Of a stretch of 64,000 nt of DNA, positions 1-64,000 are shown in pieces. The stretch's first letter is position 1. Every line of letters begins with the position of its first letter. Position numbers and translations under genes: made by a program. Source of the DNA: Christiangramia crocea (GTDB lineage: Bacteria; Bacteroidota; Bacteroidia; Flavobacteriales; Flavobacteriaceae); contig NZ_JAJSON010000013.1 in the NCBI RefSeq assembly GCF_022410465.1, positions 1 to 64,000 of the forward strand. Direction: 5' to 3'. The notes under the pieces are model-generated. The model was given only the letters and a program-made list of their open reading frames with translations. It ran no database searches and had not been told where the DNA came from.

Positions 1-23
1 GCGGCAAATTGCCGCGCTTTTTT
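1..23 (+). terminator. intrinsic terminator of a gene left of the window
   Basis: GCGGCAA and TTGCCGC form a tight hairpin followed directly by a run of seven T on the + strand. It faces rightward, so it ends a + strand transcript that begins before the window. Confidence 0.6.
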
Positions 24-43
24 TATTCCTAAGCAACTTGAAT

Positions 44-2116
44 TTACTGAACTTCAGCAGTCTCCTCTTCTTTCTTAGTTTCTGCCTGTTCAGTTAGATA
101 ACTGTATTCCCTGGCATAATCCAGCATCTGCTCTTGGAATGATTCCGGTTGAGTCACTTTTATAGCTGTGATCTCTCCGTTCTCATCCATTTCCGGAACG
201 AGAACGGGATTTACAAATCCGCTATAAGGGGCTGATTTAAACGCTGCATTCCTTTCCAGCACTTCCTTATGTAATTCCTGGTCTACCTTTACTCCATAAT
301 TTTCCACCAGGTTCTTAACAGCTTCATAATCCCCTTCAGATTTGATCCTTTGGGTTTCTCTTAATAACTCTCCAAAAAGTTCTCTCAGCTTCTGGTAGTC
401 TTTAATATTGTAATAAATCTTACCGTCTTTCTGAACTTTTTCGATCACTCCTTCTTCTTTTCCTTTCTCAAATGCCCATGCACTAACCCACTGACGGTTT
501 CTCATATGAGCCTCCTCAATATCCGCTCCCGGCTCGATTCTCACCAATTGCGTCATCAATCCGTTCCGGATATAATCGTTATAGGCAGCTTTTCCCAGTT
601 TTTCCACATCATCGGTAAGGCCCAGTTCTTCGAGCTTTGGATCCATAAGGTAATATAAACCTACAAGATCTGCACGCCCTTCTTCCAGGGTTGAAGCATA
701 GCTCTTGAGTGTCTCTTTAGTGGTTCCCACACCGGGATTCAGTTGACCAGAAGCATGACCTACCACTTCGTGAAGCGCGGTATGAAGTTTATCAGCATCT
801 TTGCCGTATTCTTGCGAAAGAGAGATCTCTTCCTCATCATGAGCAAATTCTTTAAGCTTTTCTGATCCGCCCGCATTTTCATAGGCGCTGATTATATTCC
901 CAAGAGAGACTGACTTACTTCCATGAGTTTTTCTAATCCAGCTTGAATTCGGCAGGTTAACGCCGATTGGCGTACTTGGAGAAGCATCTCCGGCCTCACC
1001 TGCAACGATCACGGTTTTATAGGTCACTCCAACCACCGAATCTTTCTTGTGCTCATCCTGAATAGGCGAGTTATCCTCAAACCACTGAACGTTCTTCTCC
1101 ACTACGCTCATCTTTTCAGACATATCAAAATCCTTGATCTGAACGATAGTTTCATAAGAACCGGTGTACCCCATTGGATCGTTATATACTTCTATAAAAC
1201 TGTTTATATAATCTATATTCCCTTCGGTAGCTTCTACCCAGGCAACATTATACTCGTCCCAGGTTTGAAGATCCCCGGTCTTATAGTATTCAATAAGAAG
1301 TCCTAGTGCATTTGCCTGTTTTTCATTTTCGGCAACACCTTTAGCTTTCTCAAGCCAAGAAACAATCTCATCTATGGCATCACCATAAAGTCCGCCACTT
1401 TTGTATACTTTCTCAACTAACTCACCATTCTCCTTAACCAGTTTCGTGTTAATTCCGAAGGCAAGAGGCTTCTCCGGATTTGGAGATTTTTTTGCCGCAT
1501 AGAACTTTGTCACCTCTTCGGTAGTTATACCTTCTCCGTAGAAATTAACAGCTGAACCTTCCACAAGGCCTTTTGACTCATCCAGATTTACCTTTTTCAT
1601 ATCCTTATCATTGAAGATCACTTCATAAGGTTCCCCACTAATCTCGGTATTGGTAGCTTCCAGCAGGCTGTTGAAATATTCTTTACTGAATTCCGGCTTC
1701 AACTTATCATTAGAGTAATGATGATGAATTCCGTTAGAGAACCAGACTCTTTTCAGGTAAGTTTCAAAAGCTTTCCATTCATCAGATTCTTTATCGCCTT
1801 GGTAATTCACGTAAATATTCTCAAGAGCCTCACGAATCTCAAGGTTATGCTTATAGTTCTGATCCCACATGATATCCCTTCCGGCAAGTCCGGCCTGGGT
1901 AAGATAGTAGACCAGTTTTTGTTCTTTCAGGCTAAGGTTTTCCCAACCCGGAATCTGGTAACGCAGGATCTTAAGATCTGCAAATTCATCTACCTTGTAT
2001 TCAAAATTTTCAGAAGTGGCTACTTCTTTTGGATCGGTTTCCTGTGAATCATTGCTATCACAGGCAATAAAGGTCATTGCCGATGCCAGCAAGACCATAC
2101 TTAATATTTTCTTCAT
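44..2116 (-). CDS. dipeptidyl-peptidase III (M49), lipoprotein
   Basis: Zinc exopeptidase that removes dipeptides from the N-terminus of short peptides. The M49 signature HEVVGH lies at residues 449-454 and the second zinc motif EEGRAD at 478-483, the order expected for DPP III. The start is placed at the ATG giving MKKILSMVLL with a lipobox ending in AC, because 11 upstream residues have no signal character; this yields 690 residues, close to the Bacteroidetes form (human DPP III is longer). The lipobox predicts an envelope-anchored enzyme. The same-strand dipeptidase upstream could finish its products; a hairpin between the two suggests separate transcripts. Family assignment is firm, localisation is inferred. 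Confidence 0.93.
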   Translation of the reverse strand: MKKILSMVLLASAMTFIACDSNDSQETDPKEVATSENFEYKVDEFADLKILRYQIPGWENLSLKEQKLVYYLTQAGLAGRDIMWDQNYKHNLEIREALENIYVNYQGDKESDEWKAFETYLKRVWFSNGIHHHYSNDKLKPEFSKEYFNSLLEATNTEISGEPYEVIFNDKDMKKVNLDESKGLVEGSAVNFYGEGITTEEVTKFYAAKKSPNPEKPLAFGINTKLVKENGELVEKVYKSGGLYGDAIDEIVSWLEKAKGVAENEKQANALGLLIEYYKTGDLQTWDEYNVAWVEATEGNIDYINSFIEVYNDPMGYTGSYETIVQIKDFDMSEKMSVVEKNVQWFEDNSPIQDEHKKDSVVGVTYKTVIVAGEAGDASPSTPIGVNLPNSSWIRKTHGSKSVSLGNIISAYENAGGSEKLKEFAHDEEEISLSQEYGKDADKLHTALHEVVGHASGQLNPGVGTTKETLKSYASTLEEGRADLVGLYYLMDPKLEELGLTDDVEKLGKAAYNDYIRNGLMTQLVRIEPGADIEEAHMRNRQWVSAWAFEKGKEEGVIEKVQKDGKIYYNIKDYQKLRELFGELLRETQRIKSEGDYEAVKNLVENYGVKVDQELHKEVLERNAAFKSAPYSGFVNPVLVPEMDENGEITAIKVTQPESFQEQMLDYAREYSYLTEQAETKKEEETAEVQ

Positions 2117-2148
2117 GGTTTGTAAAAATTTGGTATACAAAGTTAACA

Positions 2149-2189
2149 AAACGGCGAATCAAATCTTAATAAAATCTGATTCGCCGTTT
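2149..2189 (-). terminator. hairpin after the dipeptidase gene
   Basis: A 13-bp perfect inverted repeat (AAACGGCGAATCA and its complement) with a 15-nt loop lies between the two peptidase genes. On the minus strand it is followed by a broken T-rich stretch, so it probably ends the dipeptidase transcript. Confidence 0.55.
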
Positions 2190-2282
2190 GGATTCCTGAT
2201 TGGTTAAAAGATCCCTTCGGCTTTGCCTCCGAACGACTTTTAGAATTCATTTCTCCCATTGGTCGAAATGACCTTATCCTAC

Positions 2283-3677
2283 CTAATTGTTCCTACTCAT
2301 TTCAGTAAAATATTTATAGAACCATGGAATAGTCTCTATTCCCTTCAGGTAATTCCATACTCCGAAATTCTCATTTGGCGAGTGGATGGCATCGGTATCC
2401 AATCCAAAACCCATCAGGATGATCTTGCTTTTCAATTCTTTTTCAAATAGTGAAACGATAGGGATACTACCTCCGCTTCTCTGCGGAATTGGAGTTTTCC
2501 CAAAAGTTTCTTCATAAGCTTTGCTCGCGGCCAGGTATCCTATGGTATCTATTGGTGTTACATAAGGATAACCGCCATGATGTGGTTTCACTTCAACTCT
2601 TACCCCTTTGGGAGCAATACTTTCAAAATGTTTTTTGAACAGTTCAGTGATCTCTTTCCAGTCCTGATCAGGCACCAGTCTCATGGATATCTTAGCGAAG
2701 GCTTTTGAAGGAAGAACGGTCTTGGCACCTTCGCCTATATAACCTCCCCACATTCCGTTCACATCTAAGGTTGGGCGAATAGAACCTCTCTCCAGGGTAG
2801 AATACCCCTTCTCGCCGTAGACATCATCAATATCAAGCTTTTCCTTATACTCCTCAAGATCGAAGGGAGCTTCGGCCATTTTCTTTCTTTCTTCATCCGA
2901 AAGGTTCTCTACTTTATCATAAAAACCGGGAATAGTGATATGATTGTTCTCATCGGTAAGCGAAGCGATCATCTTACTTAATACATTCAGCGGATTGGCC
3001 ACGGCTCCACCGTAAAGTCCCGAATGCAGATCCCTGTTGGCCCCGGTCACTTCAACCTCCAGATAGGAAAGTCCACGAAGACCAGTTGTTATTGAAGGTA
3101 CATCCTTAGCGATCATTCCCGTATCTGAGATCAGGATCACATCATTTGTGAGTCGGTCCTTATATTCTTTTATAAACCATTCCAGATGTTCGCTACCAAC
3201 TTCTTCCTCCCCCTCTATCATGAATTTTACATTACATGGCAACTCATCATTTTGGGTCATATATTCAAGAGCCTTTACATGCATGAACATCTGGCCCTTA
3301 TCATCACAGGCTCCCCTTGCAAAAATGGCCCCTTCAGGATGTATCTTCGTCTCTTTTATCACAGGTTCAAAAGGCGGTGAATCCCAAAGATCCAGCGGAT
3401 CTGGCGGCTGCACATCATAATGTCCATATACCAGTACCGTTGGTAAAGTTTTATCGATTATCTTCTCCGCATAAACCACGGGATGACCCGGTGTATTACA
3501 TACCTCAGCAAGATCACAGCCAGCATCAAGCAGATTCTCTTTAACAGCCTCGGCCGTTTTCAGCATGTCACTTTTGTATGCCGGATCTGCACTAATGGAA
3601 GGAATCTTCAGTAGTTCCCTCAATTCTGCAAGGAAGCGTTCCTTATTTTTTTCTAAGTATACTTTTATTGAATCCAT
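2283..3677 (-). CDS. M20 family dipeptidase
   Basis: Metal-dependent dipeptidase/carboxypeptidase of the M20 family. Metal-site motifs are in place: GHYDVQ with H86 and D88, the bridging Asp in RGACDDKG (D125), and EGEEEVGS around residues 155-162 containing the catalytic Glu. The 464-residue length fits dipeptidases of the peptidase V/CNDP type. No signal peptide is visible, so it should act in the cytoplasm, splitting dipeptides such as those released by the neighbouring DPP III. It lies upstream of DPP III on the same strand, 166 bp away. The substrate cannot be read from sequence. Confidence 0.93.
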   Translation of the reverse strand: MDSIKVYLEKNKERFLAELRELLKIPSISADPAYKSDMLKTAEAVKENLLDAGCDLAEVCNTPGHPVVYAEKIIDKTLPTVLVYGHYDVQPPDPLDLWDSPPFEPVIKETKIHPEGAIFARGACDDKGQMFMHVKALEYMTQNDELPCNVKFMIEGEEEVGSEHLEWFIKEYKDRLTNDVILISDTGMIAKDVPSITTGLRGLSYLEVEVTGANRDLHSGLYGGAVANPLNVLSKMIASLTDENNHITIPGFYDKVENLSDEERKKMAEAPFDLEEYKEKLDIDDVYGEKGYSTLERGSIRPTLDVNGMWGGYIGEGAKTVLPSKAFAKISMRLVPDQDWKEITELFKKHFESIAPKGVRVEVKPHHGGYPYVTPIDTIGYLAASKAYEETFGKTPIPQRSGGSIPIVSLFEKELKSKIILMGFGLDTDAIHSPNENFGVWNYLKGIETIPWFYKYFTEMSRNN

Positions 3678-3889
3678 TAATTTTGATTTCAGGTTTGCGT
3701 AAAGTTACTAAGATATCATTGGAAAACTATAACCATATTTTGGTCTCTTCCTGATCCTGCAATAAATTCTTTCATGTTTCAGAAAACTCTAAAAAAAATC
3801 AAAACTTCTGAAAATCAGGACCTGGAAAACCCCGAATTTAGGCTAATAATTTTTTCGATCATTTTTTTCAATATTTTCTCATATCACTA

Positions 3890-3919
3890 TTTGATTTTTA
3901 AAAACTATATTTATATTTG
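3890..3919 (+). promoter_or_regulatory. Bacteroidetes-type promoter of tRNA-Leu
   Basis: TTTG (3890-3893) and TATATTTG (3912-3919, a perfect TAnnTTTG) are 18 bp apart, about 60 bp before the mature tRNA. The rest of 3678-3980 is AT-rich and shows no gene. Confidence 0.65.
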
Positions 3920-3980
3920 CACCCGCTTAAGTAATTAAGCAGGGTTTACAACGAGTCCTAAGTGTTGTAAAACTTAAAAT

Positions 3981-4062
3981 GCGGGCGTGGTGGAATTGGT
4001 AGACACGCTAGACTTAGGATCTAGTGCCGCAAGGTGTGAAGGTTCGAGTCCTTTCGCCCGCA
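3981..4062 (+). tRNA. tRNA-Leu (anticodon UAG)
   Basis: The acceptor arms GCGGGCG (3981-3987) and CGCCCGC (4055-4061) pair fully, with discriminator A at 4062. The anticodon stem CTAGA/TCTAG encloses the loop CTTAGGA, giving anticodon TAG. A class II variable arm and the GGTTCGAGTCC T-arm are present. CCA is not encoded. From 4012 onward the tRNA is also the attachment site of the element: the 3' part was supplied by the incoming DNA, so the gene remains functional. Confidence 0.96.
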
Positions 4063-4064
4063 CA
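4012..4064 (+). repeat. attL: 53-bp tRNA-Leu 3' repeat
   Basis: Identical base for base to 31701-31753; identity begins at the anticodon loop and ends two bases after the discriminator. Similarity resumes after a short indel through the following terminator. Confidence 0.92.
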
Positions 4065-4073
4065 ACAAGAGAA

Positions 4074-4103
4074 AAGCCGACTTTAACGAGTCGGCTTTTT
4101 TTA
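4074..4103 (+). terminator. element-supplied terminator of tRNA-Leu
   Basis: AAGCCGACT / AGTCGGCTT hairpin followed by T7. It nearly matches the terminator at 31758-31787. Because the element entered at the tRNA 3' end, this copy belongs to the element and replaces the displaced native one. Confidence 0.85.
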
Positions 4104-4107
4104 TTTC

Positions 4108-4128
4108 AGGTACAACATAGGTACAACA
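4108..4128. repeat. left inner repeat with two GGTACAAC units (putative integrase arm sites)
   Basis: Two GGTACAAC octamers 11 bp apart. The whole 21-bp block is identical and in the same orientation at 31576-31596 near the other end of the element. Position inside both ends fits arm-type binding sites of a tyrosine recombinase; that role is inferred. Confidence 0.6.
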
Positions 4129-4412
4129 CCTTTACAAACTCTTTCTCTCTATATTTTTTCATGTCAAATTCAATTATTTGCTTACATATTTTATTGAAAA
4201 ATTAGAAATAGCTAATAATTAAATTACGGGAGCCTAAACTAACATCAAATCATCCAACTTATCTTTTTATGGACTGTCGCATTTCTATATTCTAAGTTCG
4301 AAAAATACTTCTTCGTGATTTTTACCTACTAAATAATAAAGCATGTAAATAATAATGGAAAATCAATAGTTGGTTTTCAAGTATACCATTAAACTTACTC
4401 TGATTTCAAAGT
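4129..4412. other. AT-rich left-end spacer, no gene seen
   Basis: Nothing coding or clearly structured is visible between the left inner repeat and the end of the first element gene. Probably part of the recombination/end region. Confidence 0.4.
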
Positions 4413-5093
4413 TTATAAAGGTTTGCCATAATTTTTCTTAATACTTGTATCTAAGTTGTCCCTATTATGGGACGGTGCATTATGTCTTTGATCATTTTTC
4501 ATTTCATCCGCTTTTATCATCCAGTTTCGCGCACAGGCCTTCCAGTTTGTGATCGGATGTTTTCCATTTAATTTCCAGCCTATGGATTCGTAAAAATTAT
4601 AGAATTTTTTAGCCTCCAGGGTACTTCTATTTTTTCCATCGAAATATTTAATAACTACCTGTTCATTTTTTGGACATGTTTGTTTAAAAGAGTTTATAAT
4701 ATTTTTATTCTTATGTTTATTAAAAGAGACCATTTTTTGGACAGGTACCTGTTCAGAAACTGAACAACTCCTGTCCATTTTTTGATCATGTAGTGTATCA
4801 AATCTGAACATCTCAACGAGTGAACCAGTTTGCGGGTTATGTGAGGCGCTATGTTGAAGATACCCCCACTTTTTTAAATCCTGAAGTAGTTTGTGATAAG
4901 TAGTCCGGGAACGTATTTTGGCCAGCAACATTACCTGTTTTCTGTTGATCATGAGGGTTTCCGGAAAATGTTTTTGATTCCATAATTCAAAAAAGGCCAG
5001 GTATAAGCTGCGATGTGAAGACGAGATATTGTCATCCTCGAAAAATTTCCGCAAGACCCCATTCAGATGACGTATGTAGTTGACCTCACTCAC
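4413..5093 (-). CDS. winged-helix replication/regulator-like protein of mobile elements
   Basis: A 226-residue protein with an N-terminal helical region followed by a winged-helix-like segment (about residues 45-85; INRKQVMLLAKI then a recognition-like helix RTTYHKLLQDLKKWG). The middle is low-complexity and rich in K, N and S. The C-terminal part (about 160-200) contains FYNFYESIGWKLNGK and NWKACARNW, a pattern seen at the tails of phage/plasmid replication-initiation or primosome-loading proteins. It follows the BfmA gene by 71 bp on the same strand, the usual company of such genes in Bacteroidetes mobilizable elements. Replication protein versus regulator cannot be settled here. Confidence 0.6.
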   Translation of the reverse strand: MSEVNYIRHLNGVLRKFFEDDNISSSHRSLYLAFFELWNQKHFPETLMINRKQVMLLAKIRSRTTYHKLLQDLKKWGYLQHSASHNPQTGSLVEMFRFDTLHDQKMDRSCSVSEQVPVQKMVSFNKHKNKNIINSFKQTCPKNEQVVIKYFDGKNRSTLEAKKFYNFYESIGWKLNGKHPITNWKACARNWMIKADEMKNDQRHNAPSHNRDNLDTSIKKNYGKPL

Positions 5094-5164
5094 TTTTTTA
5101 TGTTACCAGATTTGTATATTGATTAGCTTCCCGATATATTTTCTGAAAATCCAATTTTTGCTTG

Positions 5165-5701
5165 CTAATCGTGATATACATGATATTTTGATTTAAGGTG
5201 GTTTATTTCAGAAGTGGTCAGAGCCAGTTTCCAATAGGGTTTTCCGAAACTGGGTTTCACCTCTTTAAGTCTGCCCAGGACTTTTCGGATGTCGTTGTGA
5301 TCGATCTCAGGTTTGGTTTTCGAAAGTGAAGGCTGGTTTTTGGTTAAATTCTTAAAAGCTTCCTCAAACGAATGGTTCACCTTCTTTTTAGATTGAGCCG
5401 GCAATTCTTCAAAGATTGCCTGTAGCATTCCTTTGGTAGGAAGAGTTTGGTTCTGTTCAATATCCCGGATAATAGCGATCAGGGCATTGATACGTTTTTT
5501 CATTGCTGCTTCCAGGGTTTGCATTTTGGGTCCCATATTCTCTGATGGCGATATATTGTTTCCCTCAAAAAAATCGAGCATGAGCAGTAAGGTCATCGAT
5601 TGGGATTGACCAATTTCACGACTGTATTTTCGGAATTTATTCGCTACCGAACTTTTAATTTTGAAGGTAGCAAAGCCTTCTTTTTCATATCCTTTATCCA
5701 T
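5165..5701 (-). CDS. bfmA: BfmA/BtgA family mobilization protein
   Basis: The 178-residue protein opens with MDKGYEKEGFATFKIKSSVA and continues with KFRKYSREIGQSQSMTLLLM, the conserved N-terminus of BfmA/BtgA mobilization accessory proteins of Bacteroides and flavobacterial elements. Family knowledge: these assist relaxase action at oriT. The middle holds a second helical block (KKRINALIAIIRDIE) also typical of the family. A relaxase gene normally follows or overlaps; here the next gene is the winged-helix protein, so the mobilization set is incomplete. The DNA just upstream is the natural place for an oriT. Confidence 0.85.
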   Translation of the reverse strand: MDKGYEKEGFATFKIKSSVANKFRKYSREIGQSQSMTLLLMLDFFEGNNISPSENMGPKMQTLEAAMKKRINALIAIIRDIEQNQTLPTKGMLQAIFEELPAQSKKKVNHSFEEAFKNLTKNQPSLSKTKPEIDHNDIRKVLGRLKEVKPSFGKPYWKLALTTSEINHLKSKYHVYHD

Positions 5702-6052
5702 TTTTTAGTAAAAAATTAGCCTGTTTATGGGGTCTGCGAGTATTTTTTAGTAAAAAACTTTCTGCTCTTTCTTCTTTATCAATTAATTTGACTTCAGAAC
5801 CATTCATTTGATTACATCTCAAATGAAAAATTAACTGTAACATCGCAGCGCGTGTTACCCTCTTGCTATACCATTTCGTCCCGCTGGCGGGACAAAATTT
5901 TCATACAGGTTGGTTTGCACTAACTGTTATTTTTTAAGTTATACAAGGAGATTTTAAAAGACCAAAGGCTTCTTCTATTTTAAGAGTTTTGGTGAAATAG
6001 AATTATTAAAAATTCATTGTTTCGGATAAATCATCGAGAATTCGGAAAATAA
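5702..6052. other. non-coding mobilization region, possible oriT
   Basis: No gene is visible. The notable part is 5841-5893: a G/C-richer stretch (GCAGCGCGTGTTACCC) followed by the perfect inverted repeat GTCCCGC-TG-GCGGGAC at 5878-5893, in otherwise AT-rich DNA directly upstream of the bfmA gene. That is where an origin of transfer would be expected. The function is inferred from position and symmetry only. Confidence 0.4.
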
Positions 6053-6082
6053 AAAAAGGTGATCTATACAGACCACCTTTTT
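6053..6082 (-). terminator. terminator of the JAB-domain gene
   Basis: On the minus strand a GGTGGTCT...AGATCACC hairpin is followed by T7, 20 bp past the stop of the JAB gene. Confidence 0.75.
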
Positions 6083-6101
6083 AAATTGGGACAAAAAAGG
6101 A

Positions 6102-6551
6102 TCATAGCATCCCTTCATCGGCGAAGGAGTAGTAGTCACGATCGGAAGTTAAGATCAGGTGATCGAGGAGTTTGATATCAAAATAACTGCAGGCTTTCTG
6201 GATCTTGCTAGTTATTTTTTTATCGGCAAAACTTGGTTTTAAGGTACCGGAAGGGTGGTTATGCGCTACAATTATGGATGTTGTAAGGCTTTTGAGTATT
6301 ACGCCAAATAGGATACGAATATCTACCAATGTTCCGGTAATTCCACCCAAAGAAACCTGATACACTCCTTTGACTTTATTTGAGTTGTTTAAAAGTAAAA
6401 CTTTAAAACATTCCTGAAGTTCGATCTGGTATTTGTTCCAGGTGCGGTATAGTAGCTCAAAAGCACTCAGGGAAGAGGTGATTTTAGGTGCTTCACTTAA
6501 TTTAAAGTTCCCCTGATATTTTATCGATATTTCATTAACTTTAGTTTTCAT
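6102..6551 (-). CDS. JAB (RadC-like) domain protein
   Basis: A 149-residue RadC/MPN-like protein. The JAMM metal-site signature is complete: HNHPSG at residues 97-102 (ligands H97, H99) and D110 in PSFAD. The N-terminal helix-hairpin-helix of full-length RadC (about 220 residues) is missing, the short form typical of integrative elements. The biochemical role of these element-borne proteins is unsettled; despite the RadC name no repair function is proven. It lies between the bfmA region and ssb, each with its own terminator, in the conserved left-end backbone. Confidence 0.85.
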   Translation of the reverse strand: MKTKVNEISIKYQGNFKLSEAPKITSSLSAFELLYRTWNKYQIELQECFKVLLLNNSNKVKGVYQVSLGGITGTLVDIRILFGVILKSLTTSIIVAHNHPSGTLKPSFADKKITSKIQKACSYFDIKLLDHLILTSDRDYYSFADEGML

Positions 6552-6580
6552 TTTACTCTTAATGTTAAATAGGTAGATGT

Positions 6581-6615
6581 AAAAAGAGGGCGTGAGGTGA
6601 GATCAACGCCCTCTG
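6581..6615 (-). terminator. terminator of ssb
   Basis: AGAGGGCGT / ACGCCCTCT, a 9-bp perfect stem followed by T5 on the minus strand, 6 bp past the ssb stop codon. Confidence 0.8.
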
Positions 6616-6620
6616 TTTTT

Positions 6621-6980
6621 CTACGAATCTGATTCATTCGCATTTTTGGCATTCCCTAAAAGAAGGATTTCATTAGCTACCACTTCGGTAACATATCTTT
6701 TTTCACCTTCGTTAGTTTCATAGGATCTGGAAGTTAATTTTCCCTCAATGGCAATTTCTTCTCCTTTACCGACGTATTGCTCAACGATCTCTGCTGTTTT
6801 ACCCCATGCTATAATGTTGTGCCACTGGGTATTCTGCACTTTTTCTCCTTTTGAATTTTTGAAGAATTCATTGGTTGCAATGGAGAAGGAGGCAACTTTC
6901 TTACCGCTGTCGAGGTTTCTGACTTTGGGAACATTTCCCACATTTCCGATTAACTGAACTTTATTTCTAATAGCACTCAT
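6621..6980 (-). CDS. ssb: single-stranded DNA-binding protein (element type)
   Basis: OB-fold SSB of 119 residues. The start is placed at the ATG giving MSAIRNKVQLIGNVG, the conserved SSB N-terminus; the 42 in-frame residues upstream do not resemble SSB. Typical core motifs follow: FSIATNEFF, TQWHNIIAWGKTAEIVEQYV with the aromatic DNA-stacking residues, and KGEEIAIEGKLTSRSY. The C-terminus (NANESDS) lacks the acidic DDxIPF-like tip that recruits partners in chromosomal SSBs, as in many plasmid and ICE copies. It probably coats the transferred strand during mobilization. Confidence 0.93.
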   Translation of the reverse strand: MSAIRNKVQLIGNVGNVPKVRNLDSGKKVASFSIATNEFFKNSKGEKVQNTQWHNIIAWGKTAEIVEQYVGKGEEIAIEGKLTSRSYETNEGEKRYVTEVVANEILLLGNAKNANESDS

Positions 6981-7138
6981 AACGTTTAATATTATGGTCT
7001 GTGACCAGACCTGATTAATAAAAATTGATTTACTTTTTATACCCGGAGCTTTTCCCTTTTGATCTTTCGTTCTGATTGCGGATATGTTTCTATGGAGTGA
7101 TCTCATGACATTCTTATTTGATTTACTTCTTATAGGGC

Positions 7139-7289
7139 CGTATGCTATTTCCTTTTTTGATGCAGATACAGATTCAGGATATAGAATTAGAGAGGGCTTA
7201 TAAAAGGGAGTGCGTAGCCGACCGGCTTATGCAGCCCGGCTAACTTCTATATCCTGGTATTTCGCATATATAAAAAAGGAAAGTATACG
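7139..7289. repeat. nested long inverted repeat, about 150 bp
   Basis: Two concentric inverted repeats: outer arms 7139-7163 and 7264-7289 (CGTATGCTATTTCC... against ...GGAAAGTATACG), inner arms 7175-7190 (CAGGATATAGAATTAG) and 7240-7256 (CTAACTTCTATATCCTG). The centre holds further short pairings (AGCCG-acc-GGCT at 7216-7227, AGCCCGGCT at 7233-7241). Either strand could fold into one extended cruciform or RNA. No gene overlaps it. It might be a single-strand origin, transfer site or structured RNA; I cannot choose. Confidence 0.6.
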
Positions 7290-7952
7290 CACGATTAGAA
7301 GGTCAGATAGGAGAAGATGAGTGAATGTGAAGCAGGCTAAAACCAGAATATTTTCAAGAGTTTGAGAATTAGCCCATACCCTAATTAATTGTTGGTAAAA
7401 TTGAATTATGGAGTTTTTAATATTTTTCCAGTTGTCGATTTATAAATTAGAGATCCTTAACAAGATGGGAATCTGAATCCAGCGAACTTCTTCAAAAATC
7501 TTCGAGCTGGAATGAAGCGTTCCAATTTTTCCTTGTATTAGTGGAATGGAAATCGAAATTTGTGAAGGTGTTCAAGATCTTTAAAGAGAGGCGCTTTTCC
7601 CCGAATGAAGCTTTTGCGAAATACAGTGGGAATGGGCTGAGCGAGTCTTTAAATGTATAGATAACTGAAAGCATTATTTTATATCCGGTGAGTGACTAGG
7701 AATAATTAAACAAGAGAGCCCACGCGCTGTATATGCTAATCGCATTAAAAGAGTGTCCTCGACCTCACCTTGCGGGTGTACAGGCACCCTCCAAACCATA
7801 ATATCCCCAGAGGCCTTCTTTAAAAGGAAAACGCTCGGGATATACAAAATAAAGTTACCTTTAGTTATTTATCCTCTTGTTAAAAAGCTGTTTTAGAAGA
7901 CTGCAGTGGTAAATGAAAAAATATTCTCTCCCAGGAAAAACATAATTAATTT
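7290..7952. other. non-coding boundary between element backbone and cargo
   Basis: About 660 bp without a convincing gene. A 60-codon frame at 7492-7674 (-) has no recognisable domain and is not counted. Around 7775-7800 there are overlapping short hairpins (CACC-ttgc-GGGTG, GGGTG-tacagg-CACCC) in a G/C-richer patch. This is where the conserved left-end backbone stops and the cargo begins. Confidence 0.4.
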
Positions 7953-8669
7953 CTATAAATTCAATCGTTTGTAAACCTCTTTTTTGTACTTCTCTCCAAT
8001 AGGTATCCTTATATCTCCTATCAAAATTTTTGTCTTTTGAATACCAGTAATGAAATCAATGTTTACAATGAACGAACGATGGACACGAAAAAATTTAGTG
8101 GGAGGAAGTTTTTCCAGGATTTCTTTAAAACTAGATAAAGTCAATAAAGGTTTTTTTGAAGGTCGAATGTGAATTTTCAAGTAATCCTTTAACCCCTCGA
8201 TATATGCCAGTTCACCGAGATTTACCCTTGTTCTGTCATATTCTGCCTTTATGAATATGAAATCATGTTCTGAAATATTAGATTCCTGGACCGTTTCTTT
8301 TCTCCCACCCACTTTCAATTGATGTATGTTTTTAGCCCTGGCAATAGCTTTCAAGAAACGATGAAAAGGAACCGGTTTTATTAAATAATCTGTCACATTT
8401 AACTCAAACCCTTCTAATGCATATTGAGAATAAGCAGTGGTTATAATTATCTGAGGTAAATTCTCAATGTTTCTAGCCAGATCTAAACCATTAAGATTTG
8501 GCATCTCTATGTCAAGAATTATCAGATCGATCTTATTTTTATTCAAAACATCAATAGCATCCAAAGGATTGGTACAAGCGGCCACCAATTCGACGCCATC
8601 CACCTTGCTTAGGTAGGATTCAACTACTTCAATAGCCAAGGGCTCATCATCTATAATTACCACTCTCAT
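7953..8669 (-). CDS. LytTR-family response regulator
   Basis: A receiver domain (about residues 1-120) with acidic pocket D-D-E, phospho-acceptor Asp in LIILDIEMPN and conserved Lys in YLIKPVPF, joined to a LytTR DNA-binding domain (about 140-235; IEGLKDYLKIH, FFRVHRSFIVN). The start chosen gives MRVVIIDDEP and overlaps the kinase stop as TAATG, the signature of translational coupling; an upstream ATG adds two residues. It is last in a five-gene minus-strand run (outer-membrane protein, Kelch, DUF4907, kinase, regulator), so it likely controls that run and the divergent DUF4270 arm. Confidence 0.93.
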   Translation of the reverse strand: MRVVIIDDEPLAIEVVESYLSKVDGVELVAACTNPLDAIDVLNKNKIDLIILDIEMPNLNGLDLARNIENLPQIIITTAYSQYALEGFELNVTDYLIKPVPFHRFLKAIARAKNIHQLKVGGRKETVQESNISEHDFIFIKAEYDRTRVNLGELAYIEGLKDYLKIHIRPSKKPLLTLSSFKEILEKLPPTKFFRVHRSFIVNIDFITGIQKTKILIGDIRIPIGEKYKKEVYKRLNL

Positions 8670-9730
8670 TAGCAATCCAAATTAAGAGATAAATTTACAA
8701 TAAAATTCCCCTCTCCTTCTATGACCTCAAAGGTATGGGCATTAGGATATAAAAGCTCTAACCGCTTCTTGCTGTTCGTTAAGCCAATACCAGAAAAATT
8801 ATTTCTGCTTTGTTGGCTCTTTAGAAAATTTGAGCAATAAAAATTCAATTGATTGTTGTTAACTTTAATTTGAATTTTGACAACGGAATTTCCCTTTTCG
8901 TTTATGCCATGCTTGAATGCATTTTCAATAAACGATATTAAAATTAATGGTTTAATCTTCTGATTTGCAATTTCACCTCTAATTTGGAGGTTAACCCCTG
9001 TACTATCCATTAGTCGTAAACGTTGTAATTGAATGTACCTCCGTATGTAATTTAATTCTTTTTCAAGCAATACTATATGATGATTCGTCTCATAAAGCAT
9101 ATATCTCATTAATTCAGATAACGCGATGATTGCCTCCGGAGTATATGGACTTTTTTTCTGAGCTAAAGAGTATATGCTATTTAGAGAATTGAATAAGAAA
9201 TGTGGATTTAATTGATTCTTCAGAAACTCCAATTCAGAAAGTGCTTTTTGTTGCTCAACTTCTTTCTCCCTTATCCTGTTTTTCACCCATTCCTTATATA
9301 ATCTTATTGTTGTTCCCGCTATTAAAAAAGCTAAGTTTATTACAACGATCCGCATAATGGTAAGGATCTTGAATAAAGGCGAAATCTCCAGGCTTGAAAA
9401 TGAATCCCGCAAAATATGTAGCGGTGAAGTAAGTGGCTCCATTAAATATCCAAACAAAACAGATATCGTAACCAACAAAACAGCAGTAATTACATAAAAA
9501 TTAATACGCTGTTTCAGCAAAAACTGGGGAACAAGAAAGAGATAGTTAAAATAAAACAGGACTAAATAACCAATATATGTCAAGGGAAATCCATACGTGT
9601 AAGTTCCCAGAATAAGAAAATCTGGTAAATAATTTACCACCCCTAAAGCCAGCCAGGCAAGGAGGTGCAGAAGAATAATTTTCCCTCGGTGCCATTGAAA
9701 AATTTCGTACATCTTTTCTTTATTCAGCAC
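8669..9730 (-). CDS. LytS-type sensor histidine kinase
   Basis: A 353-residue kinase of the His_kinase (LytS/YehU) class. Four hydrophobic segments lie at roughly residues 17-40, 45-68, 77-97 and 122-142, followed by a short coiled coil and the dimerization motif LNPHFLFNSLNS with phospho-acceptor H177. The ATPase domain has the N-box ENAFKHG and a glycine motif SGIGLTNSKKRL. There is no extracellular sensor domain, so the signal is likely sensed in the membrane or through a partner such as the adjacent DUF4907 protein. It overlaps the DUF4907 gene by 11 bp (or starts 8 bp after it, if the ATG at residue 7 is used). Confidence 0.93.
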   Translation of the reverse strand: MLNKEKMYEIFQWHRGKIILLHLLAWLALGVVNYLPDFLILGTYTYGFPLTYIGYLVLFYFNYLFLVPQFLLKQRINFYVITAVLLVTISVLFGYLMEPLTSPLHILRDSFSSLEISPLFKILTIMRIVVINLAFLIAGTTIRLYKEWVKNRIREKEVEQQKALSELEFLKNQLNPHFLFNSLNSIYSLAQKKSPYTPEAIIALSELMRYMLYETNHHIVLLEKELNYIRRYIQLQRLRLMDSTGVNLQIRGEIANQKIKPLILISFIENAFKHGINEKGNSVVKIQIKVNNNQLNFYCSNFLKSQQSRNNFSGIGLTNSKKRLELLYPNAHTFEVIEGEGNFIVNLSLNLDC

Positions 9731-10082
9731 ATTTAAATATAATTTGCATTTCCTTTAATTCTGAATATGAGATAGCAGGATTTTCCCCTCGTTCCAGTTT
9801 AGATATAACTAAATTAGCAACTTTTTTCGCTTCCCCCTGACTACAAAACGGTTGATTCTGTTCGAGAGAGGGTATATTATTCTGCTGTATTAGAAGCTTT
9901 TCTTCTGAAATAATTTTATAACCAAAACCCGAACCATAACCATAGGTTCGCACCTCTAGATTCCTTTCTTCACTACTTTCAGAATGGATCACATGATTTA
10001 TACCAGAAAAAAGCATAATCAATGAAACAACCACTCCAAAAAGTAAAAAAGAAAAATGAAAAGTAGAACTAAAATTCTTCAT
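9720..10082 (-). CDS. DUF4907 family membrane-anchored protein
   Basis: 120 residues: one N-terminal transmembrane segment or uncleaved signal (about 8-30) and an envelope-side domain. The sequence GYGSGFGYKIISEEKLLIQQNNIPSLEQ, written here as its key parts GFGYKI, LLIQQ and NIPS, followed by FCSQGEAKKVANLVISKLERG, fits the DUF4907 pattern as I remember it. The family has no known function. Its position between the Kelch lipoprotein and the LytS kinase, overlapping the kinase gene, suggests a sensory or accessory role for that kinase; this is inference. A conserved-looking Cys pair is at about residues 80 and 118. Confidence 0.7.
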   Translation of the reverse strand: MKNFSSTFHFSFLLFGVVVSLIMLFSGINHVIHSESSEERNLEVRTYGYGSGFGYKIISEEKLLIQQNNIPSLEQNQPFCSQGEAKKVANLVISKLERGENPAISYSELKEMQIIFKCAE

Positions 10083-10091
10083 GATCTAAAT

Positions 10092-10152
10092 GAAACCCAT
10101 TGTCCTCTCACTATAAAAAGTGGTACTAACAGTGAAAAGGACGCCGGGTTTC
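10092..10152 (-). promoter_or_regulatory. long hairpin in the Kelch-DUF4907 spacer
   Basis: The 96-bp spacer folds into GAAACCC-GTCCT-TCACT (10092-10112) paired with AGTGA-AGGAC-GGGTTTC (10131-10152), interrupted by small bulges, ending 10 bp before the DUF4907 start. CACT-ataaaa-AGTG gives an alternative inner stem. There is no T tract, so it looks more like an mRNA processing, stability or attenuation element than a terminator. Confidence 0.45.
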
Positions 10153-10178
10153 CGCTAACAAATAACTAAAACAACAAA

Positions 10179-11153
10179 TTAATCTTCATCATCATATTCC
10201 TGTTGAGGAAATAACTGATATATATCATCCAGGTATATGGTGCCGGATCTTCCCATTCCCACAAAAGATCTGTCCCCTGTACTAAAGCTTATGGCATCCT
10301 GTCTCATTACCCCTTCAAGAGGAGTTATTTCTTCCCAATCATCATTCTTTGGGTTATATTCCCAGATGCTGTGGAGTGCTCCACCATGGTACCCAGAGAC
10401 AATATATCCCAGCCCATGTTGCTCAAATCCTACAGCTCTTGAACGTATAATGTTATAGTCATCATCTTCATCTAAATCCTCCTTTTTGGTGAATATTTCT
10501 GTTTCAGGATTGAACATCCAGAAATCATCTTTATAGATCCCATTGCTTTCTCCGGTACCGATATACACCAAACCATCAATAGTAAATGAAGTTCCGGACC
10601 TTCTCTTCTCCCCTCCAAAACCAACCAATTCTTCCCATTGGTCGTCCACTGGATCATACTTGTAAAAATCTTTTCGGTCATTATCACCATCGTATCCCGT
10701 ACCTATATATCCGTGATTTGTCACACCAAATCCTATAGCCTCTCTCCTGACTCCTCCTGCATAATCCGCTTTACGACTCCAACTGTTGGTATTTGTATCA
10801 TATTCCCAGAAATCACTCAATTCATTATCACCATCATAACCTGTTCCGAGGTACCCTTTATCACCAATAGCAAAGGCCACACCTGCACTCCTGGGAGTTC
10901 CAGGAAAGTCTGCTTTCTGAACCCAGAAATTCCCGTCAATGTCATATTCCCAAAAATCCCTCAGATAATCATCTCCATCGTACCCCGTACCCATATATCC
11001 TTTACTCCCGATGGTAAAAGAAACTGCATTCGTTCGGGGAATTCCGTCGAATACTGAACGCCTGATCCAGTTTCCTCTTTCAAAATCATCATCATCGTTA
11101 CTACAGCTTATGCTCAAAATGCTAAGAAGTAACACCGTAAATACTATTTTCAT
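10179..11153 (-). CDS. Kelch-repeat lipoprotein
   Basis: A beta-propeller lipoprotein of 324 residues. The start at MKIVFTVLLL gives a compact signal peptide and lipobox ending SISC (Cys 17). Five to six repeats of about 47 residues follow, each with GYxGTGYDGD and a DFWEYD-W motif, the Kelch hallmark; the repeats begin near residue 30 and run to the end, probably closing one six-bladed propeller. The acidic GTGYDGDN loops could bind calcium. The gene lies 21 bp after the outer-membrane protein gene in the same run. Partner and ligand are unknown; lipoprotein export and an extracytoplasmic site are well supported. Confidence 0.88.
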   Translation of the reverse strand: MKIVFTVLLLSILSISCSNDDDDFERGNWIRRSVFDGIPRTNAVSFTIGSKGYMGTGYDGDDYLRDFWEYDIDGNFWVQKADFPGTPRSAGVAFAIGDKGYLGTGYDGDNELSDFWEYDTNTNSWSRKADYAGGVRREAIGFGVTNHGYIGTGYDGDNDRKDFYKYDPVDDQWEELVGFGGEKRRSGTSFTIDGLVYIGTGESNGIYKDDFWMFNPETEIFTKKEDLDEDDDYNIIRSRAVGFEQHGLGYIVSGYHGGALHSIWEYNPKNDDWEEITPLEGVMRQDAISFSTGDRSFVGMGRSGTIYLDDIYQLFPQQEYDDED

Positions 11154-11174
11154 TTTTACCATTTCTCTATATTT

Positions 11175-12050
11175 TTATTTAAACTTTAATTTGATTCCGG
11201 AGGATAAAAATGGATACGGATTCAGTTTAATCGTTGAGAAGGCCTCCCCTTCTTCATTCCTAAGGGAAAACTCATTTTTTAAAAGGTAACCCGCTCCCAA
11301 TTCTATTGCTAATAAGGTCGATAGATCATGAGAATAATTCATCCCCAGAGAGGTCCATTCCCATTTTAGCTTTTCTGCATGATCATTTCCTTCCTGTAAT
11401 AAAGAAGAACCCAGGTTCACATATTTACCTTCATAACTCAAACCTGCACTTAAGACACCTGAAGGCCTAAACCTGTAAGTAATCTCAGATTTCGGGAACC
11501 CCAACTGAACGGTCAGTTTTTTAGAAATCATGGCTGAAAAAGCAAGAAGAGGCAGCATTTCAGGCTCTCCCAGATGACTCGAATAGGCTATTCCAATCTT
11601 GAGATAAGCCGGTTTAGCTGCTATTTGTCTACTTATTAAGGCATAGGCTCCTCCATATAAAACAACATCTTCAGAGGAGAAGTCATTTTCAAAGGTGCTT
11701 GTGACCGACGGTTCAAATTCCACATGGAACGCTATATTTTTAGAAAATGAGTAATTTAGTCCTACAGCATAACTAAAATCATAAATATATACGTCTCTGC
11801 TCCCTCTTGTCCAGTATTGAATGGGCAACTCAACCAGGTCCATTTCCAACCGAAGGGCATGATCTAAACTGAATTCCTCAAATTGCCTACTGAAATTAGC
11901 AAATAATTCGGTTTTACTTACTGTTGTATATTGCTCTCCAGAAGGATAAAGACTGTACTGCCAACCCATGGTTTGGAAATTGGTCTGGGAAAAACTTTTA
12001 CCCCCAATACCTAAAACCAGAATCAACAGCAATCTATTTTCCATTTTCAT
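11175..12050 (-). CDS. putative outer-membrane beta-barrel protein
   Basis: 291 residues with a signal peptide ending in SFSQ (residues 1-22), then a chain of alternating hydrophobic beta-strands (for example AFHVEFEPSVTSTF, LTVQLGFPKSEITYRF, YVNLGSSLL) and a C-terminal strand ending GIKLKFK, as in outer-membrane barrels. No named family is recognised with certainty. It is the first gene of the minus-strand arm, divergent from the DUF4270 gene across a 226-bp promoter region, and is followed by the Kelch lipoprotein. A barrel plus surface propeller would be a natural pair, but this is inference. Confidence 0.7.
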   Translation of the reverse strand: MKMENRLLLILVLGIGGKSFSQTNFQTMGWQYSLYPSGEQYTTVSKTELFANFSRQFEEFSLDHALRLEMDLVELPIQYWTRGSRDVYIYDFSYAVGLNYSFSKNIAFHVEFEPSVTSTFENDFSSEDVVLYGGAYALISRQIAAKPAYLKIGIAYSSHLGEPEMLPLLAFSAMISKKLTVQLGFPKSEITYRFRPSGVLSAGLSYEGKYVNLGSSLLQEGNDHAEKLKWEWTSLGMNYSHDLSTLLAIELGAGYLLKNEFSLRNEEGEAFSTIKLNPYPFLSSGIKLKFK

Positions 12051-12058
12051 TATTGAAT

Positions 12059-12091
12059 TTTGACCAAAAGTATCCCTGGATCCTACTTTTG
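12059..12091 (+). promoter_or_regulatory. mirrored promoter elements between divergent arms
   Basis: TTTG at 12059-12062, 21 bp, then TACTTTTG at 12084-12091: a perfect Bacteroidetes promoter facing the DUF4270 arm. A second TACTTTTG lies on the minus strand at 12065-12072, so the two -7 boxes form an inverted repeat CAAAAGTA-N11-TACTTTTG. The minus-strand one lacks a clear -33 TTTG and may depend on an activator. The + strand leader before the DUF4270 start would be about 180 nt. Confidence 0.6.
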
Positions 12092-12276
12092 AAAAACATA
12101 ATATATCAATAGGATAAAAGGATCGTCTAATTCCCGTATTTTCAGGACGAAACTTCTTATTGCGTTTTCATCGACAAATTGTGCTGCTTGGGAGGGAAAA
12201 GAGACCCGTTAGTCTAGTTTCCTTTATTTCCACTTTTCCTCTAGATATGTTTGCCCGAAATACAAAAAAGAGCATC

Positions 12277-13566
12277 ATGAAATGGCGCAGCTTAATTTAT
12301 CTAATATTAATCCTTACAGCAGCTTCTTGTAGTGAGCAGGACCGGGAATCTTCAGTGGGAGATGAGTGGATAAACAGCGATACTCGTGTCCTTTTTTTTG
12401 ATACTCTGACGGTAAAATCATCGACTCTAAGACTGGATTCGGTGGTGGTATCTGGTTCCCGTCGCACGCTCATAGGACAATATGATGATCCAGTATTCGG
12501 AAAAATAAGGAGTAAATCTTATTTCCAACTCGTACCATCCCGGTATTCCATTGACTCTGAAGCAGAATTTGATTCGATAGCTTTTATTCTCAGGTACGAC
12601 AAATATACCTCAGGCGATACGCTATTTTCTCAGAAGTACCTTATTTCAAAAGTTACCGAAGATCTTGAACCCCATGACGAACTGTATTACAATACAAGTT
12701 ATTATAGCTCTGCAGCAGATATTATAGCTGACCATCGTTTTCACCCTAGGCCTCATTCCAAAGATTCAACCCATATTTCTCTGGATAATGAGTTTGGCGA
12801 GAGACTGTTTAAAAAATTACAGACAAAAGAAATTACCGATGCCAACAAATTCCTGAACGAATATCCAGGAATACTGGTAGAGCCAGAGGTTCCCAGCACG
12901 GCGATTCTGGGCTTCTCTAAGCAAAGCTATATCAGGATATATTACACTAACAGCGGAGAATTAGTAAATGAGGAGGAAACTCTGGATCTTCTGATAATCT
13001 CTAAAAATACCTTTCATAACATCTCTGCCGGATTAAGTACTAATCTCTTACCAGGATTACCTCCTCAGAATCAAAGCTTACCCAGTTGGGAGACCGGAAA
13101 TCAAAGTTTTATTCAGGCAGGAAGCGGGATCGCAACAAAAATAGAAATACCCCACCTAAAAAGTCTTGATGACTTGGAAGGAACAGGAAACATTGTTGAA
13201 GCCGAATTGAAGTTTACCCTAAATGTCTCCAAAAATAAAACAATCCGGCCCGTCAACGACTCTCTCCCCCTACTTATCATTAACCAAAGAAATGAGATTA
13301 TAGGAGAGGTACTAGGCTATCACAATCAACAGACGACGGCGAGGATAATAAAGGAGGAATATGAATTTAGTACTGTTGAATATTCAGTTCCTATTAAAAA
13401 ATTTATTGATGACAAAATATACGAGTATGATGGTGATAACTGGTCGCTATTAATGTATGCCCCACAGATAAACTCTTCCGTAGATGCCTATGAATTATTC
13501 GCCGAGGACGCCCCAAAGGAGCAGAAGATGAAAATTGAAATCACCTATGCCATTTATGATGAATAA
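12277..13566 (+). CDS. DUF4270 family lipoprotein
   Basis: 429 residues from the ATG giving MKWRSLIYLI with lipobox ASC (Cys 18); 39 in-frame residues upstream lack signal character. The N-terminal half carries the DUF4270 pattern: TVKSSTLRLDSVV, a GQYDDPVFGKI motif, then SYFQL and FDSIAFILRYD. DUF4270 proteins are secreted Bacteroidetes proteins of unknown role, often beside outer-membrane proteins. Here the gene overlaps the following barrel gene by 8 bp (ATGAATAA), so the two products are probably made together. It faces away from the Kelch/LytST arm across a shared regulatory region. Confidence 0.82.
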   Translation: MKWRSLIYLILILTAASCSEQDRESSVGDEWINSDTRVLFFDTLTVKSSTLRLDSVVVSGSRRTLIGQYDDPVFGKIRSKSYFQLVPSRYSIDSEAEFDSIAFILRYDKYTSGDTLFSQKYLISKVTEDLEPHDELYYNTSYYSSAADIIADHRFHPRPHSKDSTHISLDNEFGERLFKKLQTKEITDANKFLNEYPGILVEPEVPSTAILGFSKQSYIRIYYTNSGELVNEEETLDLLIISKNTFHNISAGLSTNLLPGLPPQNQSLPSWETGNQSFIQAGSGIATKIEIPHLKSLDDLEGTGNIVEAELKFTLNVSKNKTIRPVNDSLPLLIINQRNEIIGEVLGYHNQQTTARIIKEEYEFSTVEYSVPIKKFIDDKIYEYDGDNWSLLMYAPQINSSVDAYELFAEDAPKEQKMKIEITYAIYDE

Positions 13567-14797
13567 GATTCACAATTTGCTGTTTATCCTCTTTCTGTTC
13601 TCCATTCAGGTTTTTTCGCAGAGTAATGAACTTTCGAATTCTCCCTACTCCTATTACGGTTTAGGGCTGACCAACAAACTGGGGCCGGGTAAAAACAATG
13701 CTTTGGGTAAAGCGGGTATCGCATTGTCTTCTTCCGAGGGAATCAATCTCTTGAATCCCGCATCGTTAGCTAAAATTCCACTGAATCATTTCTTTTATGA
13801 TATTGGTTTGAGATACAAAGAATCCTATTTGACCCAATCCGGCAGAACAGAATCAAAAAATAGTGGAAATTTTTCCAGCATTGCCATCGCATTTGCCATT
13901 TCAGAAAAATCAGGCTTAGGAGTAAGTCTGCTTCCATATACCAATGTTGGATATTCTATCTATGGCATTGAAACTGCCATAGAGGGAACAGAAAGACAAT
14001 TTCACACTAAGATAGAGGGCTCTGGAGGTCTGAATGATTTTAATATCAATTTTGGGACTTCCATATCAGAAAAGCTAAGACTTGGTATAAAAGGCTCGGT
14101 GATCTTCGGGAAAATAAATGAAGATGAGCTAAACTTAATCGGCACTAGTGCAGTGGTGGTCAAAGAGGTCAATAATTATGTAGGAGGACGATTAGAGCTG
14201 GGTGTACAGTACGACTGGAAAGAAAACCTGACCGCCGGCATAGTTATAAATTCGCCCTCCGAGCTTTTTGGAGGACAGGTGCAGGGATATTCCTACATCT
14301 ATGAAGGACAAAATTTGGGAGCCTCTCATGATCTCGAACTCCAAAGTTTTTACCTGCCCCTGGAGATCGGAATAGGGATAGAAACAGGTATAGGCAAGAA
14401 AACAATGGCTTATCTCGATTATAAAAGAAATTTCTGGACACAGACTGATCAGTCTGATAAGCTTGGGGATTATGTAGATCAGGACCTTCTGGGAGTGGGT
14501 CTCGAATATTCACCTGGGGGTAATCCCTTGAAATATTCCAGCCTGATAAAGCTCCGTGGAGGTTTTGAATATGATACCGGTAACCTGAAAATAAATGACG
14601 AAAAAGTAGAGAATTATGCGATTAGCCTAGGAATAGGCCTGCCCATTAATAGGAGCAGAAAATCTATGTTGAACCTACACTATTCCTACGGTCAACAAGG
14701 AACGCTCTCCACTACTCTTGTACGGGAAAGATTTCATCTTCTTTCCCTGAACCTGAGCCTACAGGATCTCTGGTTTATAAAGTTCAAATATGACTGA
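13559..14797 (+). CDS. outer-membrane protein, FadL/OmpP1-like barrel
   Basis: 412 residues beginning MNKIHNLLFILFLFSIQVFSQ-like (signal peptide ending VFSQ). The mature start NSPYSYYGLG and the motif SSSEGINLLNPASLAKIP match the N-terminal plug region of FadL/OmpP1-type barrels; many amphipathic strands and Gly-Tyr turns follow, ending with LWFIKFKYD. Family members carry hydrophobic substrates across the outer membrane, but the substrate here is unknown. The start chosen overlaps the DUF4270 stop; an in-frame start 24 bp upstream is possible but would weaken the signal peptide. Confidence 0.78.
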   Translation: MNKIHNLLFILFLFSIQVFSQSNELSNSPYSYYGLGLTNKLGPGKNNALGKAGIALSSSEGINLLNPASLAKIPLNHFFYDIGLRYKESYLTQSGRTESKNSGNFSSIAIAFAISEKSGLGVSLLPYTNVGYSIYGIETAIEGTERQFHTKIEGSGGLNDFNINFGTSISEKLRLGIKGSVIFGKINEDELNLIGTSAVVVKEVNNYVGGRLELGVQYDWKENLTAGIVINSPSELFGGQVQGYSYIYEGQNLGASHDLELQSFYLPLEIGIGIETGIGKKTMAYLDYKRNFWTQTDQSDKLGDYVDQDLLGVGLEYSPGGNPLKYSSLIKLRGGFEYDTGNLKINDEKVENYAISLGIGLPINRSRKSMLNLHYSYGQQGTLSTTLVRERFHLLSLNLSLQDLWFIKFKYD

Positions 14798-14854
14798 AAT
14801 CCAACTTTAACACTTTCAAAAATGATGTATTAGATATATTTTTTTACCTTTATA

Positions 14855-14881
14855 AACCATTTGGTTAAACTATTTGGTTAA
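14855..14881 (+). promoter_or_regulatory. putative TetR operator
   Basis: AACCA-TT-TGGTT (14855-14866) is a perfect small palindrome, and the unit ATTTGGTTAA occurs twice, 13 bp apart (14859 and 14872), ending 16 bp before the TetR start. Position and symmetry suggest autorepression of the exporter operon. Confidence 0.5.
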
Positions 14882-14897
14882 CTTAAAAATTATAAAA

Positions 14898-15506
14898 ATG
14901 AAAGACGAAAAAACTGAAGACCAAATATTAGATGCGGCGGAGAAAGTATTTCAACGCAAGGGAATGGATGGTGCCCGTATGCAGGAAATCGCAAATGAAG
15001 CGGGTATCAACAAAGCTATGCTTCACTATTATTACCGAAGTAAGCGCTTCTTATTTGAAGCCGTATTTAGCAAAGCTTTTTCTATAATCGCTCCGGAGAT
15101 AAACAGAGTAATTAATGAAGATATTCCCCTATTTGAAAAAATAAGGAAATTCACACATAGATATATTGATTTTATACAAAAACACCCTTATATCCCAAAT
15201 TTTATAATCCAGGAGTTAAACCGAGATACCGATTTTATAAACGCCTTACAGTCAAAAAAAGGTTTTCCCGATTTTAGAAATTTCCAGGCCCAGGTCGAAC
15301 AGGAAGTTCGGGATGGTAAAATTAGAGCCATAAAGGCAGAACAACTATTTATCCACCTATTATCACTTAATATTTTTCCCTTCCTCGCAGCTCCATTACT
15401 CAAAGGATTCCTGAAAATTGATGATAAAACCTACAAAGACTTAATGGAAGACAGAAAAGAGGAAATTGTCAATATTATCATCAATTATATCCAAATAAAA
15501 GAATGA
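14898..15506 (+). CDS. TetR/AcrR-family regulator
   Basis: 202 residues. The N-terminal helix-turn-helix is typical: ILDAAEKVFQRKG then MQEIANEAGINKAMLHYYYRSKRFLFEAVF (about residues 10-60, quoted here only as markers IANEAGINK and LHYYYRSK). The C-terminal ligand domain is all-helical. The start MKDEKTED is preferred over one eight residues earlier, as the extra residues overlap the proposed operator. It overlaps the TolC gene by 4 bp (ATGA) and heads a ten-gene run, so it most likely represses the exporter and responds to a substrate of it. Confidence 0.92.
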   Translation: MKDEKTEDQILDAAEKVFQRKGMDGARMQEIANEAGINKAMLHYYYRSKRFLFEAVFSKAFSIIAPEINRVINEDIPLFEKIRKFTHRYIDFIQKHPYIPNFIIQELNRDTDFINALQSKKGFPDFRNFQAQVEQEVRDGKIRAIKAEQLFIHLLSLNIFPFLAAPLLKGFLKIDDKTYKDLMEDRKEEIVNIIINYIQIKE

Positions 15507-16768
15507 AAAAATTAAGCTTTTTAATTCTGCTATTGATCAGCTCCCTCACCTCAGCTCAGGAAATACTAACCCTCGAGGAATGCTATGATCTTGCAGAAGG
15601 AAATTATCCTTTAGCCAGTCAGTTATCTCTCCTGGAAGAGAAGACAGCCCGGGAACTTGAAGTGATCCATAAGGATTACCTGCCAAACATAGGTCTCAAT
15701 GCAAAAGTAACTTACCAGTCTGATGTTATAGAGATCCCGATGGATTTTGGTGGCCAGAACATTGAGGCTGTTGACAAAGACCAATACCGGGCAACCGTTG
15801 ATGTGGAGCAATTGATCTTTAACGGGGGAAAAATAACTGCAAGAAAGGATCTCAAAGAGGTGGAATTACTCTCTCAGCAACAAGAAGTAAAAGTAAACCT
15901 TTACCAGATCAAGAAAAGAATCAATCAGTACTATTTCGGGATTTTACAATTCAGAGAGAAGATGGCACTTCTGGATTCCAAGAAAGAGGCTTTATCTGAG
16001 AGAATTCAAGAACTGGAATCCCGGGTGAAATATGGTACAGCGATACCGGCTTCAGAGAATGTACTATATGCAGAAAGGTTGAACATTGAACAGCAACAGG
16101 ATGAAGTGGAGTCCCGACATCAAAGCGCCCTACAGAGCCTTTCAGCATACATAGCCATACCCATAGATACTTCTACCATACTGGAGTTACCGGAACAGGA
16201 AAGGTACCTGGAGGCCGATGGAACCAGACCTGAAACCTTGCTTTACAACCTGAAACAGGAAGAATTGGACCAACACCAAAGCCTCCTTTCGAAAAGCCTG
16301 TATCCCAACATCTATGGATTCGCCCAAGGAGGTTATGGGAAACCGGGTTATAACATGCTTGATAACTCTTTTGATGATTTCTACATGGTAGGAGTGAAAC
16401 TCAATTGGAATGTTTTTGACTGGGGCAAGGTGAAGGAACAGAAAAAATCCTTGGAGATATCCAAAAACCTGATCGATATAGAAAGAGAAAACTTCAATTT
16501 CAACAATCGCGTAGAACTGGAGGAGGCTCAAATGAAGATCAACAAAATCCAAAATATGCTGGAGAAGGACAAAGAAATCATTGCCTTACGCGAGCGTATT
16601 GTGGAAACTACACAATCACAACTCACTCACGGGGTCATCACTCCTTCGGAATATTTAACTGAATTCAACAAACTGTACGAGGCAAAAATAGATCAACAGC
16701 TTCATAAAATAGATCTACAAATGGCCAAAGCCGACTACAAAGTAATAAAAGGAAATACTGAAAAATAA
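15503..16768 (+). CDS. TolC-family outer-membrane efflux protein
   Basis: 421 residues: signal peptide to about residue 18 (LTSAQ), then the two-fold repeated outer-membrane-factor architecture of long coiled-coil helices (DSKKEALSERIQELESRVKYG in the first half, MLEKDKEIIALRERIVETTQ in the second) with TLEECYDLAE near the start. Forms the trimeric exit duct for the HlyD-like adaptor and ABC pump encoded next (5-bp gap). Translationally coupled to the TetR gene. Confidence 0.92.
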   Translation: MKKLSFLILLLISSLTSAQEILTLEECYDLAEGNYPLASQLSLLEEKTARELEVIHKDYLPNIGLNAKVTYQSDVIEIPMDFGGQNIEAVDKDQYRATVDVEQLIFNGGKITARKDLKEVELLSQQQEVKVNLYQIKKRINQYYFGILQFREKMALLDSKKEALSERIQELESRVKYGTAIPASENVLYAERLNIEQQQDEVESRHQSALQSLSAYIAIPIDTSTILELPEQERYLEADGTRPETLLYNLKQEELDQHQSLLSKSLYPNIYGFAQGGYGKPGYNMLDNSFDDFYMVGVKLNWNVFDWGKVKEQKKSLEISKNLIDIERENFNFNNRVELEEAQMKINKIQNMLEKDKEIIALRERIVETTQSQLTHGVITPSEYLTEFNKLYEAKIDQQLHKIDLQMAKADYKVIKGNTEK

Positions 16769-16773
16769 ACACG

Positions 16774-17667
16774 ATGAAAAAAGGATTAACCATACTGGTA
16801 TCATTTACAATTTTTGGCTTTACATCCTGCAATGATGATAACAAAGCAGATGGATACGGTAACTTTGAGGCCACAGAAGTCATCATTTCTTCGGAAGCCC
16901 AGGGAAAAATAAAATATTTTAAAGCCAAGGAAGGAGAGCAAATAGAACCTGGGATCCATGTAGCCCTGATCGATACCACGCAGCTACATTTAGAAATACA
17001 ACAACTCCAGGCCTCTAAACAGACTGTAGCTTCGAAATCCCAAAGTGTCTTCTCTCAAATAGATGTTCTTAATGAGAAACTAAAAATTGCGGAACGTGAA
17101 GAAAAGCGTGTAAAGAACCTCTTTGGAGAAAACGCCGCAACCCAGCGGCAGGTAGACCAGGCTGAAGGGGAAGTGCAGGTAATCAGGGAAGAAATAAAAA
17201 ATGTGAGGACTAAGAACTCCCCTATTGTAAATGAAATGCAATTGATCGACGCGCAGATTGCAAAGTTCAATGACCTCATTGAAAAAAGCATCATTGAAAA
17301 CCCCATAAAGGGAACTGTTCTTGCCACCTATGCCGAAACCGGGGAAATTACCGCCTTCGGAAGACCCCTGTACAAGATCGCTGATCTGGATGTTTTGACC
17401 CTGCGGGTGTATATCAGTGAAGTCCAGCTTTCAGATATTGAGCTGGGCCAGGAAGTACGAGTGAAAATAGATTCTAAAAAAGAACAAATGAAATCTTACC
17501 CCGGCCATATCAGCTGGATATCATCCTCGGCCGAATTTACTCCCAAAACAATTCAGACACGGGAAGAAAGAGCCAACCTGGTCTATGCCGTAGACATAGA
17601 AGTAGAAAACGACGGATCGCTTAAAATAGGAATGCCGGCAGAAATGTGGTTATCGACTACAGAGTAG
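16774..17667 (+). CDS. HlyD/YbhG-like membrane fusion lipoprotein
   Basis: 297 residues: lipobox TSC near residue 20, a split biotinyl-lipoyl domain (GKIKYFKAKEGEQIEPG and GTVLATYAETGEI), a central coiled-coil hairpin (about 75-165) and a beta-barrel/MP domain. The organisation matches YbhG-type periplasmic adaptors that link a YbhFSR-like ABC exporter to a TolC duct, exactly the genes on either side. The lipid anchor replaces the transmembrane helix used by other members. Confidence 0.9.
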   Translation: MKKGLTILVSFTIFGFTSCNDDNKADGYGNFEATEVIISSEAQGKIKYFKAKEGEQIEPGIHVALIDTTQLHLEIQQLQASKQTVASKSQSVFSQIDVLNEKLKIAEREEKRVKNLFGENAATQRQVDQAEGEVQVIREEIKNVRTKNSPIVNEMQLIDAQIAKFNDLIEKSIIENPIKGTVLATYAETGEITAFGRPLYKIADLDVLTLRVYISEVQLSDIELGQEVRVKIDSKKEQMKSYPGHISWISSSAEFTPKTIQTREERANLVYAVDIEVENDGSLKIGMPAEMWLSTTE

Positions 17668-17685
17668 TTAAATATAAAGAACGAC

Positions 17686-18621
17686 ATGAGTATCATATTA
17701 GAAAATATTACGAAGTCTTACAAGAAGGTCACTGCCGTAAAGGACATTTCCTTTGAGGTAAAACCGGGGGAATTGTTCGGGCTTATTGGTCCCGATGGTG
17801 CAGGAAAAACAACCCTTTTCCGGATCCTAACCACCTTGCTTTTTACAGATAGGGGAGAAGCTACAGTCGCAGGATATGATGTTGTGAAAGAGTACAAGGA
17901 AATCCGAAAGTCGGTTGGATACATGCCCGGGAAATTCTCTTTATATCAGGACCTGACCGTAGAAGAAAACCTGAAATTTTTTGCTACCATTTTCGGGACT
18001 ACCATAGAAGAAAATTACGATCTCATCAAAGATATATACCTCCAGATCGAACCCTTCAAGAAAAGAAGAGCCGGAAAACTTTCAGGAGGAATGAAACAAA
18101 AGCTGGCCCTTTCCTGTGCACTAATCCATAAGCCGAAGGTTTTGTTCCTGGATGAGCCAACTACTGGAGTCGACCCGGTTTCAAGAAAGGAATTTTGGGA
18201 CATGCTGAAAAGATTGAATAACAAAGGAATCACTACCCTGGTCTCTACCCCCTATATGGATGAAGCTGCCTTATGCGACCGGATAGCTCTTATTCAGGCC
18301 GGAAGAATATTGAAAATAGATACTCCTTCAAATATTATTGAGGAGCATGAAAAACAGATCTATAATGTTGAATCCAAGGATATGTATAAACTTATCCAGG
18401 ATCTAAAAGAATATCCTGAGAATGACAGCGTATTCGCCTTTGGGGAATTTGTCCATTACACCCACTCCAATGATGAATTTGCTCCTGAAGAACTAAAAAA
18501 ATATCTGGAAGAAAAAGGTCATGTGAAAGTGTTTATAGAGGCAACCTCCCCCGGGATCGAAGATATTTTTATGGACTTGTCCAGAACAAAAGACATTAAA
18601 GCCAAAGATAATGAAGTCTGA
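17686..18621 (+). CDS. ABC exporter ATPase, first half of a YbhF-type pair
   Basis: 311 residues. Walker A GPDGAGKTT at 35-43, signature LSGGMKQKLA, Walker B VLFLDEPTTGVDP and the H-loop equivalent in STPYMDEAALCDR: note Ser-Thr-Pro in place of the usual Thr-His, so the switch histidine is missing here. In enterobacterial YbhF two nucleotide-binding domains are fused; here they are two genes overlapping by 11 bp. Drives export through the permeases encoded downstream. Confidence 0.92.
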   Translation: MSIILENITKSYKKVTAVKDISFEVKPGELFGLIGPDGAGKTTLFRILTTLLFTDRGEATVAGYDVVKEYKEIRKSVGYMPGKFSLYQDLTVEENLKFFATIFGTTIEENYDLIKDIYLQIEPFKKRRAGKLSGGMKQKLALSCALIHKPKVLFLDEPTTGVDPVSRKEFWDMLKRLNNKGITTLVSTPYMDEAALCDRIALIQAGRILKIDTPSNIIEEHEKQIYNVESKDMYKLIQDLKEYPENDSVFAFGEFVHYTHSNDEFAPEELKKYLEEKGHVKVFIEATSPGIEDIFMDLSRTKDIKAKDNEV

Positions 18622-19348
18622 AGAAACCGTAATAGATGTCGAAAATCTGACCAAGAAGTTTGGTGATTTCACAGCGGTCAATGAAATTTCCTTTAAAACA
18701 TACAAAGGAGAAATATTTGGCTTCCTGGGAGCGAATGGCGCCGGAAAAACCACAGCCATGAAAATGCTCATCGGAATTTCCAAACCCTCATCCGGGAAGG
18801 CTTCTGTGACCGACTTTGACGTCTACTCCCAGCCTGACAGGATCAAGAGGAATATTGGATACATGAGCCAGAAATTCTCCATGTATGATGATCTCACTAT
18901 AAAAGAGAATATCACATTCTTTGGTGGTATTTATGGTCTTGACCGCAAGACCATAAAAACAAAAATCAGGGAAGTAATTAAAAGCCTGGGGTTGCAGGAT
19001 GTCGCTAATAAACTGGTGGGGGCCCTGCCTTTAGGCTGGAAACAGAAACTAGCTTTTTCAGTAGCCTTGTTACATGAACCCAGGATTGTTTTCCTGGATG
19101 AACCCACGGGGGGCGTAGATCCTATTACCCGCCGCCAGTTCTGGGAATTAATTTACAAACAGGCCTCCCAGGGAACTACCATATTCGTGACAACACATTA
19201 TATGGATGAAGCGGAATACTGTGACCGGGTATCCATAATGGTGGAAGGAAAAATTGAAGCTTTGGACACACCAAAAAATTTGAAAAGGGAATATAACACC
19301 GATTCAATGGATGGAGTATTCCTGAGACTGGCCAGGAATGTCGAATGA
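18611..19348 (+). CDS. ABC exporter ATPase, second half of a YbhF-type pair
   Basis: 245 residues. Walker A GANGAGKTT at 40-48, Walker B IVFLDEPTGGVDP and a proper switch histidine in VTTHYMDEAEYCDR. The signature motif is degenerate (LPLGWKQKLA instead of LSGGQ), as in the C-terminal half of YbhF. Together with the preceding subunit, which keeps LSGG but lacks the switch His, this suggests an asymmetric ATPase with one full and one degenerate site. The gene overlaps the previous one by 11 bp. Confidence 0.92.
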   Translation: MKSEETVIDVENLTKKFGDFTAVNEISFKTYKGEIFGFLGANGAGKTTAMKMLIGISKPSSGKASVTDFDVYSQPDRIKRNIGYMSQKFSMYDDLTIKENITFFGGIYGLDRKTIKTKIREVIKSLGLQDVANKLVGALPLGWKQKLAFSVALLHEPRIVFLDEPTGGVDPITRRQFWELIYKQASQGTTIFVTTHYMDEAEYCDRVSIMVEGKIEALDTPKNLKREYNTDSMDGVFLRLARNVE

Positions 19349-19373
19349 TCTGTACCATGCTTAAAAAACTTAT

Positions 19374-20480
19374 ATGAAACGTTTCATCGGATTTGTAAAA
19401 AAAGAGTTCTATCACATATTTCGTGATAAACGCTCTATGTTCATATTATTTGGAATGCCCATAGCCCAGATCCTGCTCTTCGGCTTTGCCATAACAAACG
19501 AGATCAACAATGTTGAAATCGGAATACTAGACAAATCAAAAGATCATGAATCCCGAAAAATAATCGATAAGATCAATGCTTCGGAATATTTCACCATAGG
19601 AAATGTGGTGGATAATGAAAACCAGATTGAATCGGTTTTCAAAAAAGGAGAAGTGAAAGCTTTCCTTGTCTTTGAAGAAGGCTTTGCAGAAAACCTGCAC
19701 GCCCTGCAACTTGGAAAGATTCAGGTGATCACCGATGCTACAGAACCTAATACTGCGAACACCATTGTAAATTATATCCAGTCCATCATCCAGCACTACC
19801 AGCAGGAATTAAACGAATCCTCAAGCGCAGGTGTCGAAATCCGGGTGCAGACACGAATGTACTTCAATGCAGAGCTTAAAAGTGTGTTCAATTTTCTTCC
19901 GGGCGTAATGACAGTCATCCTCATGCTGGTCTCCGCCATGATGACATCAATCTCCATTACACGTGAAAAAGAACTGGGAACTATGGAAATTTTGCTGGTT
20001 TCACCTTTAAAGCCTGTGCAGGTAGTTGTGGGAAAAGTTTTCCCCTACATATTTCTTTCGATTATAAATGCTTTGGTCATACTCATCCTGGGAGTAACAA
20101 TTTTTGAAATGCCCATAGAGGGTAGTTTGATCCTGCTGGCATTTGAAACGGTATTGTTCATTATTACTGCACTGTCCTTGGGAATTCTCATCTCTACTGT
20201 TGCTGAAACCCAGCAAACAGCTATGATGATCTCCCTAATGGGATTAATGCTACCGGTAATCCTCTTATCTGAATTTATTTTTCCTATTTCCAGTATGCCC
20301 CATCTTCTACAGTATATCAGCCACTTTATCCCTGCAAAATGGTTCATAATTATTCTTAAAGGAATCATGTTGAAAGGAGTCGGTATTATCTACCTGTGGA
20401 AAGAAACCCTGATCCTGGTTGTAATGGCCATTTTCTTGATTGCCCTAAGCATCAAAAAGTATAAAATTAGACTAGAATAA
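19374..20480 (+). CDS. ABC-2 type permease (YbhS/YbhR-like)
   Basis: 368 residues with the ABC2 architecture: one N-terminal transmembrane helix (about 22-40), a large periplasmic domain (about 45-170) and five C-terminal helices starting at FNFLPGVMTVILML. The cytoplasmic coupling motif TREKELGTMEILLVSPL is intact. Pairs with the next permease to form the channel; its stop and the next start share one base (TAATG). Confidence 0.92.
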   Translation: MKRFIGFVKKEFYHIFRDKRSMFILFGMPIAQILLFGFAITNEINNVEIGILDKSKDHESRKIIDKINASEYFTIGNVVDNENQIESVFKKGEVKAFLVFEEGFAENLHALQLGKIQVITDATEPNTANTIVNYIQSIIQHYQQELNESSSAGVEIRVQTRMYFNAELKSVFNFLPGVMTVILMLVSAMMTSISITREKELGTMEILLVSPLKPVQVVVGKVFPYIFLSIINALVILILGVTIFEMPIEGSLILLAFETVLFIITALSLGILISTVAETQQTAMMISLMGLMLPVILLSEFIFPISSMPHLLQYISHFIPAKWFIIILKGIMLKGVGIIYLWKETLILVVMAIFLIALSIKKYKIRLE

Positions 20481-21601
20481 TGAAAACCATAAGCTATATA
20501 GTACAAAAGGAGTTTCGGCAGATATTCAGGAACAAAGGGATGTTACCCATTATTTTTGTGCTTCCCCTTCTGCAACTGATCATTTTATCAAATGCCGCCA
20601 CCTTCGATATCGAGAACATTAAATTCTCCTACGTAGATCATGACAAAAGCTCCACTTCACGAGCTCTTATCGAAGATTTTGAGGCCTCCAGATATTTTGT
20701 GGTGCTTCAATCCTTTCCAGCACATAGCCTGGCCTATGAAAGTATGGAAAAAGGAGAAATAGATGTTATCCTGGAGATTCCTTCCAATTTTGAAGAACAG
20801 CTAGTGAGGGAACAGCAAACTGACCTGGGACTATATATCAATGCCATTGACGGTTCAAAGGCAGGAGTAGAAAGTGTATATATCAACCAGATCATCAAAA
20901 ATTTCAACAGGGATATTGTCATAAGTGCCATGGGCTTCAATCCTCGTCAAAACCAACAAATAAATGTATTGACGGTTCCTTCCTTCTGGTACAACAACAC
21001 CCTCAATTACAAAATCTTTATGGTTCCCGGAATATTGGTACTGCTGGTGACCATGCTAACCCTGTTCCTCTCCGGGATGAATATTGTGCGGGAAAAAGAA
21101 ATTGGAACCCTTGAACAGATCAACGTAACGCCCATAAAGAAATACCAGTTCATAATAGGAAAGCTGTTTCCATTCTGGGCTCTCGGTCTTCTCATTATGA
21201 CCATAGGCCTGATAATTTCAAAGGTCATCTTTGCAGTGCCCATGATCGGAAGTATTCCGCTTATTTATCTGTTTACCACTATCTACCTCCTGGTCATTCT
21301 AGGAATGGGACTTTTTATATCCAATTACACCGATACCCAACAACAAGCTATGTTTATTGCCTGGTTCTTTGTAGTCATTTTCATTTTGATGAGCGGACTC
21401 TTTACCCCCATAGAGAGTATGCCTGATTGGGCCCAAAAAATAACCCTCCTCAATCCAATCAGATATTTTGTAGAAATCATTAGAATGGTCATGCTCAAAG
21501 GATCAGGCTTAAATGATATTATGCCACAACTAACTATTATATCGGGATATGCCCTGGTCATGAATGCGCTGGCTGTGTGGAGTTACAAGAAAACAACCTA
21601 A
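20480..21601 (+). CDS. ABC-2 type permease, second subunit
   Basis: 373 residues with the same layout as the preceding gene: N-terminal helix, extracytoplasmic domain (DHDKSSTSRALIEDFEASRYF region) and C-terminal helices after the coupling segment VREKEIGTLEQINVTPI. The two permeases plus two ATPases, adaptor and TolC form a complete tripartite exporter of the YbhFSR type. Family members export drugs, cations or lipids; the substrate here is unknown. Confidence 0.92.
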   Translation: MKTISYIVQKEFRQIFRNKGMLPIIFVLPLLQLIILSNAATFDIENIKFSYVDHDKSSTSRALIEDFEASRYFVVLQSFPAHSLAYESMEKGEIDVILEIPSNFEEQLVREQQTDLGLYINAIDGSKAGVESVYINQIIKNFNRDIVISAMGFNPRQNQQINVLTVPSFWYNNTLNYKIFMVPGILVLLVTMLTLFLSGMNIVREKEIGTLEQINVTPIKKYQFIIGKLFPFWALGLLIMTIGLIISKVIFAVPMIGSIPLIYLFTTIYLLVILGMGLFISNYTDTQQQAMFIAWFFVVIFILMSGLFTPIESMPDWAQKITLLNPIRYFVEIIRMVMLKGSGLNDIMPQLTIISGYALVMNALAVWSYKKTT

Positions 21602-21635
21602 AACGTGGGCGATACAAATCGCTACAAACAGAAAA

Positions 21636-22025
21636 ATGAATTATTTAAAATCAGATAACATTCTTGGCCTCAGTGCTCTTCTTTTTGGGGTAATTACCTT
21701 ATTTGCCAGTAGTTCCGTCTTGTTTAATATTACTACTATTCTTCAAAAGAATGGAAATTACCCCTCTTTTATCCTGTGGATGAACTTGTTGTCCAGTCCG
21801 CTTTATCTGATGGCAGCAGTAGGATTAAAACTATCAAAAGTCTGGGCATTGCACCTTCTGGTGGCCATACTGACCATGTTATTTATCAGCCTTACTTATT
21901 TTATCCTGCTCATAAAAAATAATGAAGCTTATGAATTGGAAACCTTGATGGCTCTTGCCATTCGGATCGCTTTAACCAGCACCCTTGCCTATTTTGCCTT
22001 TAATACAACAATAAAAGAGAACTAG
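21636..22025 (+). CDS. small membrane protein of the exporter operon
   Basis: 129 residues from the ATG giving MNYLKSDNIL; four transmembrane helices (about 8-28, 42-62, 70-92, 105-125) and little else. The frame extends 72 bp upstream into the permease gene, but that part is not membrane-like and has no start context. No family recognised. Gaps of 34 bp before and 2 bp after tie it to the exporter operon, where it may assist the pump or handle the same lipid-like substrate. Confidence 0.7.
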   Translation: MNYLKSDNILGLSALLFGVITLFASSSVLFNITTILQKNGNYPSFILWMNLLSSPLYLMAAVGLKLSKVWALHLLVAILTMLFISLTYFILLIKNNEAYELETLMALAIRIALTSTLAYFAFNTTIKEN

Positions 22026-22027
22026 TT

Positions 22028-22483
22028 ATGAAAAATTACATGAAAATTCTGTTTGTCCTGTTGGCCACCTTTACCATCGGATCCTCAATGGCTCAGACCC
22101 CCAAGGAAAATTTATATACCCTGCGGGTTGAAGCTGGCAACTTCAGAAACTCTGAAGGGGTAGCTCAATTTGCACTATATAACAAGGAAGGAACCATTCC
22201 CGATGAGAAATTAAAAAGATATTTTAAAAAAGAAGTAGGTAAAATCGTGAATGGAAGATCATTCGTGACATTTAAAAATCTACCCAAAGGACACTATGCG
22301 GTAACCGTTCTACATGATGAAAACAGCAATGAAGAAATTGATAAAACACTCTTTTTCCCTAAAGAAGGTTTTGGACTTACTAATTTTCAAAAAATCTCCC
22401 TATCCAACCGCCCCGATTTTTCAAAGGCGAGTTTTATGCTGTCTGAAGATGCCGTGAAAAAAATTAAGCTTATTTATAAATGA
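22028..22483 (+). CDS. DUF2141 family secreted protein
   Basis: 151 residues: signal peptide ending SMAQ (about 23), then a small beta-sandwich-like domain with YTLRVEAGNFRNSEGVAQFALY-type strands (key parts LRVEAGNFRNSEG, FALYN) and FKNLPKGHYAVTVLHDENSNEEID, the DUF2141 hallmark. Function of the family is unknown; it is secreted or periplasmic. Overlaps the following phospholipase-like gene by 4 bp (ATGA), so co-translation is likely. Confidence 0.85.
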   Translation: MKNYMKILFVLLATFTIGSSMAQTPKENLYTLRVEAGNFRNSEGVAQFALYNKEGTIPDEKLKRYFKKEVGKIVNGRSFVTFKNLPKGHYAVTVLHDENSNEEIDKTLFFPKEGFGLTNFQKISLSNRPDFSKASFMLSEDAVKKIKLIYK

Positions 22484-23385
22484 AGATAAAAGCCCTGACA
22501 GGAATTTTCCTGTTCTTACATATAATCACATTTGCCCAGAATAAACTGGACACACTACCCAAGTTAGATCTAACCAAAATAGCCCTGGTAAACCAGAGTG
22601 ATAGCTATATTACATTCCCTACCGATATCGGAGACCTGGAGCCACTTATTTTCGAAGCCAATGTCAATCCTAATTTTGTAATCAGGGAAAGGGCTGATTC
22701 CAAACTGATGGCTGTTTTAACTCCACAGGTAAGGATTCGGATGTACAACAAAGATTCTTATCCCGTTCAAACTCCAAGTTATATCCCACAAATCTCCGTT
22801 TATCACCTCTTGTCAGAAAAAGGCCCCCTGAAAAAGACTACGGTATTTGGAAAAATTGCTCACCATTCAAACGGGCAGGATGGTACCTTCTATAAAGATT
22901 CCACTTCAACTGAGATCAATTTTCGATCCGGGAATTTTGCCACTAATTTCATGGAGTTTGGGATCCTGAAGAGTTTCTACAATGAAAAGAAAAATGCGCT
23001 GAGATTCTTTAAATCATCAGTTGAGTTACACCCTTCAAAGTGGATGCTTCCGGAGATGAGAGGCACCTATAGCGGTCTAAGATGGCACAACTCTTTATTG
23101 GCTTATAAATTACCGGTAGATAAACTCTTTTTTACCGAAAGCAGAAGAGCCAGCTTTTCGGTTAAACTCGAAACTACTTTATTACTGGATCAAATAAATG
23201 ACTGGGAGCTTTTTGATATTGATCGCCTAAATGCCGCCCTTACCTTGTACTATCATCCCAAATTTCTGGAAGATATTGGCTTGTTCATTCAGTTTTATAA
23301 AGGGATGGATTATTATAATATTTATTATCATAATGACATCTCTGTCATCCGCTTTGGTCTGATGACAGAAATCCTTAGATTTTGA
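22480..23385 (+). CDS. outer-membrane phospholipase A1-like protein
   Basis: 301 residues with a signal peptide (to FAQ, about residue 20) and a barrel-like remainder. The segment IAHHSNGQ at 127-133 reproduces the catalytic HxSNG motif of OMPLA/PldA (His 128, Ser 130), and an Asn candidate follows at 147 or 152 for the third catalytic position. OMPLA hydrolyses acyl chains of phospholipids that reach the outer leaflet. Last gene of the exporter operon, which links the pump to envelope lipid handling. Sequence otherwise diverged from enterobacterial PldA, so activity is inferred from the motif. Confidence 0.72.
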   Translation: MKIKALTGIFLFLHIITFAQNKLDTLPKLDLTKIALVNQSDSYITFPTDIGDLEPLIFEANVNPNFVIRERADSKLMAVLTPQVRIRMYNKDSYPVQTPSYIPQISVYHLLSEKGPLKKTTVFGKIAHHSNGQDGTFYKDSTSTEINFRSGNFATNFMEFGILKSFYNEKKNALRFFKSSVELHPSKWMLPEMRGTYSGLRWHNSLLAYKLPVDKLFFTESRRASFSVKLETTLLLDQINDWELFDIDRLNAALTLYYHPKFLEDIGLFIQFYKGMDYYNIYYHNDISVIRFGLMTEILRF

Positions 23386-23469
23386 AATTAAGAAATTTGC
23401 TCTGAAGCATGTGGAAACTTCTACGGGGAGCCTGTATCACAAAAAAATTAAAGAAAGGACGAATTCAGA

Positions 23470-24036
23470 TTAATTAGCCATTTCATTCAGTAAAAAAAAA
23501 CCAATAGCTGCTATTAAGCCACCAAGAAACACAAAGACCGAAAACATTAATAACTTCTGTTTTTTGGAAATGACCTTTCCCAGAAAATATAAATCTTTAA
23601 CCAATTCATTATACAGACTCTGGCCATCTAACATTATTCGATCAAATTCATTCTTGAAGGCGTCAATTGACTGTTTTGAAAAATTTGCAGCGTAGAGGGT
23701 CCCTTTATAATTACTTGCTCTGAATTCCTTTCCCAAATATCGATGTGGAAGCATACTTAAAAGTGCCAAAACCATGGAAATTAAGCCACATATTACTAAT
23801 ATTCTTATACCATAATTTTCTTTTACATCTACATTTACATTATTTACATTTAACACTTGAATTCCAATCAATAAGGAAGTAATAATTGAATTTACCGTTA
23901 AGACAATTCTGGCTTTATTGTCTACCATTTTTAGAAGATTATAATGATTTCGTGAAACTGTCCTAAATAGTGTTTGCACTCCACGGGAATCATATTTCTT
24001 TAATTTTTCCTGAACCTTAACTGATTTTTCCTCCAT
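23470..24036 (-). CDS. orphan Pycsar-type membrane effector (PycTM/DUF5706-like)
   Basis: 188 residues. Near the N-terminus LFRTVSRNHYNLLKMVDNKA leads into a membrane segment (about 43-62) with LTVNSIITSLL; the RNH...DNKA..VNS arrangement is the mark of the DUF5706/Pycsar TM effector domain. A second helix lies at about 77-96 and a third at 162-184, after a soluble helical stretch. Family knowledge: these proteins sense cyclic CMP or UMP from a linked pyrimidine cyclase and disrupt the inner membrane during phage infection. No cyclase gene is in this window, so activation here is unexplained. Confidence 0.75.
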   Translation of the reverse strand: MEEKSVKVQEKLKKYDSRGVQTLFRTVSRNHYNLLKMVDNKARIVLTVNSIITSLLIGIQVLNVNNVNVDVKENYGIRILVICGLISMVLALLSMLPHRYLGKEFRASNYKGTLYAANFSKQSIDAFKNEFDRIMLDGQSLYNELVKDLYFLGKVISKKQKLLMFSVFVFLGGLIAAIGFFLLNEMAN

Positions 24037-24272
24037 ACTTTTTAGGTTTATCTTTTCGAAATATTTTATAATGAAAATAATGATTTTTAATTCTCTATCT
24101 TGAGTTAGATATTTTAGATATATAGCAAGCAGCTACTTTTTTAAAAAAGTAAAGAAAGAAAATACCCCCTCCCGCATTATACCATATTTATACCTGTTAA
24201 TAATTGTTGGGTTATATCCTAAAGGAGAAATTCAATCTATAATCATAACGTGGCTCACGGCGTTTTAATAAT

Positions 24273-24695
24273 TCAAAAAATGGAGCTCCTTAAGAATTCT
24301 CTGGAACTCCCTAATAAAAAATACATCAACTGAGGCGGATGCAAGATTCTGGTGACAAATAGTGAATTATACAAATCTGGCCGACAGCCAAAGTCATTCA
24401 GGGTAATAAATTCCTCTACATAAGCGAAATGAAATTCCGGAAGTCGTTCAGAAATGATAATCAGGGGAATTTCTATTTTGGAAGTTTTATTGCTATATGG
24501 GTCTTCTTTTTCCCCGGCGGCCTCTTCTGCAAGCTGTTTCGTAAGATAACATTTCCCGTTACATTCCATTTCGGGTTTATCTTTATTCTCACAAAGTTTA
24601 TCCACGATATAATCGTAATTCACGGCGTACTCCACTAAGGGCCACAACGGCCGGGAGATCATCAACAGGGCAATTGCAAGAATTACATGTTTCAC
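24273..24695 (-). CDS. Cys-motif protein, predicted Fnr-box target
   Basis: About 140 residues with one N-terminal hydrophobic segment (VILAIALLMISRPLWPLVEY) and the motif EMECNGKCYLTKQL near residue 47; a further Cys lies in DFGCRPD. CxxxC spacing might hold a metal or redox pair. I know similar Bacteroidetes proteins only as hypotheticals. The frame can be read from a TTG at 24704, but that codon is part of a TACATTTG -7 box, so translation more likely starts at GTG 24695 (almost leaderless) or at ATG 24662. The gene is preceded by a Fnr-like box and runs toward the Pycsar-type gene on the same strand. Confidence 0.7.
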   Translation of the reverse strand: MKHVILAIALLMISRPLWPLVEYAVNYDYIVDKLCENKDKPEMECNGKCYLTKQLAEEAAGEKEDPYSNKTSKIEIPLIIISERLPEFHFAYVEEFITLNDFGCRPDLYNSLFVTRILHPPQLMYFLLGSSREFLRSSIF

Positions 24696-24701
24696 TGGCA
24701 G

Positions 24702-24746
24702 CAAATGTACCTTAAATCACGCTTAAAGTATATGATCATAATCACA
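24702..24746 (-). promoter_or_regulatory. Fnr-like box and -7 element, promoter 1
   Basis: On the minus strand TGTGAT-tatg-ATCATA (24731-24746) is followed by TACATTTG (24702-24709). Box centre to the last G of the -7 element is 36.5 bp, the same as at the two other boxed promoters, which places the box near -41.5. Confidence 0.65.
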
Positions 24747-24919
24747 ATTGGATCTTTCTATAATTTCAAATATTTTAAGACATAATCAGACCACTCTTCT
24801 GCCAGAAGTACTTTGAAGCATTTTCTAACAATCTAAAGTGTATAATATCATTTCAGATTTTATATTTGTACAGACCCTATTTTTTTTAAATCATTCCAGT
24901 CCATATAGATTTTTAAAAC

Positions 24920-25381
24920 CTAGTTCTCAATAAATCTCACGGTAGATGTTATTTCAGAATGAATGATTTTACCTCCTGTGTTTCCAACATAACCAGCCAA
25001 GATTCCGCTTGCCACAGCTATTAACAAACAAACGACCATGAAAAGATTAGAATACCTGATTTTTTTTACTTCTATGATAAAAGTAATTATAGAAAAAATC
25101 CCCAGAACCAACATTAGGTTTAAAAACAACTCTGCCAATTCTTCATGGTCATGAATAGAGGCTTCACTGATACCTGGAAGGTTTTCAACAATATCTTCGG
25201 CTCCCTCACCTGTGTAAAACGCAGGTATAGAGGTAAGAGATCCAAAAATAAAAATTCCAAGGCCGGTGAGGCGTACATCTCTATTCTTCAATAGAAAACC
25301 TGCCAGAACCACAACCGAACCAATAACCAAAGCTAAAAATGGTAAATGATTTACAAGTAAATGAAGATGTGCATTGTTCAT
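24920..25381 (-). CDS. DUF2231-like four-helix membrane protein
   Basis: 153 residues, four transmembrane helices (about 10-30, 37-57, 88-108, 115-135). It opens with NNAHLHLLVNHLPFLALVIG; the conserved His pairs (HLHLLVNH) and a later H-D-H near residue 83 resemble DUF2231/heme-handling membrane proteins. Follows the DUF6448 gene by 57 bp on the same strand, probably one operon. A heme or metal role is a guess from the histidines; the family function is not established. Confidence 0.7.
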   Translation of the reverse strand: MNNAHLHLLVNHLPFLALVIGSVVVLAGFLLKNRDVRLTGLGIFIFGSLTSIPAFYTGEGAEDIVENLPGISEASIHDHEELAELFLNLMLVLGIFSIITFIIEVKKIRYSNLFMVVCLLIAVASGILAGYVGNTGGKIIHSEITSTVRFIEN

Positions 25382-25438
25382 AATTCAGGAGTTATAGTAT
25401 TAAAATAAAATCTTCAGAGGATTCTTAACATTTATAAT

Positions 25439-26086
25439 TCATTCATGATTATGAGAAGGAGCTACTCTATCATGCTCCATAAGATCATGAATAGCTTCAA
25501 GGGTATGGGTGTAATCCACATAAGCTCTAACATACTCCCTACCCCTTTCAACAGATTCATTTTTCACCTTGTCCAGGCCTGCAACTACCGAATATTTTTT
25601 TCTAATCACTTTCCCCAAATGAGCGTTAAACTTTTCGATGAGGTCATCAACGTCCTTATTTGCCAGGGCGTGGTCGCTAAGTTCTATAACTTGTTTTGTC
25701 TCACCTGCAGGTTTTAATCCTGTAAAAGGAGCCCCTTCTGTTTCCCGGTGCAATCTGACCAGGGTTTCAAAAAAATGCTTTTTTACAATTCCGTAAACTT
25801 CTTCATCCTTATTTTTAAGATTGTAAGTTTTGTTGAACAAATCCACAATTTGTGGTTCTTGCTCTTCACTTATCCACTTTAAAACTAAACTCACGTTATT
25901 CCTTTCCAGAGCTTTCTGTGCATCCTGTATTACAGGGCCGTCATAAGAATCACAATGAGCGTTTGCTGGTAAGGAGCCGACAAAAAACATAATGAATATG
26001 GTTAAAAGCGATAAGATGTTACGGTAGTCAATTTTAGAGATATTATTCTTTTTAAAATTTTTAATTGCATTTTGTTTTGGTTTCAT
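25439..26086 (-). CDS. DUF6448 family exported protein
   Basis: 215 residues. After a basic N-terminus a signal segment (about 24-43, ILSLLTIFIMFFVGSLPANA) leads to the mature start HCDSYDGPVIQDAQKALE, the diagnostic opening of DUF6448. The rest is helical with spaced His residues and ends in a His-rich tail (HDLMEHDRVAPSHNHE), suggestive of metal binding. I recall this family beside respiratory and nitric-oxide genes in Bacteroidetes, but its role is unknown. A TAGTTTTG element at 26115-26122 (-) may be its -7 box; no Fnr-like box accompanies it. Confidence 0.78.
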   Translation of the reverse strand: MKPKQNAIKNFKKNNISKIDYRNILSLLTIFIMFFVGSLPANAHCDSYDGPVIQDAQKALERNNVSLVLKWISEEQEPQIVDLFNKTYNLKNKDEEVYGIVKKHFFETLVRLHRETEGAPFTGLKPAGETKQVIELSDHALANKDVDDLIEKFNAHLGKVIRKKYSVVAGLDKVKNESVERGREYVRAYVDYTHTLEAIHDLMEHDRVAPSHNHE

Positions 26087-26190
26087 GATATAATTACGTT
26101 TTGATTTATTAGAACAAAACTATAGCTCATATCTTCCCCAAGCGACCTACTTTCGAAGCTGGCACCTATATCTCTCGTATTTTTGATGAA

Positions 26191-27321
26191 TTATCTTGTA
26201 ATCGACCTTTTATATGCACTAGGGGTGCTGCCGGTCATTTTTTTAAAGATTCTGTTGAAGGCCGATTTTGAATTGAAGCCACTTTCGAAAGCAATGCCAA
26301 GCAGGGATAAATTATCGAATTTCGGATTGGCTATTTTAGTTTTAACTTCTTCGACCCTGTATTGGTTGATGAAATCAAAAAAATTCAATTTTAATCTCTC
26401 ATTAATTACTCTTGAAAGGTGATGTGATGGAATTTCAAGTTGAGATGCCAAATCGGGCAGGCTAAGGTGAGCATTCAAATATGGTTTCTCCTGTTCCATG
26501 TAGCCCTGAATTTTCTTTAGATACATGTTTGCTTCGGCATCTTCAAATAAAACATTTGAATAACCGGTATCGGCATCGGTGACATAATCGATTTCTTTAT
26601 GGGGATAATCAATAAAAATTTCCTTCTGCTTAAGACCTAAATATCCAATCATGATTACAAAGACAGATAAGGATAGAAATAATCCATCCGTACAGAATTT
26701 CCACGAGAATAAATTGAAAACATGATGAATGACGGCAACGATGATTAAAACCGTCCAAACGGCCCCAAAAGAATAAACTAATTTTCTTAACCAATCAGGA
26801 TTCACATCTTCACGACTGGAAAAATTGTTTTTCACCTGAAAATCAAAATCTTTAAACAGTTTGAAAGCTAACAAGAAATAGGCAGGACCGGAAAGGGCAG
26901 TAAGCGCCAAAAAGAAATTAAATAACCAGGGCGCCTGTTGCTCCTGTTCTACATGATCTAATCTTAACCTCCCTGATACCTCTGGAAATAAAAGAGTGCT
27001 CAACACGAAAACATTGAATAAAAAGAAAGGTAAGAAATGAAGCAGGCTTTTTTTATTAAAATGAAAATTCCTTTCCAACAAGGCTGAAATATACAAATAG
27101 AGAAAAGGACCGTGAAGCATGAGCAGAGAAATAAAACTTACCGACAGAAGATGAAAATGGGTAAATAAAATATCTGATACAAAAGCATAGGTGCCAGTAT
27201 ATAATCCTAAAAATATCAACCAGTAAATGAGAATTTTGTCATGTAAGGCTTTCTTTTTCTGTAGGATCAAGAGGGAGAAGAATAAAGCATTGAAAGCACC
27301 TATTAAAAAGAAATATTTCAC
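26191..27321 (-). CDS. AraC-type regulator with membrane domain
   Basis: 376 residues. The N-terminal half holds about seven transmembrane helices (4-20, 28-48, 58-80, 92-112, 130-152, 172-195, 205-222). The C-terminal 100 residues are an AraC helix-turn-helix: LPDLASQLEIPSHHLSRVIN and LLGIAFESGFNSKSAFNRIFKKMTGSTPSAY. Membrane-bound AraC regulators are common in Bacteroidetes. It may sense a membrane signal and control the DUF6448/DUF2231 pair directly downstream (104 bp), or itself. Confidence 0.9.
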   Translation of the reverse strand: MKYFFLIGAFNALFFSLLILQKKKALHDKILIYWLIFLGLYTGTYAFVSDILFTHFHLLSVSFISLLMLHGPFLYLYISALLERNFHFNKKSLLHFLPFFLFNVFVLSTLLFPEVSGRLRLDHVEQEQQAPWLFNFFLALTALSGPAYFLLAFKLFKDFDFQVKNNFSSREDVNPDWLRKLVYSFGAVWTVLIIVAVIHHVFNLFSWKFCTDGLFLSLSVFVIMIGYLGLKQKEIFIDYPHKEIDYVTDADTGYSNVLFEDAEANMYLKKIQGYMEQEKPYLNAHLSLPDLASQLEIPSHHLSRVINERLKLNFFDFINQYRVEEVKTKIANPKFDNLSLLGIAFESGFNSKSAFNRIFKKMTGSTPSAYKRSITR

Positions 27322-27851
27322 GATTTTATGATTCAGTATAGTGAAGGCAAGTGTTTTGTCCGCTCGAAGTAATTAAGAATCTGGGTTTGATCAACAGATA
27401 TTACTTTATTTATAAGAAAATGAACCTTTTTCAATATTTTTAGGAGGCAAAATGAACAGGTTAAATTTACATAAAAGTTTCCTACATAACTACATTATGA
27501 TTCAAATCCTATATAATAAGAAAGTAAAATCCAAGAAGTAAAATAGGGTTAATCACAGGTCGAGAATGCATAGTTTCCAGAAATTTCCTTTTTTAATATT
27601 ATTGACTTAAAATTCAAATCCAGGCACAATTCAAATCTTTAATCTACAAGGTGACTCATGGAGTTCATAACCTTTTTTATTAGTTCTTTCCTTTATAAAA
27701 AATAGTTGTCATCAAAGAAATGGAAAAGGCTCTTTAGCAATAATTTTTAAAAGAGTTATCCCTTAAATCAACTATAAATTGAATTTCAAAGCATATTTAT
27801 ATACATTAGTATGCAATTGGCCTAACCTATTTCCAGAAAAATAAATCATCA
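27322..27851. other. divergent intergenic region of AraC and Crp/Fnr genes
   Basis: 530 bp, strongly AT-rich. A weaker Fnr-like box (TATGAT-tcaa-ATCCTA) is at 27496-27511, without a -7 element at the spacing seen elsewhere; a half site TATGATTCAG is near 27328. A 29-codon frame at 27452-27541 (+) has an AGGAGG seven bases before its ATG, unusual here, but no homology can be judged. ATCAT-ca-ATGAT spans the crp start codon. Confidence 0.4.
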
Positions 27852-28448
27852 ATGATCCCATCTGATTTGCTATTAAAAAACGGTGCAATAATTAAATCTT
27901 TTAGTAAGAATGATTTCGTATTCAAAGAGGGACAAAAGGCAAATTACTACTTTCAAATCGTATCAGGTGAGGTTAAAATGAACAATATTCTAGAAAGTGG
28001 GAAGGAATTTATCCAAAGTTTTTTTAAACCACCTCAAAGTTTCGGAGAACCTCCATTATTTACGGATATAGATTATCCGGCTAATGCAATTGCTACAACG
28101 AAATCAGAAATAATTCTACTAAAAAAAGCATCTTTTATAAAATTATTAAAGTCTCAACCCGAAATTCATTTAAAAATAACAACGGCTCTTGCTCATAGAC
28201 TTTATTACAAATCGATAATGGCTACGGAAATTTCTTATCAGGAACCCGAACATAGAGTTTTACGCCTATTAGACTATTTAAAATATAATATATATAATTT
28301 AAATGAACCATTTTCATTTAAGGTTGGATTAACTAGACAGGAAATTGCGGACCTTACCGGTCTCAGAGTTGAGACCGTAATACGTACAACGCGTAATCTT
28401 CAAAAAAAGAATGAATTAAAGATCAAGAACAGAAAATTATATCGGTAA
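27852..28448 (+). CDS. Crp/Fnr-family regulator
   Basis: 198 residues: cyclic-nucleotide-binding-type beta-barrel (about 10-120; FKEGQKANYYFQIVSGEV), dimer helix and winged helix with LTRQEIADLTGLRVETVIRTTRNL at 160-183. Glu 174 and Arg 178 occupy the positions that read the TGAT core in Fnr-type proteins. There is no N-terminal Cys cluster, so it is not an iron-sulfur oxygen sensor; heme or NO sensing as in DNR is possible but cannot be seen. It sits among three promoters with TGAT-N4-ATCA boxes, one of them 24 bp after its own stop, and is their likely regulator. Confidence 0.9.
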   Translation: MIPSDLLLKNGAIIKSFSKNDFVFKEGQKANYYFQIVSGEVKMNNILESGKEFIQSFFKPPQSFGEPPLFTDIDYPANAIATTKSEIILLKKASFIKLLKSQPEIHLKITTALAHRLYYKSIMATEISYQEPEHRVLRLLDYLKYNIYNLNEPFSFKVGLTRQEIADLTGLRVETVIRTTRNLQKKNELKIKNRKLYR

Positions 28449-28471
28449 AAGAATCTTCTCTAAATTTATCA

Positions 28472-28516
28472 TATGATTCAGATCATAAAATAGGATAAAA
28501 CTCACAGTTAACTTTG
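28472..28516 (+). promoter_or_regulatory. Fnr-like box and -7 element, promoter 2
   Basis: TATGAT-tcag-ATCATA (28472-28487) is a perfect dyad. TAACTTTG, a perfect TAnnTTTG, follows at 28509-28516; box centre to final G is 36.5 bp. It drives the small membrane gene at 28540. Confidence 0.7.
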
Positions 28517-28539
28517 AAGTAATCATAATCGAATTTTTT

Positions 28540-28821
28540 ATGTATTACTACAACAAATTTTTCAATGATTTTAAGGAATCATTTTACATGCACGCCACAT
28601 TAGGAATAATACTATCCAGCTGTTTAGGAGCTGCCAGTGCAATGCTCGTCATGATAAATGGTAATAGTTTAATAGAGATGTTTCAAATATTTCTTATTAC
28701 AAGTGTATGTATGGGATTCAATGCCACTGTATTGGCTAATTTAAAACCTAAAATTGTTTTCAATTCTTTATTGATAAGTTTATTTTTAAATGTTGCTATT
28801 ATTATATATTATATTCTTTAA
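28540..28821 (+). CDS. small membrane protein, predicted Fnr-box target
   Basis: 93 residues with three hydrophobic segments (about 20-37, 45-63, 72-92) and an N-terminal amphipathic stretch YYYNKFFNDFKESF. No family is recognised. The gene starts 23 bp after the -7 element of a perfect Fnr-like promoter and 91 bp after the regulator gene, so it is probably expressed with the RIC gene under the same stress. AT content is very high, as in the regulator gene. Confidence 0.65.
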   Translation: MYYYNKFFNDFKESFYMHATLGIILSSCLGAASAMLVMINGNSLIEMFQIFLITSVCMGFNATVLANLKPKIVFNSLLISLFLNVAIIIYYIL

Positions 28822-28939
28822 AAATTTAGTTTAATTAAAAAAAGTATATAATTTAAGTTTAATTGGCTATACCGTAAGTTTTTAAACATCTTCTAATTAA
28901 ACTAATCCGCCTAAAACAATTGATAAAATTTTAAAAAAT

Positions 28940-29659
28940 CTATCTAATTTTCTTCTCAAGCTTCATAGCTCCCGGATGTAAAATATTATTTTCCAGATGT
29001 ATATGTTGATGCAGATCTTCTTCAAATTCTACCAGTTTATCAAATAAGGCTCTGTATGTATTGCAGGCATGAGCCGGGGGGGTGTAATTATTTGTAATGC
29101 GTGCTATTTCTTTAAAAGTATCCCCAGCGAATTCATGCTCATCCTCCATCATCTTAATAGGGTTCTCTACCGTATTAAAATGAGGAACATTTAATTCAAT
29201 ACCATCTTTTTCAGCCTGTACCATCTTTTTAATAAACGGAAAAAGTATCATCTCTTCCTTTTTTAGGTGGCCTGCCAGTTCGCCAGCGACCTTCTGGAAT
29301 AACTGTTCTACTTTAATGAGTTCAGGATTATTGCCTCCATGAACTCTCGCTACTTTTTGTGAATACTGAAGCAGTAAAGGAATATTAGCCTCGACATAGG
29401 TATGATGTTTACTTACAATATGATCTATAAGTTCATCTAGAGGAAGTTTGCTAAAATCCCATTCATTTTCTGTCGGATTTCCTACGTTCTTTAGGTCTTC
29501 AGCTAAAAGAGAGTAATCCAATCCATTTTTTTCACATGCTTTCTGAATACTAATTCCGCCGCCACAGCAGAAATCAATTCCATATTTCTTAAAGACATGA
29601 GAGGCCTTTATATTCTCGGTCACACAATCGGCCACCGTTCTTTCCGGAGTAAATTCCAT
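28940..29659 (-). CDS. ric: RIC family iron-sulfur cluster repair di-iron protein (ScdA/YtfE)
   Basis: 239 residues from MEFTPERTVAD; 15 in-frame residues upstream overlap the promoter and are not used. The N-terminal DUF542 domain has the CCGGG motif (Cys 31, Cys 32), and the hemerythrin-like domain follows with spaced His/Glu ligands (SKHHTYVEANIP, HLKKEEMILFPF, MMEDEHEFAG, DLHQHIHLENNIL). RIC proteins restore iron-sulfur clusters damaged by nitric oxide or peroxide. The promoter carries a Fnr-like box at the class II position, consistent with nitrosative or microaerobic induction. Confidence 0.95.
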   Translation of the reverse strand: MEFTPERTVADCVTENIKASHVFKKYGIDFCCGGGISIQKACEKNGLDYSLLAEDLKNVGNPTENEWDFSKLPLDELIDHIVSKHHTYVEANIPLLLQYSQKVARVHGGNNPELIKVEQLFQKVAGELAGHLKKEEMILFPFIKKMVQAEKDGIELNVPHFNTVENPIKMMEDEHEFAGDTFKEIARITNNYTPPAHACNTYRALFDKLVEFEEDLHQHIHLENNILHPGAMKLEKKIR

Positions 29660-29688
29660 AAGGATTCTTTTAATAATTAATAATGATT

Positions 29689-29733
29689 CAAAAATACAGG
29701 ACAATATTGTCTTTAATTATGATTTCAATCACA
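29689..29733 (-). promoter_or_regulatory. Fnr-like box and -7 element, promoter 3 (ric)
   Basis: On the minus strand TGTGAT-tgaa-ATCATA (29718-29733) precedes TATTTTTG (29689-29696); box centre to final G is 36.5 bp. No -33 TTTG is present, as expected where an activator replaces it. Confidence 0.7.
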
Positions 29734-29786
29734 TATAATCATTATCATAAAAACGATCAAAACTTTAGAGTTATATTCCGTAGGCT

Positions 29787-30253
29787 GCAATATTAGAGTA
29801 TGCTTCAACACCATCCGATAAAAACATCATTCGAGAAATCGCCCAACACCTAGATTGTGGGAATGACTGCTATTATAATCAAATAACCAAAGAAATAATT
29901 TGGATTCCAAACATTGAGCTACTGGCTACAGGCGATGAAGATTATCACAAAGAGATTTTCAGGGATGATTTGAATAAGGTAAAATCACAGAAAAAAGATC
30001 TAATAAAGTTTGAAGTATTTGAAAGTTACGAATCCTTTAAAATAATGGATCATTTTAAGAACCAAGTTGAAGATGATAGGTTCCGAAATAGTTTACATCA
30101 AGCTTTGAACAAAAGAAAACCTTTTCAAAATTTTAATTTTTTAATTTTTTAATCGCCCAATCAGACTACAGGGAAGATTGGTTTGAATTTAAACAGAAAG
30201 AATTGGAAAAAATAGTTATAGAATTAATTGGGCGTCATAACGCAGGAATGTAG
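29787..30253 (+). pseudogene. UPF0158 family protein, broken
   Basis: One frame reads DKNIIREIAQHLDCGNDCYY ... KFEVFESYESFKIMDHF ... KRKPFQNF and stops at TAA 30152; the family pattern then continues in another frame from about 30155 with SDYREDWFEFKQKELEKIV to TAG 30251. So a frameshift separates the body from the C-terminus. The reading frame upstream reaches a TAG at 29781 without any ATG, so the start is lost too. A 60-codon frame from 29970 is only the inner part of this relic. Family assignment is from remembered pattern. Confidence 0.75.
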
Positions 30254-30319
30254 TCATCAGAAAATTTAAATAACGCAAAATTGTCAGTTGGTTAAACATT
30301 CCTCAATTCCAAGAATATT

Positions 30320-31537
30320 TTAAAAATCTAATACACTATTTAAAGCTTTATCAGTTTCTCGGTTCATAAAATTTGACTGATACATTATGGTGGTAGTAAC
30401 CGAAGAATGGCGATACAGTTTCTGTAACATTTGGATAGGGATTCTATCACCGGCAATATTACCAAAACTATGTCGTGCTATATGCATGGTTAGTTTTTTC
30501 TTTATACCGGCTTTCCGTGCAACATTTTTCAAGTATGAATTCAGAACTCTATTTCCTCTTTTAGATCTATCAAAAAGGCTCTTTTCATTTTCTGGATTTA
30601 CTAATTTAAGTTCAGGAAAAATATAATCATTCTCCGATTGTTTATCAGCATTATAATCTTCCAAAATTTTTTGGATCTTATCTGGTAGCTGTAAAGAAAC
30701 TACCTTAGAATTCTTACTCATTGTATAATGAATTCTATTATCATAAATATCACTCCATCGCATTCTTAAAACATCCGCAATCCTTATACCGGCCAAATAA
30801 AAACTAAACAGCCATACGTTCCTGGCATGATGTTCCTCTTTGGAAAGATTATTTTTAAGATCCTCTATTTTTTTAACCTCTTCTCTTGTTAATCCGACCT
30901 TTCCCGTCTCAGGAAAACGTATTACAATTTTATCTCGTCCAAATGGATAAAATTTCCTATCTATAAGTCCCTGCCGTATGGCTCTGTTGAAGATTAATCT
31001 TATAAATACAAGATGGTTTGCTATTGTTCTCTCAGAGACTTTTGCTGTATTTCTTAGATACTGCATATATTTTCTTATAAATGCCTCATCAAGATCCTTA
31101 TAAGAGAGTTTTCTACATTTTATATATTTCTCAATATGACCTAAATAGGCTTTATCCACAGAATACCTTCCATACTTATTATTTCCTTTAACTTCTTTTA
31201 AATGAATATCTCCTAACTCAAAGAAATTACTATCCTTCTCAGAAATAGAGAGTTCTTTTTTAATCTGCCCGGCAGAATAATCCTTCATCTCTGTTTGTAA
31301 TTCAAGCAGCTGCTTATTGGTTTCCGCTAATTTTGTGAAAAGTAGATTATTTATTCTGGCAGCATTTTCATGGGATTTCTTGACCCTACATTTATTTTTA
31401 TCCCAATGCTTAATATCAATATAATGGCCTATATACAAATAAGAAGATTTCCTATATTTGGTAATACGAATGGCAAGTGGAAAATGCCCTCTTCTATTTG
31501 GTTTTTTACGGAGTACTATTGAAGCATTGGAATTCAT
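30320..31537 (-). CDS. int: tyrosine recombinase (integrase) of the element
   Basis: 405 residues: arm-binding domain (about 1-90), SAM-like core-binding domain (about 105-205) and catalytic domain (215-400). The catalytic set is complete: Arg 252 (AGIRIADVLR), His 352 and Arg 355 (MHIARHSFG), His 377 (LYRHSS) and Tyr 386 (TTTIMYQ). Typical of Bacteroidetes integrases that use tRNA genes. It lies 163 bp inside attR and is transcribed away from it. It should recombine the 53-bp repeats to excise or insert the element. Confidence 0.95.
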   Translation of the reverse strand: MNSNASIVLRKKPNRRGHFPLAIRITKYRKSSYLYIGHYIDIKHWDKNKCRVKKSHENAARINNLLFTKLAETNKQLLELQTEMKDYSAGQIKKELSISEKDSNFFELGDIHLKEVKGNNKYGRYSVDKAYLGHIEKYIKCRKLSYKDLDEAFIRKYMQYLRNTAKVSERTIANHLVFIRLIFNRAIRQGLIDRKFYPFGRDKIVIRFPETGKVGLTREEVKKIEDLKNNLSKEEHHARNVWLFSFYLAGIRIADVLRMRWSDIYDNRIHYTMSKNSKVVSLQLPDKIQKILEDYNADKQSENDYIFPELKLVNPENEKSLFDRSKRGNRVLNSYLKNVARKAGIKKKLTMHIARHSFGNIAGDRIPIQMLQKLYRHSSVTTTIMYQSNFMNRETDKALNSVLDF

Positions 31538-31575
31538 CAGAAATTATTAGATCTTCTCTAAGATAACGCTTTTTT

Positions 31576-31596
31576 AGGTACAACATAGGTACAACA
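31576..31596. repeat. right inner repeat with two GGTACAAC units
   Basis: Identical and co-oriented to 4108-4128. It lies 38 bp upstream of the integrase start and 105 bp from attR, so it could serve both recombination and integrase autoregulation. Confidence 0.6.
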
Positions 31597-31700
31597 TTTG
31601 CCGCTATTTAATGATTTTAATTGAACACAACTAGAATTAAAATTGATTTAAACAATTGATTTTCAGTAGTTTTAATCTTTATTGTTATTTCATCGAGGCA

Positions 31701-31753
31701 ACTTAGGATCTAGTGCCGCAAGGTGTGAAGGTTCGAGTCCTTTCGCCCGCACA
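31701..31753 (+). repeat. attR: displaced tRNA-Leu 3' fragment
   Basis: Perfect copy of 4012-4064. It lacks the tRNA 5' half (upstream sequence is unrelated), so it is the original chromosomal 3' end displaced by insertion. Confidence 0.92.
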
Positions 31754-31757
31754 GAGA

Positions 31758-31787
31758 AAGCCGACTTTAAAGAGTCGGCTTTTTTTA
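31758..31787 (+). terminator. original chromosomal terminator of tRNA-Leu
   Basis: AAGCCGACT / AGTCGGCTT followed by T7, directly after attR. Loop differs by one base from the element copy at 4074-4103. Confidence 0.8.
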
Positions 31788-31958
31788 TTCCCAATAAATC
31801 CTGTTTCTTTTTTGGCTGCTTCATTTACACAAGCTTTTTTTATCCCGAAATCATATTTTAACAGAATTCATCTCTATAATGACCACCGTCATAATTTAAC
31901 CGGGTTTTTACATTTAATTTAAATGTCAGAATCCCCGGGTCAATTAAAGATTTCTGTA

Positions 31959-32699
31959 ATGAGAGCTAAGAAGAACCCAAAAGCCGATCTCAACACATAT
32001 AAGTTGATATTCTTTCAAATAGGTTTAATAATAAGTTTAGGTATTGCATATATCGGGATAGAATGGTCTTTCGGGGAAGTTTCTGGTTATAGCAACCAGG
32101 AAATTAAGGTGGATATGATCCTTACGGAAGCACCTGCTGTAACTGAATTCAGGACACAGATTGTTCCTCCCCTACCTCCGCCTCCGGCCCCCGAAATATT
32201 AGAAATAATAGATGACGATCTGAAAATAGAAGAGACTATTATTAAATCCAATGAGAACAGGCTGGACGATCCAATTCAAAAAGTGATACAGGTTGATGGC
32301 ATTGTAGATGAAAAAATGGAAGAAAAGATAGAGGAAGTTCCTTTTGTACTGATTGCTGATATCCCTATTTATCCGGGCTGTGAGAATGAAATAGACAATG
32401 CCGCGAAAAAGAAATGCATGTCGGGGAAAATACAGGAACTGTTAAAACATGAGTTCATTACAAACCTTGGAGCAAAACTGGGTCTTAAAGGGATCAACAG
32501 GATTTATGTAGTTTTTAAAATAGATTATAAAGGAGATGTGACAGATATACATGCTCGTGGACCCCATAAAGTACTTGAAGATGAAGCTATGAGGGTAGTT
32601 AGGCTAATCCCTAAAATGACGCCCGGACATCAAAAAAACAAACCGGTGAACGTAACTTACAGCCTACCTATAACCTTCGAAGTAAGAACAGGGTTCTAG
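31959..32699 (+). CDS. TonB family energy transducer
   Basis: 246 residues from MRAKKNPKADLN; homologs usually begin with this KNPKADL motif before the membrane helix, so the ATG 36 bp upstream is less likely. Membrane helix at about 16-37, proline-rich linker (VPPLPPPPAPEI), then a TonB C-terminal domain (about 170-245; INRIYVVFKIDYKGDVTDI and DEAMRVVRLIPKM). A PGCE-type segment with C-K-K-K-C spacing precedes it, common in this Bacteroidetes subfamily. Passes proton-motive energy to outer-membrane receptors. First chromosomal gene after attR. Confidence 0.9.
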   Translation: MRAKKNPKADLNTYKLIFFQIGLIISLGIAYIGIEWSFGEVSGYSNQEIKVDMILTEAPAVTEFRTQIVPPLPPPPAPEILEIIDDDLKIEETIIKSNENRLDDPIQKVIQVDGIVDEKMEEKIEEVPFVLIADIPIYPGCENEIDNAAKKKCMSGKIQELLKHEFITNLGAKLGLKGINRIYVVFKIDYKGDVTDIHARGPHKVLEDEAMRVVRLIPKMTPGHQKNKPVNVTYSLPITFEVRTGF

Positions 32700-32748
32700 T
32701 ACAATCATTTTTTTTATAATCGAATTCTAAAAACACAATAAGAAGAAA

Positions 32749-32775
32749 AAAGGCCGGTAATAAAACCGGCCTTTC
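32749..32775 (+). terminator. terminator of the tonB-like gene
   Basis: AAGGCCGG / CCGGCCTT hairpin, 8 bp, with a short T run, 50 bp after the stop. Confidence 0.7.
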
Positions 32776-32924
32776 AGTCTTTGATACAAAAACGGGGTTT
32801 TTACCCCATCCCAGCCTCATTTATCTTCCCATAAATTTGTTAGAACTGTTATAATCTACATTGCTTTTTTTCGCTCCGGTTTGCCATAAAAAGAAACAAC
32901 TAATCTTTTATAAACCATTCTGTG

Positions 32925-34535
32925 ATGAAAAATTATAATCTTCAGCAGGTTTGCATTATGCTTTTCCTGCTATTCTTCCTTTCCTGTAGCCGGGAAGAAA
33001 ATGAAACTATCCAGACAGAAGAAACCGTTCAATTAAGATTTAACACTGTGATCCTGGATATGATGAATCGATCCAGCCAGAAACAGTCTATTTCAGATAT
33101 TCCAAACTGTTCAGATGACACCCCATTTTTTGTGGAAATAATTCTAATGCAGGGGGATACAGAAATGCTGGGAGATCCCACCACACCATTTAGAGCCGAT
33201 CTGGAACCGGGACAGCTTTTCACTAAAGATATACCTCAACTAAAACTGCCTCCGGGAACCTACGGCCTGGATCATTTTGCAGTTTATAACGAAGCTGGAG
33301 AACTGTTATGGCTGGCGCCAAAAATTGATGGAGACATGGCCGCCTATTCTGATAGTCCTCTGCCCATGAGCATTGAGCTGATGGCTGGAACCAAGCCTTA
33401 TATGGATGTTCCGGTCTTATGTTACGACAACAGGGATGTGAACGAATATGGATATCTGTTCTTTGAGCTCGAAACCATACCCCTTTTCCAGTATTGTTTC
33501 TTCGCTAATTACTGTGATGATAACGGCAGGCATTACCCTGCAAGGTATGCTGTTGAAATAAGTATAGGTGATAATATTCTGTATGAAGAAGAAATAAATG
33601 TGACCGGCACTAAAGAAAATGGTGAATATTATGCCGATCCTCTATGTGTGGTTCTACCCGACCTGGAGATCTATGATGACGATGAAGAATATATAGATTA
33701 CACCCTGACCCTGTTAGAATGGGAAGGAGTTTATACCATAGAAGAAGAGATCGAGATAAGCGGAAGTCTAAGCCGGGAAGATATCGAAGACCAGTTTGAG
33801 GGTGACGAAAATGTGGAATATGAGCATGTCTTCTTCAATTGTGATGCAGGTGATTCAGAACCTCCCGAAGATCTTCCGGATATAGAAGAAGCAGTATTTT
33901 CAGATCCTACGAACATTACCAATCCGTATTATGGGCCACCGGCAGGTCATATCTATGAATATCAAGGCTACGAATTTGAAGATGGAGAACAGCCTGATGA
34001 ACCTTCAGAAGTGATCTTTATAGAAAGAAAGATTGAAACTAAGGTTGTAATGGGAGTCACCACAATAATTCAAAGGGATTATGTGATGGAAGATGGAGTG
34101 ATCATAGAAGATACCGATGACTGGCTTGCTCAGGATGATGACGGAAATCTCTGGTATTTCGGTGAAGACTCTAAAAATTATGATGAGGAAGGAAATTTCA
34201 TCGATAATGAAGGTTCATGGGAAGCCGGAGTCGATGGAGCCTTACCTGGTTACTGGCTACCTGCAGATCCTGTTGTTGGTCAATTCTATTACCAGGAATG
34301 GTATGCGGGAGAGGCCGAGGATTTTGCTGAAGTGATCGCCATAGATGAAACAGTGATGACAGACCTCGGAACTTTCGAGAACGTACTGGTTACAAGGGAT
34401 GTAAACCCCTTTGAAGAAGATGTATACGAACTGAAATACTATGCTCCCGGCATTGGATTGATACTCGAGGAAAAATATGAGGAAGATGAACTTGTGGAAG
34501 TGGTTTATCTTACCGGAATAATAGTCATAGATTAA
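32925..34535 (+). CDS. large acidic lipoprotein, two-part
   Basis: 536 residues with lipobox FLSC (about residue 20). The first 300 residues form an uncharacterised, very acidic domain with DUF4382-like beginnings (TVQLRFNTVILD, LPPGTYGLDHFAVYN). The last 200 (from about 330) contain DDDGNLWYFGEDSKNYDEEGN-like parts, EGSWEAGVDGALPGYWLPADP and GQFYYQEWYAGEAEDFAEV, a module I recall from unrelated secreted bacterial proteins but cannot name. A GTG directly before the ATG is not used. It stands alone with terminators on both sides. Function unknown. Confidence 0.75.
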   Translation: MKNYNLQQVCIMLFLLFFLSCSREENETIQTEETVQLRFNTVILDMMNRSSQKQSISDIPNCSDDTPFFVEIILMQGDTEMLGDPTTPFRADLEPGQLFTKDIPQLKLPPGTYGLDHFAVYNEAGELLWLAPKIDGDMAAYSDSPLPMSIELMAGTKPYMDVPVLCYDNRDVNEYGYLFFELETIPLFQYCFFANYCDDNGRHYPARYAVEISIGDNILYEEEINVTGTKENGEYYADPLCVVLPDLEIYDDDEEYIDYTLTLLEWEGVYTIEEEIEISGSLSREDIEDQFEGDENVEYEHVFFNCDAGDSEPPEDLPDIEEAVFSDPTNITNPYYGPPAGHIYEYQGYEFEDGEQPDEPSEVIFIERKIETKVVMGVTTIIQRDYVMEDGVIIEDTDDWLAQDDDGNLWYFGEDSKNYDEEGNFIDNEGSWEAGVDGALPGYWLPADPVVGQFYYQEWYAGEAEDFAEVIAIDETVMTDLGTFENVLVTRDVNPFEEDVYELKYYAPGIGLILEEKYEEDELVEVVYLTGIIVID

Positions 34536-34555
34536 TTTTCAGTCTCATTTATAGG

Positions 34556-34589
34556 AACGGGTGGCACTGCTGAAGCGTCACCCGTTTTA
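34556..34589 (+). terminator. terminator of the acidic lipoprotein gene
   Basis: AACGGGTG / CACCCGTT, 8-bp stem with a 15-nt loop, followed by TTTAGGTTTT. Confidence 0.6.
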
Positions 34590-34650
34590 GGTTTTCAGTA
34601 ACTACAGGTAGCTGATTTTTCCTATTTTGCAAGTCCTAAATTCAATTACC

Positions 34651-36279
34651 ATGAAACCCCTGCACTATACATTATATATACTGATATCCCTGCTTTTCTT
34701 CTTTAGCGCAAAAAGTCAGAAGAACCCCGATAAATTACCGAATGTTGTCTTTATCCTGGCCGATGATGTAGGCTATGCCGACCTGGGAATAGATGGTGGA
34801 ACCGTCCCCACTCCAAACATAGACAGTCTTGCCATGCAGGGAATGCGATTTACAGATGCTCATTCTCCCGCCGCATTATGCGCTCCTTCACGATTTAGTC
34901 TGCTTACCGGGAGTTATCCATACCGCAACGGTCGTCCTGGCGGTTCATGGGACGTTAACAATAGTTCAGGTTTTAGTTTTAACGGAGACCGCACAAATGC
35001 GGGGAGACATATCACCGTAGGAGAGATCATGCAGAATGCGGGTTATAAAACTGCCTTCTTCGGAAAAATGCATCTTGGAGGAAATGTTTACGATGCTAAT
35101 GGTGAAGTGATAAGAGAAAAGAATAAGCTCAATACCATGGATTATAGCCGGGGTGTGGATGACGCCCTTAGCAATCATGGTTTTGATTACTGGCTGGGGC
35201 TGTTAAGCGGAATTCAGCATGAACCTTATGCTTATTTTGAAAATGGCAATTACAGGCCTGTAGACCTACGTAGCCCGGCAACCAACGAAAGTACGAGGTT
35301 ACTTAAAAATGGTTTTTACAGGGTTAGCGATAACGGACTTTCGGAAATAGTTGAGGCTGGAAATGTTCCTGCACGGGGCGATGTGAATTATGACTCCAGC
35401 CAGGCAGGAATTATACTAACCAATGGAGCGGTGCAATTCATAGACCATCATGTTAAGGAGAACAAGCATCAGGGAAAGGATCAACCTTTTCTATTATACT
35501 TCGCTTCTCAAGCCATACATGTTCCCCATACTCCTCCTTTTGATTTTGACGGGGATCCTGAAACCATAGACGAACAGGTTTATGGAAAAACGGGTGCAGT
35601 TACTTCAGACATGCTGTATGAACTGGACCTGCAGGTGGGAAAGATAATAGAGAAACTGAGGGAGGAAGGCCTGCTTGAAAATACTCTTATCATTTTTACC
35701 AGTGATAATGGTGCGCTCTGGCCGCGGGTAACCCATTATGGAGATCCCTCCCATGACAATAATGGACCGCTCAGGGATTATAAAGCCTCTATTTATGAGG
35801 GCGGGCACCGTGTTCCCTTCATTGCCAAATGGGGAGATGGAACCGAGGCCGGCTCGGTCATAAAACCGGGAAGCGTTTCAGACCAGTTGATCGTAGGGCA
35901 TGACTGGGTTGCCACCATGTATGAGCTTACCCTGCAGAACATGCAGGAAGACCAGGCAAAGGACAGCGCATCATTATTACCAATCCTTACCGGGAATCAG
36001 CCCGAAAATGAACCCCTGCATGAATTTGTACTATACCAGGCTGGATTTGCCTTTGATGGCGCCATTCGTGAAGGCAATCTTGTACTCATGGTAGACCGTG
36101 AGAATAAGGCGACAGAACTCTATGATCTTTCAACTGATCTGGGCCAGGAGAAAAACCTTATAGAAAAGCCTGAATTTAAGGAAATCGTAAAACGGCTTAA
36201 AGCGAAATTCCTGAAGTATAATGATCATGATACTGAAAGCACAGAGCCAAGGACCACACAAGCCTTCAGAATAAAATAA
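34651..36279 (+). CDS. secreted sulfatase (type I, Cys-formylglycine)
   Basis: 542 residues from MKPLHYTLYI, signal peptide to about residue 22 (SAKSQ). Alkaline-phosphatase-superfamily sulfatase: metal ligands ADDVGYAD (Asp 38, Asp 39), the CxPSR signature CAPSR at 77-81 whose Cys is converted to formylglycine, GKMHLGG, and TSDNGALW. Removes sulfate esters, in marine flavobacteria typically from algal glycans or glycosaminoglycans. No formylglycine-generating enzyme is in the window. It ends 5 bp from the convergent MFS gene. An upstream TTG start is possible but not signal-like. Confidence 0.93.
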   Translation: MKPLHYTLYILISLLFFFSAKSQKNPDKLPNVVFILADDVGYADLGIDGGTVPTPNIDSLAMQGMRFTDAHSPAALCAPSRFSLLTGSYPYRNGRPGGSWDVNNSSGFSFNGDRTNAGRHITVGEIMQNAGYKTAFFGKMHLGGNVYDANGEVIREKNKLNTMDYSRGVDDALSNHGFDYWLGLLSGIQHEPYAYFENGNYRPVDLRSPATNESTRLLKNGFYRVSDNGLSEIVEAGNVPARGDVNYDSSQAGIILTNGAVQFIDHHVKENKHQGKDQPFLLYFASQAIHVPHTPPFDFDGDPETIDEQVYGKTGAVTSDMLYELDLQVGKIIEKLREEGLLENTLIIFTSDNGALWPRVTHYGDPSHDNNGPLRDYKASIYEGGHRVPFIAKWGDGTEAGSVIKPGSVSDQLIVGHDWVATMYELTLQNMQEDQAKDSASLLPILTGNQPENEPLHEFVLYQAGFAFDGAIREGNLVLMVDRENKATELYDLSTDLGQEKNLIEKPEFKEIVKRLKAKFLKYNDHDTESTEPRTTQAFRIK

Positions 36280-36284
36280 TAGTC

Positions 36285-37490
36285 TCAGGCATACTGAATT
36301 TTCCGGATCCGCTGGGCATTAAGGATGATTAGTCCCATCACAGCCGAAGTAATAATAAGAAGTGTCTGGAATTCAATTCCCATATCCATCAGAGTGCCGA
36401 AGATCAATGGGCCCAGGGCCGTACTTAACACCATGAACATGGTGAATACACTGCGTATGGTGCCCAGTTTTTCCACCCCAAATACTTCAGCCAGCACGGC
36501 TGATTTTATGGTCCCGGCCATTCCTACACTTATCCCAGCCAGAATAAGGAAAGTAAGGGCTCCGAAAATACTATCTGACAGAGCAAAAGGAATAAGACCA
36601 ATGCTGAATGGGATCAGGTAAAATCTAAACATTTTCTTTCCCGAATATCTATCCACCCACACTCCTCCCAGGATGGAGAACACCACTCTTGTAATGGCAT
36701 AAGCCGTAAAAAAACTTGCATACAGCGATACCGACCATCCTTTATCTTCAACCACCACATACTGATAGAAAAACACTGCAGTAATGGTGAAGCTTAGCGC
36801 GAAACTTACCGGCATAAGGATGAAAAACACCTTTTTCTTTAGCAGGTCTTTATAGTCTTTCAAAAGAGAAAGGGCTGAAGGTTTTTTTGCCAAAGCCAGA
36901 TCCCCGTCAAAGTATTCAAGATCCATGAAATAAAGCCTCACCAGATATAAAAACAGAAATGCTGCACTTGCCATTGCAGCAATTTCATAATCATACCAAA
37001 GGATAAGTGTGGAAATGAACAAAGGAAATACTGCCTCGCCCACAGCATATCCCAGAGATGCAATACTTAGAGCCTTCCCTCTGTCCAAATCGTAATGCCT
37101 GGACATCACCGTAAGACTAATATGACTCATTAGTCCCTGCCCCGTGAGCCTCAGACCAATAAGTGCTATAATAAGGATAGCGATGCTCAAATGAGAAATT
37201 CCAAGCAGAAAGGACGATACTGCAAGCCCCACCAAAGTAAGCGCCGTAATTTTCTTGACCGGTTTGTGATCTACCATATGGCCAATAGAAAGCATGATAA
37301 CCGATGCGGCTACCGTCGCAATCGCATAGATACTGCCAAAAAGACCATTTGAAATTGAAAAAGCCTTAAGTATCTCTGGCACGTAAATAGAAATAAGGAA
37401 AGTCTGCCCAAAACTGGATAGAAAAGTAAGCACCCAGCCAAAACCTACTTCCTTTCTGTTATTTCTGAAAAAATTAAATAGTCCGGTCAA
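36285..37490 (-). CDS. MFS transporter
   Basis: 401 residues, twelve predicted transmembrane helices in two sets of six. The loop between helices 2 and 3 has GHMVDHKPVKK and the mirrored loop 8-9 has GGVWVDRYSGKKMF, the two copies of the MFS A motif. A basic C-terminus (NAQRIRKIQYA) is cytoplasmic. Substrate unknown. Convergent with the sulfatase gene; sharing a pathway is possible but not shown. Confidence 0.9.
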   Translation of the reverse strand: MTGLFNFFRNNRKEVGFGWVLTFLSSFGQTFLISIYVPEILKAFSISNGLFGSIYAIATVAASVIMLSIGHMVDHKPVKKITALTLVGLAVSSFLLGISHLSIAILIIALIGLRLTGQGLMSHISLTVMSRHYDLDRGKALSIASLGYAVGEAVFPLFISTLILWYDYEIAAMASAAFLFLYLVRLYFMDLEYFDGDLALAKKPSALSLLKDYKDLLKKKVFFILMPVSFALSFTITAVFFYQYVVVEDKGWSVSLYASFFTAYAITRVVFSILGGVWVDRYSGKKMFRFYLIPFSIGLIPFALSDSIFGALTFLILAGISVGMAGTIKSAVLAEVFGVEKLGTIRSVFTMFMVLSTALGPLIFGTLMDMGIEFQTLLIITSAVMGLIILNAQRIRKIQYA

Positions 37491-37518
37491 ATTATTTTTT
37501 TAATCCTGAAAAATGAAA

Positions 37519-37553
37519 AAGAGACCTCAACCAAATCAAGGCTGTGGTCTCTT
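37519..37553 (-). terminator. terminator of the S41 peptidase gene
   Basis: AAGAGACC / GGTCTCTT stem followed on the minus strand by TTTTTCATTTTT, 54 bp beyond the S41 stop. Confidence 0.7.
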
Positions 37554-37606
37554 CAACTTTTAAACCTCAAAGATATAAAAACTAAATCTGCCTTTATCTT
37601 TCAGCT

Positions 37607-38983
37607 TTATAAGGATCTGTTATCTGAAAAGTATTTTAAGGCTTCCATCAAAACCGGGTCTTTATCATTGATAAAATCCTCAAGTTTTTTCCGGACCAGG
37701 ATATCCGGCTGTATGCCGTAACCCACAAATTCGCGGCCATCAGGATAAGTATCTTTCTTAGTACAAACCCTTGCAGCAGCTCCTTTTGGCAATTCAAATA
37801 CGTATGGCTGACCCGTACTGCCATAACTTGGCTCACCAATAGTAATCATATGCTCCTGATTTTCCACGAAGATCAGAAAATCCTCTGCTGCTGATGCAGT
37901 ATTATGCCCGAATAGAATGACGGTGGGGATAACATAGATCTGTTCAGGTCTTTCGATCTTCCATGGCTCATTATCAAAATCATGGATTAACAGATCTTTA
38001 GCTGCAAGATAGGTGTCCCTGGCTCCCGGATTTCCAATAGTATCCTTTTCCTGAGTCCATCGCCCCCAGGCTTTATATGTTGCAAGATGTTTTCTGGTTG
38101 AAGATTGCGAACCGTATAAAACAGTATCCTTCACAAAATATTTGAGAATATCAACCCCAATATTCGTATTCCCTCCACCATTATTGCGGAGATCAATGAC
38201 TATACTCTTTGCTTTAGCTATTTCGGGAAGTTTCTCCTCGAACATTTTAATTATAGCTTCATCACCAAAGGAATTCAGCGCCAGGTATGCCGTGGTTTTG
38301 TTAAGCCATTTGAATTCCAGTAATTCCCTGCTGCCTCTTTCCGGCTTCATCTTTTCCTCTACAGCTTTTGACCTGGTTAAAACCAGATTCCTGATTTGGT
38401 CCTTTGGAGTACGGTATTCTATCTCTACTGAAGTACCAATAGCACCCTTAAGCATTCTGGACACGCCAAAATCCCGGAGGATGTGTTCTGCAGAAGTAGA
38501 TATATAAGGTTTTACATTCTGATCTATATACTTACTTGCTTCAATTCCATCCACCTTCAGGATCTCACTTCCCACAGGGAGCTCCTCACTTTTAGATTCA
38601 TTTACAGCAGAAACGATGGCTTTTCCGTCAATATTGGTCAGGTATATCCTGTAATCCCCAAAATCGGTTTCTGTCAACTGGTTTCGCACAGCTTCGGGCA
38701 TATAGATATCGGTATGACCATCCTTAAGCTTTGCAGAGAATTTCTCCAGTAAACGGTAATATTCATAGTCGTTTGGCGTCTGTTGCACCTCATCGATGAG
38801 CTGAATATAATAATCATCCCAGGCTTCTCTATCTACTTTATCCAGATAGACAAAATTATAGTTCACCTCCTGCCAGAACCTTGATAGGCCGTAAACCTTT
38901 TCAGCATTGGTAAGCTCACTTGGCATTTGTGACCACACAAAATTGCCAAAAAGAAAAATCGAAAGAAGTAATTTGTATCTCAT
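37607..38983 (-). CDS. S41 family peptidase (C-terminal processing protease-like)
   Basis: 458 residues with signal peptide (to VWSQ, about 19). An N-terminal helical domain (20-90), a degenerate PDZ-like part (about 110-175; GSEILKVDGIEASKYI) and a TSPc catalytic domain. Key motifs are DLRNNGGGNTNIG and FGHNTASAAEDF with nucleophile Ser 364. Such secreted S41 enzymes trim peptides in the periplasm. Stand-alone gene with its own terminator. Confidence 0.88.
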   Translation of the reverse strand: MRYKLLLSIFLFGNFVWSQMPSELTNAEKVYGLSRFWQEVNYNFVYLDKVDREAWDDYYIQLIDEVQQTPNDYEYYRLLEKFSAKLKDGHTDIYMPEAVRNQLTETDFGDYRIYLTNIDGKAIVSAVNESKSEELPVGSEILKVDGIEASKYIDQNVKPYISTSAEHILRDFGVSRMLKGAIGTSVEIEYRTPKDQIRNLVLTRSKAVEEKMKPERGSRELLEFKWLNKTTAYLALNSFGDEAIIKMFEEKLPEIAKAKSIVIDLRNNGGGNTNIGVDILKYFVKDTVLYGSQSSTRKHLATYKAWGRWTQEKDTIGNPGARDTYLAAKDLLIHDFDNEPWKIERPEQIYVIPTVILFGHNTASAAEDFLIFVENQEHMITIGEPSYGSTGQPYVFELPKGAAARVCTKKDTYPDGREFVGYGIQPDILVRKKLEDFINDKDPVLMEALKYFSDNRSL

Positions 38984-39032
38984 GATGGCTGTTTTTTGAA
39001 TAGACTTCCATCACGGAAATTTGTTACAGCGG

Positions 39033-39668
39033 TTAAATACTTTTGCGAGCTATAATTACCAGATCCTTCACACCCACTTTATTTAAGGGGTTTTCTAAAG
39101 TGAAAGTTTTAAGAATTCTGAAACCTTGCTTTTCCAGATTTCTTAGAATATAATCTGACTCATGATAATTTATATAAAGTTTTTCCTCTCCGGAAGAGGA
39201 ACCTTCGTATCCCGATTTGCTATGTTCTGCTTCCATAGTACTTATGTAAACCACTCCGCCCTGATTAAGCAGCGCTGACATATCTCCAAGGAGTTTCAAG
39301 GTTTCTTTCTGATTTAAATACGGAAGGCAGAATCCGCATACTATTCCGTCAAAAGTCTGCTGCAACTGGTCTATATCCCGGCAGTCCATAGTGCAGAATT
39401 CTGCTTTTGGGTTATTCTGCTTTGCGAGATCGATCATTTTAGAGGCGAGATCTATTCCCAGAACTTTAAAATCGGGGCGTAGAGAAAGCAGATATTTTGT
39501 AAGGTTCCCCGGGCCACAGCCAATTTCCAAAATTTCAGTTTGCTTACTAATCAGGTTTTCACAAAACAGATCCAGGGAACCATGATAAAGGCTTACATCC
39601 ATATATTTATCCTGGTAGCCTTCAGCATATTTATTGAATATATCCCTTGTATTCTCTGTTTCTTTCAT
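39033..39668 (-). CDS. class I SAM-dependent methyltransferase
   Basis: 211 residues from MKETENTRDIF; 23 upstream residues are hydrophobic but out of keeping with the family. SAM-binding motif I ILEIGCGPGNLTKYL (about 47-61), acidic loop VLGIDLASKMIDLA, and DGIVCGFCLPYL as motif II. Substrate cannot be told; UbiE/Coq5-type Methyltransf_25 fold. The neighbours give no pathway. Confidence 0.88.
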   Translation of the reverse strand: MKETENTRDIFNKYAEGYQDKYMDVSLYHGSLDLFCENLISKQTEILEIGCGPGNLTKYLLSLRPDFKVLGIDLASKMIDLAKQNNPKAEFCTMDCRDIDQLQQTFDGIVCGFCLPYLNQKETLKLLGDMSALLNQGGVVYISTMEAEHSKSGYEGSSSGEEKLYINYHESDYILRNLEKQGFRILKTFTLENPLNKVGVKDLVIIARKSI

Positions 39669-39740
39669 ATTAAGGTGGTACCGGCTAAATTGAAGTAAAA
39701 AGATATTGAATATAAGTTTCAAATTTTGAAAAACCATATA

Positions 39741-39770
39741 AAAAAAGACTATCCGCGATGGATAGCCTTT
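39741..39770 (-). terminator. terminator of the fasciclin gene
   Basis: On the minus strand GGCTATCC-atcgc-GGATAGTC followed by T7, 32 bp beyond the fasciclin stop. Confidence 0.75.
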
Positions 39771-39801
39771 TCATGAAAATAAATGAAAACAATAGAGGAT
39801 A

Positions 39802-40440
39802 TTAATTTATAGGCAACAGCACTGTGTCAATAACATGAATTATTCCATTAGAAGCTGAAACATCGGCCGCAATGATTTGGGCTGTACTACCTATGGCTAT
39901 GATCTCGGCATCTGTATTAACCTGAAATTTCTCTCCGAGAAGGGTATTTATATTCTTATAGTTTTTGGGCGGCACCACGCTGTTTGCCGCTCTTCTACCA
40001 TCGGTTACATGGTATAAAAGCACATCCAGTACGAGTTCGGCAGGAAGGTCTGTGATCTCATCCACGACTGCCTCCTCGGTACTAAGTGCAGCATACAGAT
40101 CTTCAAATGCTTCATCTGAAGGCGCAAAAACGGTGTACTGGTCATCATCACTGCTAAAAAGATCCACGAGACCTGTACCAAGTTCGGAGTCTACATAAAC
40201 CAGCGCCGAAACCAATTCGTCAAATCCACCCTGCTGAGCGATCACAGCAATAGGGTCATCTCCTTTTTTAGGCGCAGGACTTTTACCATTAGCATTTATA
40301 CCGGTATACAGGTCCATTACCTCATAGATAGCCAGATCAGAACCATTGGGCTCTGTAGGTGAAGGGTCATCCTTTTCACAGGCCGTAAAAAGTACAGCAG
40401 AAAAGATCAATAAAACAGAGTTTAAAATAAATTTCTTCAT
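39802..40440 (-). CDS. fasciclin-domain lipoprotein
   Basis: 212 residues: lipobox TAC at about residue 21, then one FAS1 domain (about 70-210). FAS1 marks are TVFAPSDEAFEDLYAAL and LLYHVTDGRR, and the H2-like end NGIIHVIDTVLLP. FAS1 proteins mediate adhesion to surfaces or matrix. Preceded by a short linker rich in P, D and S. Stand-alone gene. Confidence 0.92.
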   Translation of the reverse strand: MKKFILNSVLLIFSAVLFTACEKDDPSPTEPNGSDLAIYEVMDLYTGINANGKSPAPKKGDDPIAVIAQQGGFDELVSALVYVDSELGTGLVDLFSSDDDQYTVFAPSDEAFEDLYAALSTEEAVVDEITDLPAELVLDVLLYHVTDGRRAANSVVPPKNYKNINTLLGEKFQVNTDAEIIAIGSTAQIIAADVSASNGIIHVIDTVLLPIN

Positions 40441-40682
40441 AACAATTTTATTTTCAATTAGTTAATTTCCATAAAGATATAACTTTTAATTATTTTGTTT
40501 AATCTTTTAACTTATTTTTTAAACAAAACAAGATAGCAGAGATACCTAAGCTGTGCAGGTTCTGCTATAGGCTTGATTAAAAATGGAAACTTACCTGAAA
40601 CGAAGAAGATAAATGAAAGAGCTAATCAGGTTTATCGAATAATACCTGTTAACCGGGACATAGGACGGTTTACTTCTACCTG

Positions 40683-41639
40683 CTATAGTTTAAACTCATC
40701 ATAGATGCGGGCGACATTAAAACCTTTCTCAAGTATTCGCGAATATTGCCTGCTGTTTTCATCTAATGCAGGGTTAGTATGATTCATATGTATAAAATAT
40801 ATTTTCTCTTTTTCTTCTTCAGGCAGGTCTTCGAACAGCGACATGCTCTCAATAATGAAAGGATGGGGAATCTCCGAAATATCCCTGTTATTAATTTCGG
40901 CAGCATCGTAAAAGGTCGCATCGAGGAATGCATAATCTGCTTTCCCAATCTCAGCCTTAATATCCCTCTCCCATTTATGCCATTTATCGATATCGGGAAT
41001 AAACAAGGCGGTTTTGTTCGGTCCGATGATCCTGTAACCTACAGTTTCAGAATATTCATCGCGGTGAGGAACCTTTAGCGGTATCACCTTCAAATCTGAA
41101 GAAAGACTTATTTCCTCGTCATTACGTATGGGAGAAATCCTGATATTCCCATTTGATACTAACTGACTCCAGGGCCCGTTACTTTTAAGAAAGCTTTTCA
41201 TTTTCGGCATGGCGAAAACATTTACTTGTTTTGCTCCCATAGCTTCCTTCCCCAAATACATAAGCCCCGTATAATGGCCAATATGAGCATGAGTAAGGAA
41301 GATCCCATCCGGAACTTCCTGTTGAGAAGAAGTGCTCATCTGTGCCAGTGCTTTCATTTGGATGGTAATATCAGGTGTTGCCTCAAAAAGATATTTAGTA
41401 TCATTCGAAGCATCCACAATTCCAAGGGAGACCACCTTCCTGTTCTTATCTGGCTCTTCAAAAAGACCGGTACAACAGCTTTTCTTACACCCAATATGAG
41501 GTGAACCTCCATCCTGTACAGTCCCAAGTATCACCAGAAATATTTCCGATCTAGCTACATTATCCTGTGCATTCATATCCTGCCTATGTATTATAAGCGA
41601 TATAAAGGCTATAAAAAATGCCAGTTTTAATTTCTTCAT
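40683..41639 (-). CDS. secreted PqqB-like MBL-fold hydrolase
   Basis: 318 residues from MKKLKLAFFI with a signal peptide (to NAQ, about 25). Metallo-beta-lactamase fold: GTVQDGGSPHIGC at 40-51, HAHIGH at 117-122 (the HxHxGH variant of PqqB, with Gly replacing the usual Asp), ATFYDAAE with the bridging Asp, and HMNHTNPAL. Three Cys (51, 55, 56) near the N-terminus recall the CxxxCC start of this group. True PqqB works in PQQ synthesis, but no pqq genes are here, and a signal peptide points to the envelope, so another substrate is likely. Confidence 0.8.
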   Translation of the reverse strand: MKKLKLAFFIAFISLIIHRQDMNAQDNVARSEIFLVILGTVQDGGSPHIGCKKSCCTGLFEEPDKNRKVVSLGIVDASNDTKYLFEATPDITIQMKALAQMSTSSQQEVPDGIFLTHAHIGHYTGLMYLGKEAMGAKQVNVFAMPKMKSFLKSNGPWSQLVSNGNIRISPIRNDEEISLSSDLKVIPLKVPHRDEYSETVGYRIIGPNKTALFIPDIDKWHKWERDIKAEIGKADYAFLDATFYDAAEINNRDISEIPHPFIIESMSLFEDLPEEEKEKIYFIHMNHTNPALDENSRQYSRILEKGFNVARIYDEFKL

Positions 41640-41810
41640 TAGTAAGAAAGCCAATTTTGATTTTTTCGAAGATAGAGAAAAGCAACCAGGAACACCAGAG
41701 CCATTTTTATATAAATTATTAAAACGTCTGAAAGAAAAATTCAGCAATAAGAATCTCCTAAAATCAATTGATTTTTACAAAAATAGAAGGTAGCTTTTAC
41801 GTAAAATCAA

Positions 41811-41996
41811 TCAATCGGACTCTACGGTAATTTCTTTTCTTTTTGACCTCACATGCAGTTTTCCGGTAATGGTCCAGCCCGTGCCAAGACCGATCAGCAT
41901 TCCCGAAACAATGTAAGCACCTGATTCGTTAGAAAAATAGCCTGTAAGAAATCCTACTATAATTACTCCTAAACCGATAATGCGAACTTTATTCAT
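41811..41996 (-). CDS. small two-helix membrane protein
   Basis: 61 residues (MNKVRIIGLG...); two hydrophobic segments at about 5-20 and 28-45, then a basic tail HVRSKRKEITVESD. Small proteins of this kind are common in Bacteroidetes; no function is known. A start two codons upstream is equally possible. Low coding certainty because of size, supported by clean membrane topology and a basic cytoplasmic tail. Confidence 0.5.
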   Translation of the reverse strand: MNKVRIIGLGVIIVGFLTGYFSNESGAYIVSGMLIGLGTGWTITGKLHVRSKRKEITVESD

Positions 41997-42002
41997 GTTC
42001 AA

Positions 42003-42304
42003 AACATTTTGGAGTCTCAGCTTTCTGAAGCTGCGGAGTAGGGAACGCGATTAGTCGGCTAAGACTTGGATTTGGTATGTAAACTTAAAGATTTTTTTCT
42101 ATTATCTAAGGTGTTTTTAAGACTAATATTCCTATAATTTCGTCTATCCCAAAAAGTTTAAAACAGCCCGACAAATCCGGGATCGCTTTCCGTTTTACTT
42201 TTATAATAACTTTTATTTCATCGTTTAATTAGAATTATTCCGCCTATATGAAAAAAGACAGGAATATCCGGAAGCAGGCTACGACCAAAATATTTTTCAA
42301 ACGC
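42003..42304. other. 302-bp spacer, nothing identified
   Basis: Only a short AGCTT-tctg-AAGCT hairpin near 42020 is visible. No gene, repeat or promoter of clear match. Confidence 0.35.
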
Positions 42305-45300
42305 CTATTTCCCTTCCATAATCAATGCCGGTAATTTCAAATCTTCATAAGCCTTGTTATAAGCTTCCATCTCTTCATTAATGATATTATCTCTTTCATT
42401 TTTATAAACCATCCAATCTTTTTTCAGGTCCTCGAATCGCGCTTTACTTCCTTCGGTTAATTCGGGATAGGGCCCTTGTATAAAGCCTCTTAAAAATAAA
42501 AGTTCTGCATTTAGCTTATTATTGAAATTTATAACATCCTGGAACGTCTTCTGCTTCGCCTGAATAAGATTTTCTTCCCACGAAGTAATACGCTGGTTCA
42601 GTTCTTCGCCTTTTTCCAGCAGAGCTTTAGCATCTTCCCGGTCCTTTAACAGGCCTCTGTAATTATCCAGCTGGGATTTCACTGAACGCAACTTGTTTAC
42701 AGACTCATGCATTTCTGTAAGTATAGCCTCGATCCCTGAAAGCATTTCCTGTTGTGCTGTATAATCTGATGCAGAAGCATCCATGTTTGGATCTGGAAGG
42801 ATGGTCACTCGGGTTTCCTTGATTTTATCCTCCAGGCTAAGACGCAAAGTATAAGTACCAGGTCCCACGTGTGAGCCATCGAGACTGCCAAAAGCAAATA
42901 CCTTATTAACTGCCGGCAGGGCCTCTTTTCCAAAATCCCAGGCAATTCTGTTATAGCCCTTTTTAGCAGGAAGCACCAGTGGTTTGGATGGTCCTCCGGG
43001 CCAGCTGGAAAAATCTTCCGATGCTATACTGCTTAGGGACCGGATTAATTTATCCCCCTGCAATATCTCCAGTTTAAGCGGAATAGAATCTGCAGGCTTT
43101 TCAGCCAGATAATAATCCACAATTACGCCCATGGGAGGGTTCTTGCCCATATCGGGATCAGAAGAATTTCCTCCAAAGAACAAATAGGTATCCTTAGGCT
43201 TAAAAATGGCCATCTCTTCTTCCGGCTGAACCTTATTCTGAATAGGTGCAAGATCATCAAGAATCCAGAACGAACGTCCCGCTGTTGCCGCCACCAGGTC
43301 GTTATCATGTATATATAGATCATTTACAGGCACTACAGGTAAATTAAGCTGAAATGGGACCCATTCCTTTCCATCGTTCCATGAGACGTACATCCCGGTT
43401 TCTGTACCGGCATATAACAGGCCTTTCTTTTTCTTATCTTCCCTTACCACTCGAACAAATGTATGATCACCGTTAATCCCATCTACAATAGAAGACCAGC
43501 TCTTACCGTAATTTGAGGTTTTAAATATGTACGGTTTCAGGTCCATGGATTTATATCTCATTACCACCGCGTAAGCGGTAGAAGGATCATGAGGAGATAC
43601 CTCAATGCTATTAACTATTCCTGGCTGAAGGTTTTTAGGGGTGATATTTTCCCAGCTATCCCCTCCATCTTTTGTAATATGGATTAACCCGTCATCTGTT
43701 CCTGCATAAAGGATTCCTTCTTCATGTGGGGATTCCACCAAATAGGTAATCGTATTATAATTTTCTCCCCCGGCAGCTTCATTTGTGAACGGGCCTCCTC
43801 CCGGCCCTTGTTTATCCTTTTCATCCCTGGTAAGATCGGGACTTACAATTTCCCAGCTAATGCCTCCGTCTGTAGTTTTGAAAACCCTGTTCCCTGCATG
43901 ATAAATCGTATTCCTATCATGCGGTGAAGAAATAATGGGTGCATTCCAGTTATGACGGTATTTTGCATTTTTTGGTTCCTTGCTTAAGCCTAGTTCCGGA
44001 TACTGATTGATCGGTTTACTCATATGGGTTTCCTTCATCCATTTTTCAATGATGCCCTGATAACAACCTCCATAAACATGAGACGGATCATCGGGATCAA
44101 AGGCCAGAAATGCACTTTCACAACCTGCAACCGAATACCAGTCTTTCCAGTCTATACCTCCATTCCTGGTGCGGCTGGCGATGGCAATAGCCGAGTTGTC
44201 CTGTTGACCGCCATATACATTATAAGGAACCTGGTTATCTGTGATCACTCTGTAAAATTGCGCAGTAGGCTGATTTTTCTGTGTGCTCCAGCTCTCGCCT
44301 CCATCATTGGAAATATTTGCTCCCCCATCATTAGCATTGATCAAGATCTTATTATTTTCAGGATGTATCCATAAATCGTGATTATCGCCATGGGGTGTTG
44401 GGACGTTGGAAAAACTTTTTCCGCCATCTATAGATTTCATTACCGGAGCATTTAAAACGTATACGATATTTTCGTTTTGAGGATCGGCGAAAATCTCCAT
44501 ATAATACCAGGCCCTTGCGATATTTACCCTTTCGTTGTTCACCTGTTTCCATTTCTCTCCTGCATCATCACTTCGGTAAACCCCTCCTTTTTCACCTTCC
44601 GCTTCTATTACGGCATAAACTCTTTCAGGATTTGCACGGGACACAGATATCCCAGCCTTTCCAAATTCTTCAGGCAGGCCCTCTTCCAGTCTCTTCCAGG
44701 TATCTCCACCATCTACCGACTTATACAAGCCTGAATTCTCACCCCCAGAAACCATTTTCCACGGATATCGTCTATGATCCCACATAGCAGCATACAGAAT
44801 ACGCGGATTCGTCATATCCATAGATAGTCCGGAAGCTCCTGTATTTTCATCCACGTAAAGAACTTTCTTCCAGGTTTTACCTCCATCGACCGACTTAAAA
44901 ATCCCTCTTTCTGCAGAAGGCCCATACTGGGCACCCTGGGCCGAAACGAAAACCGTTTCAGGATCATCTGGATGGACAATAACATCGGATATGTGTCTTG
45001 TGAACTCCAGACCTATATGCTCCCAGGTTTTTCCCGCATCGGTAGATTTATACATCCCCTCACCCATCGAGGTCATTACTCCTCTGGCGGCATGTTCTCC
45101 AGTACCAGCATAAATGATATTCGGGTCACTTTCCGACAGGCCTATAGCTCCAATAGTTCCGGTATTAAAAAAACCATCTGAAATATTTTTCCATGATTTA
45201 CCGTCATTGGTAGTCTTGAATATACCTCCCCCGGTTCCGCCCATATAATAGGTTCCCGGCTGCCCCACAACTCCTGTGGCGGCAACACTCCTCCCTCCAC

Positions 45301-45439
45301 GGAACGGACCAATATTTCTCCAGGCAAGATCGTTGTACTCATCATCTGGTTCCGGATTGTCAGTATTATTCTTTTGTTGAGCAATTAGAGATACACCGGC
45401 AAAAAAAATTGCCAGGACGGAAGTATAAAATAATTTCAT
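42305..45439 (-). CDS. VPS10/BNR-repeat secreted beta-propeller protein
   Basis: 1044 residues with signal peptide (to LIAQ, about 21). More than ten BNR/Asp-box motifs of the SxDGGKTW type (TTNDGKSWKNI, SVDGGKTWKKV, SSDDAGEKWKQ-like, KDGGDSWENI) make one or two beta-propellers over about residues 35-760, as in sortilin/VPS10 proteins. The C-terminal 280 residues hold an Ig-like stretch and a helical coil (KLRSVKSQLDNYRG). Such proteins are abundant in flavobacteria and sometimes called glycosyl hydrolases, but no catalytic residues are evident. Probably extracellular binding or scaffold. No C-terminal T9SS sorting domain is obvious. Confidence 0.85.
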   Translation of the reverse strand: MKLFYTSVLAIFFAGVSLIAQQKNNTDNPEPDDEYNDLAWRNIGPFRGGRSVAATGVVGQPGTYYMGGTGGGIFKTTNDGKSWKNISDGFFNTGTIGAIGLSESDPNIIYAGTGEHAARGVMTSMGEGMYKSTDAGKTWEHIGLEFTRHISDVIVHPDDPETVFVSAQGAQYGPSAERGIFKSVDGGKTWKKVLYVDENTGASGLSMDMTNPRILYAAMWDHRRYPWKMVSGGENSGLYKSVDGGDTWKRLEEGLPEEFGKAGISVSRANPERVYAVIEAEGEKGGVYRSDDAGEKWKQVNNERVNIARAWYYMEIFADPQNENIVYVLNAPVMKSIDGGKSFSNVPTPHGDNHDLWIHPENNKILINANDGGANISNDGGESWSTQKNQPTAQFYRVITDNQVPYNVYGGQQDNSAIAIASRTRNGGIDWKDWYSVAGCESAFLAFDPDDPSHVYGGCYQGIIEKWMKETHMSKPINQYPELGLSKEPKNAKYRHNWNAPIISSPHDRNTIYHAGNRVFKTTDGGISWEIVSPDLTRDEKDKQGPGGGPFTNEAAGGENYNTITYLVESPHEEGILYAGTDDGLIHITKDGGDSWENITPKNLQPGIVNSIEVSPHDPSTAYAVVMRYKSMDLKPYIFKTSNYGKSWSSIVDGINGDHTFVRVVREDKKKKGLLYAGTETGMYVSWNDGKEWVPFQLNLPVVPVNDLYIHDNDLVAATAGRSFWILDDLAPIQNKVQPEEEMAIFKPKDTYLFFGGNSSDPDMGKNPPMGVIVDYYLAEKPADSIPLKLEILQGDKLIRSLSSIASEDFSSWPGGPSKPLVLPAKKGYNRIAWDFGKEALPAVNKVFAFGSLDGSHVGPGTYTLRLSLEDKIKETRVTILPDPNMDASASDYTAQQEMLSGIEAILTEMHESVNKLRSVKSQLDNYRGLLKDREDAKALLEKGEELNQRITSWEENLIQAKQKTFQDVINFNNKLNAELLFLRGFIQGPYPELTEGSKARFEDLKKDWMVYKNERDNIINEEMEAYNKAYEDLKLPALIMEGK

Positions 45440-45507
45440 AAACTAAAATGGTTGGTTTAGAATTAATGGAATTTTTAGTTTCAGTAGTTAAGTTATAAAA
45501 ATAAGCC

Positions 45508-46947
45508 TTATAAACCTGAAGAGTCTTTTTTTCTCTTAAGAATCTCCAGTAAAAGTTGAATTTGGGCTAAATGTGCCCTGTAGACCAGCACGGCCACTCT
45601 AATCCAGAATACCCCATTTATACTGGTGGAAGACAGAAATATCCTTCCGTCTTTCTGAATGTCTTCCAGCAACTTCTTATTGAAACTATTGGCATCACCT
45701 TTCGCAGGAATATAACGAAACATAGATACGGAAAGTTGCGGTGCCGGCCCGACTTCAAAACCTTCAATTTTCTGAATCTCCCTATGGAAATATCTGGCCA
45801 GGTATATTTTTTCTTCCAGTGCCGCTCTGAAGGGTTTCAGCCCGAATAATTTCAAAGGCAGCCAGAGCCGCATACCCCTGAAATGTTTGGTAAGTTCAGG
45901 AGAGATATCGGCAGGGGAAATCTCCTCGTTTTCCGCACGTGTATCCTGCATATAATCGGCCAGGTAATGATGCACTTCTAAAAGGGCCTCTTTTTGCTTT
46001 ATCAGCACAGCTCCTGTACCAAAAGGCAGGAAAAGGGATTTATGCGGATCCAGGATGATGGAGTCGGCTCTCTCTACTCCCACAAACTTATCTCTCATTT
46101 GCGGCACCAGTTTAAAGAATCCCCCGTAAGCTGCATCAATATGGAACCAAAGTCCATATTTCTCCGCTATATCGGCAATGTCATTAATTGGATCTACGGC
46201 CCCGGTGTTGGTGGTTCCAACGGAAGCAATGATAAAGAATGGAATCAATCCTTTCTTCCTGTCATCTATAATTGTCTTTTCCAGCTCATTTGCAGAAATT
46301 TTCAAATTCTCATCCATCGGCACATACCTCAAAACAGCTTCAGATAAACCCGCAATGCGAATAGCCTTTTGGATAGAATGATGAGCCTGTTCCGAAAGAT
46401 AGATCACCGCTCTTTCGAAATCACGAGCCTTAAGATTTTGAGCTTCACGTGCAGTTACAATGGCAATGAGATTTGCAATAGAACCTCCTGAAGTGAGATT
46501 CCCGGCAGAATTTTCCGGGAAACCCATCAGCCTGCACATCCATCGCAATAGCATATTCTCAAGCCTCACGGCTCCGGGAGCAGCATAGAAAACACCCGCA
46601 TACCTGTTGCTTACGGCTGCCATATAATCACCAAGCGCTGAAGGATAAATACCTCCGCCCGGAATATAACCCAGGTAACCACCAGAAGCCGGGTTGATCC
46701 CTACCCGGTCTATGTTGCCTTCCACAGCCTTAATAAGACTGTCAATTTCTGTGGGTTCTTCGGAAATATCAAATTTATATATGCCCTTTCCTTTTTCTTC
46801 GGAATGATAATAGGCCTTATCCTGTTCAATATTCTTTAGGAAATTAGCTGAATATTGAAGTACCTGAGCGTTCCAGTTTTCTTTTTGCTCAGGTGAAGGA
46901 CTAAGAAGTCTTGAAATTTTTTCGAGTTCCTTTATTCTTTCGATCAT
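45508..46947 (-). CDS. PLP-dependent group II decarboxylase
   Basis: 479 residues of the aromatic-amino-acid/glutamate decarboxylase superfamily. PLP-binding Lys 303 in DPHKSLFLPFG, the preceding HIDAAYGG with the cofactor-binding Asp, and SGGSIANLIAIVTARE in the substrate-phosphate region. The closing segment NGVFWIRVAVLVYRAH is typical. Converts an amino acid to an amine; the substrate is not readable. Followed by a GNAT gene 20 bp upstream on the same strand (it is transcribed after that gene), hinting at acetylation or resistance to the amine, which is speculation. Confidence 0.88.
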   Translation of the reverse strand: MIERIKELEKISRLLSPSPEQKENWNAQVLQYSANFLKNIEQDKAYYHSEEKGKGIYKFDISEEPTEIDSLIKAVEGNIDRVGINPASGGYLGYIPGGGIYPSALGDYMAAVSNRYAGVFYAAPGAVRLENMLLRWMCRLMGFPENSAGNLTSGGSIANLIAIVTAREAQNLKARDFERAVIYLSEQAHHSIQKAIRIAGLSEAVLRYVPMDENLKISANELEKTIIDDRKKGLIPFFIIASVGTTNTGAVDPINDIADIAEKYGLWFHIDAAYGGFFKLVPQMRDKFVGVERADSIILDPHKSLFLPFGTGAVLIKQKEALLEVHHYLADYMQDTRAENEEISPADISPELTKHFRGMRLWLPLKLFGLKPFRAALEEKIYLARYFHREIQKIEGFEVGPAPQLSVSMFRYIPAKGDANSFNKKLLEDIQKDGRIFLSSTSINGVFWIRVAVLVYRAHLAQIQLLLEILKRKKDSSGL

Positions 46948-46966
46948 TATTGAAATTTAATGAAGA

Positions 46967-47521
46967 TTAATTCCAGTCCCAAACTATCACTATCCATTCT
47001 ATCCCTGAACTATCCTTATACCGGTCTATTTCCTTGAAACCTATTTTTTTATGTGCATTTAAGGAACGGGAATTTAAGGAAGAGATTTCGGTTATGGCAA
47101 AATCATAATTTGCAGAATAAAAATCCTTATAGGCCTTATAGCAGGAAAATAAAACTCCTTTCCCGCGATATTCCTTTGCAACACAAACCTGGCCAACAAC
47201 CAGATAATTATATGATGTAATTCCCCTATTATTAATGATTAGTTCTTTAAACCGCTCGAACATGGGTCTAAGAACCGGCACTTCATGCTCAGATATAATA
47301 GTCATTGCAAGCAAGTAAGCTATGACCTGCCCATTATATTCTGCAATCACATGCTTTTCAGTTTGATTTAGATTGTATAATTGCTCAAAAGAATGCTGTA
47401 CGGTCACAAAACCCTGGGTAGTTATCTCCTCCAAACTGAGATTTTGCCTTAGGTTCTGTTTTTGAAGGTCAAGTATACCTCTGAGGTCGGCTTCAGATTC
47501 TCCGGTTCTGTAATTTATCAA
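46967..47521 (-). CDS. GNAT family N-acetyltransferase
   Basis: 184 residues. The acetyl-CoA loop is VCVAKEYRGKGVLFSCYKAY (Q/RxxGxG/A variant with YRGKGV), preceded by strand YNYLVVGQ and followed by AITEISSLNSRSLNAHKKIGF, the usual GNAT ending. Substrate unknown. It lies 24 bp from the M20 peptidase gene and 19 bp before the decarboxylase gene, so peptidase, GNAT and decarboxylase may form one operon. Confidence 0.88.
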   Translation of the reverse strand: MINYRTGESEADLRGILDLQKQNLRQNLSLEEITTQGFVTVQHSFEQLYNLNQTEKHVIAEYNGQVIAYLLAMTIISEHEVPVLRPMFERFKELIINNRGITSYNYLVVGQVCVAKEYRGKGVLFSCYKAYKDFYSANYDFAITEISSLNSRSLNAHKKIGFKEIDRYKDSSGIEWIVIVWDWN

Positions 47522-47545
47522 CTTTTTAGTAGTTAACCTGTTTAG

Positions 47546-48856
47546 TTACTTAAACCTTTTCATCTGCGACAGCCTGTGCATCAGGATAGCCGCTCTTTTA
47601 GCCTGACGTGAGACCATATTCAAATTTCCGGTTTCATTCACCGTATGATCATCTGCACCGCTTAGTCCGAGTCCATCTACAGCCATTTCAACATGTCCCT
47701 CGGAAAATGAAATATCAGCGGCCCCAGCGTTTCTCGGATCAACAGCATAAACCTCTCCAAACCCGAGATCCTGGCTTATCTCGTTATAATATTCCAGCAA
47801 TTTTGAATTGCCCTCGGCAGGTGCGAGAGGAGGATAGCCCCCATCATCAAAACTGAGTTGTGCTTCCGTTTGTGGATAATTTTCAGTAACTATTTTGGTC
47901 ATGGTAGCTTTTGCCCGGGCTAATTGCTCTAAAGAAACGGCCCTTATATCTCCTCTTACAACTGCCTTTTGCGCAACCACGTTCGTTTTACCAAATGCTG
48001 TACCGCCAGTATTGTCTGCTTTCACATCCACCGAAGTTCCTCCCAGAATAAATCCCGGATTAAAAGTAAGATTCTCTTCTGAAGACAATTCGGCATAGAA
48101 TTCATTAAGGATTCGGGAAGCCTCATATATGGCTCCGGTTCCTACCTTATCGGTAAATACCTGTGAAGAATGTGCTGCATTGCCACTTACTTCAAGCTTC
48201 CAGCTTGTGGAGCCTCTTCTCGAGATCACAATGGTCTCCGGGTTTCCATCACCATTCTCAAAACCAAGGGCTACATCTGCCCACTTCGCCCCTTCTACAA
48301 GTTCTTCCTTTGAAAGTTCAATGGGATCCCCGCTTTTTTCTTCATCCCCGGTCATCACTATCTTTACCGACATTTCATCCAATACACCCGCCTCCTTTAG
48401 AGCGCGCATAGCCAGAATTATTACCACATCACCACCCTTCATATCGGCTACTCCTGGCGCTTTCATAATGGAGTCATTCTCCATAGTTGAACTTTGAAAC
48501 GGACTGTCCAGTTCAAATACCGTATCCAGATGGCCTATAAGTAATAATTTCAGACCTGGCCTGCCTTCGTGAGTAGCGACTAAATGACCCGCACGTCCAT
48601 AAGGTTCGCCTGAAGTAAGCTGAGTTTCAAAACCCAGTTTATCCAGTTCAGTCTTAAAAAGTTTACCCACTTCCCGTACTCCTTCAAAATTCATGGTACC
48701 GCTGTTTATGTTCACAGCTTCTGTAAGCAGGTCAATGGATGCCTCGGTATGTTCATCAACCGACTTTACGATCTTCTTTTCCACCCTGTTGAGCTGGGCG
48801 AAAGAAAATACCGGAATTAAAATAAGGAGAAAGAGACTGATCTTGATTAATTTCAT
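47546..48856 (-). CDS. secreted M20/M28-fold carboxypeptidase
   Basis: 436 residues from MKLIKISLFL with signal peptide ending FAQ (about 21); 45 residues further upstream are not needed. M20 metal motifs: LLIGHLDTVFE, GVADMKGGDVV with the bridging Asp, TGDEEKSGD with the catalytic Glu, and a final GLSGADDHTVNE supplying the last His. A dimerization domain sits in between. Close to glutamate carboxypeptidase G2-type enzymes. Acts in the periplasm; provides free amino acids. Confidence 0.9.
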   Translation of the reverse strand: MKLIKISLFLLILIPVFSFAQLNRVEKKIVKSVDEHTEASIDLLTEAVNINSGTMNFEGVREVGKLFKTELDKLGFETQLTSGEPYGRAGHLVATHEGRPGLKLLLIGHLDTVFELDSPFQSSTMENDSIMKAPGVADMKGGDVVIILAMRALKEAGVLDEMSVKIVMTGDEEKSGDPIELSKEELVEGAKWADVALGFENGDGNPETIVISRRGSTSWKLEVSGNAAHSSQVFTDKVGTGAIYEASRILNEFYAELSSEENLTFNPGFILGGTSVDVKADNTGGTAFGKTNVVAQKAVVRGDIRAVSLEQLARAKATMTKIVTENYPQTEAQLSFDDGGYPPLAPAEGNSKLLEYYNEISQDLGFGEVYAVDPRNAGAADISFSEGHVEMAVDGLGLSGADDHTVNETGNLNMVSRQAKRAAILMHRLSQMKRFK

Positions 48857-48975
48857 ATTGTAGATTATTATATTAAGCCTACATTTTCTTAAAGACAGAA
48901 GGCATATTTTCAATTCCGATAAAAATACAAAAAAGCTTAGACCAGATACTACCGGATACGAGCTCCAATTATAAA

Positions 48976-49007
48976 AAAAGTCCGGCCTCATATAAAGCCG
49001 GACTTTT
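48976..49007 (-). terminator. terminator of haloperoxidase-like gene 1
   Basis: AAAAGTCCGGC / GCCGGACTTTT, an 11-bp perfect stem with a 10-nt loop and T run, 20 bp after the stop on the minus strand. Confidence 0.85.
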
Positions 49008-49026
49008 AAGCAAAACCACCCGATTT

Positions 49027-50418
49027 TTAAAGGAACTTCTTAATTTCCCTCAGGTTATTTTCAAAAATATACTTTCCAAGTTCTCGCCCATGTCGTTCAC
49101 CAACCTCAGCACCCTGCCTGAAATCGTAACCGGCATAGACTCCAAAAATGCTTTTTTCTGAAGCCATTTCGGAAAAAGTATCCATATACCTTTCAACACC
49201 AGGCAAATAGTACGGACTACTGACATTAAAATTTGCAACATCGCTATGGAAATAGGATTTTAGAATTTCGGCCGCAGCACCTGCACTATATGCATTAGAA
49301 GGCGGAAAGGTTGGGTTGGGAGGAGTGGGACTCGGCGAGGAAGGGGTCCAGCTCACATCTCCTATAGTAGATTCATTACCGTCTGAATCGCCAGCCCTGA
49401 TCGCTGTAATAGGCCGCCAGAAAGCATAATGAAATTTCTCTTCAAATGAAGCAATATAAGAATCTATCACCGACATTTGAATAAGCCCTATTAACCGCGC
49501 TGCTTCCCAGCCATCCAGTTTTCTATTTTCTACTAATATTCGGGTTAGCCGGTTCATGGAACTTGAAGAAGTTTCCCTCCAGAAAATACTAATCTCGGTT
49601 TGATCTGCAGTGCGCAGCGGGCAATTGTTGCAACCCAGTTCTTTCACTTCATTATAATCGGCCAAATACTCTTCAGAATTAATAGAATATGGAGCTTCAT
49701 CCATGAACTGGTCACTAGACAGAATTCCAAACGGAGTAAGATTCCCCAGATTTGCTCCAAACACCCCATTTGCAGGCCAGATGGGACCAGGAAACACATA
49801 AGGCGGATAATTTGCCTGGTAGTCACCAGGTTCAGTACCTCCAATATAGCTGGAAAAACCAATAGAAATATCACCTGCTCTTTTAGAAAGAACAGCTGCC
49901 GCTGCATCTTTACCAATGTTAATTCCTCTGCTTTTAAGATCGGAATCTTCAATGCCTGAAAGGATAATACTTAATTGGGATTCCGAGGCCATGGCTGCGG
50001 GAGGATAAAGCTGAACGATCATATCCCTTGCTGCCTGAGATACTGCAGCATCGGCAATGGAATGGATGTTTTTCTTAGTAATCCCTTCCGCATCCACATC
50101 AGAATTATCCAGCGCATAGGTCTCGAATTTTGGCACTACATTGTTCAAAGCATCATGCATGGCCAAAGTTACCATGGCATAGATCTTTACTTCCAGGGGT
50201 TGGGGGATTTGCTGGTCTAAATTCTGACTGAGTAACTCGTTCCACTGCAGTACGGCTTCATTGCTATAGGAATTTATCATTCCATTGTTAAAATTTTGCC
50301 CTTTTGCATCTGCAGAATACAATAAATGGGAGTCATTAGATTCGATTGAATCCTTTTCACAAGATCCTAGACCAATAATAAATATCAGTCCGCCTAAAAA
50401 TTTAAGTTTCGCATTCAT
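49027..50418 (-). CDS. haloperoxidase-like lipoprotein 1, predicted pseudoenzyme
   Basis: 463 residues, lipobox LGSC (about Cys 20). Closely similar along its length to the next gene, a PAP2-superfamily vanadium-dependent haloperoxidase homolog. It keeps the first vanadate motif (K-x6-RP in KFHYAFWRP) but not the others: the PSxH site reads FPPSN (acid-base His replaced by Asn 375), and the SRx5H site reads FGVYAGYD (Ser to Phe, Arg to Gly 426, vanadate-ligating His to Asp 432). Haloperoxidase activity is therefore not expected; a structural or binding role, or decay, is possible. It has its own promoter region and strong terminator. Confidence 0.85.
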   Translation of the reverse strand: MNAKLKFLGGLIFIIGLGSCEKDSIESNDSHLLYSADAKGQNFNNGMINSYSNEAVLQWNELLSQNLDQQIPQPLEVKIYAMVTLAMHDALNNVVPKFETYALDNSDVDAEGITKKNIHSIADAAVSQAARDMIVQLYPPAAMASESQLSIILSGIEDSDLKSRGINIGKDAAAAVLSKRAGDISIGFSSYIGGTEPGDYQANYPPYVFPGPIWPANGVFGANLGNLTPFGILSSDQFMDEAPYSINSEEYLADYNEVKELGCNNCPLRTADQTEISIFWRETSSSSMNRLTRILVENRKLDGWEAARLIGLIQMSVIDSYIASFEEKFHYAFWRPITAIRAGDSDGNESTIGDVSWTPSSPSPTPPNPTFPPSNAYSAGAAAEILKSYFHSDVANFNVSSPYYLPGVERYMDTFSEMASEKSIFGVYAGYDFRQGAEVGERHGRELGKYIFENNLREIKKFL

Positions 50419-50468
50419 AACTAATGGATTAATTAGACTAAAATGATGACAATGCAGGGGTTGCCACT

Positions 50469-50517
50469 ATAAAATTGGAAATTTACAGGCATATTCTGGT
50501 GGTATAAAAACGACATT
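50469..50517. repeat. shared upstream element, copy 1
   Basis: 49 bp matching 52076-52124 at 46 positions, about 50 bp before the gene start in each case. The central dyad seen in copy 2 is broken here (ACAGG-CATAT-TCTGG). Confidence 0.75.
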
Positions 50518-50536
50518 CTCACCACGAGAAATAGAG

Positions 50537-50570
50537 GAAGTCCGGATCCCTCTGTAGCGACCCGGACTTC
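50537..50570 (-). terminator. terminator of haloperoxidase-like gene 2
   Basis: GAAGTCCGG / CCGGACTTC, 9-bp stem with a 16-nt loop, 67 bp after the stop of gene 2; the T run is weak. The stem core is the same AAGTCCGG sequence as in the terminator of gene 1. Confidence 0.6.
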
Positions 50571-50636
50571 TCTCAAAAATTCACAGGAAATCACATAGAA
50601 ACTGTAAACTCCTTCTATTCTTTCACTAAAAACACT

Positions 50637-52025
50637 TTACAAAATCTTTTTAAGTTCCCTCAGGTTATTTTGAAATACATAATTGCCAAGTTCTTTCCCC
50701 TGTCTTTCACCTACTTCTATAGCATGTCTAAAGTGATAACCTATATAAATCCTGGAGATAGCTGTTTCGTAAGACATTTGCGAAAAGCTGGTCAAATGAC
50801 GTTCAACTCCGGGTAAGTAATACGGACTTGTAAGATTCAGATTGATATGATCACTATTGAAATAAGATTTAAAAACAGCTGCGGCAGAACCGCCGGCATA
50901 GGCATGAGTTGAAGGGAATTCTGCTGTGGGAGGTGTAAAGAAACTTGATGTCCAGGTTAGATCCCCAACGGTAGCATCAACTCCGTCAAAGTCCCCGGCA
51001 CGTATGGCCGAGACCGGTCTCCAGAATTTGTAATAGGCCTTGCCTTCGAATGAGGCTATATAGGCATCTATTACCGCCATTTCTACAAGACCTATTAACC
51101 TTGCTGCTTCCCAGCCATCCAGTTTTCGCTCCTCTATTAAGATTCTTGCCAACCTGTTCATGGAACTGGCATTGCTTTCAATCCAGAAGGCACCTATCTC
51201 AGTTTGTTCATCAGTTCTCATGGGACAGTTGGTACATCCAAGAGATTTAACCTCATTATAATCTGCCACATATTCACTGGAGTTTAAAGGATAAAGGCCC
51301 TCATCCCTGAACTGATCTCCTGAAATTATTCCGAATGGGGTAAGCTCGCCCATATTAGGAGCGTAAGCTGCATTTGCTGGCCATATTGGCGGATTGGCAA
51401 GCATAAAGGGCATATAATTGACCTGATATTCTCCCGGTGCGGTCCCCCCGATATATGTTTCAAAACGCAGTGGAAAATCATTCGCTCTTTTTTCCAGCAT
51501 GGCTGCCGCGGCATTCTTGCCTATATTAATACCTCTGATTTTAAGATCTGAATCTTCAATCCCCGCAAGAATGGAATTCAACTGGGCATCAGCGGCAGCT
51601 GCCGATGCCGGAAACAGCTGAACCATCATATCCCTCGCCGCCTGTGAGACCGCAGCATCGGCTATGGAATGGATATTCTTTTTGGAAATACCAGTGGCAT
51701 CAACTTCTAAATTATCCAGCGTATAGGTCTCATATTTTGGAACTACATTGTTCAAAGCATCGTGCATAGCCAGCGTGACCATTGCATATATCTTAGATTC
51801 CGCCGGCAGCGGCATAAGGTCATCTATAGACTGACTTAATAATTCGTTCCATTGAAGTACAACTTCATTACTGTATGAATTTATCATACCATTATTGAAG
51901 TTTTGGACGCCTTTTATGTCGGCTGAAGATAATTCGGCGTCGCCAGATTCGATCACGTCTTTTTCACATGACCCCAGACTAATTAGGATTATTAGTCCAC
52001 CTAAAAATTTGAATGTCGTTTTCAT
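50637..52025 (-). CDS. vanadium-dependent haloperoxidase-like lipoprotein 2
   Basis: 462 residues, lipobox LGSC. PAP2-superfamily haloperoxidase homolog with three vanadate motifs: K329-x6-R336-P (KAYYKFWRP), PSTH with acid-base His 374, and SRx5H (SRIYIGYH) with Arg 425 and vanadate-ligating His 431. The Asp that often follows three residues after that His is Ala. A CxNCP loop (GCTNCP) is shared with copy 1. Family members oxidise halides with peroxide or dephosphorylate lipids; which applies here is unknown. Envelope-anchored. The AraC-type gene just upstream may regulate it. Confidence 0.85.
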   Translation of the reverse strand: MKTTFKFLGGLIILISLGSCEKDVIESGDAELSSADIKGVQNFNNGMINSYSNEVVLQWNELLSQSIDDLMPLPAESKIYAMVTLAMHDALNNVVPKYETYTLDNLEVDATGISKKNIHSIADAAVSQAARDMMVQLFPASAAAADAQLNSILAGIEDSDLKIRGINIGKNAAAAMLEKRANDFPLRFETYIGGTAPGEYQVNYMPFMLANPPIWPANAAYAPNMGELTPFGIISGDQFRDEGLYPLNSSEYVADYNEVKSLGCTNCPMRTDEQTEIGAFWIESNASSMNRLARILIEERKLDGWEAARLIGLVEMAVIDAYIASFEGKAYYKFWRPVSAIRAGDFDGVDATVGDLTWTSSFFTPPTAEFPSTHAYAGGSAAAVFKSYFNSDHINLNLTSPYYLPGVERHLTSFSQMSYETAISRIYIGYHFRHAIEVGERQGKELGNYVFQNNLRELKKIL

Positions 52026-52075
52026 AACTGATGAATTAATTAAACAAAATGGATGACAACGCAGGGATTGACAAC

Positions 52076-52124
52076 ATAAAATTGGAAATTTCCAGACATA
52101 TTCTGGTGGTAAAAAAACGACATT
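52076..52124. repeat. shared upstream element, copy 2, with CCAGA-N5-TCTGG dyad
   Basis: 49 bp nearly identical to 50469-50517. It contains the perfect dyad CCAGA-CATAT-TCTGG at 52092-52106. It lies between the AraC-type gene stop and the haloperoxidase 2 start. A regulator site retained by duplication is the simplest reading. Confidence 0.7.
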
Positions 52125-52133
52125 GATTAGGCC

Positions 52134-52964
52134 TTATCGGTTTAACCCCAATGCCCTTTCTATGGACCTGGACTCTTCACTCATAAAATATGTTGGGGTA
52201 GCACCGGTAAATTCCTTATAGTCTTTCACCAGATGTTGATAATCGTGATAACCACAGTAAAGTGATATGTCAAGCCAATCGGGCCGCAGAGGCTGCATGC
52301 TCATGAAATAAGACTGATTGAATCTGGCGATCCTTGCAAATAGTTTAGGGTTTATTCCTATATAATCCTGTGATTTTCTTTCAAATTGGCGGGAAGATAA
52401 ACAGGCCTCCTTTGAAAGCCAGTCAAGTGTGAATTTTCCACTGTTGCTTACCATGAATTCGAAAATCTTATCAGATGGTCTTGAGAGCATTTTTGGTGTT
52501 GCGGTTAGGTCTAATAAAAATGTCTCAATAACCCCGATCATCTCTTCATAAGTTTCGCAGCTGCTCAGTCTAACATTAACTTCTCGTGCCTTTACTGGAA
52601 TAACGGCCTCCAAATCTACCGCCATGTTGATAAGCAGCCTGAAGGGGATACCGGTGAGACGATGAAGTACTCCCGGTTTAAAAACCACCAGAATGATCAT
52701 GATTTCATTATCGATACTAATACGGTCTATACGTTTTGTGAATTGACCTACTATAACAGATCGCGAGCGGGTATACTTTGAATTTTCACCAGAAAAATTT
52801 GTGACCTCTGCACCTCTGGGATAAAAGATAATGCACTGCTCGGGATGAGGAGGATAAGGCTTCGGGGTAGTTCTCAAATTAGGAGGAATGATAAAATGGC
52901 GTATCCTGTACAGGCTAACGTATTCCTGCAAAGCTGCACAGGGATAAACATTCTCGAAAATCAT
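52134..52964 (-). CDS. AraC family regulator (DUF6597-type N-terminus)
   Basis: 276 residues. The N-terminal 150 residues form a cupin-like sensing domain (PPHPEQCIIFYPRG, SVIVGQFTKRI, IILVVFKPGVLHRLTG). The C-terminal AraC helix-turn-helix has FTLDWLSKEACLSSRQFERK and DISLYCGYHDYQHLVKDYKEFTGATPTYF. It ends 108 bp before the first of the two haloperoxidase-like genes on the same strand, so it is their best candidate regulator. Confidence 0.9.
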   Translation of the reverse strand: MIFENVYPCAALQEYVSLYRIRHFIIPPNLRTTPKPYPPHPEQCIIFYPRGAEVTNFSGENSKYTRSRSVIVGQFTKRIDRISIDNEIMIILVVFKPGVLHRLTGIPFRLLINMAVDLEAVIPVKAREVNVRLSSCETYEEMIGVIETFLLDLTATPKMLSRPSDKIFEFMVSNSGKFTLDWLSKEACLSSRQFERKSQDYIGINPKLFARIARFNQSYFMSMQPLRPDWLDISLYCGYHDYQHLVKDYKEFTGATPTYFMSEESRSIERALGLNR

Positions 52965-53130
52965 CTCTATTGCCGGAAATAACTATAAACGTTTTATAAA
53001 AAAGACCGCATTAAATGTAGCCAATAAACGCCTACCAGGATGGGAGGGAAAACAATTATAATCTCACCAATTTTCTGAAAATCCTAATTTCTCATTTCGT
53101 GAATTATGAAAATATTGAACTGAAAAAATC

Positions 53131-53556
53131 CTAACCGGCTGCGAAAAGTGCTATCGCAAATGGCAGAGTGATAAGTGCTGAAATGATCGCGGGTTTATGC
53201 CAGCTTTTCTTTTCAAATTCTGCATCCTTACCTATAGATCTATTCCAGAAGAATTCATTTAGAATAACAGCTCCCAGGATATTCAAAGGAATTCCCAGAT
53301 TGGTCTGTAACTGAACTGTAGTGAGGGTAATGGCTGATCCCACAGTAAAAATCACCCCAAATGCAAGCACCTCCCACCTCGCCTTATTATCCTTTACCTG
53401 TTTGAGATTGCTCATCAAAAGAACTGTCCCGAAAATAGTGGAAAAGATAACCGAGAAGATATAGATCACCCGTTTGGAATAAAGTTCAGGTAATACTTCT
53501 GAATTTCCTTTATTCATTTCGGCTGAGTCTGTAAGCTGAGGATCACTATCTTCCAT
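53131..53556 (-). CDS. four-helix membrane protein
   Basis: 141 residues: a hydrophilic N-terminus (about 1-27), then four transmembrane helices (30-48, 62-82, 88-105, 122-140). No family recognised. Segment NIPLNILGAVILNEFFWNR with a conserved-looking NEFFW may be functional. Stand-alone gene between the AraC-type and SMP-30-like genes. Confidence 0.65.
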   Translation of the reverse strand: MEDSDPQLTDSAEMNKGNSEVLPELYSKRVIYIFSVIFSTIFGTVLLMSNLKQVKDNKARWEVLAFGVIFTVGSAITLTTVQLQTNLGIPLNILGAVILNEFFWNRSIGKDAEFEKKSWHKPAIISALITLPFAIALFAAG

Positions 53557-53651
53557 TTTAATTTAAAATTTATAAAACTGGTTTGCGAAAATAACCATTT
53601 TGATCACAAAAGGATTACAGTGTTTTTAAAAGATTACTGTCCCGAATCCAT

Positions 53652-54776
53652 TTAATCCAGAATTTCGATTTCGGAATCATAATCATATCTGAGAAGCGCA
53701 TTCCCCAAACCTGTAAAATAAACAGTGGACCTGTCATGAGACCAGAAAACTCCGGTTAAAGGATTATTTAATGGTTTCCACATTTCCGGTTCACCAATAT
53801 CAATTATAGATTCGCCCAAATGGGTCTTTAAAACCCATTCCAGCTGCTTCTTTGAATTATCTGGTGAGGGAGCGGAAAACACGTTATGAATGCTCTGGTC
53901 GTCTTTATCTATAGCCAGGATCTTGTTCTGAATTAATGAAGCCAGCCAGAGGTTGCCATTTTCATCTGTTTCTAAATTATCTGGTGAAAGCACAAAAGCA
54001 TAGTGCTGTTTCTCTGAAAGTGTATCTTTTTCCCGGTCAATTTTGAATCTCAAAATCCTGTCTATCCTAAATTCTGCTACAAATAAATGTTCCTCGTCTT
54101 TATCCATAGTAATACCATTTGCAAAATATAAGCTGTCTGCCACAAGTTTCGCCTCCATTTCTTCATTGTCCTTCCTGCCTTCTTTCAACATATATACAGC
54201 CCCTGTAGGTATAGGTGTAGCAAAAGCATCATCTAATGCCTCTGAGGTTCCATTCGGATTATTCGAAGATTGTGAGAACCATATACTGCCCTTTTTATCC
54301 CTGTAAACATTATTCACTCCGTAAGAATGCTGATAGATCATTTCGGTATCTTCAGTTTCTATATTTATCCTGAAAATCTTTCCTGAATAAACACATGAAA
54401 CAAGTAAAAATTTATTGTTATCCTCCAGGAATACGCCTCTGGCTCCACCTTCTTTGTAACCTTTCTCTTTCATTTTTCCAAAAATACGATGAGACCCGTC
54501 CTTTTCTATCAAATGAAGTCCATCGGTATCATCGGCTACCACCAGCCTGCCATCCGGCAGCCCGGCTCCATCCTCGGGAACATCGAGATCCCTGGTAGTA
54601 GGGAAAACATGTGTAGAATCATACTCAAACAATGGAAAGCCTGCATCCTTTCCTTCCTTGGAAATATCTATTTTGATAGGGGCGGACTCTGTGTCGCCAT
54701 CTTCAGTTTTAACAGTATTGGTACATGAAAGGCAAATACCCCCTAATATGAAGAGTAAACCAGCGAATTTTTTCAT
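53652..54776 (-). CDS. SMP-30/strictosidine-synthase-like lipoprotein
   Basis: 374 residues, lipobox LSC at about 18. Six-bladed propeller of the SMP-30/gluconolactonase and strictosidine synthase group: DVPEDGAGLPDGRLVVADD, FANGITMDKDEEHLFVAEF with the metal-binding Asn, and LETDENGNLWLASL. Metal-dependent lactonase or related hydrolase is likely; the exact reaction is unknown. Envelope-anchored. Confidence 0.82.
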   Translation of the reverse strand: MKKFAGLLFILGGICLSCTNTVKTEDGDTESAPIKIDISKEGKDAGFPLFEYDSTHVFPTTRDLDVPEDGAGLPDGRLVVADDTDGLHLIEKDGSHRIFGKMKEKGYKEGGARGVFLEDNNKFLLVSCVYSGKIFRINIETEDTEMIYQHSYGVNNVYRDKKGSIWFSQSSNNPNGTSEALDDAFATPIPTGAVYMLKEGRKDNEEMEAKLVADSLYFANGITMDKDEEHLFVAEFRIDRILRFKIDREKDTLSEKQHYAFVLSPDNLETDENGNLWLASLIQNKILAIDKDDQSIHNVFSAPSPDNSKKQLEWVLKTHLGESIIDIGEPEMWKPLNNPLTGVFWSHDRSTVYFTGLGNALLRYDYDSEIEILD

Positions 54777-54866
54777 GGATCTGATTGCTTTTTGTGCTCA
54801 CAAATTATCAAAATTAAATCACTTCAAGTATTAGTAACCGTAAACGCTAAAAAATTCGGGTATCTG

Positions 54867-55499
54867 TTAGATCCTTTCGGCCATTAAATCCTGAAACTGG
54901 TCAAGAAATCTGGCTATATGTATCCCATCCACCAATCCGTGATGGGCTTCGATGGAAACAGCCATCTTTCTCACATTCCCGTCCATAAAGGACTTCCCGA
55001 AAGTTATCTTAGGAACACTTTCTCCTGAATTATGATTTTTTGCATAGGACACCCCGGTGATCCTGAACCAGGGCAATGTTGAGTAGTGTACAACATCAAG
55101 TCTTTCAGAATCTCCTGTGGCTCTTAACCCGGTAGAATTCTGAACGATCCTTATCTGGTCTTTCAGGTTTTTATTGAAATCGCTGAAACTATCAGAGAAT
55201 TCCACGTGGGAAAAACCGAAAGTGCCATCTTCCCGGCCAATTGTGGTTGCCGCATGTATCTTATCAAAGCTAACTACCTTGTCATCCAGCAAGCGCAGGC
55301 ATAATTCCTCTGTTCTGTTAACGGCGATAATAGACCTGTGTAGATAACAGCCAAAGAAGGATAAGTTATTCTTCTTTGCAATTTCATAAGCCTCTGTACA
55401 GTCGATCTCGGTTACAATTCCAAAAAAGGGATTATCATATTCCGAAAAGAACTCAAAGTGTTCCTTTCTGTTCCAGTTATTATAGTCTATCTCTTTCAT
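54867..55499 (-). CDS. CatA-like chloramphenicol O-acetyltransferase
   Basis: 210 residues, the usual length of type A CAT (about 215). The catalytic motif HHGLVDG gives His 187 and Asp 191; SFFGCYLHRS and FGFSHVEFSDSF fit the substrate-pocket strands. CAT trimers acetylate chloramphenicol using acetyl-CoA. The chromosomal setting without mobile neighbours suggests an intrinsic gene; resistance would have to be tested. Ends close to an unrelated membrane-protein gene. Confidence 0.9.
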   Translation of the reverse strand: MKEIDYNNWNRKEHFEFFSEYDNPFFGIVTEIDCTEAYEIAKKNNLSFFGCYLHRSIIAVNRTEELCLRLLDDKVVSFDKIHAATTIGREDGTFGFSHVEFSDSFSDFNKNLKDQIRIVQNSTGLRATGDSERLDVVHYSTLPWFRITGVSYAKNHNSGESVPKITFGKSFMDGNVRKMAVSIEAHHGLVDGIHIARFLDQFQDLMAERI

Positions 55500-55544
55500 T
55501 TATCAGATCTGATCCTGTTTGAATTACCAGTTATACCCGCGCAT

Positions 55545-55946
55545 TTAAGAATCACTAGAAACCAGGCCTCGCTTTTGACTTTCATAGGTTAGTTCCCACA
55601 GTCCGTATAAAAGTATCCAGACCGGAAGATATAAAACATACCATCCTGTGGAAAGGTCAAAATAGGCAATACTTACATAGATGATCCCCAAAGAGAAAAT
55701 GATCGCGAAGACCCCATTATAAATATGTAGAAAAGCATTTGTTTCCTTTTTCATCAGTTTTTTAATAACTATTACCAGCAGCGAAATCACGAAGCCCAGT
55801 ATAAAGACCCCAATGATAATGGATGTCAAATCTAATTCTTCATTTGCATAATAGGTGATGGTACTTGCAAATAACATTATCAAAACCACTCTTGTGACCA
55901 CCCAGAAGTAATAGGTAGATTTAAAAATTGTATCCAATAGTTTCAT
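55545..55946 (-). CDS. four-helix membrane protein (DUF-like)
   Basis: 133 residues from MKLLDTIFKS (a start ten codons upstream is possible). Four transmembrane helices (about 12-33, 40-62, 76-98, 103-122) and a short hydrophilic tail. Similar small proteins are frequent in Bacteroidetes, without known role. No operon partner: the CAT gene lies 45 bp downstream on the same strand. Confidence 0.6.
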   Translation of the reverse strand: MKLLDTIFKSTYYFWVVTRVVLIMLFASTITYYANEELDLTSIIIGVFILGFVISLLVIVIKKLMKKETNAFLHIYNGVFAIIFSLGIIYVSIAYFDLSTGWYVLYLPVWILLYGLWELTYESQKRGLVSSDS

Positions 55947-56093
55947 ATTTTCCTGATTTCCGGGGCTAAAGTTCATGTTTTGGAGTCCAGATCAGTCTGA
56001 TCGTAAAGACAAGGCTTATCCCGGGTTGTGAAATTAATTATTTTCTGTGTTTTTTAAACGGGAATATAGAATTACAGATTCCGGGATTTCCGG

Positions 56094-56657
56094 CTATAAC
56101 CTTAAAACTCCTCGAAATCCCCTTGCGGCATAGTAAGACTGTGCTCCGTTATGGTAAATAAACACAGTACTGTATCTAAAATCACCAAAGATGGCGCCTC
56201 CAAGTTCCCTGATCTCTGAAGGGGTCTTAAGCCAGCTGGATGTCTTGCTGTCAAAATCACCAAGCTCCTGCAATTCGCGGTATTGTGCCTCGGTAAGCAA
56301 TTCTATACCCATCCCTGCGGCCATATCCAAAGCATTGTTTTCGGGTTTATGCTTTTTCCGGGCTTCCCATGCCTCACGATCATAACAGGTACTCCTGCGA
56401 CCTTTAGGGCTCTCAGCCGAGCAATCATAGAAAATATATTCGTCCGCATCCTCATCATGACCAACCACATCGGGTTCCCCTCCGGTGTTTTCCATCTCGT
56501 TAAGGGACCAGAGTTTGTCTGCATTCTTTTCCAGTTTTGCCTGTACCTCTGCCCATTCGATACCCTGATGACGTTCCATATGCTTTTCAAAACGGGTTTT
56601 TAGAAGCCCGATCAGTTTCTTTGTCTCCTTTGAAGCCAAATGATTTTTGCCTGCCAT
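56094..56657 (-). CDS. DUF4256 family protein
   Basis: 187 residues, soluble. The conserved core of DUF4256 is plain: KLWSLNEMENTGGEPDVVG, EYIFYDCSAESPKGRRS, MGIELLTEAQYRELQ, and the end VFIYHNGAQSYYAARGFRG. The family is widespread and uncharacterised. Cytoplasmic, stand-alone. Confidence 0.92.
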   Translation of the reverse strand: MAGKNHLASKETKKLIGLLKTRFEKHMERHQGIEWAEVQAKLEKNADKLWSLNEMENTGGEPDVVGHDEDADEYIFYDCSAESPKGRRSTCYDREAWEARKKHKPENNALDMAAGMGIELLTEAQYRELQELGDFDSKTSSWLKTPSEIRELGGAIFGDFRYSTVFIYHNGAQSYYAARGFRGVLRL

Positions 56658-56731
56658 GATTTAGCTTTTTGTTTGAAATGTAGTCCTGATAACCTGGTGG
56701 GTTCAATTTATAAATTTATCAGGAAAGTTTT

Positions 56732-57982
56732 CTATTGCTTTTCATAACCCACCTCTGGAAGATTAGCTTTTTGTAATCTTCTAATGGGTAGTAACTTTTT
56801 ATACGTAAGGCATCTCCATAGCCATTCCAAGGGACCGAACTTAAAATAGGTTAACCAGAGCTTACTGTATATTACCTGAACAGAAAATATTGCCACTGCC
56901 GTGGATAGAGTCTGGAATGGGCTCATGGTTTCGTATAGCGAAAAACCTATTGAAGAGAATAGGATAAGACCTAAAAAGCTTTGCATTATATAATTAGTAA
57001 GTGCCATTCTACCCGCATATCTCAAAGGTTTAAGCAAAGTCTTTAGTTTTGAATTGTACCAGAGCCAACCAATTATCCACAGGTAAAAGATGCCCATCAC
57101 CACGTCTGATACTACCATTGCTTTAACAAAGTATGGTCTTAAATTTTCATCAGAATATATATCGTATTCAGGAAGTACAAATAAGAAAACAAGCCGGTAA
57201 ATATTTGAAAGTATTCCTGCCAGAAGCAGGGGTTTCCCAATTCTGGAAATGAAAGATTCCAGGTTTTTATAGATCTGGTTTTTTCCCAGATATAATCCTA
57301 GTAAAAACACAGAAAGGGCAATAGGTGCAAGGAAAGAGAAGAGCATTGGAACATTGCTTAAATATTCCCGGATTCGCAATTGTATTCCTTCCAGGTATGA
57401 ACCTTCACTGATGATTTGGTTTACCAGTTCACCATCATAGCCATTTAAATAACTGCCCGGATCATAATTTAGTGATTCCATGAAGAACCCCATTACCTCA
57501 TCATAAAATGGAAACAATAAAAAAAAGAAAGACAGAAATAATATCAATCGGTTAGATCTACCTATAAGAGTTGTCACCATTAATCCCAGCAAAGCATAAA
57601 GATTCAGAACATCTCCAGACCAGATAAATATTATATGAAAAACACCTATCAAAAACAGTATGAACATTCGCCGGGCGAAGAATGAGAAGGAGAGCCTGCC
57701 TTTTTCTTTAAGTTTAAGTGCCTGCATCGAAATTCCCAGTCCGAACAAAAGGGAGAAAATAGGAAAGAACTTAGTGTAAAAAAATAGTTGAAGTATTCTC
57801 TCGGAGATTCTGTCTATACCAGAAGTCCACTGTTGGGCAAATTCATCCTGATTAAGGAAGGTTGAATTCATTATTACAATGTTCACTACAAAAATTCCCA
57901 GAACAGCAAATCCACGATAAACATCCAGCAGGTCTATTCTGCTCTCTTTTTTAGTTGGTTGGATAACCGTCTTATTTTCCAA
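56732..57982 (-). CDS. DUF418 family membrane protein
   Basis: 416 residues with about ten transmembrane helices. It starts with RIDLLDVYRGFAVLGIFVVN, the heparan-alpha-glucosaminide acetyltransferase/DUF418-type opening, and ends with the DUF418 region (ALTNYIMQSFLGLILF and FGPLEWLWRCLTYKK). Proposed as acyltransferase-like or transporter; not proven. The FGPLEWLWR tail is the family hallmark. Confidence 0.9.
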   Translation of the reverse strand: MENKTVIQPTKKESRIDLLDVYRGFAVLGIFVVNIVIMNSTFLNQDEFAQQWTSGIDRISERILQLFFYTKFFPIFSLLFGLGISMQALKLKEKGRLSFSFFARRMFILFLIGVFHIIFIWSGDVLNLYALLGLMVTTLIGRSNRLILFLSFFFLLFPFYDEVMGFFMESLNYDPGSYLNGYDGELVNQIISEGSYLEGIQLRIREYLSNVPMLFSFLAPIALSVFLLGLYLGKNQIYKNLESFISRIGKPLLLAGILSNIYRLVFLFVLPEYDIYSDENLRPYFVKAMVVSDVVMGIFYLWIIGWLWYNSKLKTLLKPLRYAGRMALTNYIMQSFLGLILFSSIGFSLYETMSPFQTLSTAVAIFSVQVIYSKLWLTYFKFGPLEWLWRCLTYKKLLPIRRLQKANLPEVGYEKQ

Positions 57983-58237
57983 ATTTCAGTCTTTAATGCA
58001 AAATGTATTATGTCTAAGAAACTCCGGAAAGCGCTAGAATGACTATGTCCAGCCGGAATTCACGGTTAAAAATACTCATTTCTATTTTACCTGAATAATT
58101 TTTTGAATTTTCCCGGGCTTATCCTTCCCAGGGCTGTTCTTTTTTATCCATTGCCCATATACCGATCCTGAAACTATAAGTTTAAGAATCATATTCAGCT
58201 ATACTTGAAGTTAGAAAAAGATCAGAATGACATCCGG

Positions 58238-58873
58238 CTATTCATATTCCGGAATATTTTCGCCTAAAATTATATCCCTCACTCCAACCCAGAGGTCACC
58301 CTGTTTTTTTAAGATCAAAAGACCGGAGTTTCCACCTCGCGGGGAGTCGGGATCTGTTTCTTTTTTAGTTAAAAGACTATCGCCCCTGAAGTGAGCGCTC
58401 CCCAGCCAGTAATATTTGCCATCAGGCTCAAGAATAGTATAATGTATATGTGCAGGTTCCGATCTGCTGGGGTATGCTGCCGGTTTTAGGGTATAAAAAG
58501 TATAGTTACCATTTTCATCGGTCCTGGTCCAGCCTCTTAAATAACCATGCCTTCTGGCCCATCCCTTTTCGTTTCCCCGGGTGGGATAAATCCCGTCCTG
58601 ATTGGTATGATACACATATACAATCACATCTTCAGCCGGAGTTTTCCCATCTTCCTGATAAACCGTACCTGTTAATTTCATCCTCATTCCTTCCTCATTA
58701 AAATCGGGAAGGGTATCTACAGGTTTCAATTCCTTATCACCATATTCAAATATGGCCTCACAACCTTCACATGGACCACCAACGAGCCTGTGTTCTGACG
58801 TCTGGCCTTTACAACCCAGGATAATTACCGGCAGGAAGAATAAGATGATGAATGGAGAATATCTTCGTCTCAT
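58238..58873 (-). CDS. intradiol dioxygenase-like lipoprotein
   Basis: 211 residues from MRRRYSPFII with lipobox LGC (Cys 21). The protocatechuate/catechol intradiol dioxygenase fold shows in GTVYQEDGKTPAEDVIVYVYH, GWTRTDENGNYTFYTLKPAAYP and PAHIHYTI, which supply the Tyr and the two His iron ligands. Secreted members are common in Bacteroidetes and may act on aromatic compounds outside the cytoplasm; substrate not proven. The N-terminal GGPCEGCEA segment adds a Cys pair. Confidence 0.85.
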   Translation of the reverse strand: MRRRYSPFIILFFLPVIILGCKGQTSEHRLVGGPCEGCEAIFEYGDKELKPVDTLPDFNEEGMRMKLTGTVYQEDGKTPAEDVIVYVYHTNQDGIYPTRGNEKGWARRHGYLRGWTRTDENGNYTFYTLKPAAYPSRSEPAHIHYTILEPDGKYYWLGSAHFRGDSLLTKKETDPDSPRGGNSGLLILKKQGDLWVGVRDIILGENIPEYE

Positions 58874-59017
58874 GATAAAAAATATGAAGTTCCGGTCAAT
58901 AATTTTTAAATATTCGCTAATGCCGCTCATTTTTAAATTCTAACCACCTATAAGTTAAGCATTTTTTGTTGGAAAGATCGGCCGTTAATTGTGATATATG
59001 TTTCCGGCAGGGGGGCT

Positions 59018-59470
59018 TTATTTCCCACTAATATCTTCTGCAAGTCCAATAAGGAGTCCTTCAACTCCGCGAATATAACACAGCCGATAGGAGTCCTCAT
59101 ATTGAACCAGCTCACCAACAAGCTGAGCGCCTTTTTGGGTGAGCCTGGATACCAGTTCGTCAATATCCTCAACCGTGAACATTACACGTAAATAACCAAG
59201 GGAGTTCACAGGCGCTGTCCTGTGGTCAGCAATGACAGTTGGATTTAAAAACCTTGAAAGTTCAAGCCTGTTATGCCCGTCTGGCGTCACCATCATGGCG
59301 ACTTCTACCTTTTGTGAACCCAGGCCGGTAACCTGTCCCGACCATTCTCCTTCGATGGTGGTTCGCCCTTCCAGCTGCAAACCTATTTCCTCGAAAAACG
59401 AGATGGCATTATCGAGGGATTCCACGACAATCCCAACATTATGCATCTGCGGTAATTTACTTTTTGTCAT
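59018..59470 (-). CDS. VOC family protein 1 (glyoxalase-like)
   Basis: 150 residues, two beta-alpha-beta-beta-beta modules of the vicinal oxygen chelate fold: HNVGIVVESLDNAISFFEEIG at the start, and GYLRVMFTVEDIDELVSRLTQ in the second half. Likely metal-site residues are the first His and a Glu near the C-terminus. Function unknown; the fold covers lyases, dioxygenases and resistance proteins. Follows another VOC gene by 50 bp on the same strand. Confidence 0.85.
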   Translation of the reverse strand: MTKSKLPQMHNVGIVVESLDNAISFFEEIGLQLEGRTTIEGEWSGQVTGLGSQKVEVAMMVTPDGHNRLELSRFLNPTVIADHRTAPVNSLGYLRVMFTVEDIDELVSRLTQKGAQLVGELVQYEDSYRLCYIRGVEGLLIGLAEDISGK

Positions 59471-59520
59471 ATTTTTTAATGTTACCTTCTATTTGAGTTA
59501 TGTGCTGTTGGTAGTTGACG

Positions 59521-59904
59521 TTAATTTCCTGTAAACACTGTTTTTTCATCAACAAAACAAATCGGATTTCCAAAAGGGTCCTTCGCATAGAATAAGGTTT
59601 CTCCCCAGGGCATTTCTTCAATTTCTCCAAGCGACCTGCAATCAGACTTTTTCATTTTAGCTCTAAGGCTTTCCAGATCGGGTACTGAAATATAGATATA
59701 CTGATTTTCATGAAATTTCCATTCACCCTGGCCATCCCCATCAGATTTCGGATCATAACAGGCAAGTATAGTTCCTCCAATATCGAAATAATGGCGTCCC
59801 GGTGAAACTCTTATCCCTTCTTGATCTAAGATATCAGAATAAAATTTCCCGGCCCTGTCAATATTATTTACAGGAAGAATCACTCTATATAGTTTTGCTT
59901 TCAT
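59521..59904 (-). CDS. VOC family protein 2
   Basis: 127 residues: LYRVILPVNNIDRAGKFYSDIL opens the first module and DLESLRAKMKK plus FYAKDPFGNPICFVDEKT closes the second, the common ending of VOC dioxygenase/lyase-like proteins. Probably co-transcribed with VOC protein 1 downstream. Role unknown. Confidence 0.87.
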   Translation of the reverse strand: MKAKLYRVILPVNNIDRAGKFYSDILDQEGIRVSPGRHYFDIGGTILACYDPKSDGDGQGEWKFHENQYIYISVPDLESLRAKMKKSDCRSLGEIEEMPWGETLFYAKDPFGNPICFVDEKTVFTGN

Positions 59905-60083
59905 TTCCAGTTTTGTTTGTTCTTACGGTCCCTGTTAACGACAAGCGCGGAGAAGGGGCGCGAGGCTCAGACCTGGTTGATCAAGTTAATTATTTTCTTT
60001 CTAATCTCTTCCGTCTCTTTGTGCTTAAAAGTTGTTAGCAACCGGCCTTACCGTCTTTATTATACAATTTGCAGAAAACCTGC

Positions 60084-61184
60084 TTAATTTATCAAATTGA
60101 ACAATATTCCAAATATCAAAGAACCGGTTAAGGCAAAAGACACATACATGATAAATATCTTTTTTCTAACGATCCCCCAAACAGCAGCCATTGCCGGCAG
60201 GGTGGTAATTGGTCCTGATATCAGGAAGGCTAAAGCGGCTCCTTCACTCATTCCCAGTTCCAGCAGACCACCAATTAAAGGCAGTGCGGTAAGGTTGCTG
60301 GTATAAAAGGGAATTCCTACCAACGACGCGGTTATTATGGACTTAAGCCCATTACCGCCCAGCAGGTTTGAAATTGGTTCCTGGGGTACATAAAACTGGA
60401 TCAGAGCATTTATAACGAAAGCCAGCGTCATAAATTTGGTCACCATAAGCGTTGCCTTAACTGTTTCCCGAAATACTTTATTCCAGATTGATGCCTTCTC
60501 TAACGAGCAGGTTTTAGAGCTACAGGTTTTTGTCTCCTTTGTCTCCACGCTGCTTGCAGGCTCAGATTGTAATTCGGGCGCCGAAACACAACAATTCAGC
60601 ATTGCGGTATTATTTCCGTTTGCCACTAACTGTACTTCCGCTCTTTTCGCTTCTCTTGCCGCTGTAAAGATCACTTTCAGTGTTTCCCATGCTTTTTTAG
60701 CTGCAATTTTCATTGGACTTCTAGTTGAAGTTGTCATATCCTTCTTCAGAATATCAGTTCCAAGCCAACCCTTTACCATGCATAAATGTGTAATGTAGCC
60801 TGAAAGAAGACTGATACAAAGTGTTGCTGCAAGTCTCCAGACCGATAGCTCCCATCCAATGGTAGCAGTACTTAAAAAGAAGATCTCGGGATCCATAGAT
60901 GGGGATGCGATCCAAAATGACATCACCGGAGCCAGAGGCACGCCCCCAATAAGTAAGGATGCGATTACCGGAATAACTCCACAGGAGCAAAAAGGGCTGA
61001 AGGCGCCAATGATCGTGGCCAGTAAGACTGACACCAAAGGTTTTGCATCAACAATTCGGTGGATCCTTTTTGATACCCCCGATACATTTACAAATACAGC
61101 AATGGGAATTGTTATTACCAAATAGGGCCAGATATGAATAAATGAGTCAACAACAAACTGCGAGATTCTAAAAATTTGTTCCAT
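60084..61184 (-). CDS. SO_0444-type Cu/Zn efflux permease (DUF318)
   Basis: 366 residues, about nine transmembrane helices in two blocks with a soluble loop (about 155-235). The signature FSPFCSCGVIPV is in the first block, GIPFYTSNLTALPLIGGLLE in the second. The loop is Cys-rich (ETKTCSSKTCSLEKAS and NCCVSAPE), suited to metal binding. Family members (YraQ/ArsP-like) export metals or arsenicals; the SO_0444 subgroup is linked to Cu/Zn. No regulator is adjacent. Confidence 0.87.
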   Translation of the reverse strand: MEQIFRISQFVVDSFIHIWPYLVITIPIAVFVNVSGVSKRIHRIVDAKPLVSVLLATIIGAFSPFCSCGVIPVIASLLIGGVPLAPVMSFWIASPSMDPEIFFLSTATIGWELSVWRLAATLCISLLSGYITHLCMVKGWLGTDILKKDMTTSTRSPMKIAAKKAWETLKVIFTAAREAKRAEVQLVANGNNTAMLNCCVSAPELQSEPASSVETKETKTCSSKTCSLEKASIWNKVFRETVKATLMVTKFMTLAFVINALIQFYVPQEPISNLLGGNGLKSIITASLVGIPFYTSNLTALPLIGGLLELGMSEGAALAFLISGPITTLPAMAAVWGIVRKKIFIMYVSFALTGSLIFGILFNLIN

Positions 61185-61460
61185 TTTATCTTTTTTAATT
61201 AAACATTTCGAAACAGCTCTTTCTATAGAGACGAAACATGATTAAAAAAGACGCATTTTTTAGTAAGAATTAGAACAACAGCGATTTGAAAGACTAAAAT
61301 TTGAGAACAGGTTGCCCTCTGGAGACATTTCCAAATTTAGCTTTTCTGAACTTTCTCATTAGAAACTTCTTGGAATTTCGTAACTTACTGACAATCAGTT
61401 TGTAAAAAACATACGCCCCTGCATTTGGGATAGCTTTACGTAAAAAAACCAAGTTAGCGT

Positions 61461-62288
61461 ATGGAAACAATTACTGAAAATCAGCAAGCCAGGAGGACCG
61501 ACAAAAACAAAAAAATGTTCGGTATTATCAATCCCGGCAAAGCCTTTCACTTCCCTATGAGTGATTTTATGGCATCGACCTCGCCTTATGGGCGAACATT
61601 CATAACTGCGATCGTTTTCGTTAGTCTGATGTTGTTAATGGGATGCTCGAAAGATGATCTAACCGAAAAACCGGTCATTTCACATGATGCAGCAGCTCAG
61701 GTTAATGCAGCAGCGATGAATGCCAACAGCAATGGCCTTATCACCCAGAGCTTCCCTTCCGGGGAAAACCCGGGTCCTCCACTCTATGCTTCAGGCCTGA
61801 GCCTTGGCCTCTCCGATTTCGGGGCGACCCGAACAGATGGCGAGTGGGTGGCTATCACCTTCGTGCGGAATCCGGATTGTATCCCGGCCGACTACAATCT
61901 CCTGTCGGCCCCCAACATCCCGTTTGTATTCGGGTGTAGCCTTACGATAGAGGGCACGGTATGGTTACGCGATCCTGCAAATCCCTCGAATGCCGTTAAG
62001 GCCATGCATCGTGGCCTGGGCGCTGTACCGGTCTATTTCGTAGCTCTATCAGAGTTTGAGTCGGCAACCCAGGATCTTATACTAACGATCGGGGAGTTGA
62101 ATGGTTTGTCGTCACTTTTGATCGGCTATGCCAGCTATCAAAGGGATGTGATCCAGTTTCCGCAAAACGGCCGGCCTGGAATGCACAGCATTGTCTCCCG
62201 TGGTGAACTGGAAGACGGGCGTTCCTTTGAGCACATAGGTGTGGTGGTTGGAGCACGGAACGTAAATACCACCATCCGCTTCGAGTGA
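61461..62288 (+). CDS. GC-rich orphan lipoprotein of unknown function
   Basis: 275 residues at most; lipobox LMGC about residue 63. The long N-terminus before the signal segment suggests the real start may be the ATG at 61557 (MSDFMASTSPYG). The mature part is unlike known families: NPGPPLYASGLSLGLSDFGATR, ADYNLLSAPNIPFVFGCSL, and HRGLGAVPVYFVAL are its clearest segments. Two 60-bp lines sampled inside (61741-61860) are 60 and 63 percent G+C, far above neighbours and against the codon habit of the rest of the window. It looks like a recent acquisition. Confidence 0.65.
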   Translation: METITENQQARRTDKNKKMFGIINPGKAFHFPMSDFMASTSPYGRTFITAIVFVSLMLLMGCSKDDLTEKPVISHDAAAQVNAAAMNANSNGLITQSFPSGENPGPPLYASGLSLGLSDFGATRTDGEWVAITFVRNPDCIPADYNLLSAPNIPFVFGCSLTIEGTVWLRDPANPSNAVKAMHRGLGAVPVYFVALSEFESATQDLILTIGELNGLSSLLIGYASYQRDVIQFPQNGRPGMHSIVSRGELEDGRSFEHIGVVVGARNVNTTIRFE

Positions 62289-62317
62289 CCAACAATAGCC
62301 TCGATTTTAGAAATTAT

Positions 62318-62345
62318 GCGGAATAATCTTCACGGATTATTCCGC
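62318..62345. terminator. bidirectional hairpin between convergent genes
   Basis: GCGGAATAATC / GATTATTCCGC, an 11-bp perfect stem with a 6-nt loop, 30 bp after the lipoprotein stop and 69 bp after the stop of the convergent OLD gene. T tracts are short on both sides. Confidence 0.65.
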
Positions 62346-62413
62346 TGGTTTGTTTCTTGAATGGAGTTCTTCAAATGTCACTTCTATTTTGAGTTATGCT
62401 TTGTTAGCCTCAG

Positions 62414-64000
62414 TTATCTGCCGTTCCATTTATAAATTTCATTCAACAACTGGTTTAGCCTTCTCTTAAGATCAAGAATATTTAAGTCGTTCTCATCTAT
62501 ATATTGAATAATTTCTTTTGAAAATTTACTTTTTGCTGATCCATAATTCTTTTTCGTTTTTTTTGAAATTATATCTTCCAATTTTTTGTCAGGATCAATT
62601 TTAATTTTTTTATCTATCCACTTACTTAATGTAGATTCCGTTAAGTAATTTTCAATTTCTCTTCCTTTGGTAATCCAACACTTTTTTTCTCCTATTTCAG
62701 ATTTAATCCTCTTCTTTGTGCAATTGATTTTGGCCTGACTGGTAAACCCGTCACGATCCATAATCACAAAAGCATTCCTATTTAATTTCAACAATGAAAT
62801 TAGGTCTTTTACAATTACCTCATTTTGGAAAGAAAGATGAGATAATAATCTACCTCCATAAAACATTATTGTAAAATGTAGTCCTTCAATTAATTGGTCA
62901 TCAAGTATTTTTAACCATTTTAATAAATAAACCCTATCACTTGGACCTTCCACCCAGATAACGCCATTTGATTGCAGAATATCGCTAGATTGATATCCTA
63001 AATCATCTAGAATTTGGATTGATTTTTTTGATCTGTCCGCATGAGAAATTTCTGAAAATTTACCATTATTTCTAATATGATAAATAGATGTATTCTTGCT
63101 CGAATCAAGAAAAATGTTTGAATGTGTAGTGATGAAATATTGGTTATTTGTTTTGTCTAAAAACCTTATAAATTTTCTTTGTAATTCAGGATGAAGATGG
63201 ATTTCAGGTTCTTCTAAACAGACTATGCAGTTCTCATGAATTACTAATGTACTACATAAAATAACTAATTGATGAATTCCTGTTCCGAAGGATTCTAATG
63301 GAAGTCTATTTCCGTCTATTGTTAGAACAATTTCTTCTTTTGTATGAGGGATCTCAATTTCTAAATCTGGTTTATTAATAAGATCACTTACAAATTTTTG
63401 AATCTTTAAAAATTTTTTGCGAAGATTTTCATCCCCAATTAAAGGATTTTGCATTTCAAACATTTTGCTAATAATGTTTGACCCATTGATCGATGAATTA
63501 GAGTCTCCAAAATCATGTCCTTCTTTGATTATCCTAAAATGAGGAATATAAATTAAATCATCAAAAACTCTTTTTATTTTCCTTTCTACAAATCCTGACC
63601 AAAGGCCTTTAACAGCTTCCTGAAGTTGTGGTTTACCGGCAGAAGAATACTGATTTTGAAATGGTATTAATTCATGTTGTTCGGCCTCGGCGATAAATAC
63701 TGGCAGCTCAATAATTCCTTTATTGAAATTATACCATAGAAAATGATCATTCTGTAATATCTCTTTTCTTCGGTATGTTAGTCTTTCTTTGTTAACCGGT
63801 AAGTCTTCTCCGTTAAATTTTAATGCAATTTCAGCCCCTAATTCATTTCTCCTATACTGATTTTGAATGTTATTCGGAAATTTCTTAAATTCTCTAAGAT
63901 TGGAATTAATTAGTTGAAGAAACCTAAGGACATTAGATTTTCCACAATTATTTTTTCCAATAATTACATTAATCTTTTTTAAATTATCAAGTGTAACTCC
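62414..64000 (-). CDS. OLD-family ATP-dependent nuclease, 5' end beyond window
   Basis: The frame is open from 62414 to the window edge (529 codons), so the start lies outside. Translating the upstream part shows Walker A GKNNCGKSN near the N-terminus. Then come the ABC-type Walker B CLEEPEIHLHP, the H-loop ITTHSN, and a C-terminal TOPRIM domain (VEGPSDRVYLLKW and VIMDRDG, the acidic metal residues). This is the OLD class 2/GajA-type ATPase-nuclease layout used in phage defence and some retrons. No GajB-like helicase follows on the downstream side, so a partner, if any, is upstream. The gene is very AT-rich, unlike its neighbours. Confidence 0.85.
   Translation of the reverse strand, partial: GVTLDNLKKINVIIGKNNCGKSNVLRFLQLINSNLREFKKFPNNIQNQYRRNELGAEIALKFNGEDLPVNKERLTYRRKEILQNDHFLWYNFNKGIIELPVFIAEAEQHELIPFQNQYSSAGKPQLQEAVKGLWSGFVERKIKRVFDDLIYIPHFRIIKEGHDFGDSNSSINGSNIISKMFEMQNPLIGDENLRKKFLKIQKFVSDLINKPDLEIEIPHTKEEIVLTIDGNRLPLESFGTGIHQLVILCSTLVIHENCIVCLEEPEIHLHPELQRKFIRFLDKTNNQYFITTHSNIFLDSSKNTSIYHIRNNGKFSEISHADRSKKSIQILDDLGYQSSDILQSNGVIWVEGPSDRVYLLKWLKILDDQLIEGLHFTIMFYGGRLLSHLSFQNEVIVKDLISLLKLNRNAFVIMDRDGFTSQAKINCTKKRIKSEIGEKKCWITKGREIENYLTESTLSKWIDKKIKIDPDKKLEDIISKKTKKNYGSAKSKFSKEIIQYIDENDLNILDLKRRLNQLLNEIYKWNGR

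Follow-up and report, generated by a model that had tools for sequence, protein, structure and literature searches.

A Crp/Fnr-type box and promoter layout common to an integrative element of Christiangramia crocea and to low-oxygen and nitric oxide promoters of its host and relatives

In Christiangramia crocea, three genes of an integrative element (the island) are preceded by a TGAT-N4-ATCA box placed upstream of a TAnnTTTG promoter element. This layout is common to the island and to low-oxygen and nitric oxide (NO) promoters elsewhere in the genome and in relatives, and it is not private to the island. The reading that we consider probable is that the three are class II sites, with an island Crp that most likely responds to NO as their putative reader, and that the island promoters plug into a regulon which the host already possesses.

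Three Sites of One Geometry

A pattern search of the window, i.e., the whole 64,000-nucleotide stretch of DNA that was analysed, located TGAT-N4-ATCA cores at 24733-24744, 28474-28485 and 29720-29731. Site 1 (TGATTATGATCA-N23-TACATTTG, 24702..24744, minus strand; element TACATTTG at 24709..24702) lies upstream of the gene of a Cys-motif protein. Site 2 (TGATTCAGATCA-N23-TAACTTTG, 28474..28516, plus strand; element TAACTTTG at 28509-28516), which carries a TCATAAA flank, lies upstream of the gene of a 93-residue membrane protein, and site 3 (TGATTGAAATCA-N23-TATTTTTG, 29689..29731, minus strand; element TATTTTTG at 29696..29689) lies upstream of the gene of RIC, the iron–sulfur cluster repair di-iron protein. 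At all three sites, 23 bases separate the core from the element, which corresponds to 36.5 bp from the box centre to the final G. The first-pass annotation had reported these three boxes with this spacing, had placed them before the Cys-motif, 93-residue and RIC genes, and had pointed to a Crp/Fnr gene (27852..28448) beside them, all of which was recovered here.

In F. psychrophilum, TAnnTTTG sits at −12 to −5, according to the accessible part of PMC9723704. Since the element holds this position in flavobacterial promoters and the box lies 36.5 bp away, the centre of the dyad would fall near −41.5; the class II geometry proposed earlier thus stands, with transcription starts that are predicted from the flavobacterial −5 G. 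In the mechanism that we propose, the three sites would be class II Crp/Fnr-type activator sites on ordinary Bacteroidota sigma-A promoters, where a Crp dimer at −41.5 would contact RNA polymerase and turn the gene on.

The box alone is unenriched in the window (4 observed vs. 2.45 expected, with 27 of 100 shuffles reaching 4), and it was dropped as evidence for this reason. An element pattern of TAVVTTTG was too narrow, as it missed TATTTTTG, and TANNTTTG was used in its place. One-mismatch matches that were left unassigned lie at 39002+ in the window and at L115 3808−, L116 16174+ and 10968−, and L118 2049+ and 2018−.

Spacing Across the Genome and the Family

A search of the 3.9-Mb genome with TGATNNNNATCA-N{8,38}-TANNTTTG gave matches at nine places, five of them with a gap of 23; without the three reported sites, the gap is 23 in 2/6 (p = 0.014). 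With TGAY-N4-RTCA as the box and gaps of 10–36, gap 23 occurs in 10 of the 15 pairs of this genome, and in 7/12 without the three reported sites (p = 6e-8). Among the matches listed from 18 other Flavobacteriaceae genera (18 of 59 other genomes, the nine matches of the own genome being left out), 31 of 141 have gap 23 vs. ~4.5 expected (p = 3e-17), and a further 12 and six have gaps 24 and 22, respectively; all of these p values overstate independence, because many of the compared loci are closely related. A chance origin of the box–element spacing is ruled out. An AT-rich genome and a box that is unenriched by itself would suit coincidence, but these gap histograms and the orthologous promoters described below speak against it, as do reversed sequences, which gave 0 matches vs. 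62 in the 80 loci of the best 80 of 392 Crp relatives. The same data contradict the idea, raised as a possible refutation of the first-pass annotation, that the spacing merely recurs at random across the genome.

The TGAY-N4-RTCA search also found seven gap-23 sites at other places in the genome. They are located upstream of nos, hemN-ric, usp-like, 2-oxoacid:ferredoxin oxidoreductase and nadA-like genes, and a second ric is located behind hemN. The earlier statement that the entire regulon resides on the mobile element is thus not upheld. Because the host appears to use the same promoter grammar already and genome-wide (nos, hemN-ric, usp-like genes, 2-oxoacid:ferredoxin oxidoreductases), the island promoters would join an existing regulon and not a closed one.

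Activation and repression are indistinguishable from sequence alone, and a Crp/Fnr protein at −41.5 could also hinder the polymerase as a repressor or roadblock. However, the gap of 23 or 24 bp to the −7 element is kept across unrelated operons, as contact-dependent activation needs, whereas repressors tolerate variable spacing; we regard repression as very improbable and continue with activation as the inferred role.

The Integrative Element

That the sites lie on a mobile element was borne out. The 27.7-kb integrative element is real: it has a tyrosine recombinase (integrase) gene at 30320..31537 (minus strand; PF00589, PF17293, PF13102), an att repeat at 4012..4064 (plus strand) in the 3′ end of tRNA-Leu (tRNA 3981-4063), a second att repeat at 31701..31753 (plus strand) that is identical over 53 bases, and an empty integration site in a relative (G207). 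It shares the tyrosine recombinase, the direct repeats at a tRNA 3′ end and the empty site in a relative with known tRNA-targeting integrative elements of Bacteroidota. RadC- and SSB-like genes were also seen.

The Island Regulator and Its Gene Neighbourhood

The Crp/Fnr-family regulator (plus strand, 198 residues, recognition helix GLRVETVIRTTRNL) matches PF00027, PF13545 and PF00325 above the cut-offs, i.e., a cNMP-binding fold with a Crp-type helix–turn–helix. It has no cysteine, and none is conserved across nine aligned proteins; it is therefore not an FNR-type Fe–S sensor, and FNR proper, the oxygen sensor with Cys ligands to a [4Fe–4S] cluster, was excluded as its identity. The protein would instead be DNR/NnrR-like. 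Its small-Crp subfamily was defined by scores, with bits above 240 vs. below 100 for the rest, and the half-site is TGAY, the leading T not being fixed.

As the first-pass annotation had noted, the Crp gene adjoins the sites. Its relatives are often found near NO-linked genes. Among the loci of the best 80 of 392 Crp relatives, the 93-residue gene occurs in 53, a globin gene in 48, RIC in 16, NosZ in six and qNor in four; NosZ or qNor lies within 6 kb in 10/80 and NirK in 0/80, and a truncated haemoglobin is also present in 45 of the 53 loci with the 93-residue gene. Two congeners (G203, G205) combine Crp, 93-residue and RIC genes with a nearby NorB-type (nitric-oxide-reductase) gene, and G205, unlike G203, also has NirK (copper nitrite reductase). 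Judging by these neighbours, NO is the most likely signal of the island Crp. In many Flavobacteriia, such Crp relatives stand directly upstream of two genes, those of the 93-residue protein and of a truncated haemoglobin; the element carries a shortened version of this module, with Crp, 93-residue and RIC genes plus the Cys-motif gene.

The box with its element was sought at the neighbours in the same set (best 80 of 392 relatives). It precedes 49 of the 53 93-residue homologues within 6 kb of the Crp, both HemN genes, 3/4 Cys-motif homologues, 6/12 YceI genes, 6/48 globin genes and 5/16 RIC genes, the other 11 RIC genes having no site at ≤1 mismatch. No site was found at acetyl-CoA-hydrolase-like (0/9), usp-like (0/2) or fusion-like (0/5) genes in this set, nor at the Crp gene itself in 77 of its 79 homologues. 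The RIC protein of the island (28940..29656, minus strand) scores 249.3 bits against TIGR03652 (cut-off 204.7) and has PF04405 (ScdA_N) and PF01814 (hemerythrin) domains.

The Two Target Proteins

The first-pass annotation had tied two proteins of unknown function to nitrosative or low-oxygen stress; this part of the proposal fared well for the 93-residue protein (49/53 in the best 80 of 392 relatives) and less well for the Cys-motif protein (12/29). The 93-residue protein (28540..28821, plus strand) has a predicted N-terminal helix followed by three long helices, with conserved Cys28 and Gly30. It has no Pfam match. Its best model reaches a mean pLDDT of 91.5 (five models, 91.5 to 68.1), and a PDB search with this model returned nothing better than E 1.7, so that the fold assigns no function. 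Members of the family occur in 57 of 199 genomes sampled from Flavobacteriaceae. In a one-per-genus sample, the site is present at 21/29 homologues (shuffle mean 0.12). In the comparison of orthologous promoters, one locus (L081), which lies at a contig end and has no correctly placed upstream stretch, is counted as a miss, and another (L054) has the small Crp and no site. The gap is 23 in 16 and 24 in five of the 21 sites, and among the 49 sites around Crp (best 80 of 392 relatives) it is 24 in 36 and 23 in 13. Comparison of orthologous promoters, proposed earlier as a check, thus finds the site conserved at 93-residue homologues with either of two gaps, and the spacing of 36.5 bp, which had been described as strictly fixed, is no absolute constant. 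It is for the 93-residue protein that a functional link to the box and to the low-oxygen/NO response appears to hold best.

The Cys-motif protein (CNGKCYL; 24273..24695, minus strand) starts at a conserved GTG (24695) located 6 nt past the −7 element, suggesting a nearly leaderless mRNA. If site 1 acts as a promoter, translation cannot begin at the TTG that opens the longest reading frame (24704), as this codon lies inside TACATTTG. Neither Pfam nor NCBIfam gave a match at E 0.01, and the model is well predicted for the N-terminal helix alone (mean pLDDT 63.2, pTM 0.25). The family occurs in 115 of the 199 sampled Flavobacteriaceae genomes. At ≤2 mismatches, 12/29 homologues have a box at gaps 22-24 (shuffle mean 0.25), vs. 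6/29 at gaps 27-29, 4/29 at gaps 31-33 and 1, 0 and 1 of 29 at the remaining three shifted triples; at ≤1 mismatch, the counts are 8/29 at gaps 22-24 and 0 at shifted triples. The homologues with a box are mainly those preceding a TonB-receptor gene, and 0/12 of the family's sites have a TAAA flank. The link of this family to the box is the weaker one.

Flanking Bases and the Reader of the Sites

At 93-residue genes, TAAA follows the box in 11/12 cases with a small Crp in the same locus vs. 0/9 without, and in 13/15 vs. 0/12 after six more loci were added, the loci having been sorted by hand into Crp-present and Crp-absent groups. The flank tracks a Crp encoded at that very locus, and not the presence of one somewhere in the genome: 3/9 Crp-less loci come from genomes with a Crp elsewhere (G031, G195, G156), and in G026, G054, G096, G156 and G195 the 93-residue copy beside the Crp has another flank than the second copy. 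Among the sites classed as having no small Crp, TAAA is found in 2/23, counting the gap-23 sites of G058, G023 and G016, none of which begins TAAA and which were left out of the original set of 20. The flank is T[AT]TT in 9/11 chromosomal sites of the own genome. Only site 2 exactly fits the small-Crp flank, since site 1 has TATA and site 3 has TAAT.

The lack of TAAA at sites 1 and 3 would also suit an alternative, in which host regulators read the island sites under low oxygen, i.e., a response-regulator–Crp fusion (C11:140437-141480) or another Crp/Fnr protein, while the role of the island Crp is different or overlapping. The genome encodes ten cNMP-domain proteins, and the recognition helix of the fusion is similar (ESLIRT against ETVIRT). 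Near the fusion gene, exact gap-23 sites precede the nos operon and one usp-like gene, and one-mismatch sites precede a second usp-like gene as well as the gene that follows a CcoI-like copper ATPase. Moreover, gap-23 sites exist in genomes without the small Crp, and six of these (G059, G044, G017, G003, G019, G014; G003 is 80% complete) also lack a close relative of the fusion, suggesting that at least one further regulator reads the box. However, the tracking of TCATAAA with a small Crp of the same locus (13/15 vs. 0/12), and the differing flanks of the two copies within those five genomes, speak against the alternative, which we consider unlikely. The host low-oxygen regulon itself is probably read by the fusion.

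Relation to Known Systems

E. coli FNR activates class II promoters from boxes centred at −41.5 with TTGAT-type half-sites, using Glu and Arg in its recognition helix. The island Crp keeps this Glu and Arg, and its putative sites have the same box centre and half-sites of this type, whereas the protein has no cysteine and the promoters have a different sigma element. With DNR/NnrR it shares the Crp/Fnr fold without conserved Cys, the FNR-like box and, in some relatives, the neighbours RIC, NosZ, qNor or NirK. It differs from them in the Bacteroidota promoter element, the TGAY half-site with its variable leading T, and its place in a 198-residue subfamily whose closest partners are the 93-residue protein and truncated haemoglobin. 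HcpR is a Crp/Fnr protein too, and, in the accessible portion of Rodionov et al. 2005 (PMC1274295), B. fragilis dnrN (RIC) is assigned to it; one HcpR motif given there, TTGACnnnnGTCAA, is close to TGAY-N4-RTCA, whereas the HcpR2 motif upstream of hcp genes, Bacteroides included, is GTAACnnnnGTTAC and differs from the island box. A Flavobacteriales CRP/FNR homologue is compared with MalR in PMC8510549, whose available text names no such box, and no description of the box in Flavobacteriaceae was found in the open-licence PMC literature, as far as its accessible text extends.

Significance

More tentatively, a single −41.5 grammar (TGAY-N4-RTCA, 23-24 bp, TAnnTTTG) may serve flavobacterial low-oxygen and NO genes, with several Crp/Fnr lines separating their sites by flanks, i.e., TCATAAA for the NO-linked small Crp and TCAT(A/T)TT for housekeeping; mobile elements would move the small-Crp module, so that a newly arrived element would come under regulation immediately and could share part of the host regulon. 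If the proposed reading is true, a simple pattern would predict low-oxygen and NO regulons in Flavobacteriaceae, including the nosZ (N2O sink) operon; the 93-residue and Cys-motif families would gain testable roles, i.e., NO handling and copper supply; and the island would be a clear example of a mobile module that uses the promoter grammar of its host.

Composite sites and their spacing

The first-pass annotation described three island promoters of one layout, and all three composite sites are present as described: a TGAT-N4-ATCA core, 23 bases and a TAnnTTTG element, in this order, before the Cys-motif gene (site 1, 24702..24744, minus strand), the gene of a 93-residue membrane protein (site 2, 28474..28516, plus strand) and the RIC gene (site 3, 29689..29731, minus strand). 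The classical position of a class II activator is −41.5. With TAnnTTTG at −12 to −5, where PMC9723704 places the sigma-A element of Flavobacterium psychrophilum, the final G would be −5 and the box centre −41.5 in the island sites, and the predicted class II arrangement is well supported.

The window contains no significant excess of the box by itself (4 copies against 2.45 expected); the signal lies in the spacing. When 31 gaps between core and element were allowed in the 3.9-Mb genome, gap 23 accounted for 5/9 matches, and for 2/6 without the three reported sites (p = 0.014). With the relaxed box TGAY-N4-RTCA and 27 gaps, the counts were 10/15 and, without those three, 7/12 (p = 6e-8), showing that gap 23 is over-represented and that this spacing does not simply recur at random across the genome. 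Among the matches listed for 18 other genera of the family, gap 23 was found in 31 of 141 and gap 24 in 12, with about 4.5 expected per gap (p = 3e-17 for gap 23). This grammar of box and spacing is not confined to the island.

The island and the chromosomal regulon

The location on a mobile element was confirmed: the 3′ end of a tRNA-Leu is repeated 27.7 kb away (4012..4064 and 31701..31753), identical over 53 bases and adjoining a tyrosine recombinase, and in a congener both flanks are contiguous at the tRNA. The element holds the Crp, 93-residue, RIC and Cys-motif genes. No globin related to that of locus L052 was found in the window. The island also encodes a PycTM (Pycsar effector) domain protein (23470-24036, minus strand), and the ten proteins scanned for domains included no recognisable cyclase. 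By eye, an efflux-like row spans 14874-21601 (TetR regulator, TolC-type protein, membrane-fusion protein, two ABC ATPases and two ABC-2 permeases). Outside the island, at 49792-52124, two long direct repeats, one of 300 nt at 70% and the other of 196 nt at 80%, share a spacing of 1607 bp and probably reflect a tandem gene duplication.

The claim that the entire regulon lies on the mobile element is wrong as stated, since the island holds only 3 of the 10 gap-23 sites in the genome. The other seven precede a nos operon with NosZ (C11:147073; TIGR04246 above cut-off), hemN (C11:158791; TIGR00538 above cut-off), a usp-like gene about 340 bp downstream (C11:143175; family matches), a 2-oxoacid:ferredoxin oxidoreductase (C27:87000; POR domains) and, by eye, a second usp-like gene (C3:124128), a nadA-nadB pair (C27:94233) and a lipoprotein-carrier-like/ABC group (C17:86576). 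One-mismatch sites also occur at a pyruvate:ferredoxin oxidoreductase, a further usp-like gene, a gene that comes after the one for a CcoI-like copper ATPase, and a run of genes that starts with YceI and closes with the second 93-residue gene. The C11 sites surround a histidine kinase and a response-regulator-Crp fusion (C11:140437-141480). A second ric, 82% identical to island RIC at the protein level, lies directly 3′ of hemN behind its gap-23 site (G000:C11:156666-158771; loci L006, L117); the repair gene is already part of the host low-oxygen regulon, which, as predicted from these sites, is genome-wide.

The island regulator and its gene company

The island regulator (27852..28448, plus strand) is a Crp/Fnr protein of 198 residues without cysteines, whose recognition helix is GLRVETVIRTTRNL; the residues RVETVIR are nearly invariant among close relatives. 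Within the CRP/FNR contact set, Glu and Arg are kept and Val stands at the position of CRP Arg180, which fits a TGAT-type half-site. PMC1274295 relates R180/E181 to positions 3 and 6 of the binding site.

Among the neighbourhoods of the best 80 of 392 relatives, the 93-residue gene occurs in 53, a truncated haemoglobin (labelled from a PF01152 match of one member) in 48, and both in 45; RIC occurs in 16, NosZ in 6, a quinol-type nitric oxide reductase in 4 and NirK in none. This small Crp is present in 3 of 24 genomes of the window's genus. In the two other congeners, the genes for Crp, 93-residue protein, RIC and a NorB-type reductase are consecutive (domains were checked in one congener); a copper nitrite reductase above the curated cut-off is additionally present in one of the two. 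From this company we infer NO or nitrite as the regulator's signal; regulation as activation, and by which signal and regulator, is proposed here from sequence.

Orthologous promoters and the two proteins

In a one-per-genus sample, the composite site (gaps 22-24, at most two mismatches) precedes the 93-residue gene in 21/29 homologues (shuffles: mean 0.12, maximum 2) and the Cys-motif gene in 12/29 (mean 0.25, maximum 2). The Cys-motif result is weaker because two of five shifted gap triples also score 6/29 and 4/29; at one mismatch or fewer, it is 8/29 versus 0 at every shifted triple. Across the loci of the best 80 of 392 Crp relatives, 49 of 53 93-residue genes have a site (at most one mismatch), 36 of them at gap 24 and 13 at gap 23; the one-per-genus sample shows the opposite balance, with 16 at gap 23 and 5 at gap 24. 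Exact matches in these 80 loci fall at gap 23 or 24 in 53 of 62 cases, and the reversed sequences gave none. Thus, the composite site is kept and the single distance of 36.5 bp holds for the three island sites, but homologues use 36.5 or 37.5 bp. Sites in the same loci precede RIC in 5/16, HemN in 2/2, Cys-motif in 3/4 and YceI genes in 6/12 cases, globin genes, most of which lie further along a shared gene run, in 6/48, and the Crp genes themselves in 2/79. The proposed link of both proteins to nitrosative or low-oxygen stress is supported; of the two, the 93-residue protein has the stronger case.

In the best structural model of the 93-residue protein (mean pLDDT 91.5), three long helices follow an N-terminal one; the model had no fold match and the protein no Pfam family. 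Gly30 is invariant and Cys28 nearly so.

The core of the Cys-motif protein is CxGKC. Among homologues of this protein, 12 carry a site: eleven of them precede a TonB-receptor cluster and the twelfth lies on a short contig. The single receptor tested shows a relationship to the copper receptor family TIGR01778, with a score under the model cut-off (E 1e-24). Seven homologues beside MbnP-like genes (PF20243 for the one tested) and seven beside another cluster (CL7) lack the box. Our best guess at the role of the protein is that it helps to provide copper to the copper enzymes of low-oxygen metabolism (NosZ, cbb3 oxidase, NirK). In 14/29 Cys-motif genes (window 24693-24709, minus strand; L079-L108), a perfect TAnnTTTG terminates 4-6 nt upstream of the start codon, and in four more, one with a single mismatch ends 4 nt before it. 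This would give mRNAs with no leader or almost none, and with ATG or GTG as start codon; the predicted layout occurs both with and without the Crp box.

Box flank and choice of regulator

In the best 80 of 392 Crp loci, TAAA follows the box in 42/50 93-residue promoters and 4/5 RIC promoters. The chromosomal sites of the own genome have T[AT]TT in 9/11 and TAAA in one; TAAA follows 2/20 gap-23 sites in genomes without the small Crp (2/23 including three entries first left out) and 0/12 Cys-family sites. For 93-residue genes with a site, grouped by hand, TAAA is found in 13/15 whose locus also contains the small Crp versus 0/12 others (Fisher p = 6e-6). Three of those twelve (G031, G195, G156), and likewise the second copies of G026, G054 and G096, are in genomes with the Crp elsewhere, so the flank tracks the locus, not the genome. 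In G026, G054, G096 and G156, TAAA marks only the copy beside Crp; G195 has TATA beside Crp versus TATT at the other copy. On the island, site 2 fits TAAA, site 3 (TAAT) is close, and site 1 has TATA.

Some genomes of the family have sites and neither the small Crp nor the fusion; in G017 (gap 23, one mismatch) and G003 (gap 22, exact), the site has another Crp/Fnr gene on one side and a CcoI-like gene on the other. It appears, then, that several Crp/Fnr lines use a common core box. A third type of Crp/Fnr protein, with cysteines at its N-terminus (MGKCEQC / MSKCGQC), adjoins the CcoI-like gene and boxes at L206 (G017:C4) and L207 (G003:C15), whose genomes lack the fusion. This arrangement suggests an exchange of the master regulator. 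As for the island, it carries a transferable part of a regulon already established in its host and in the family.
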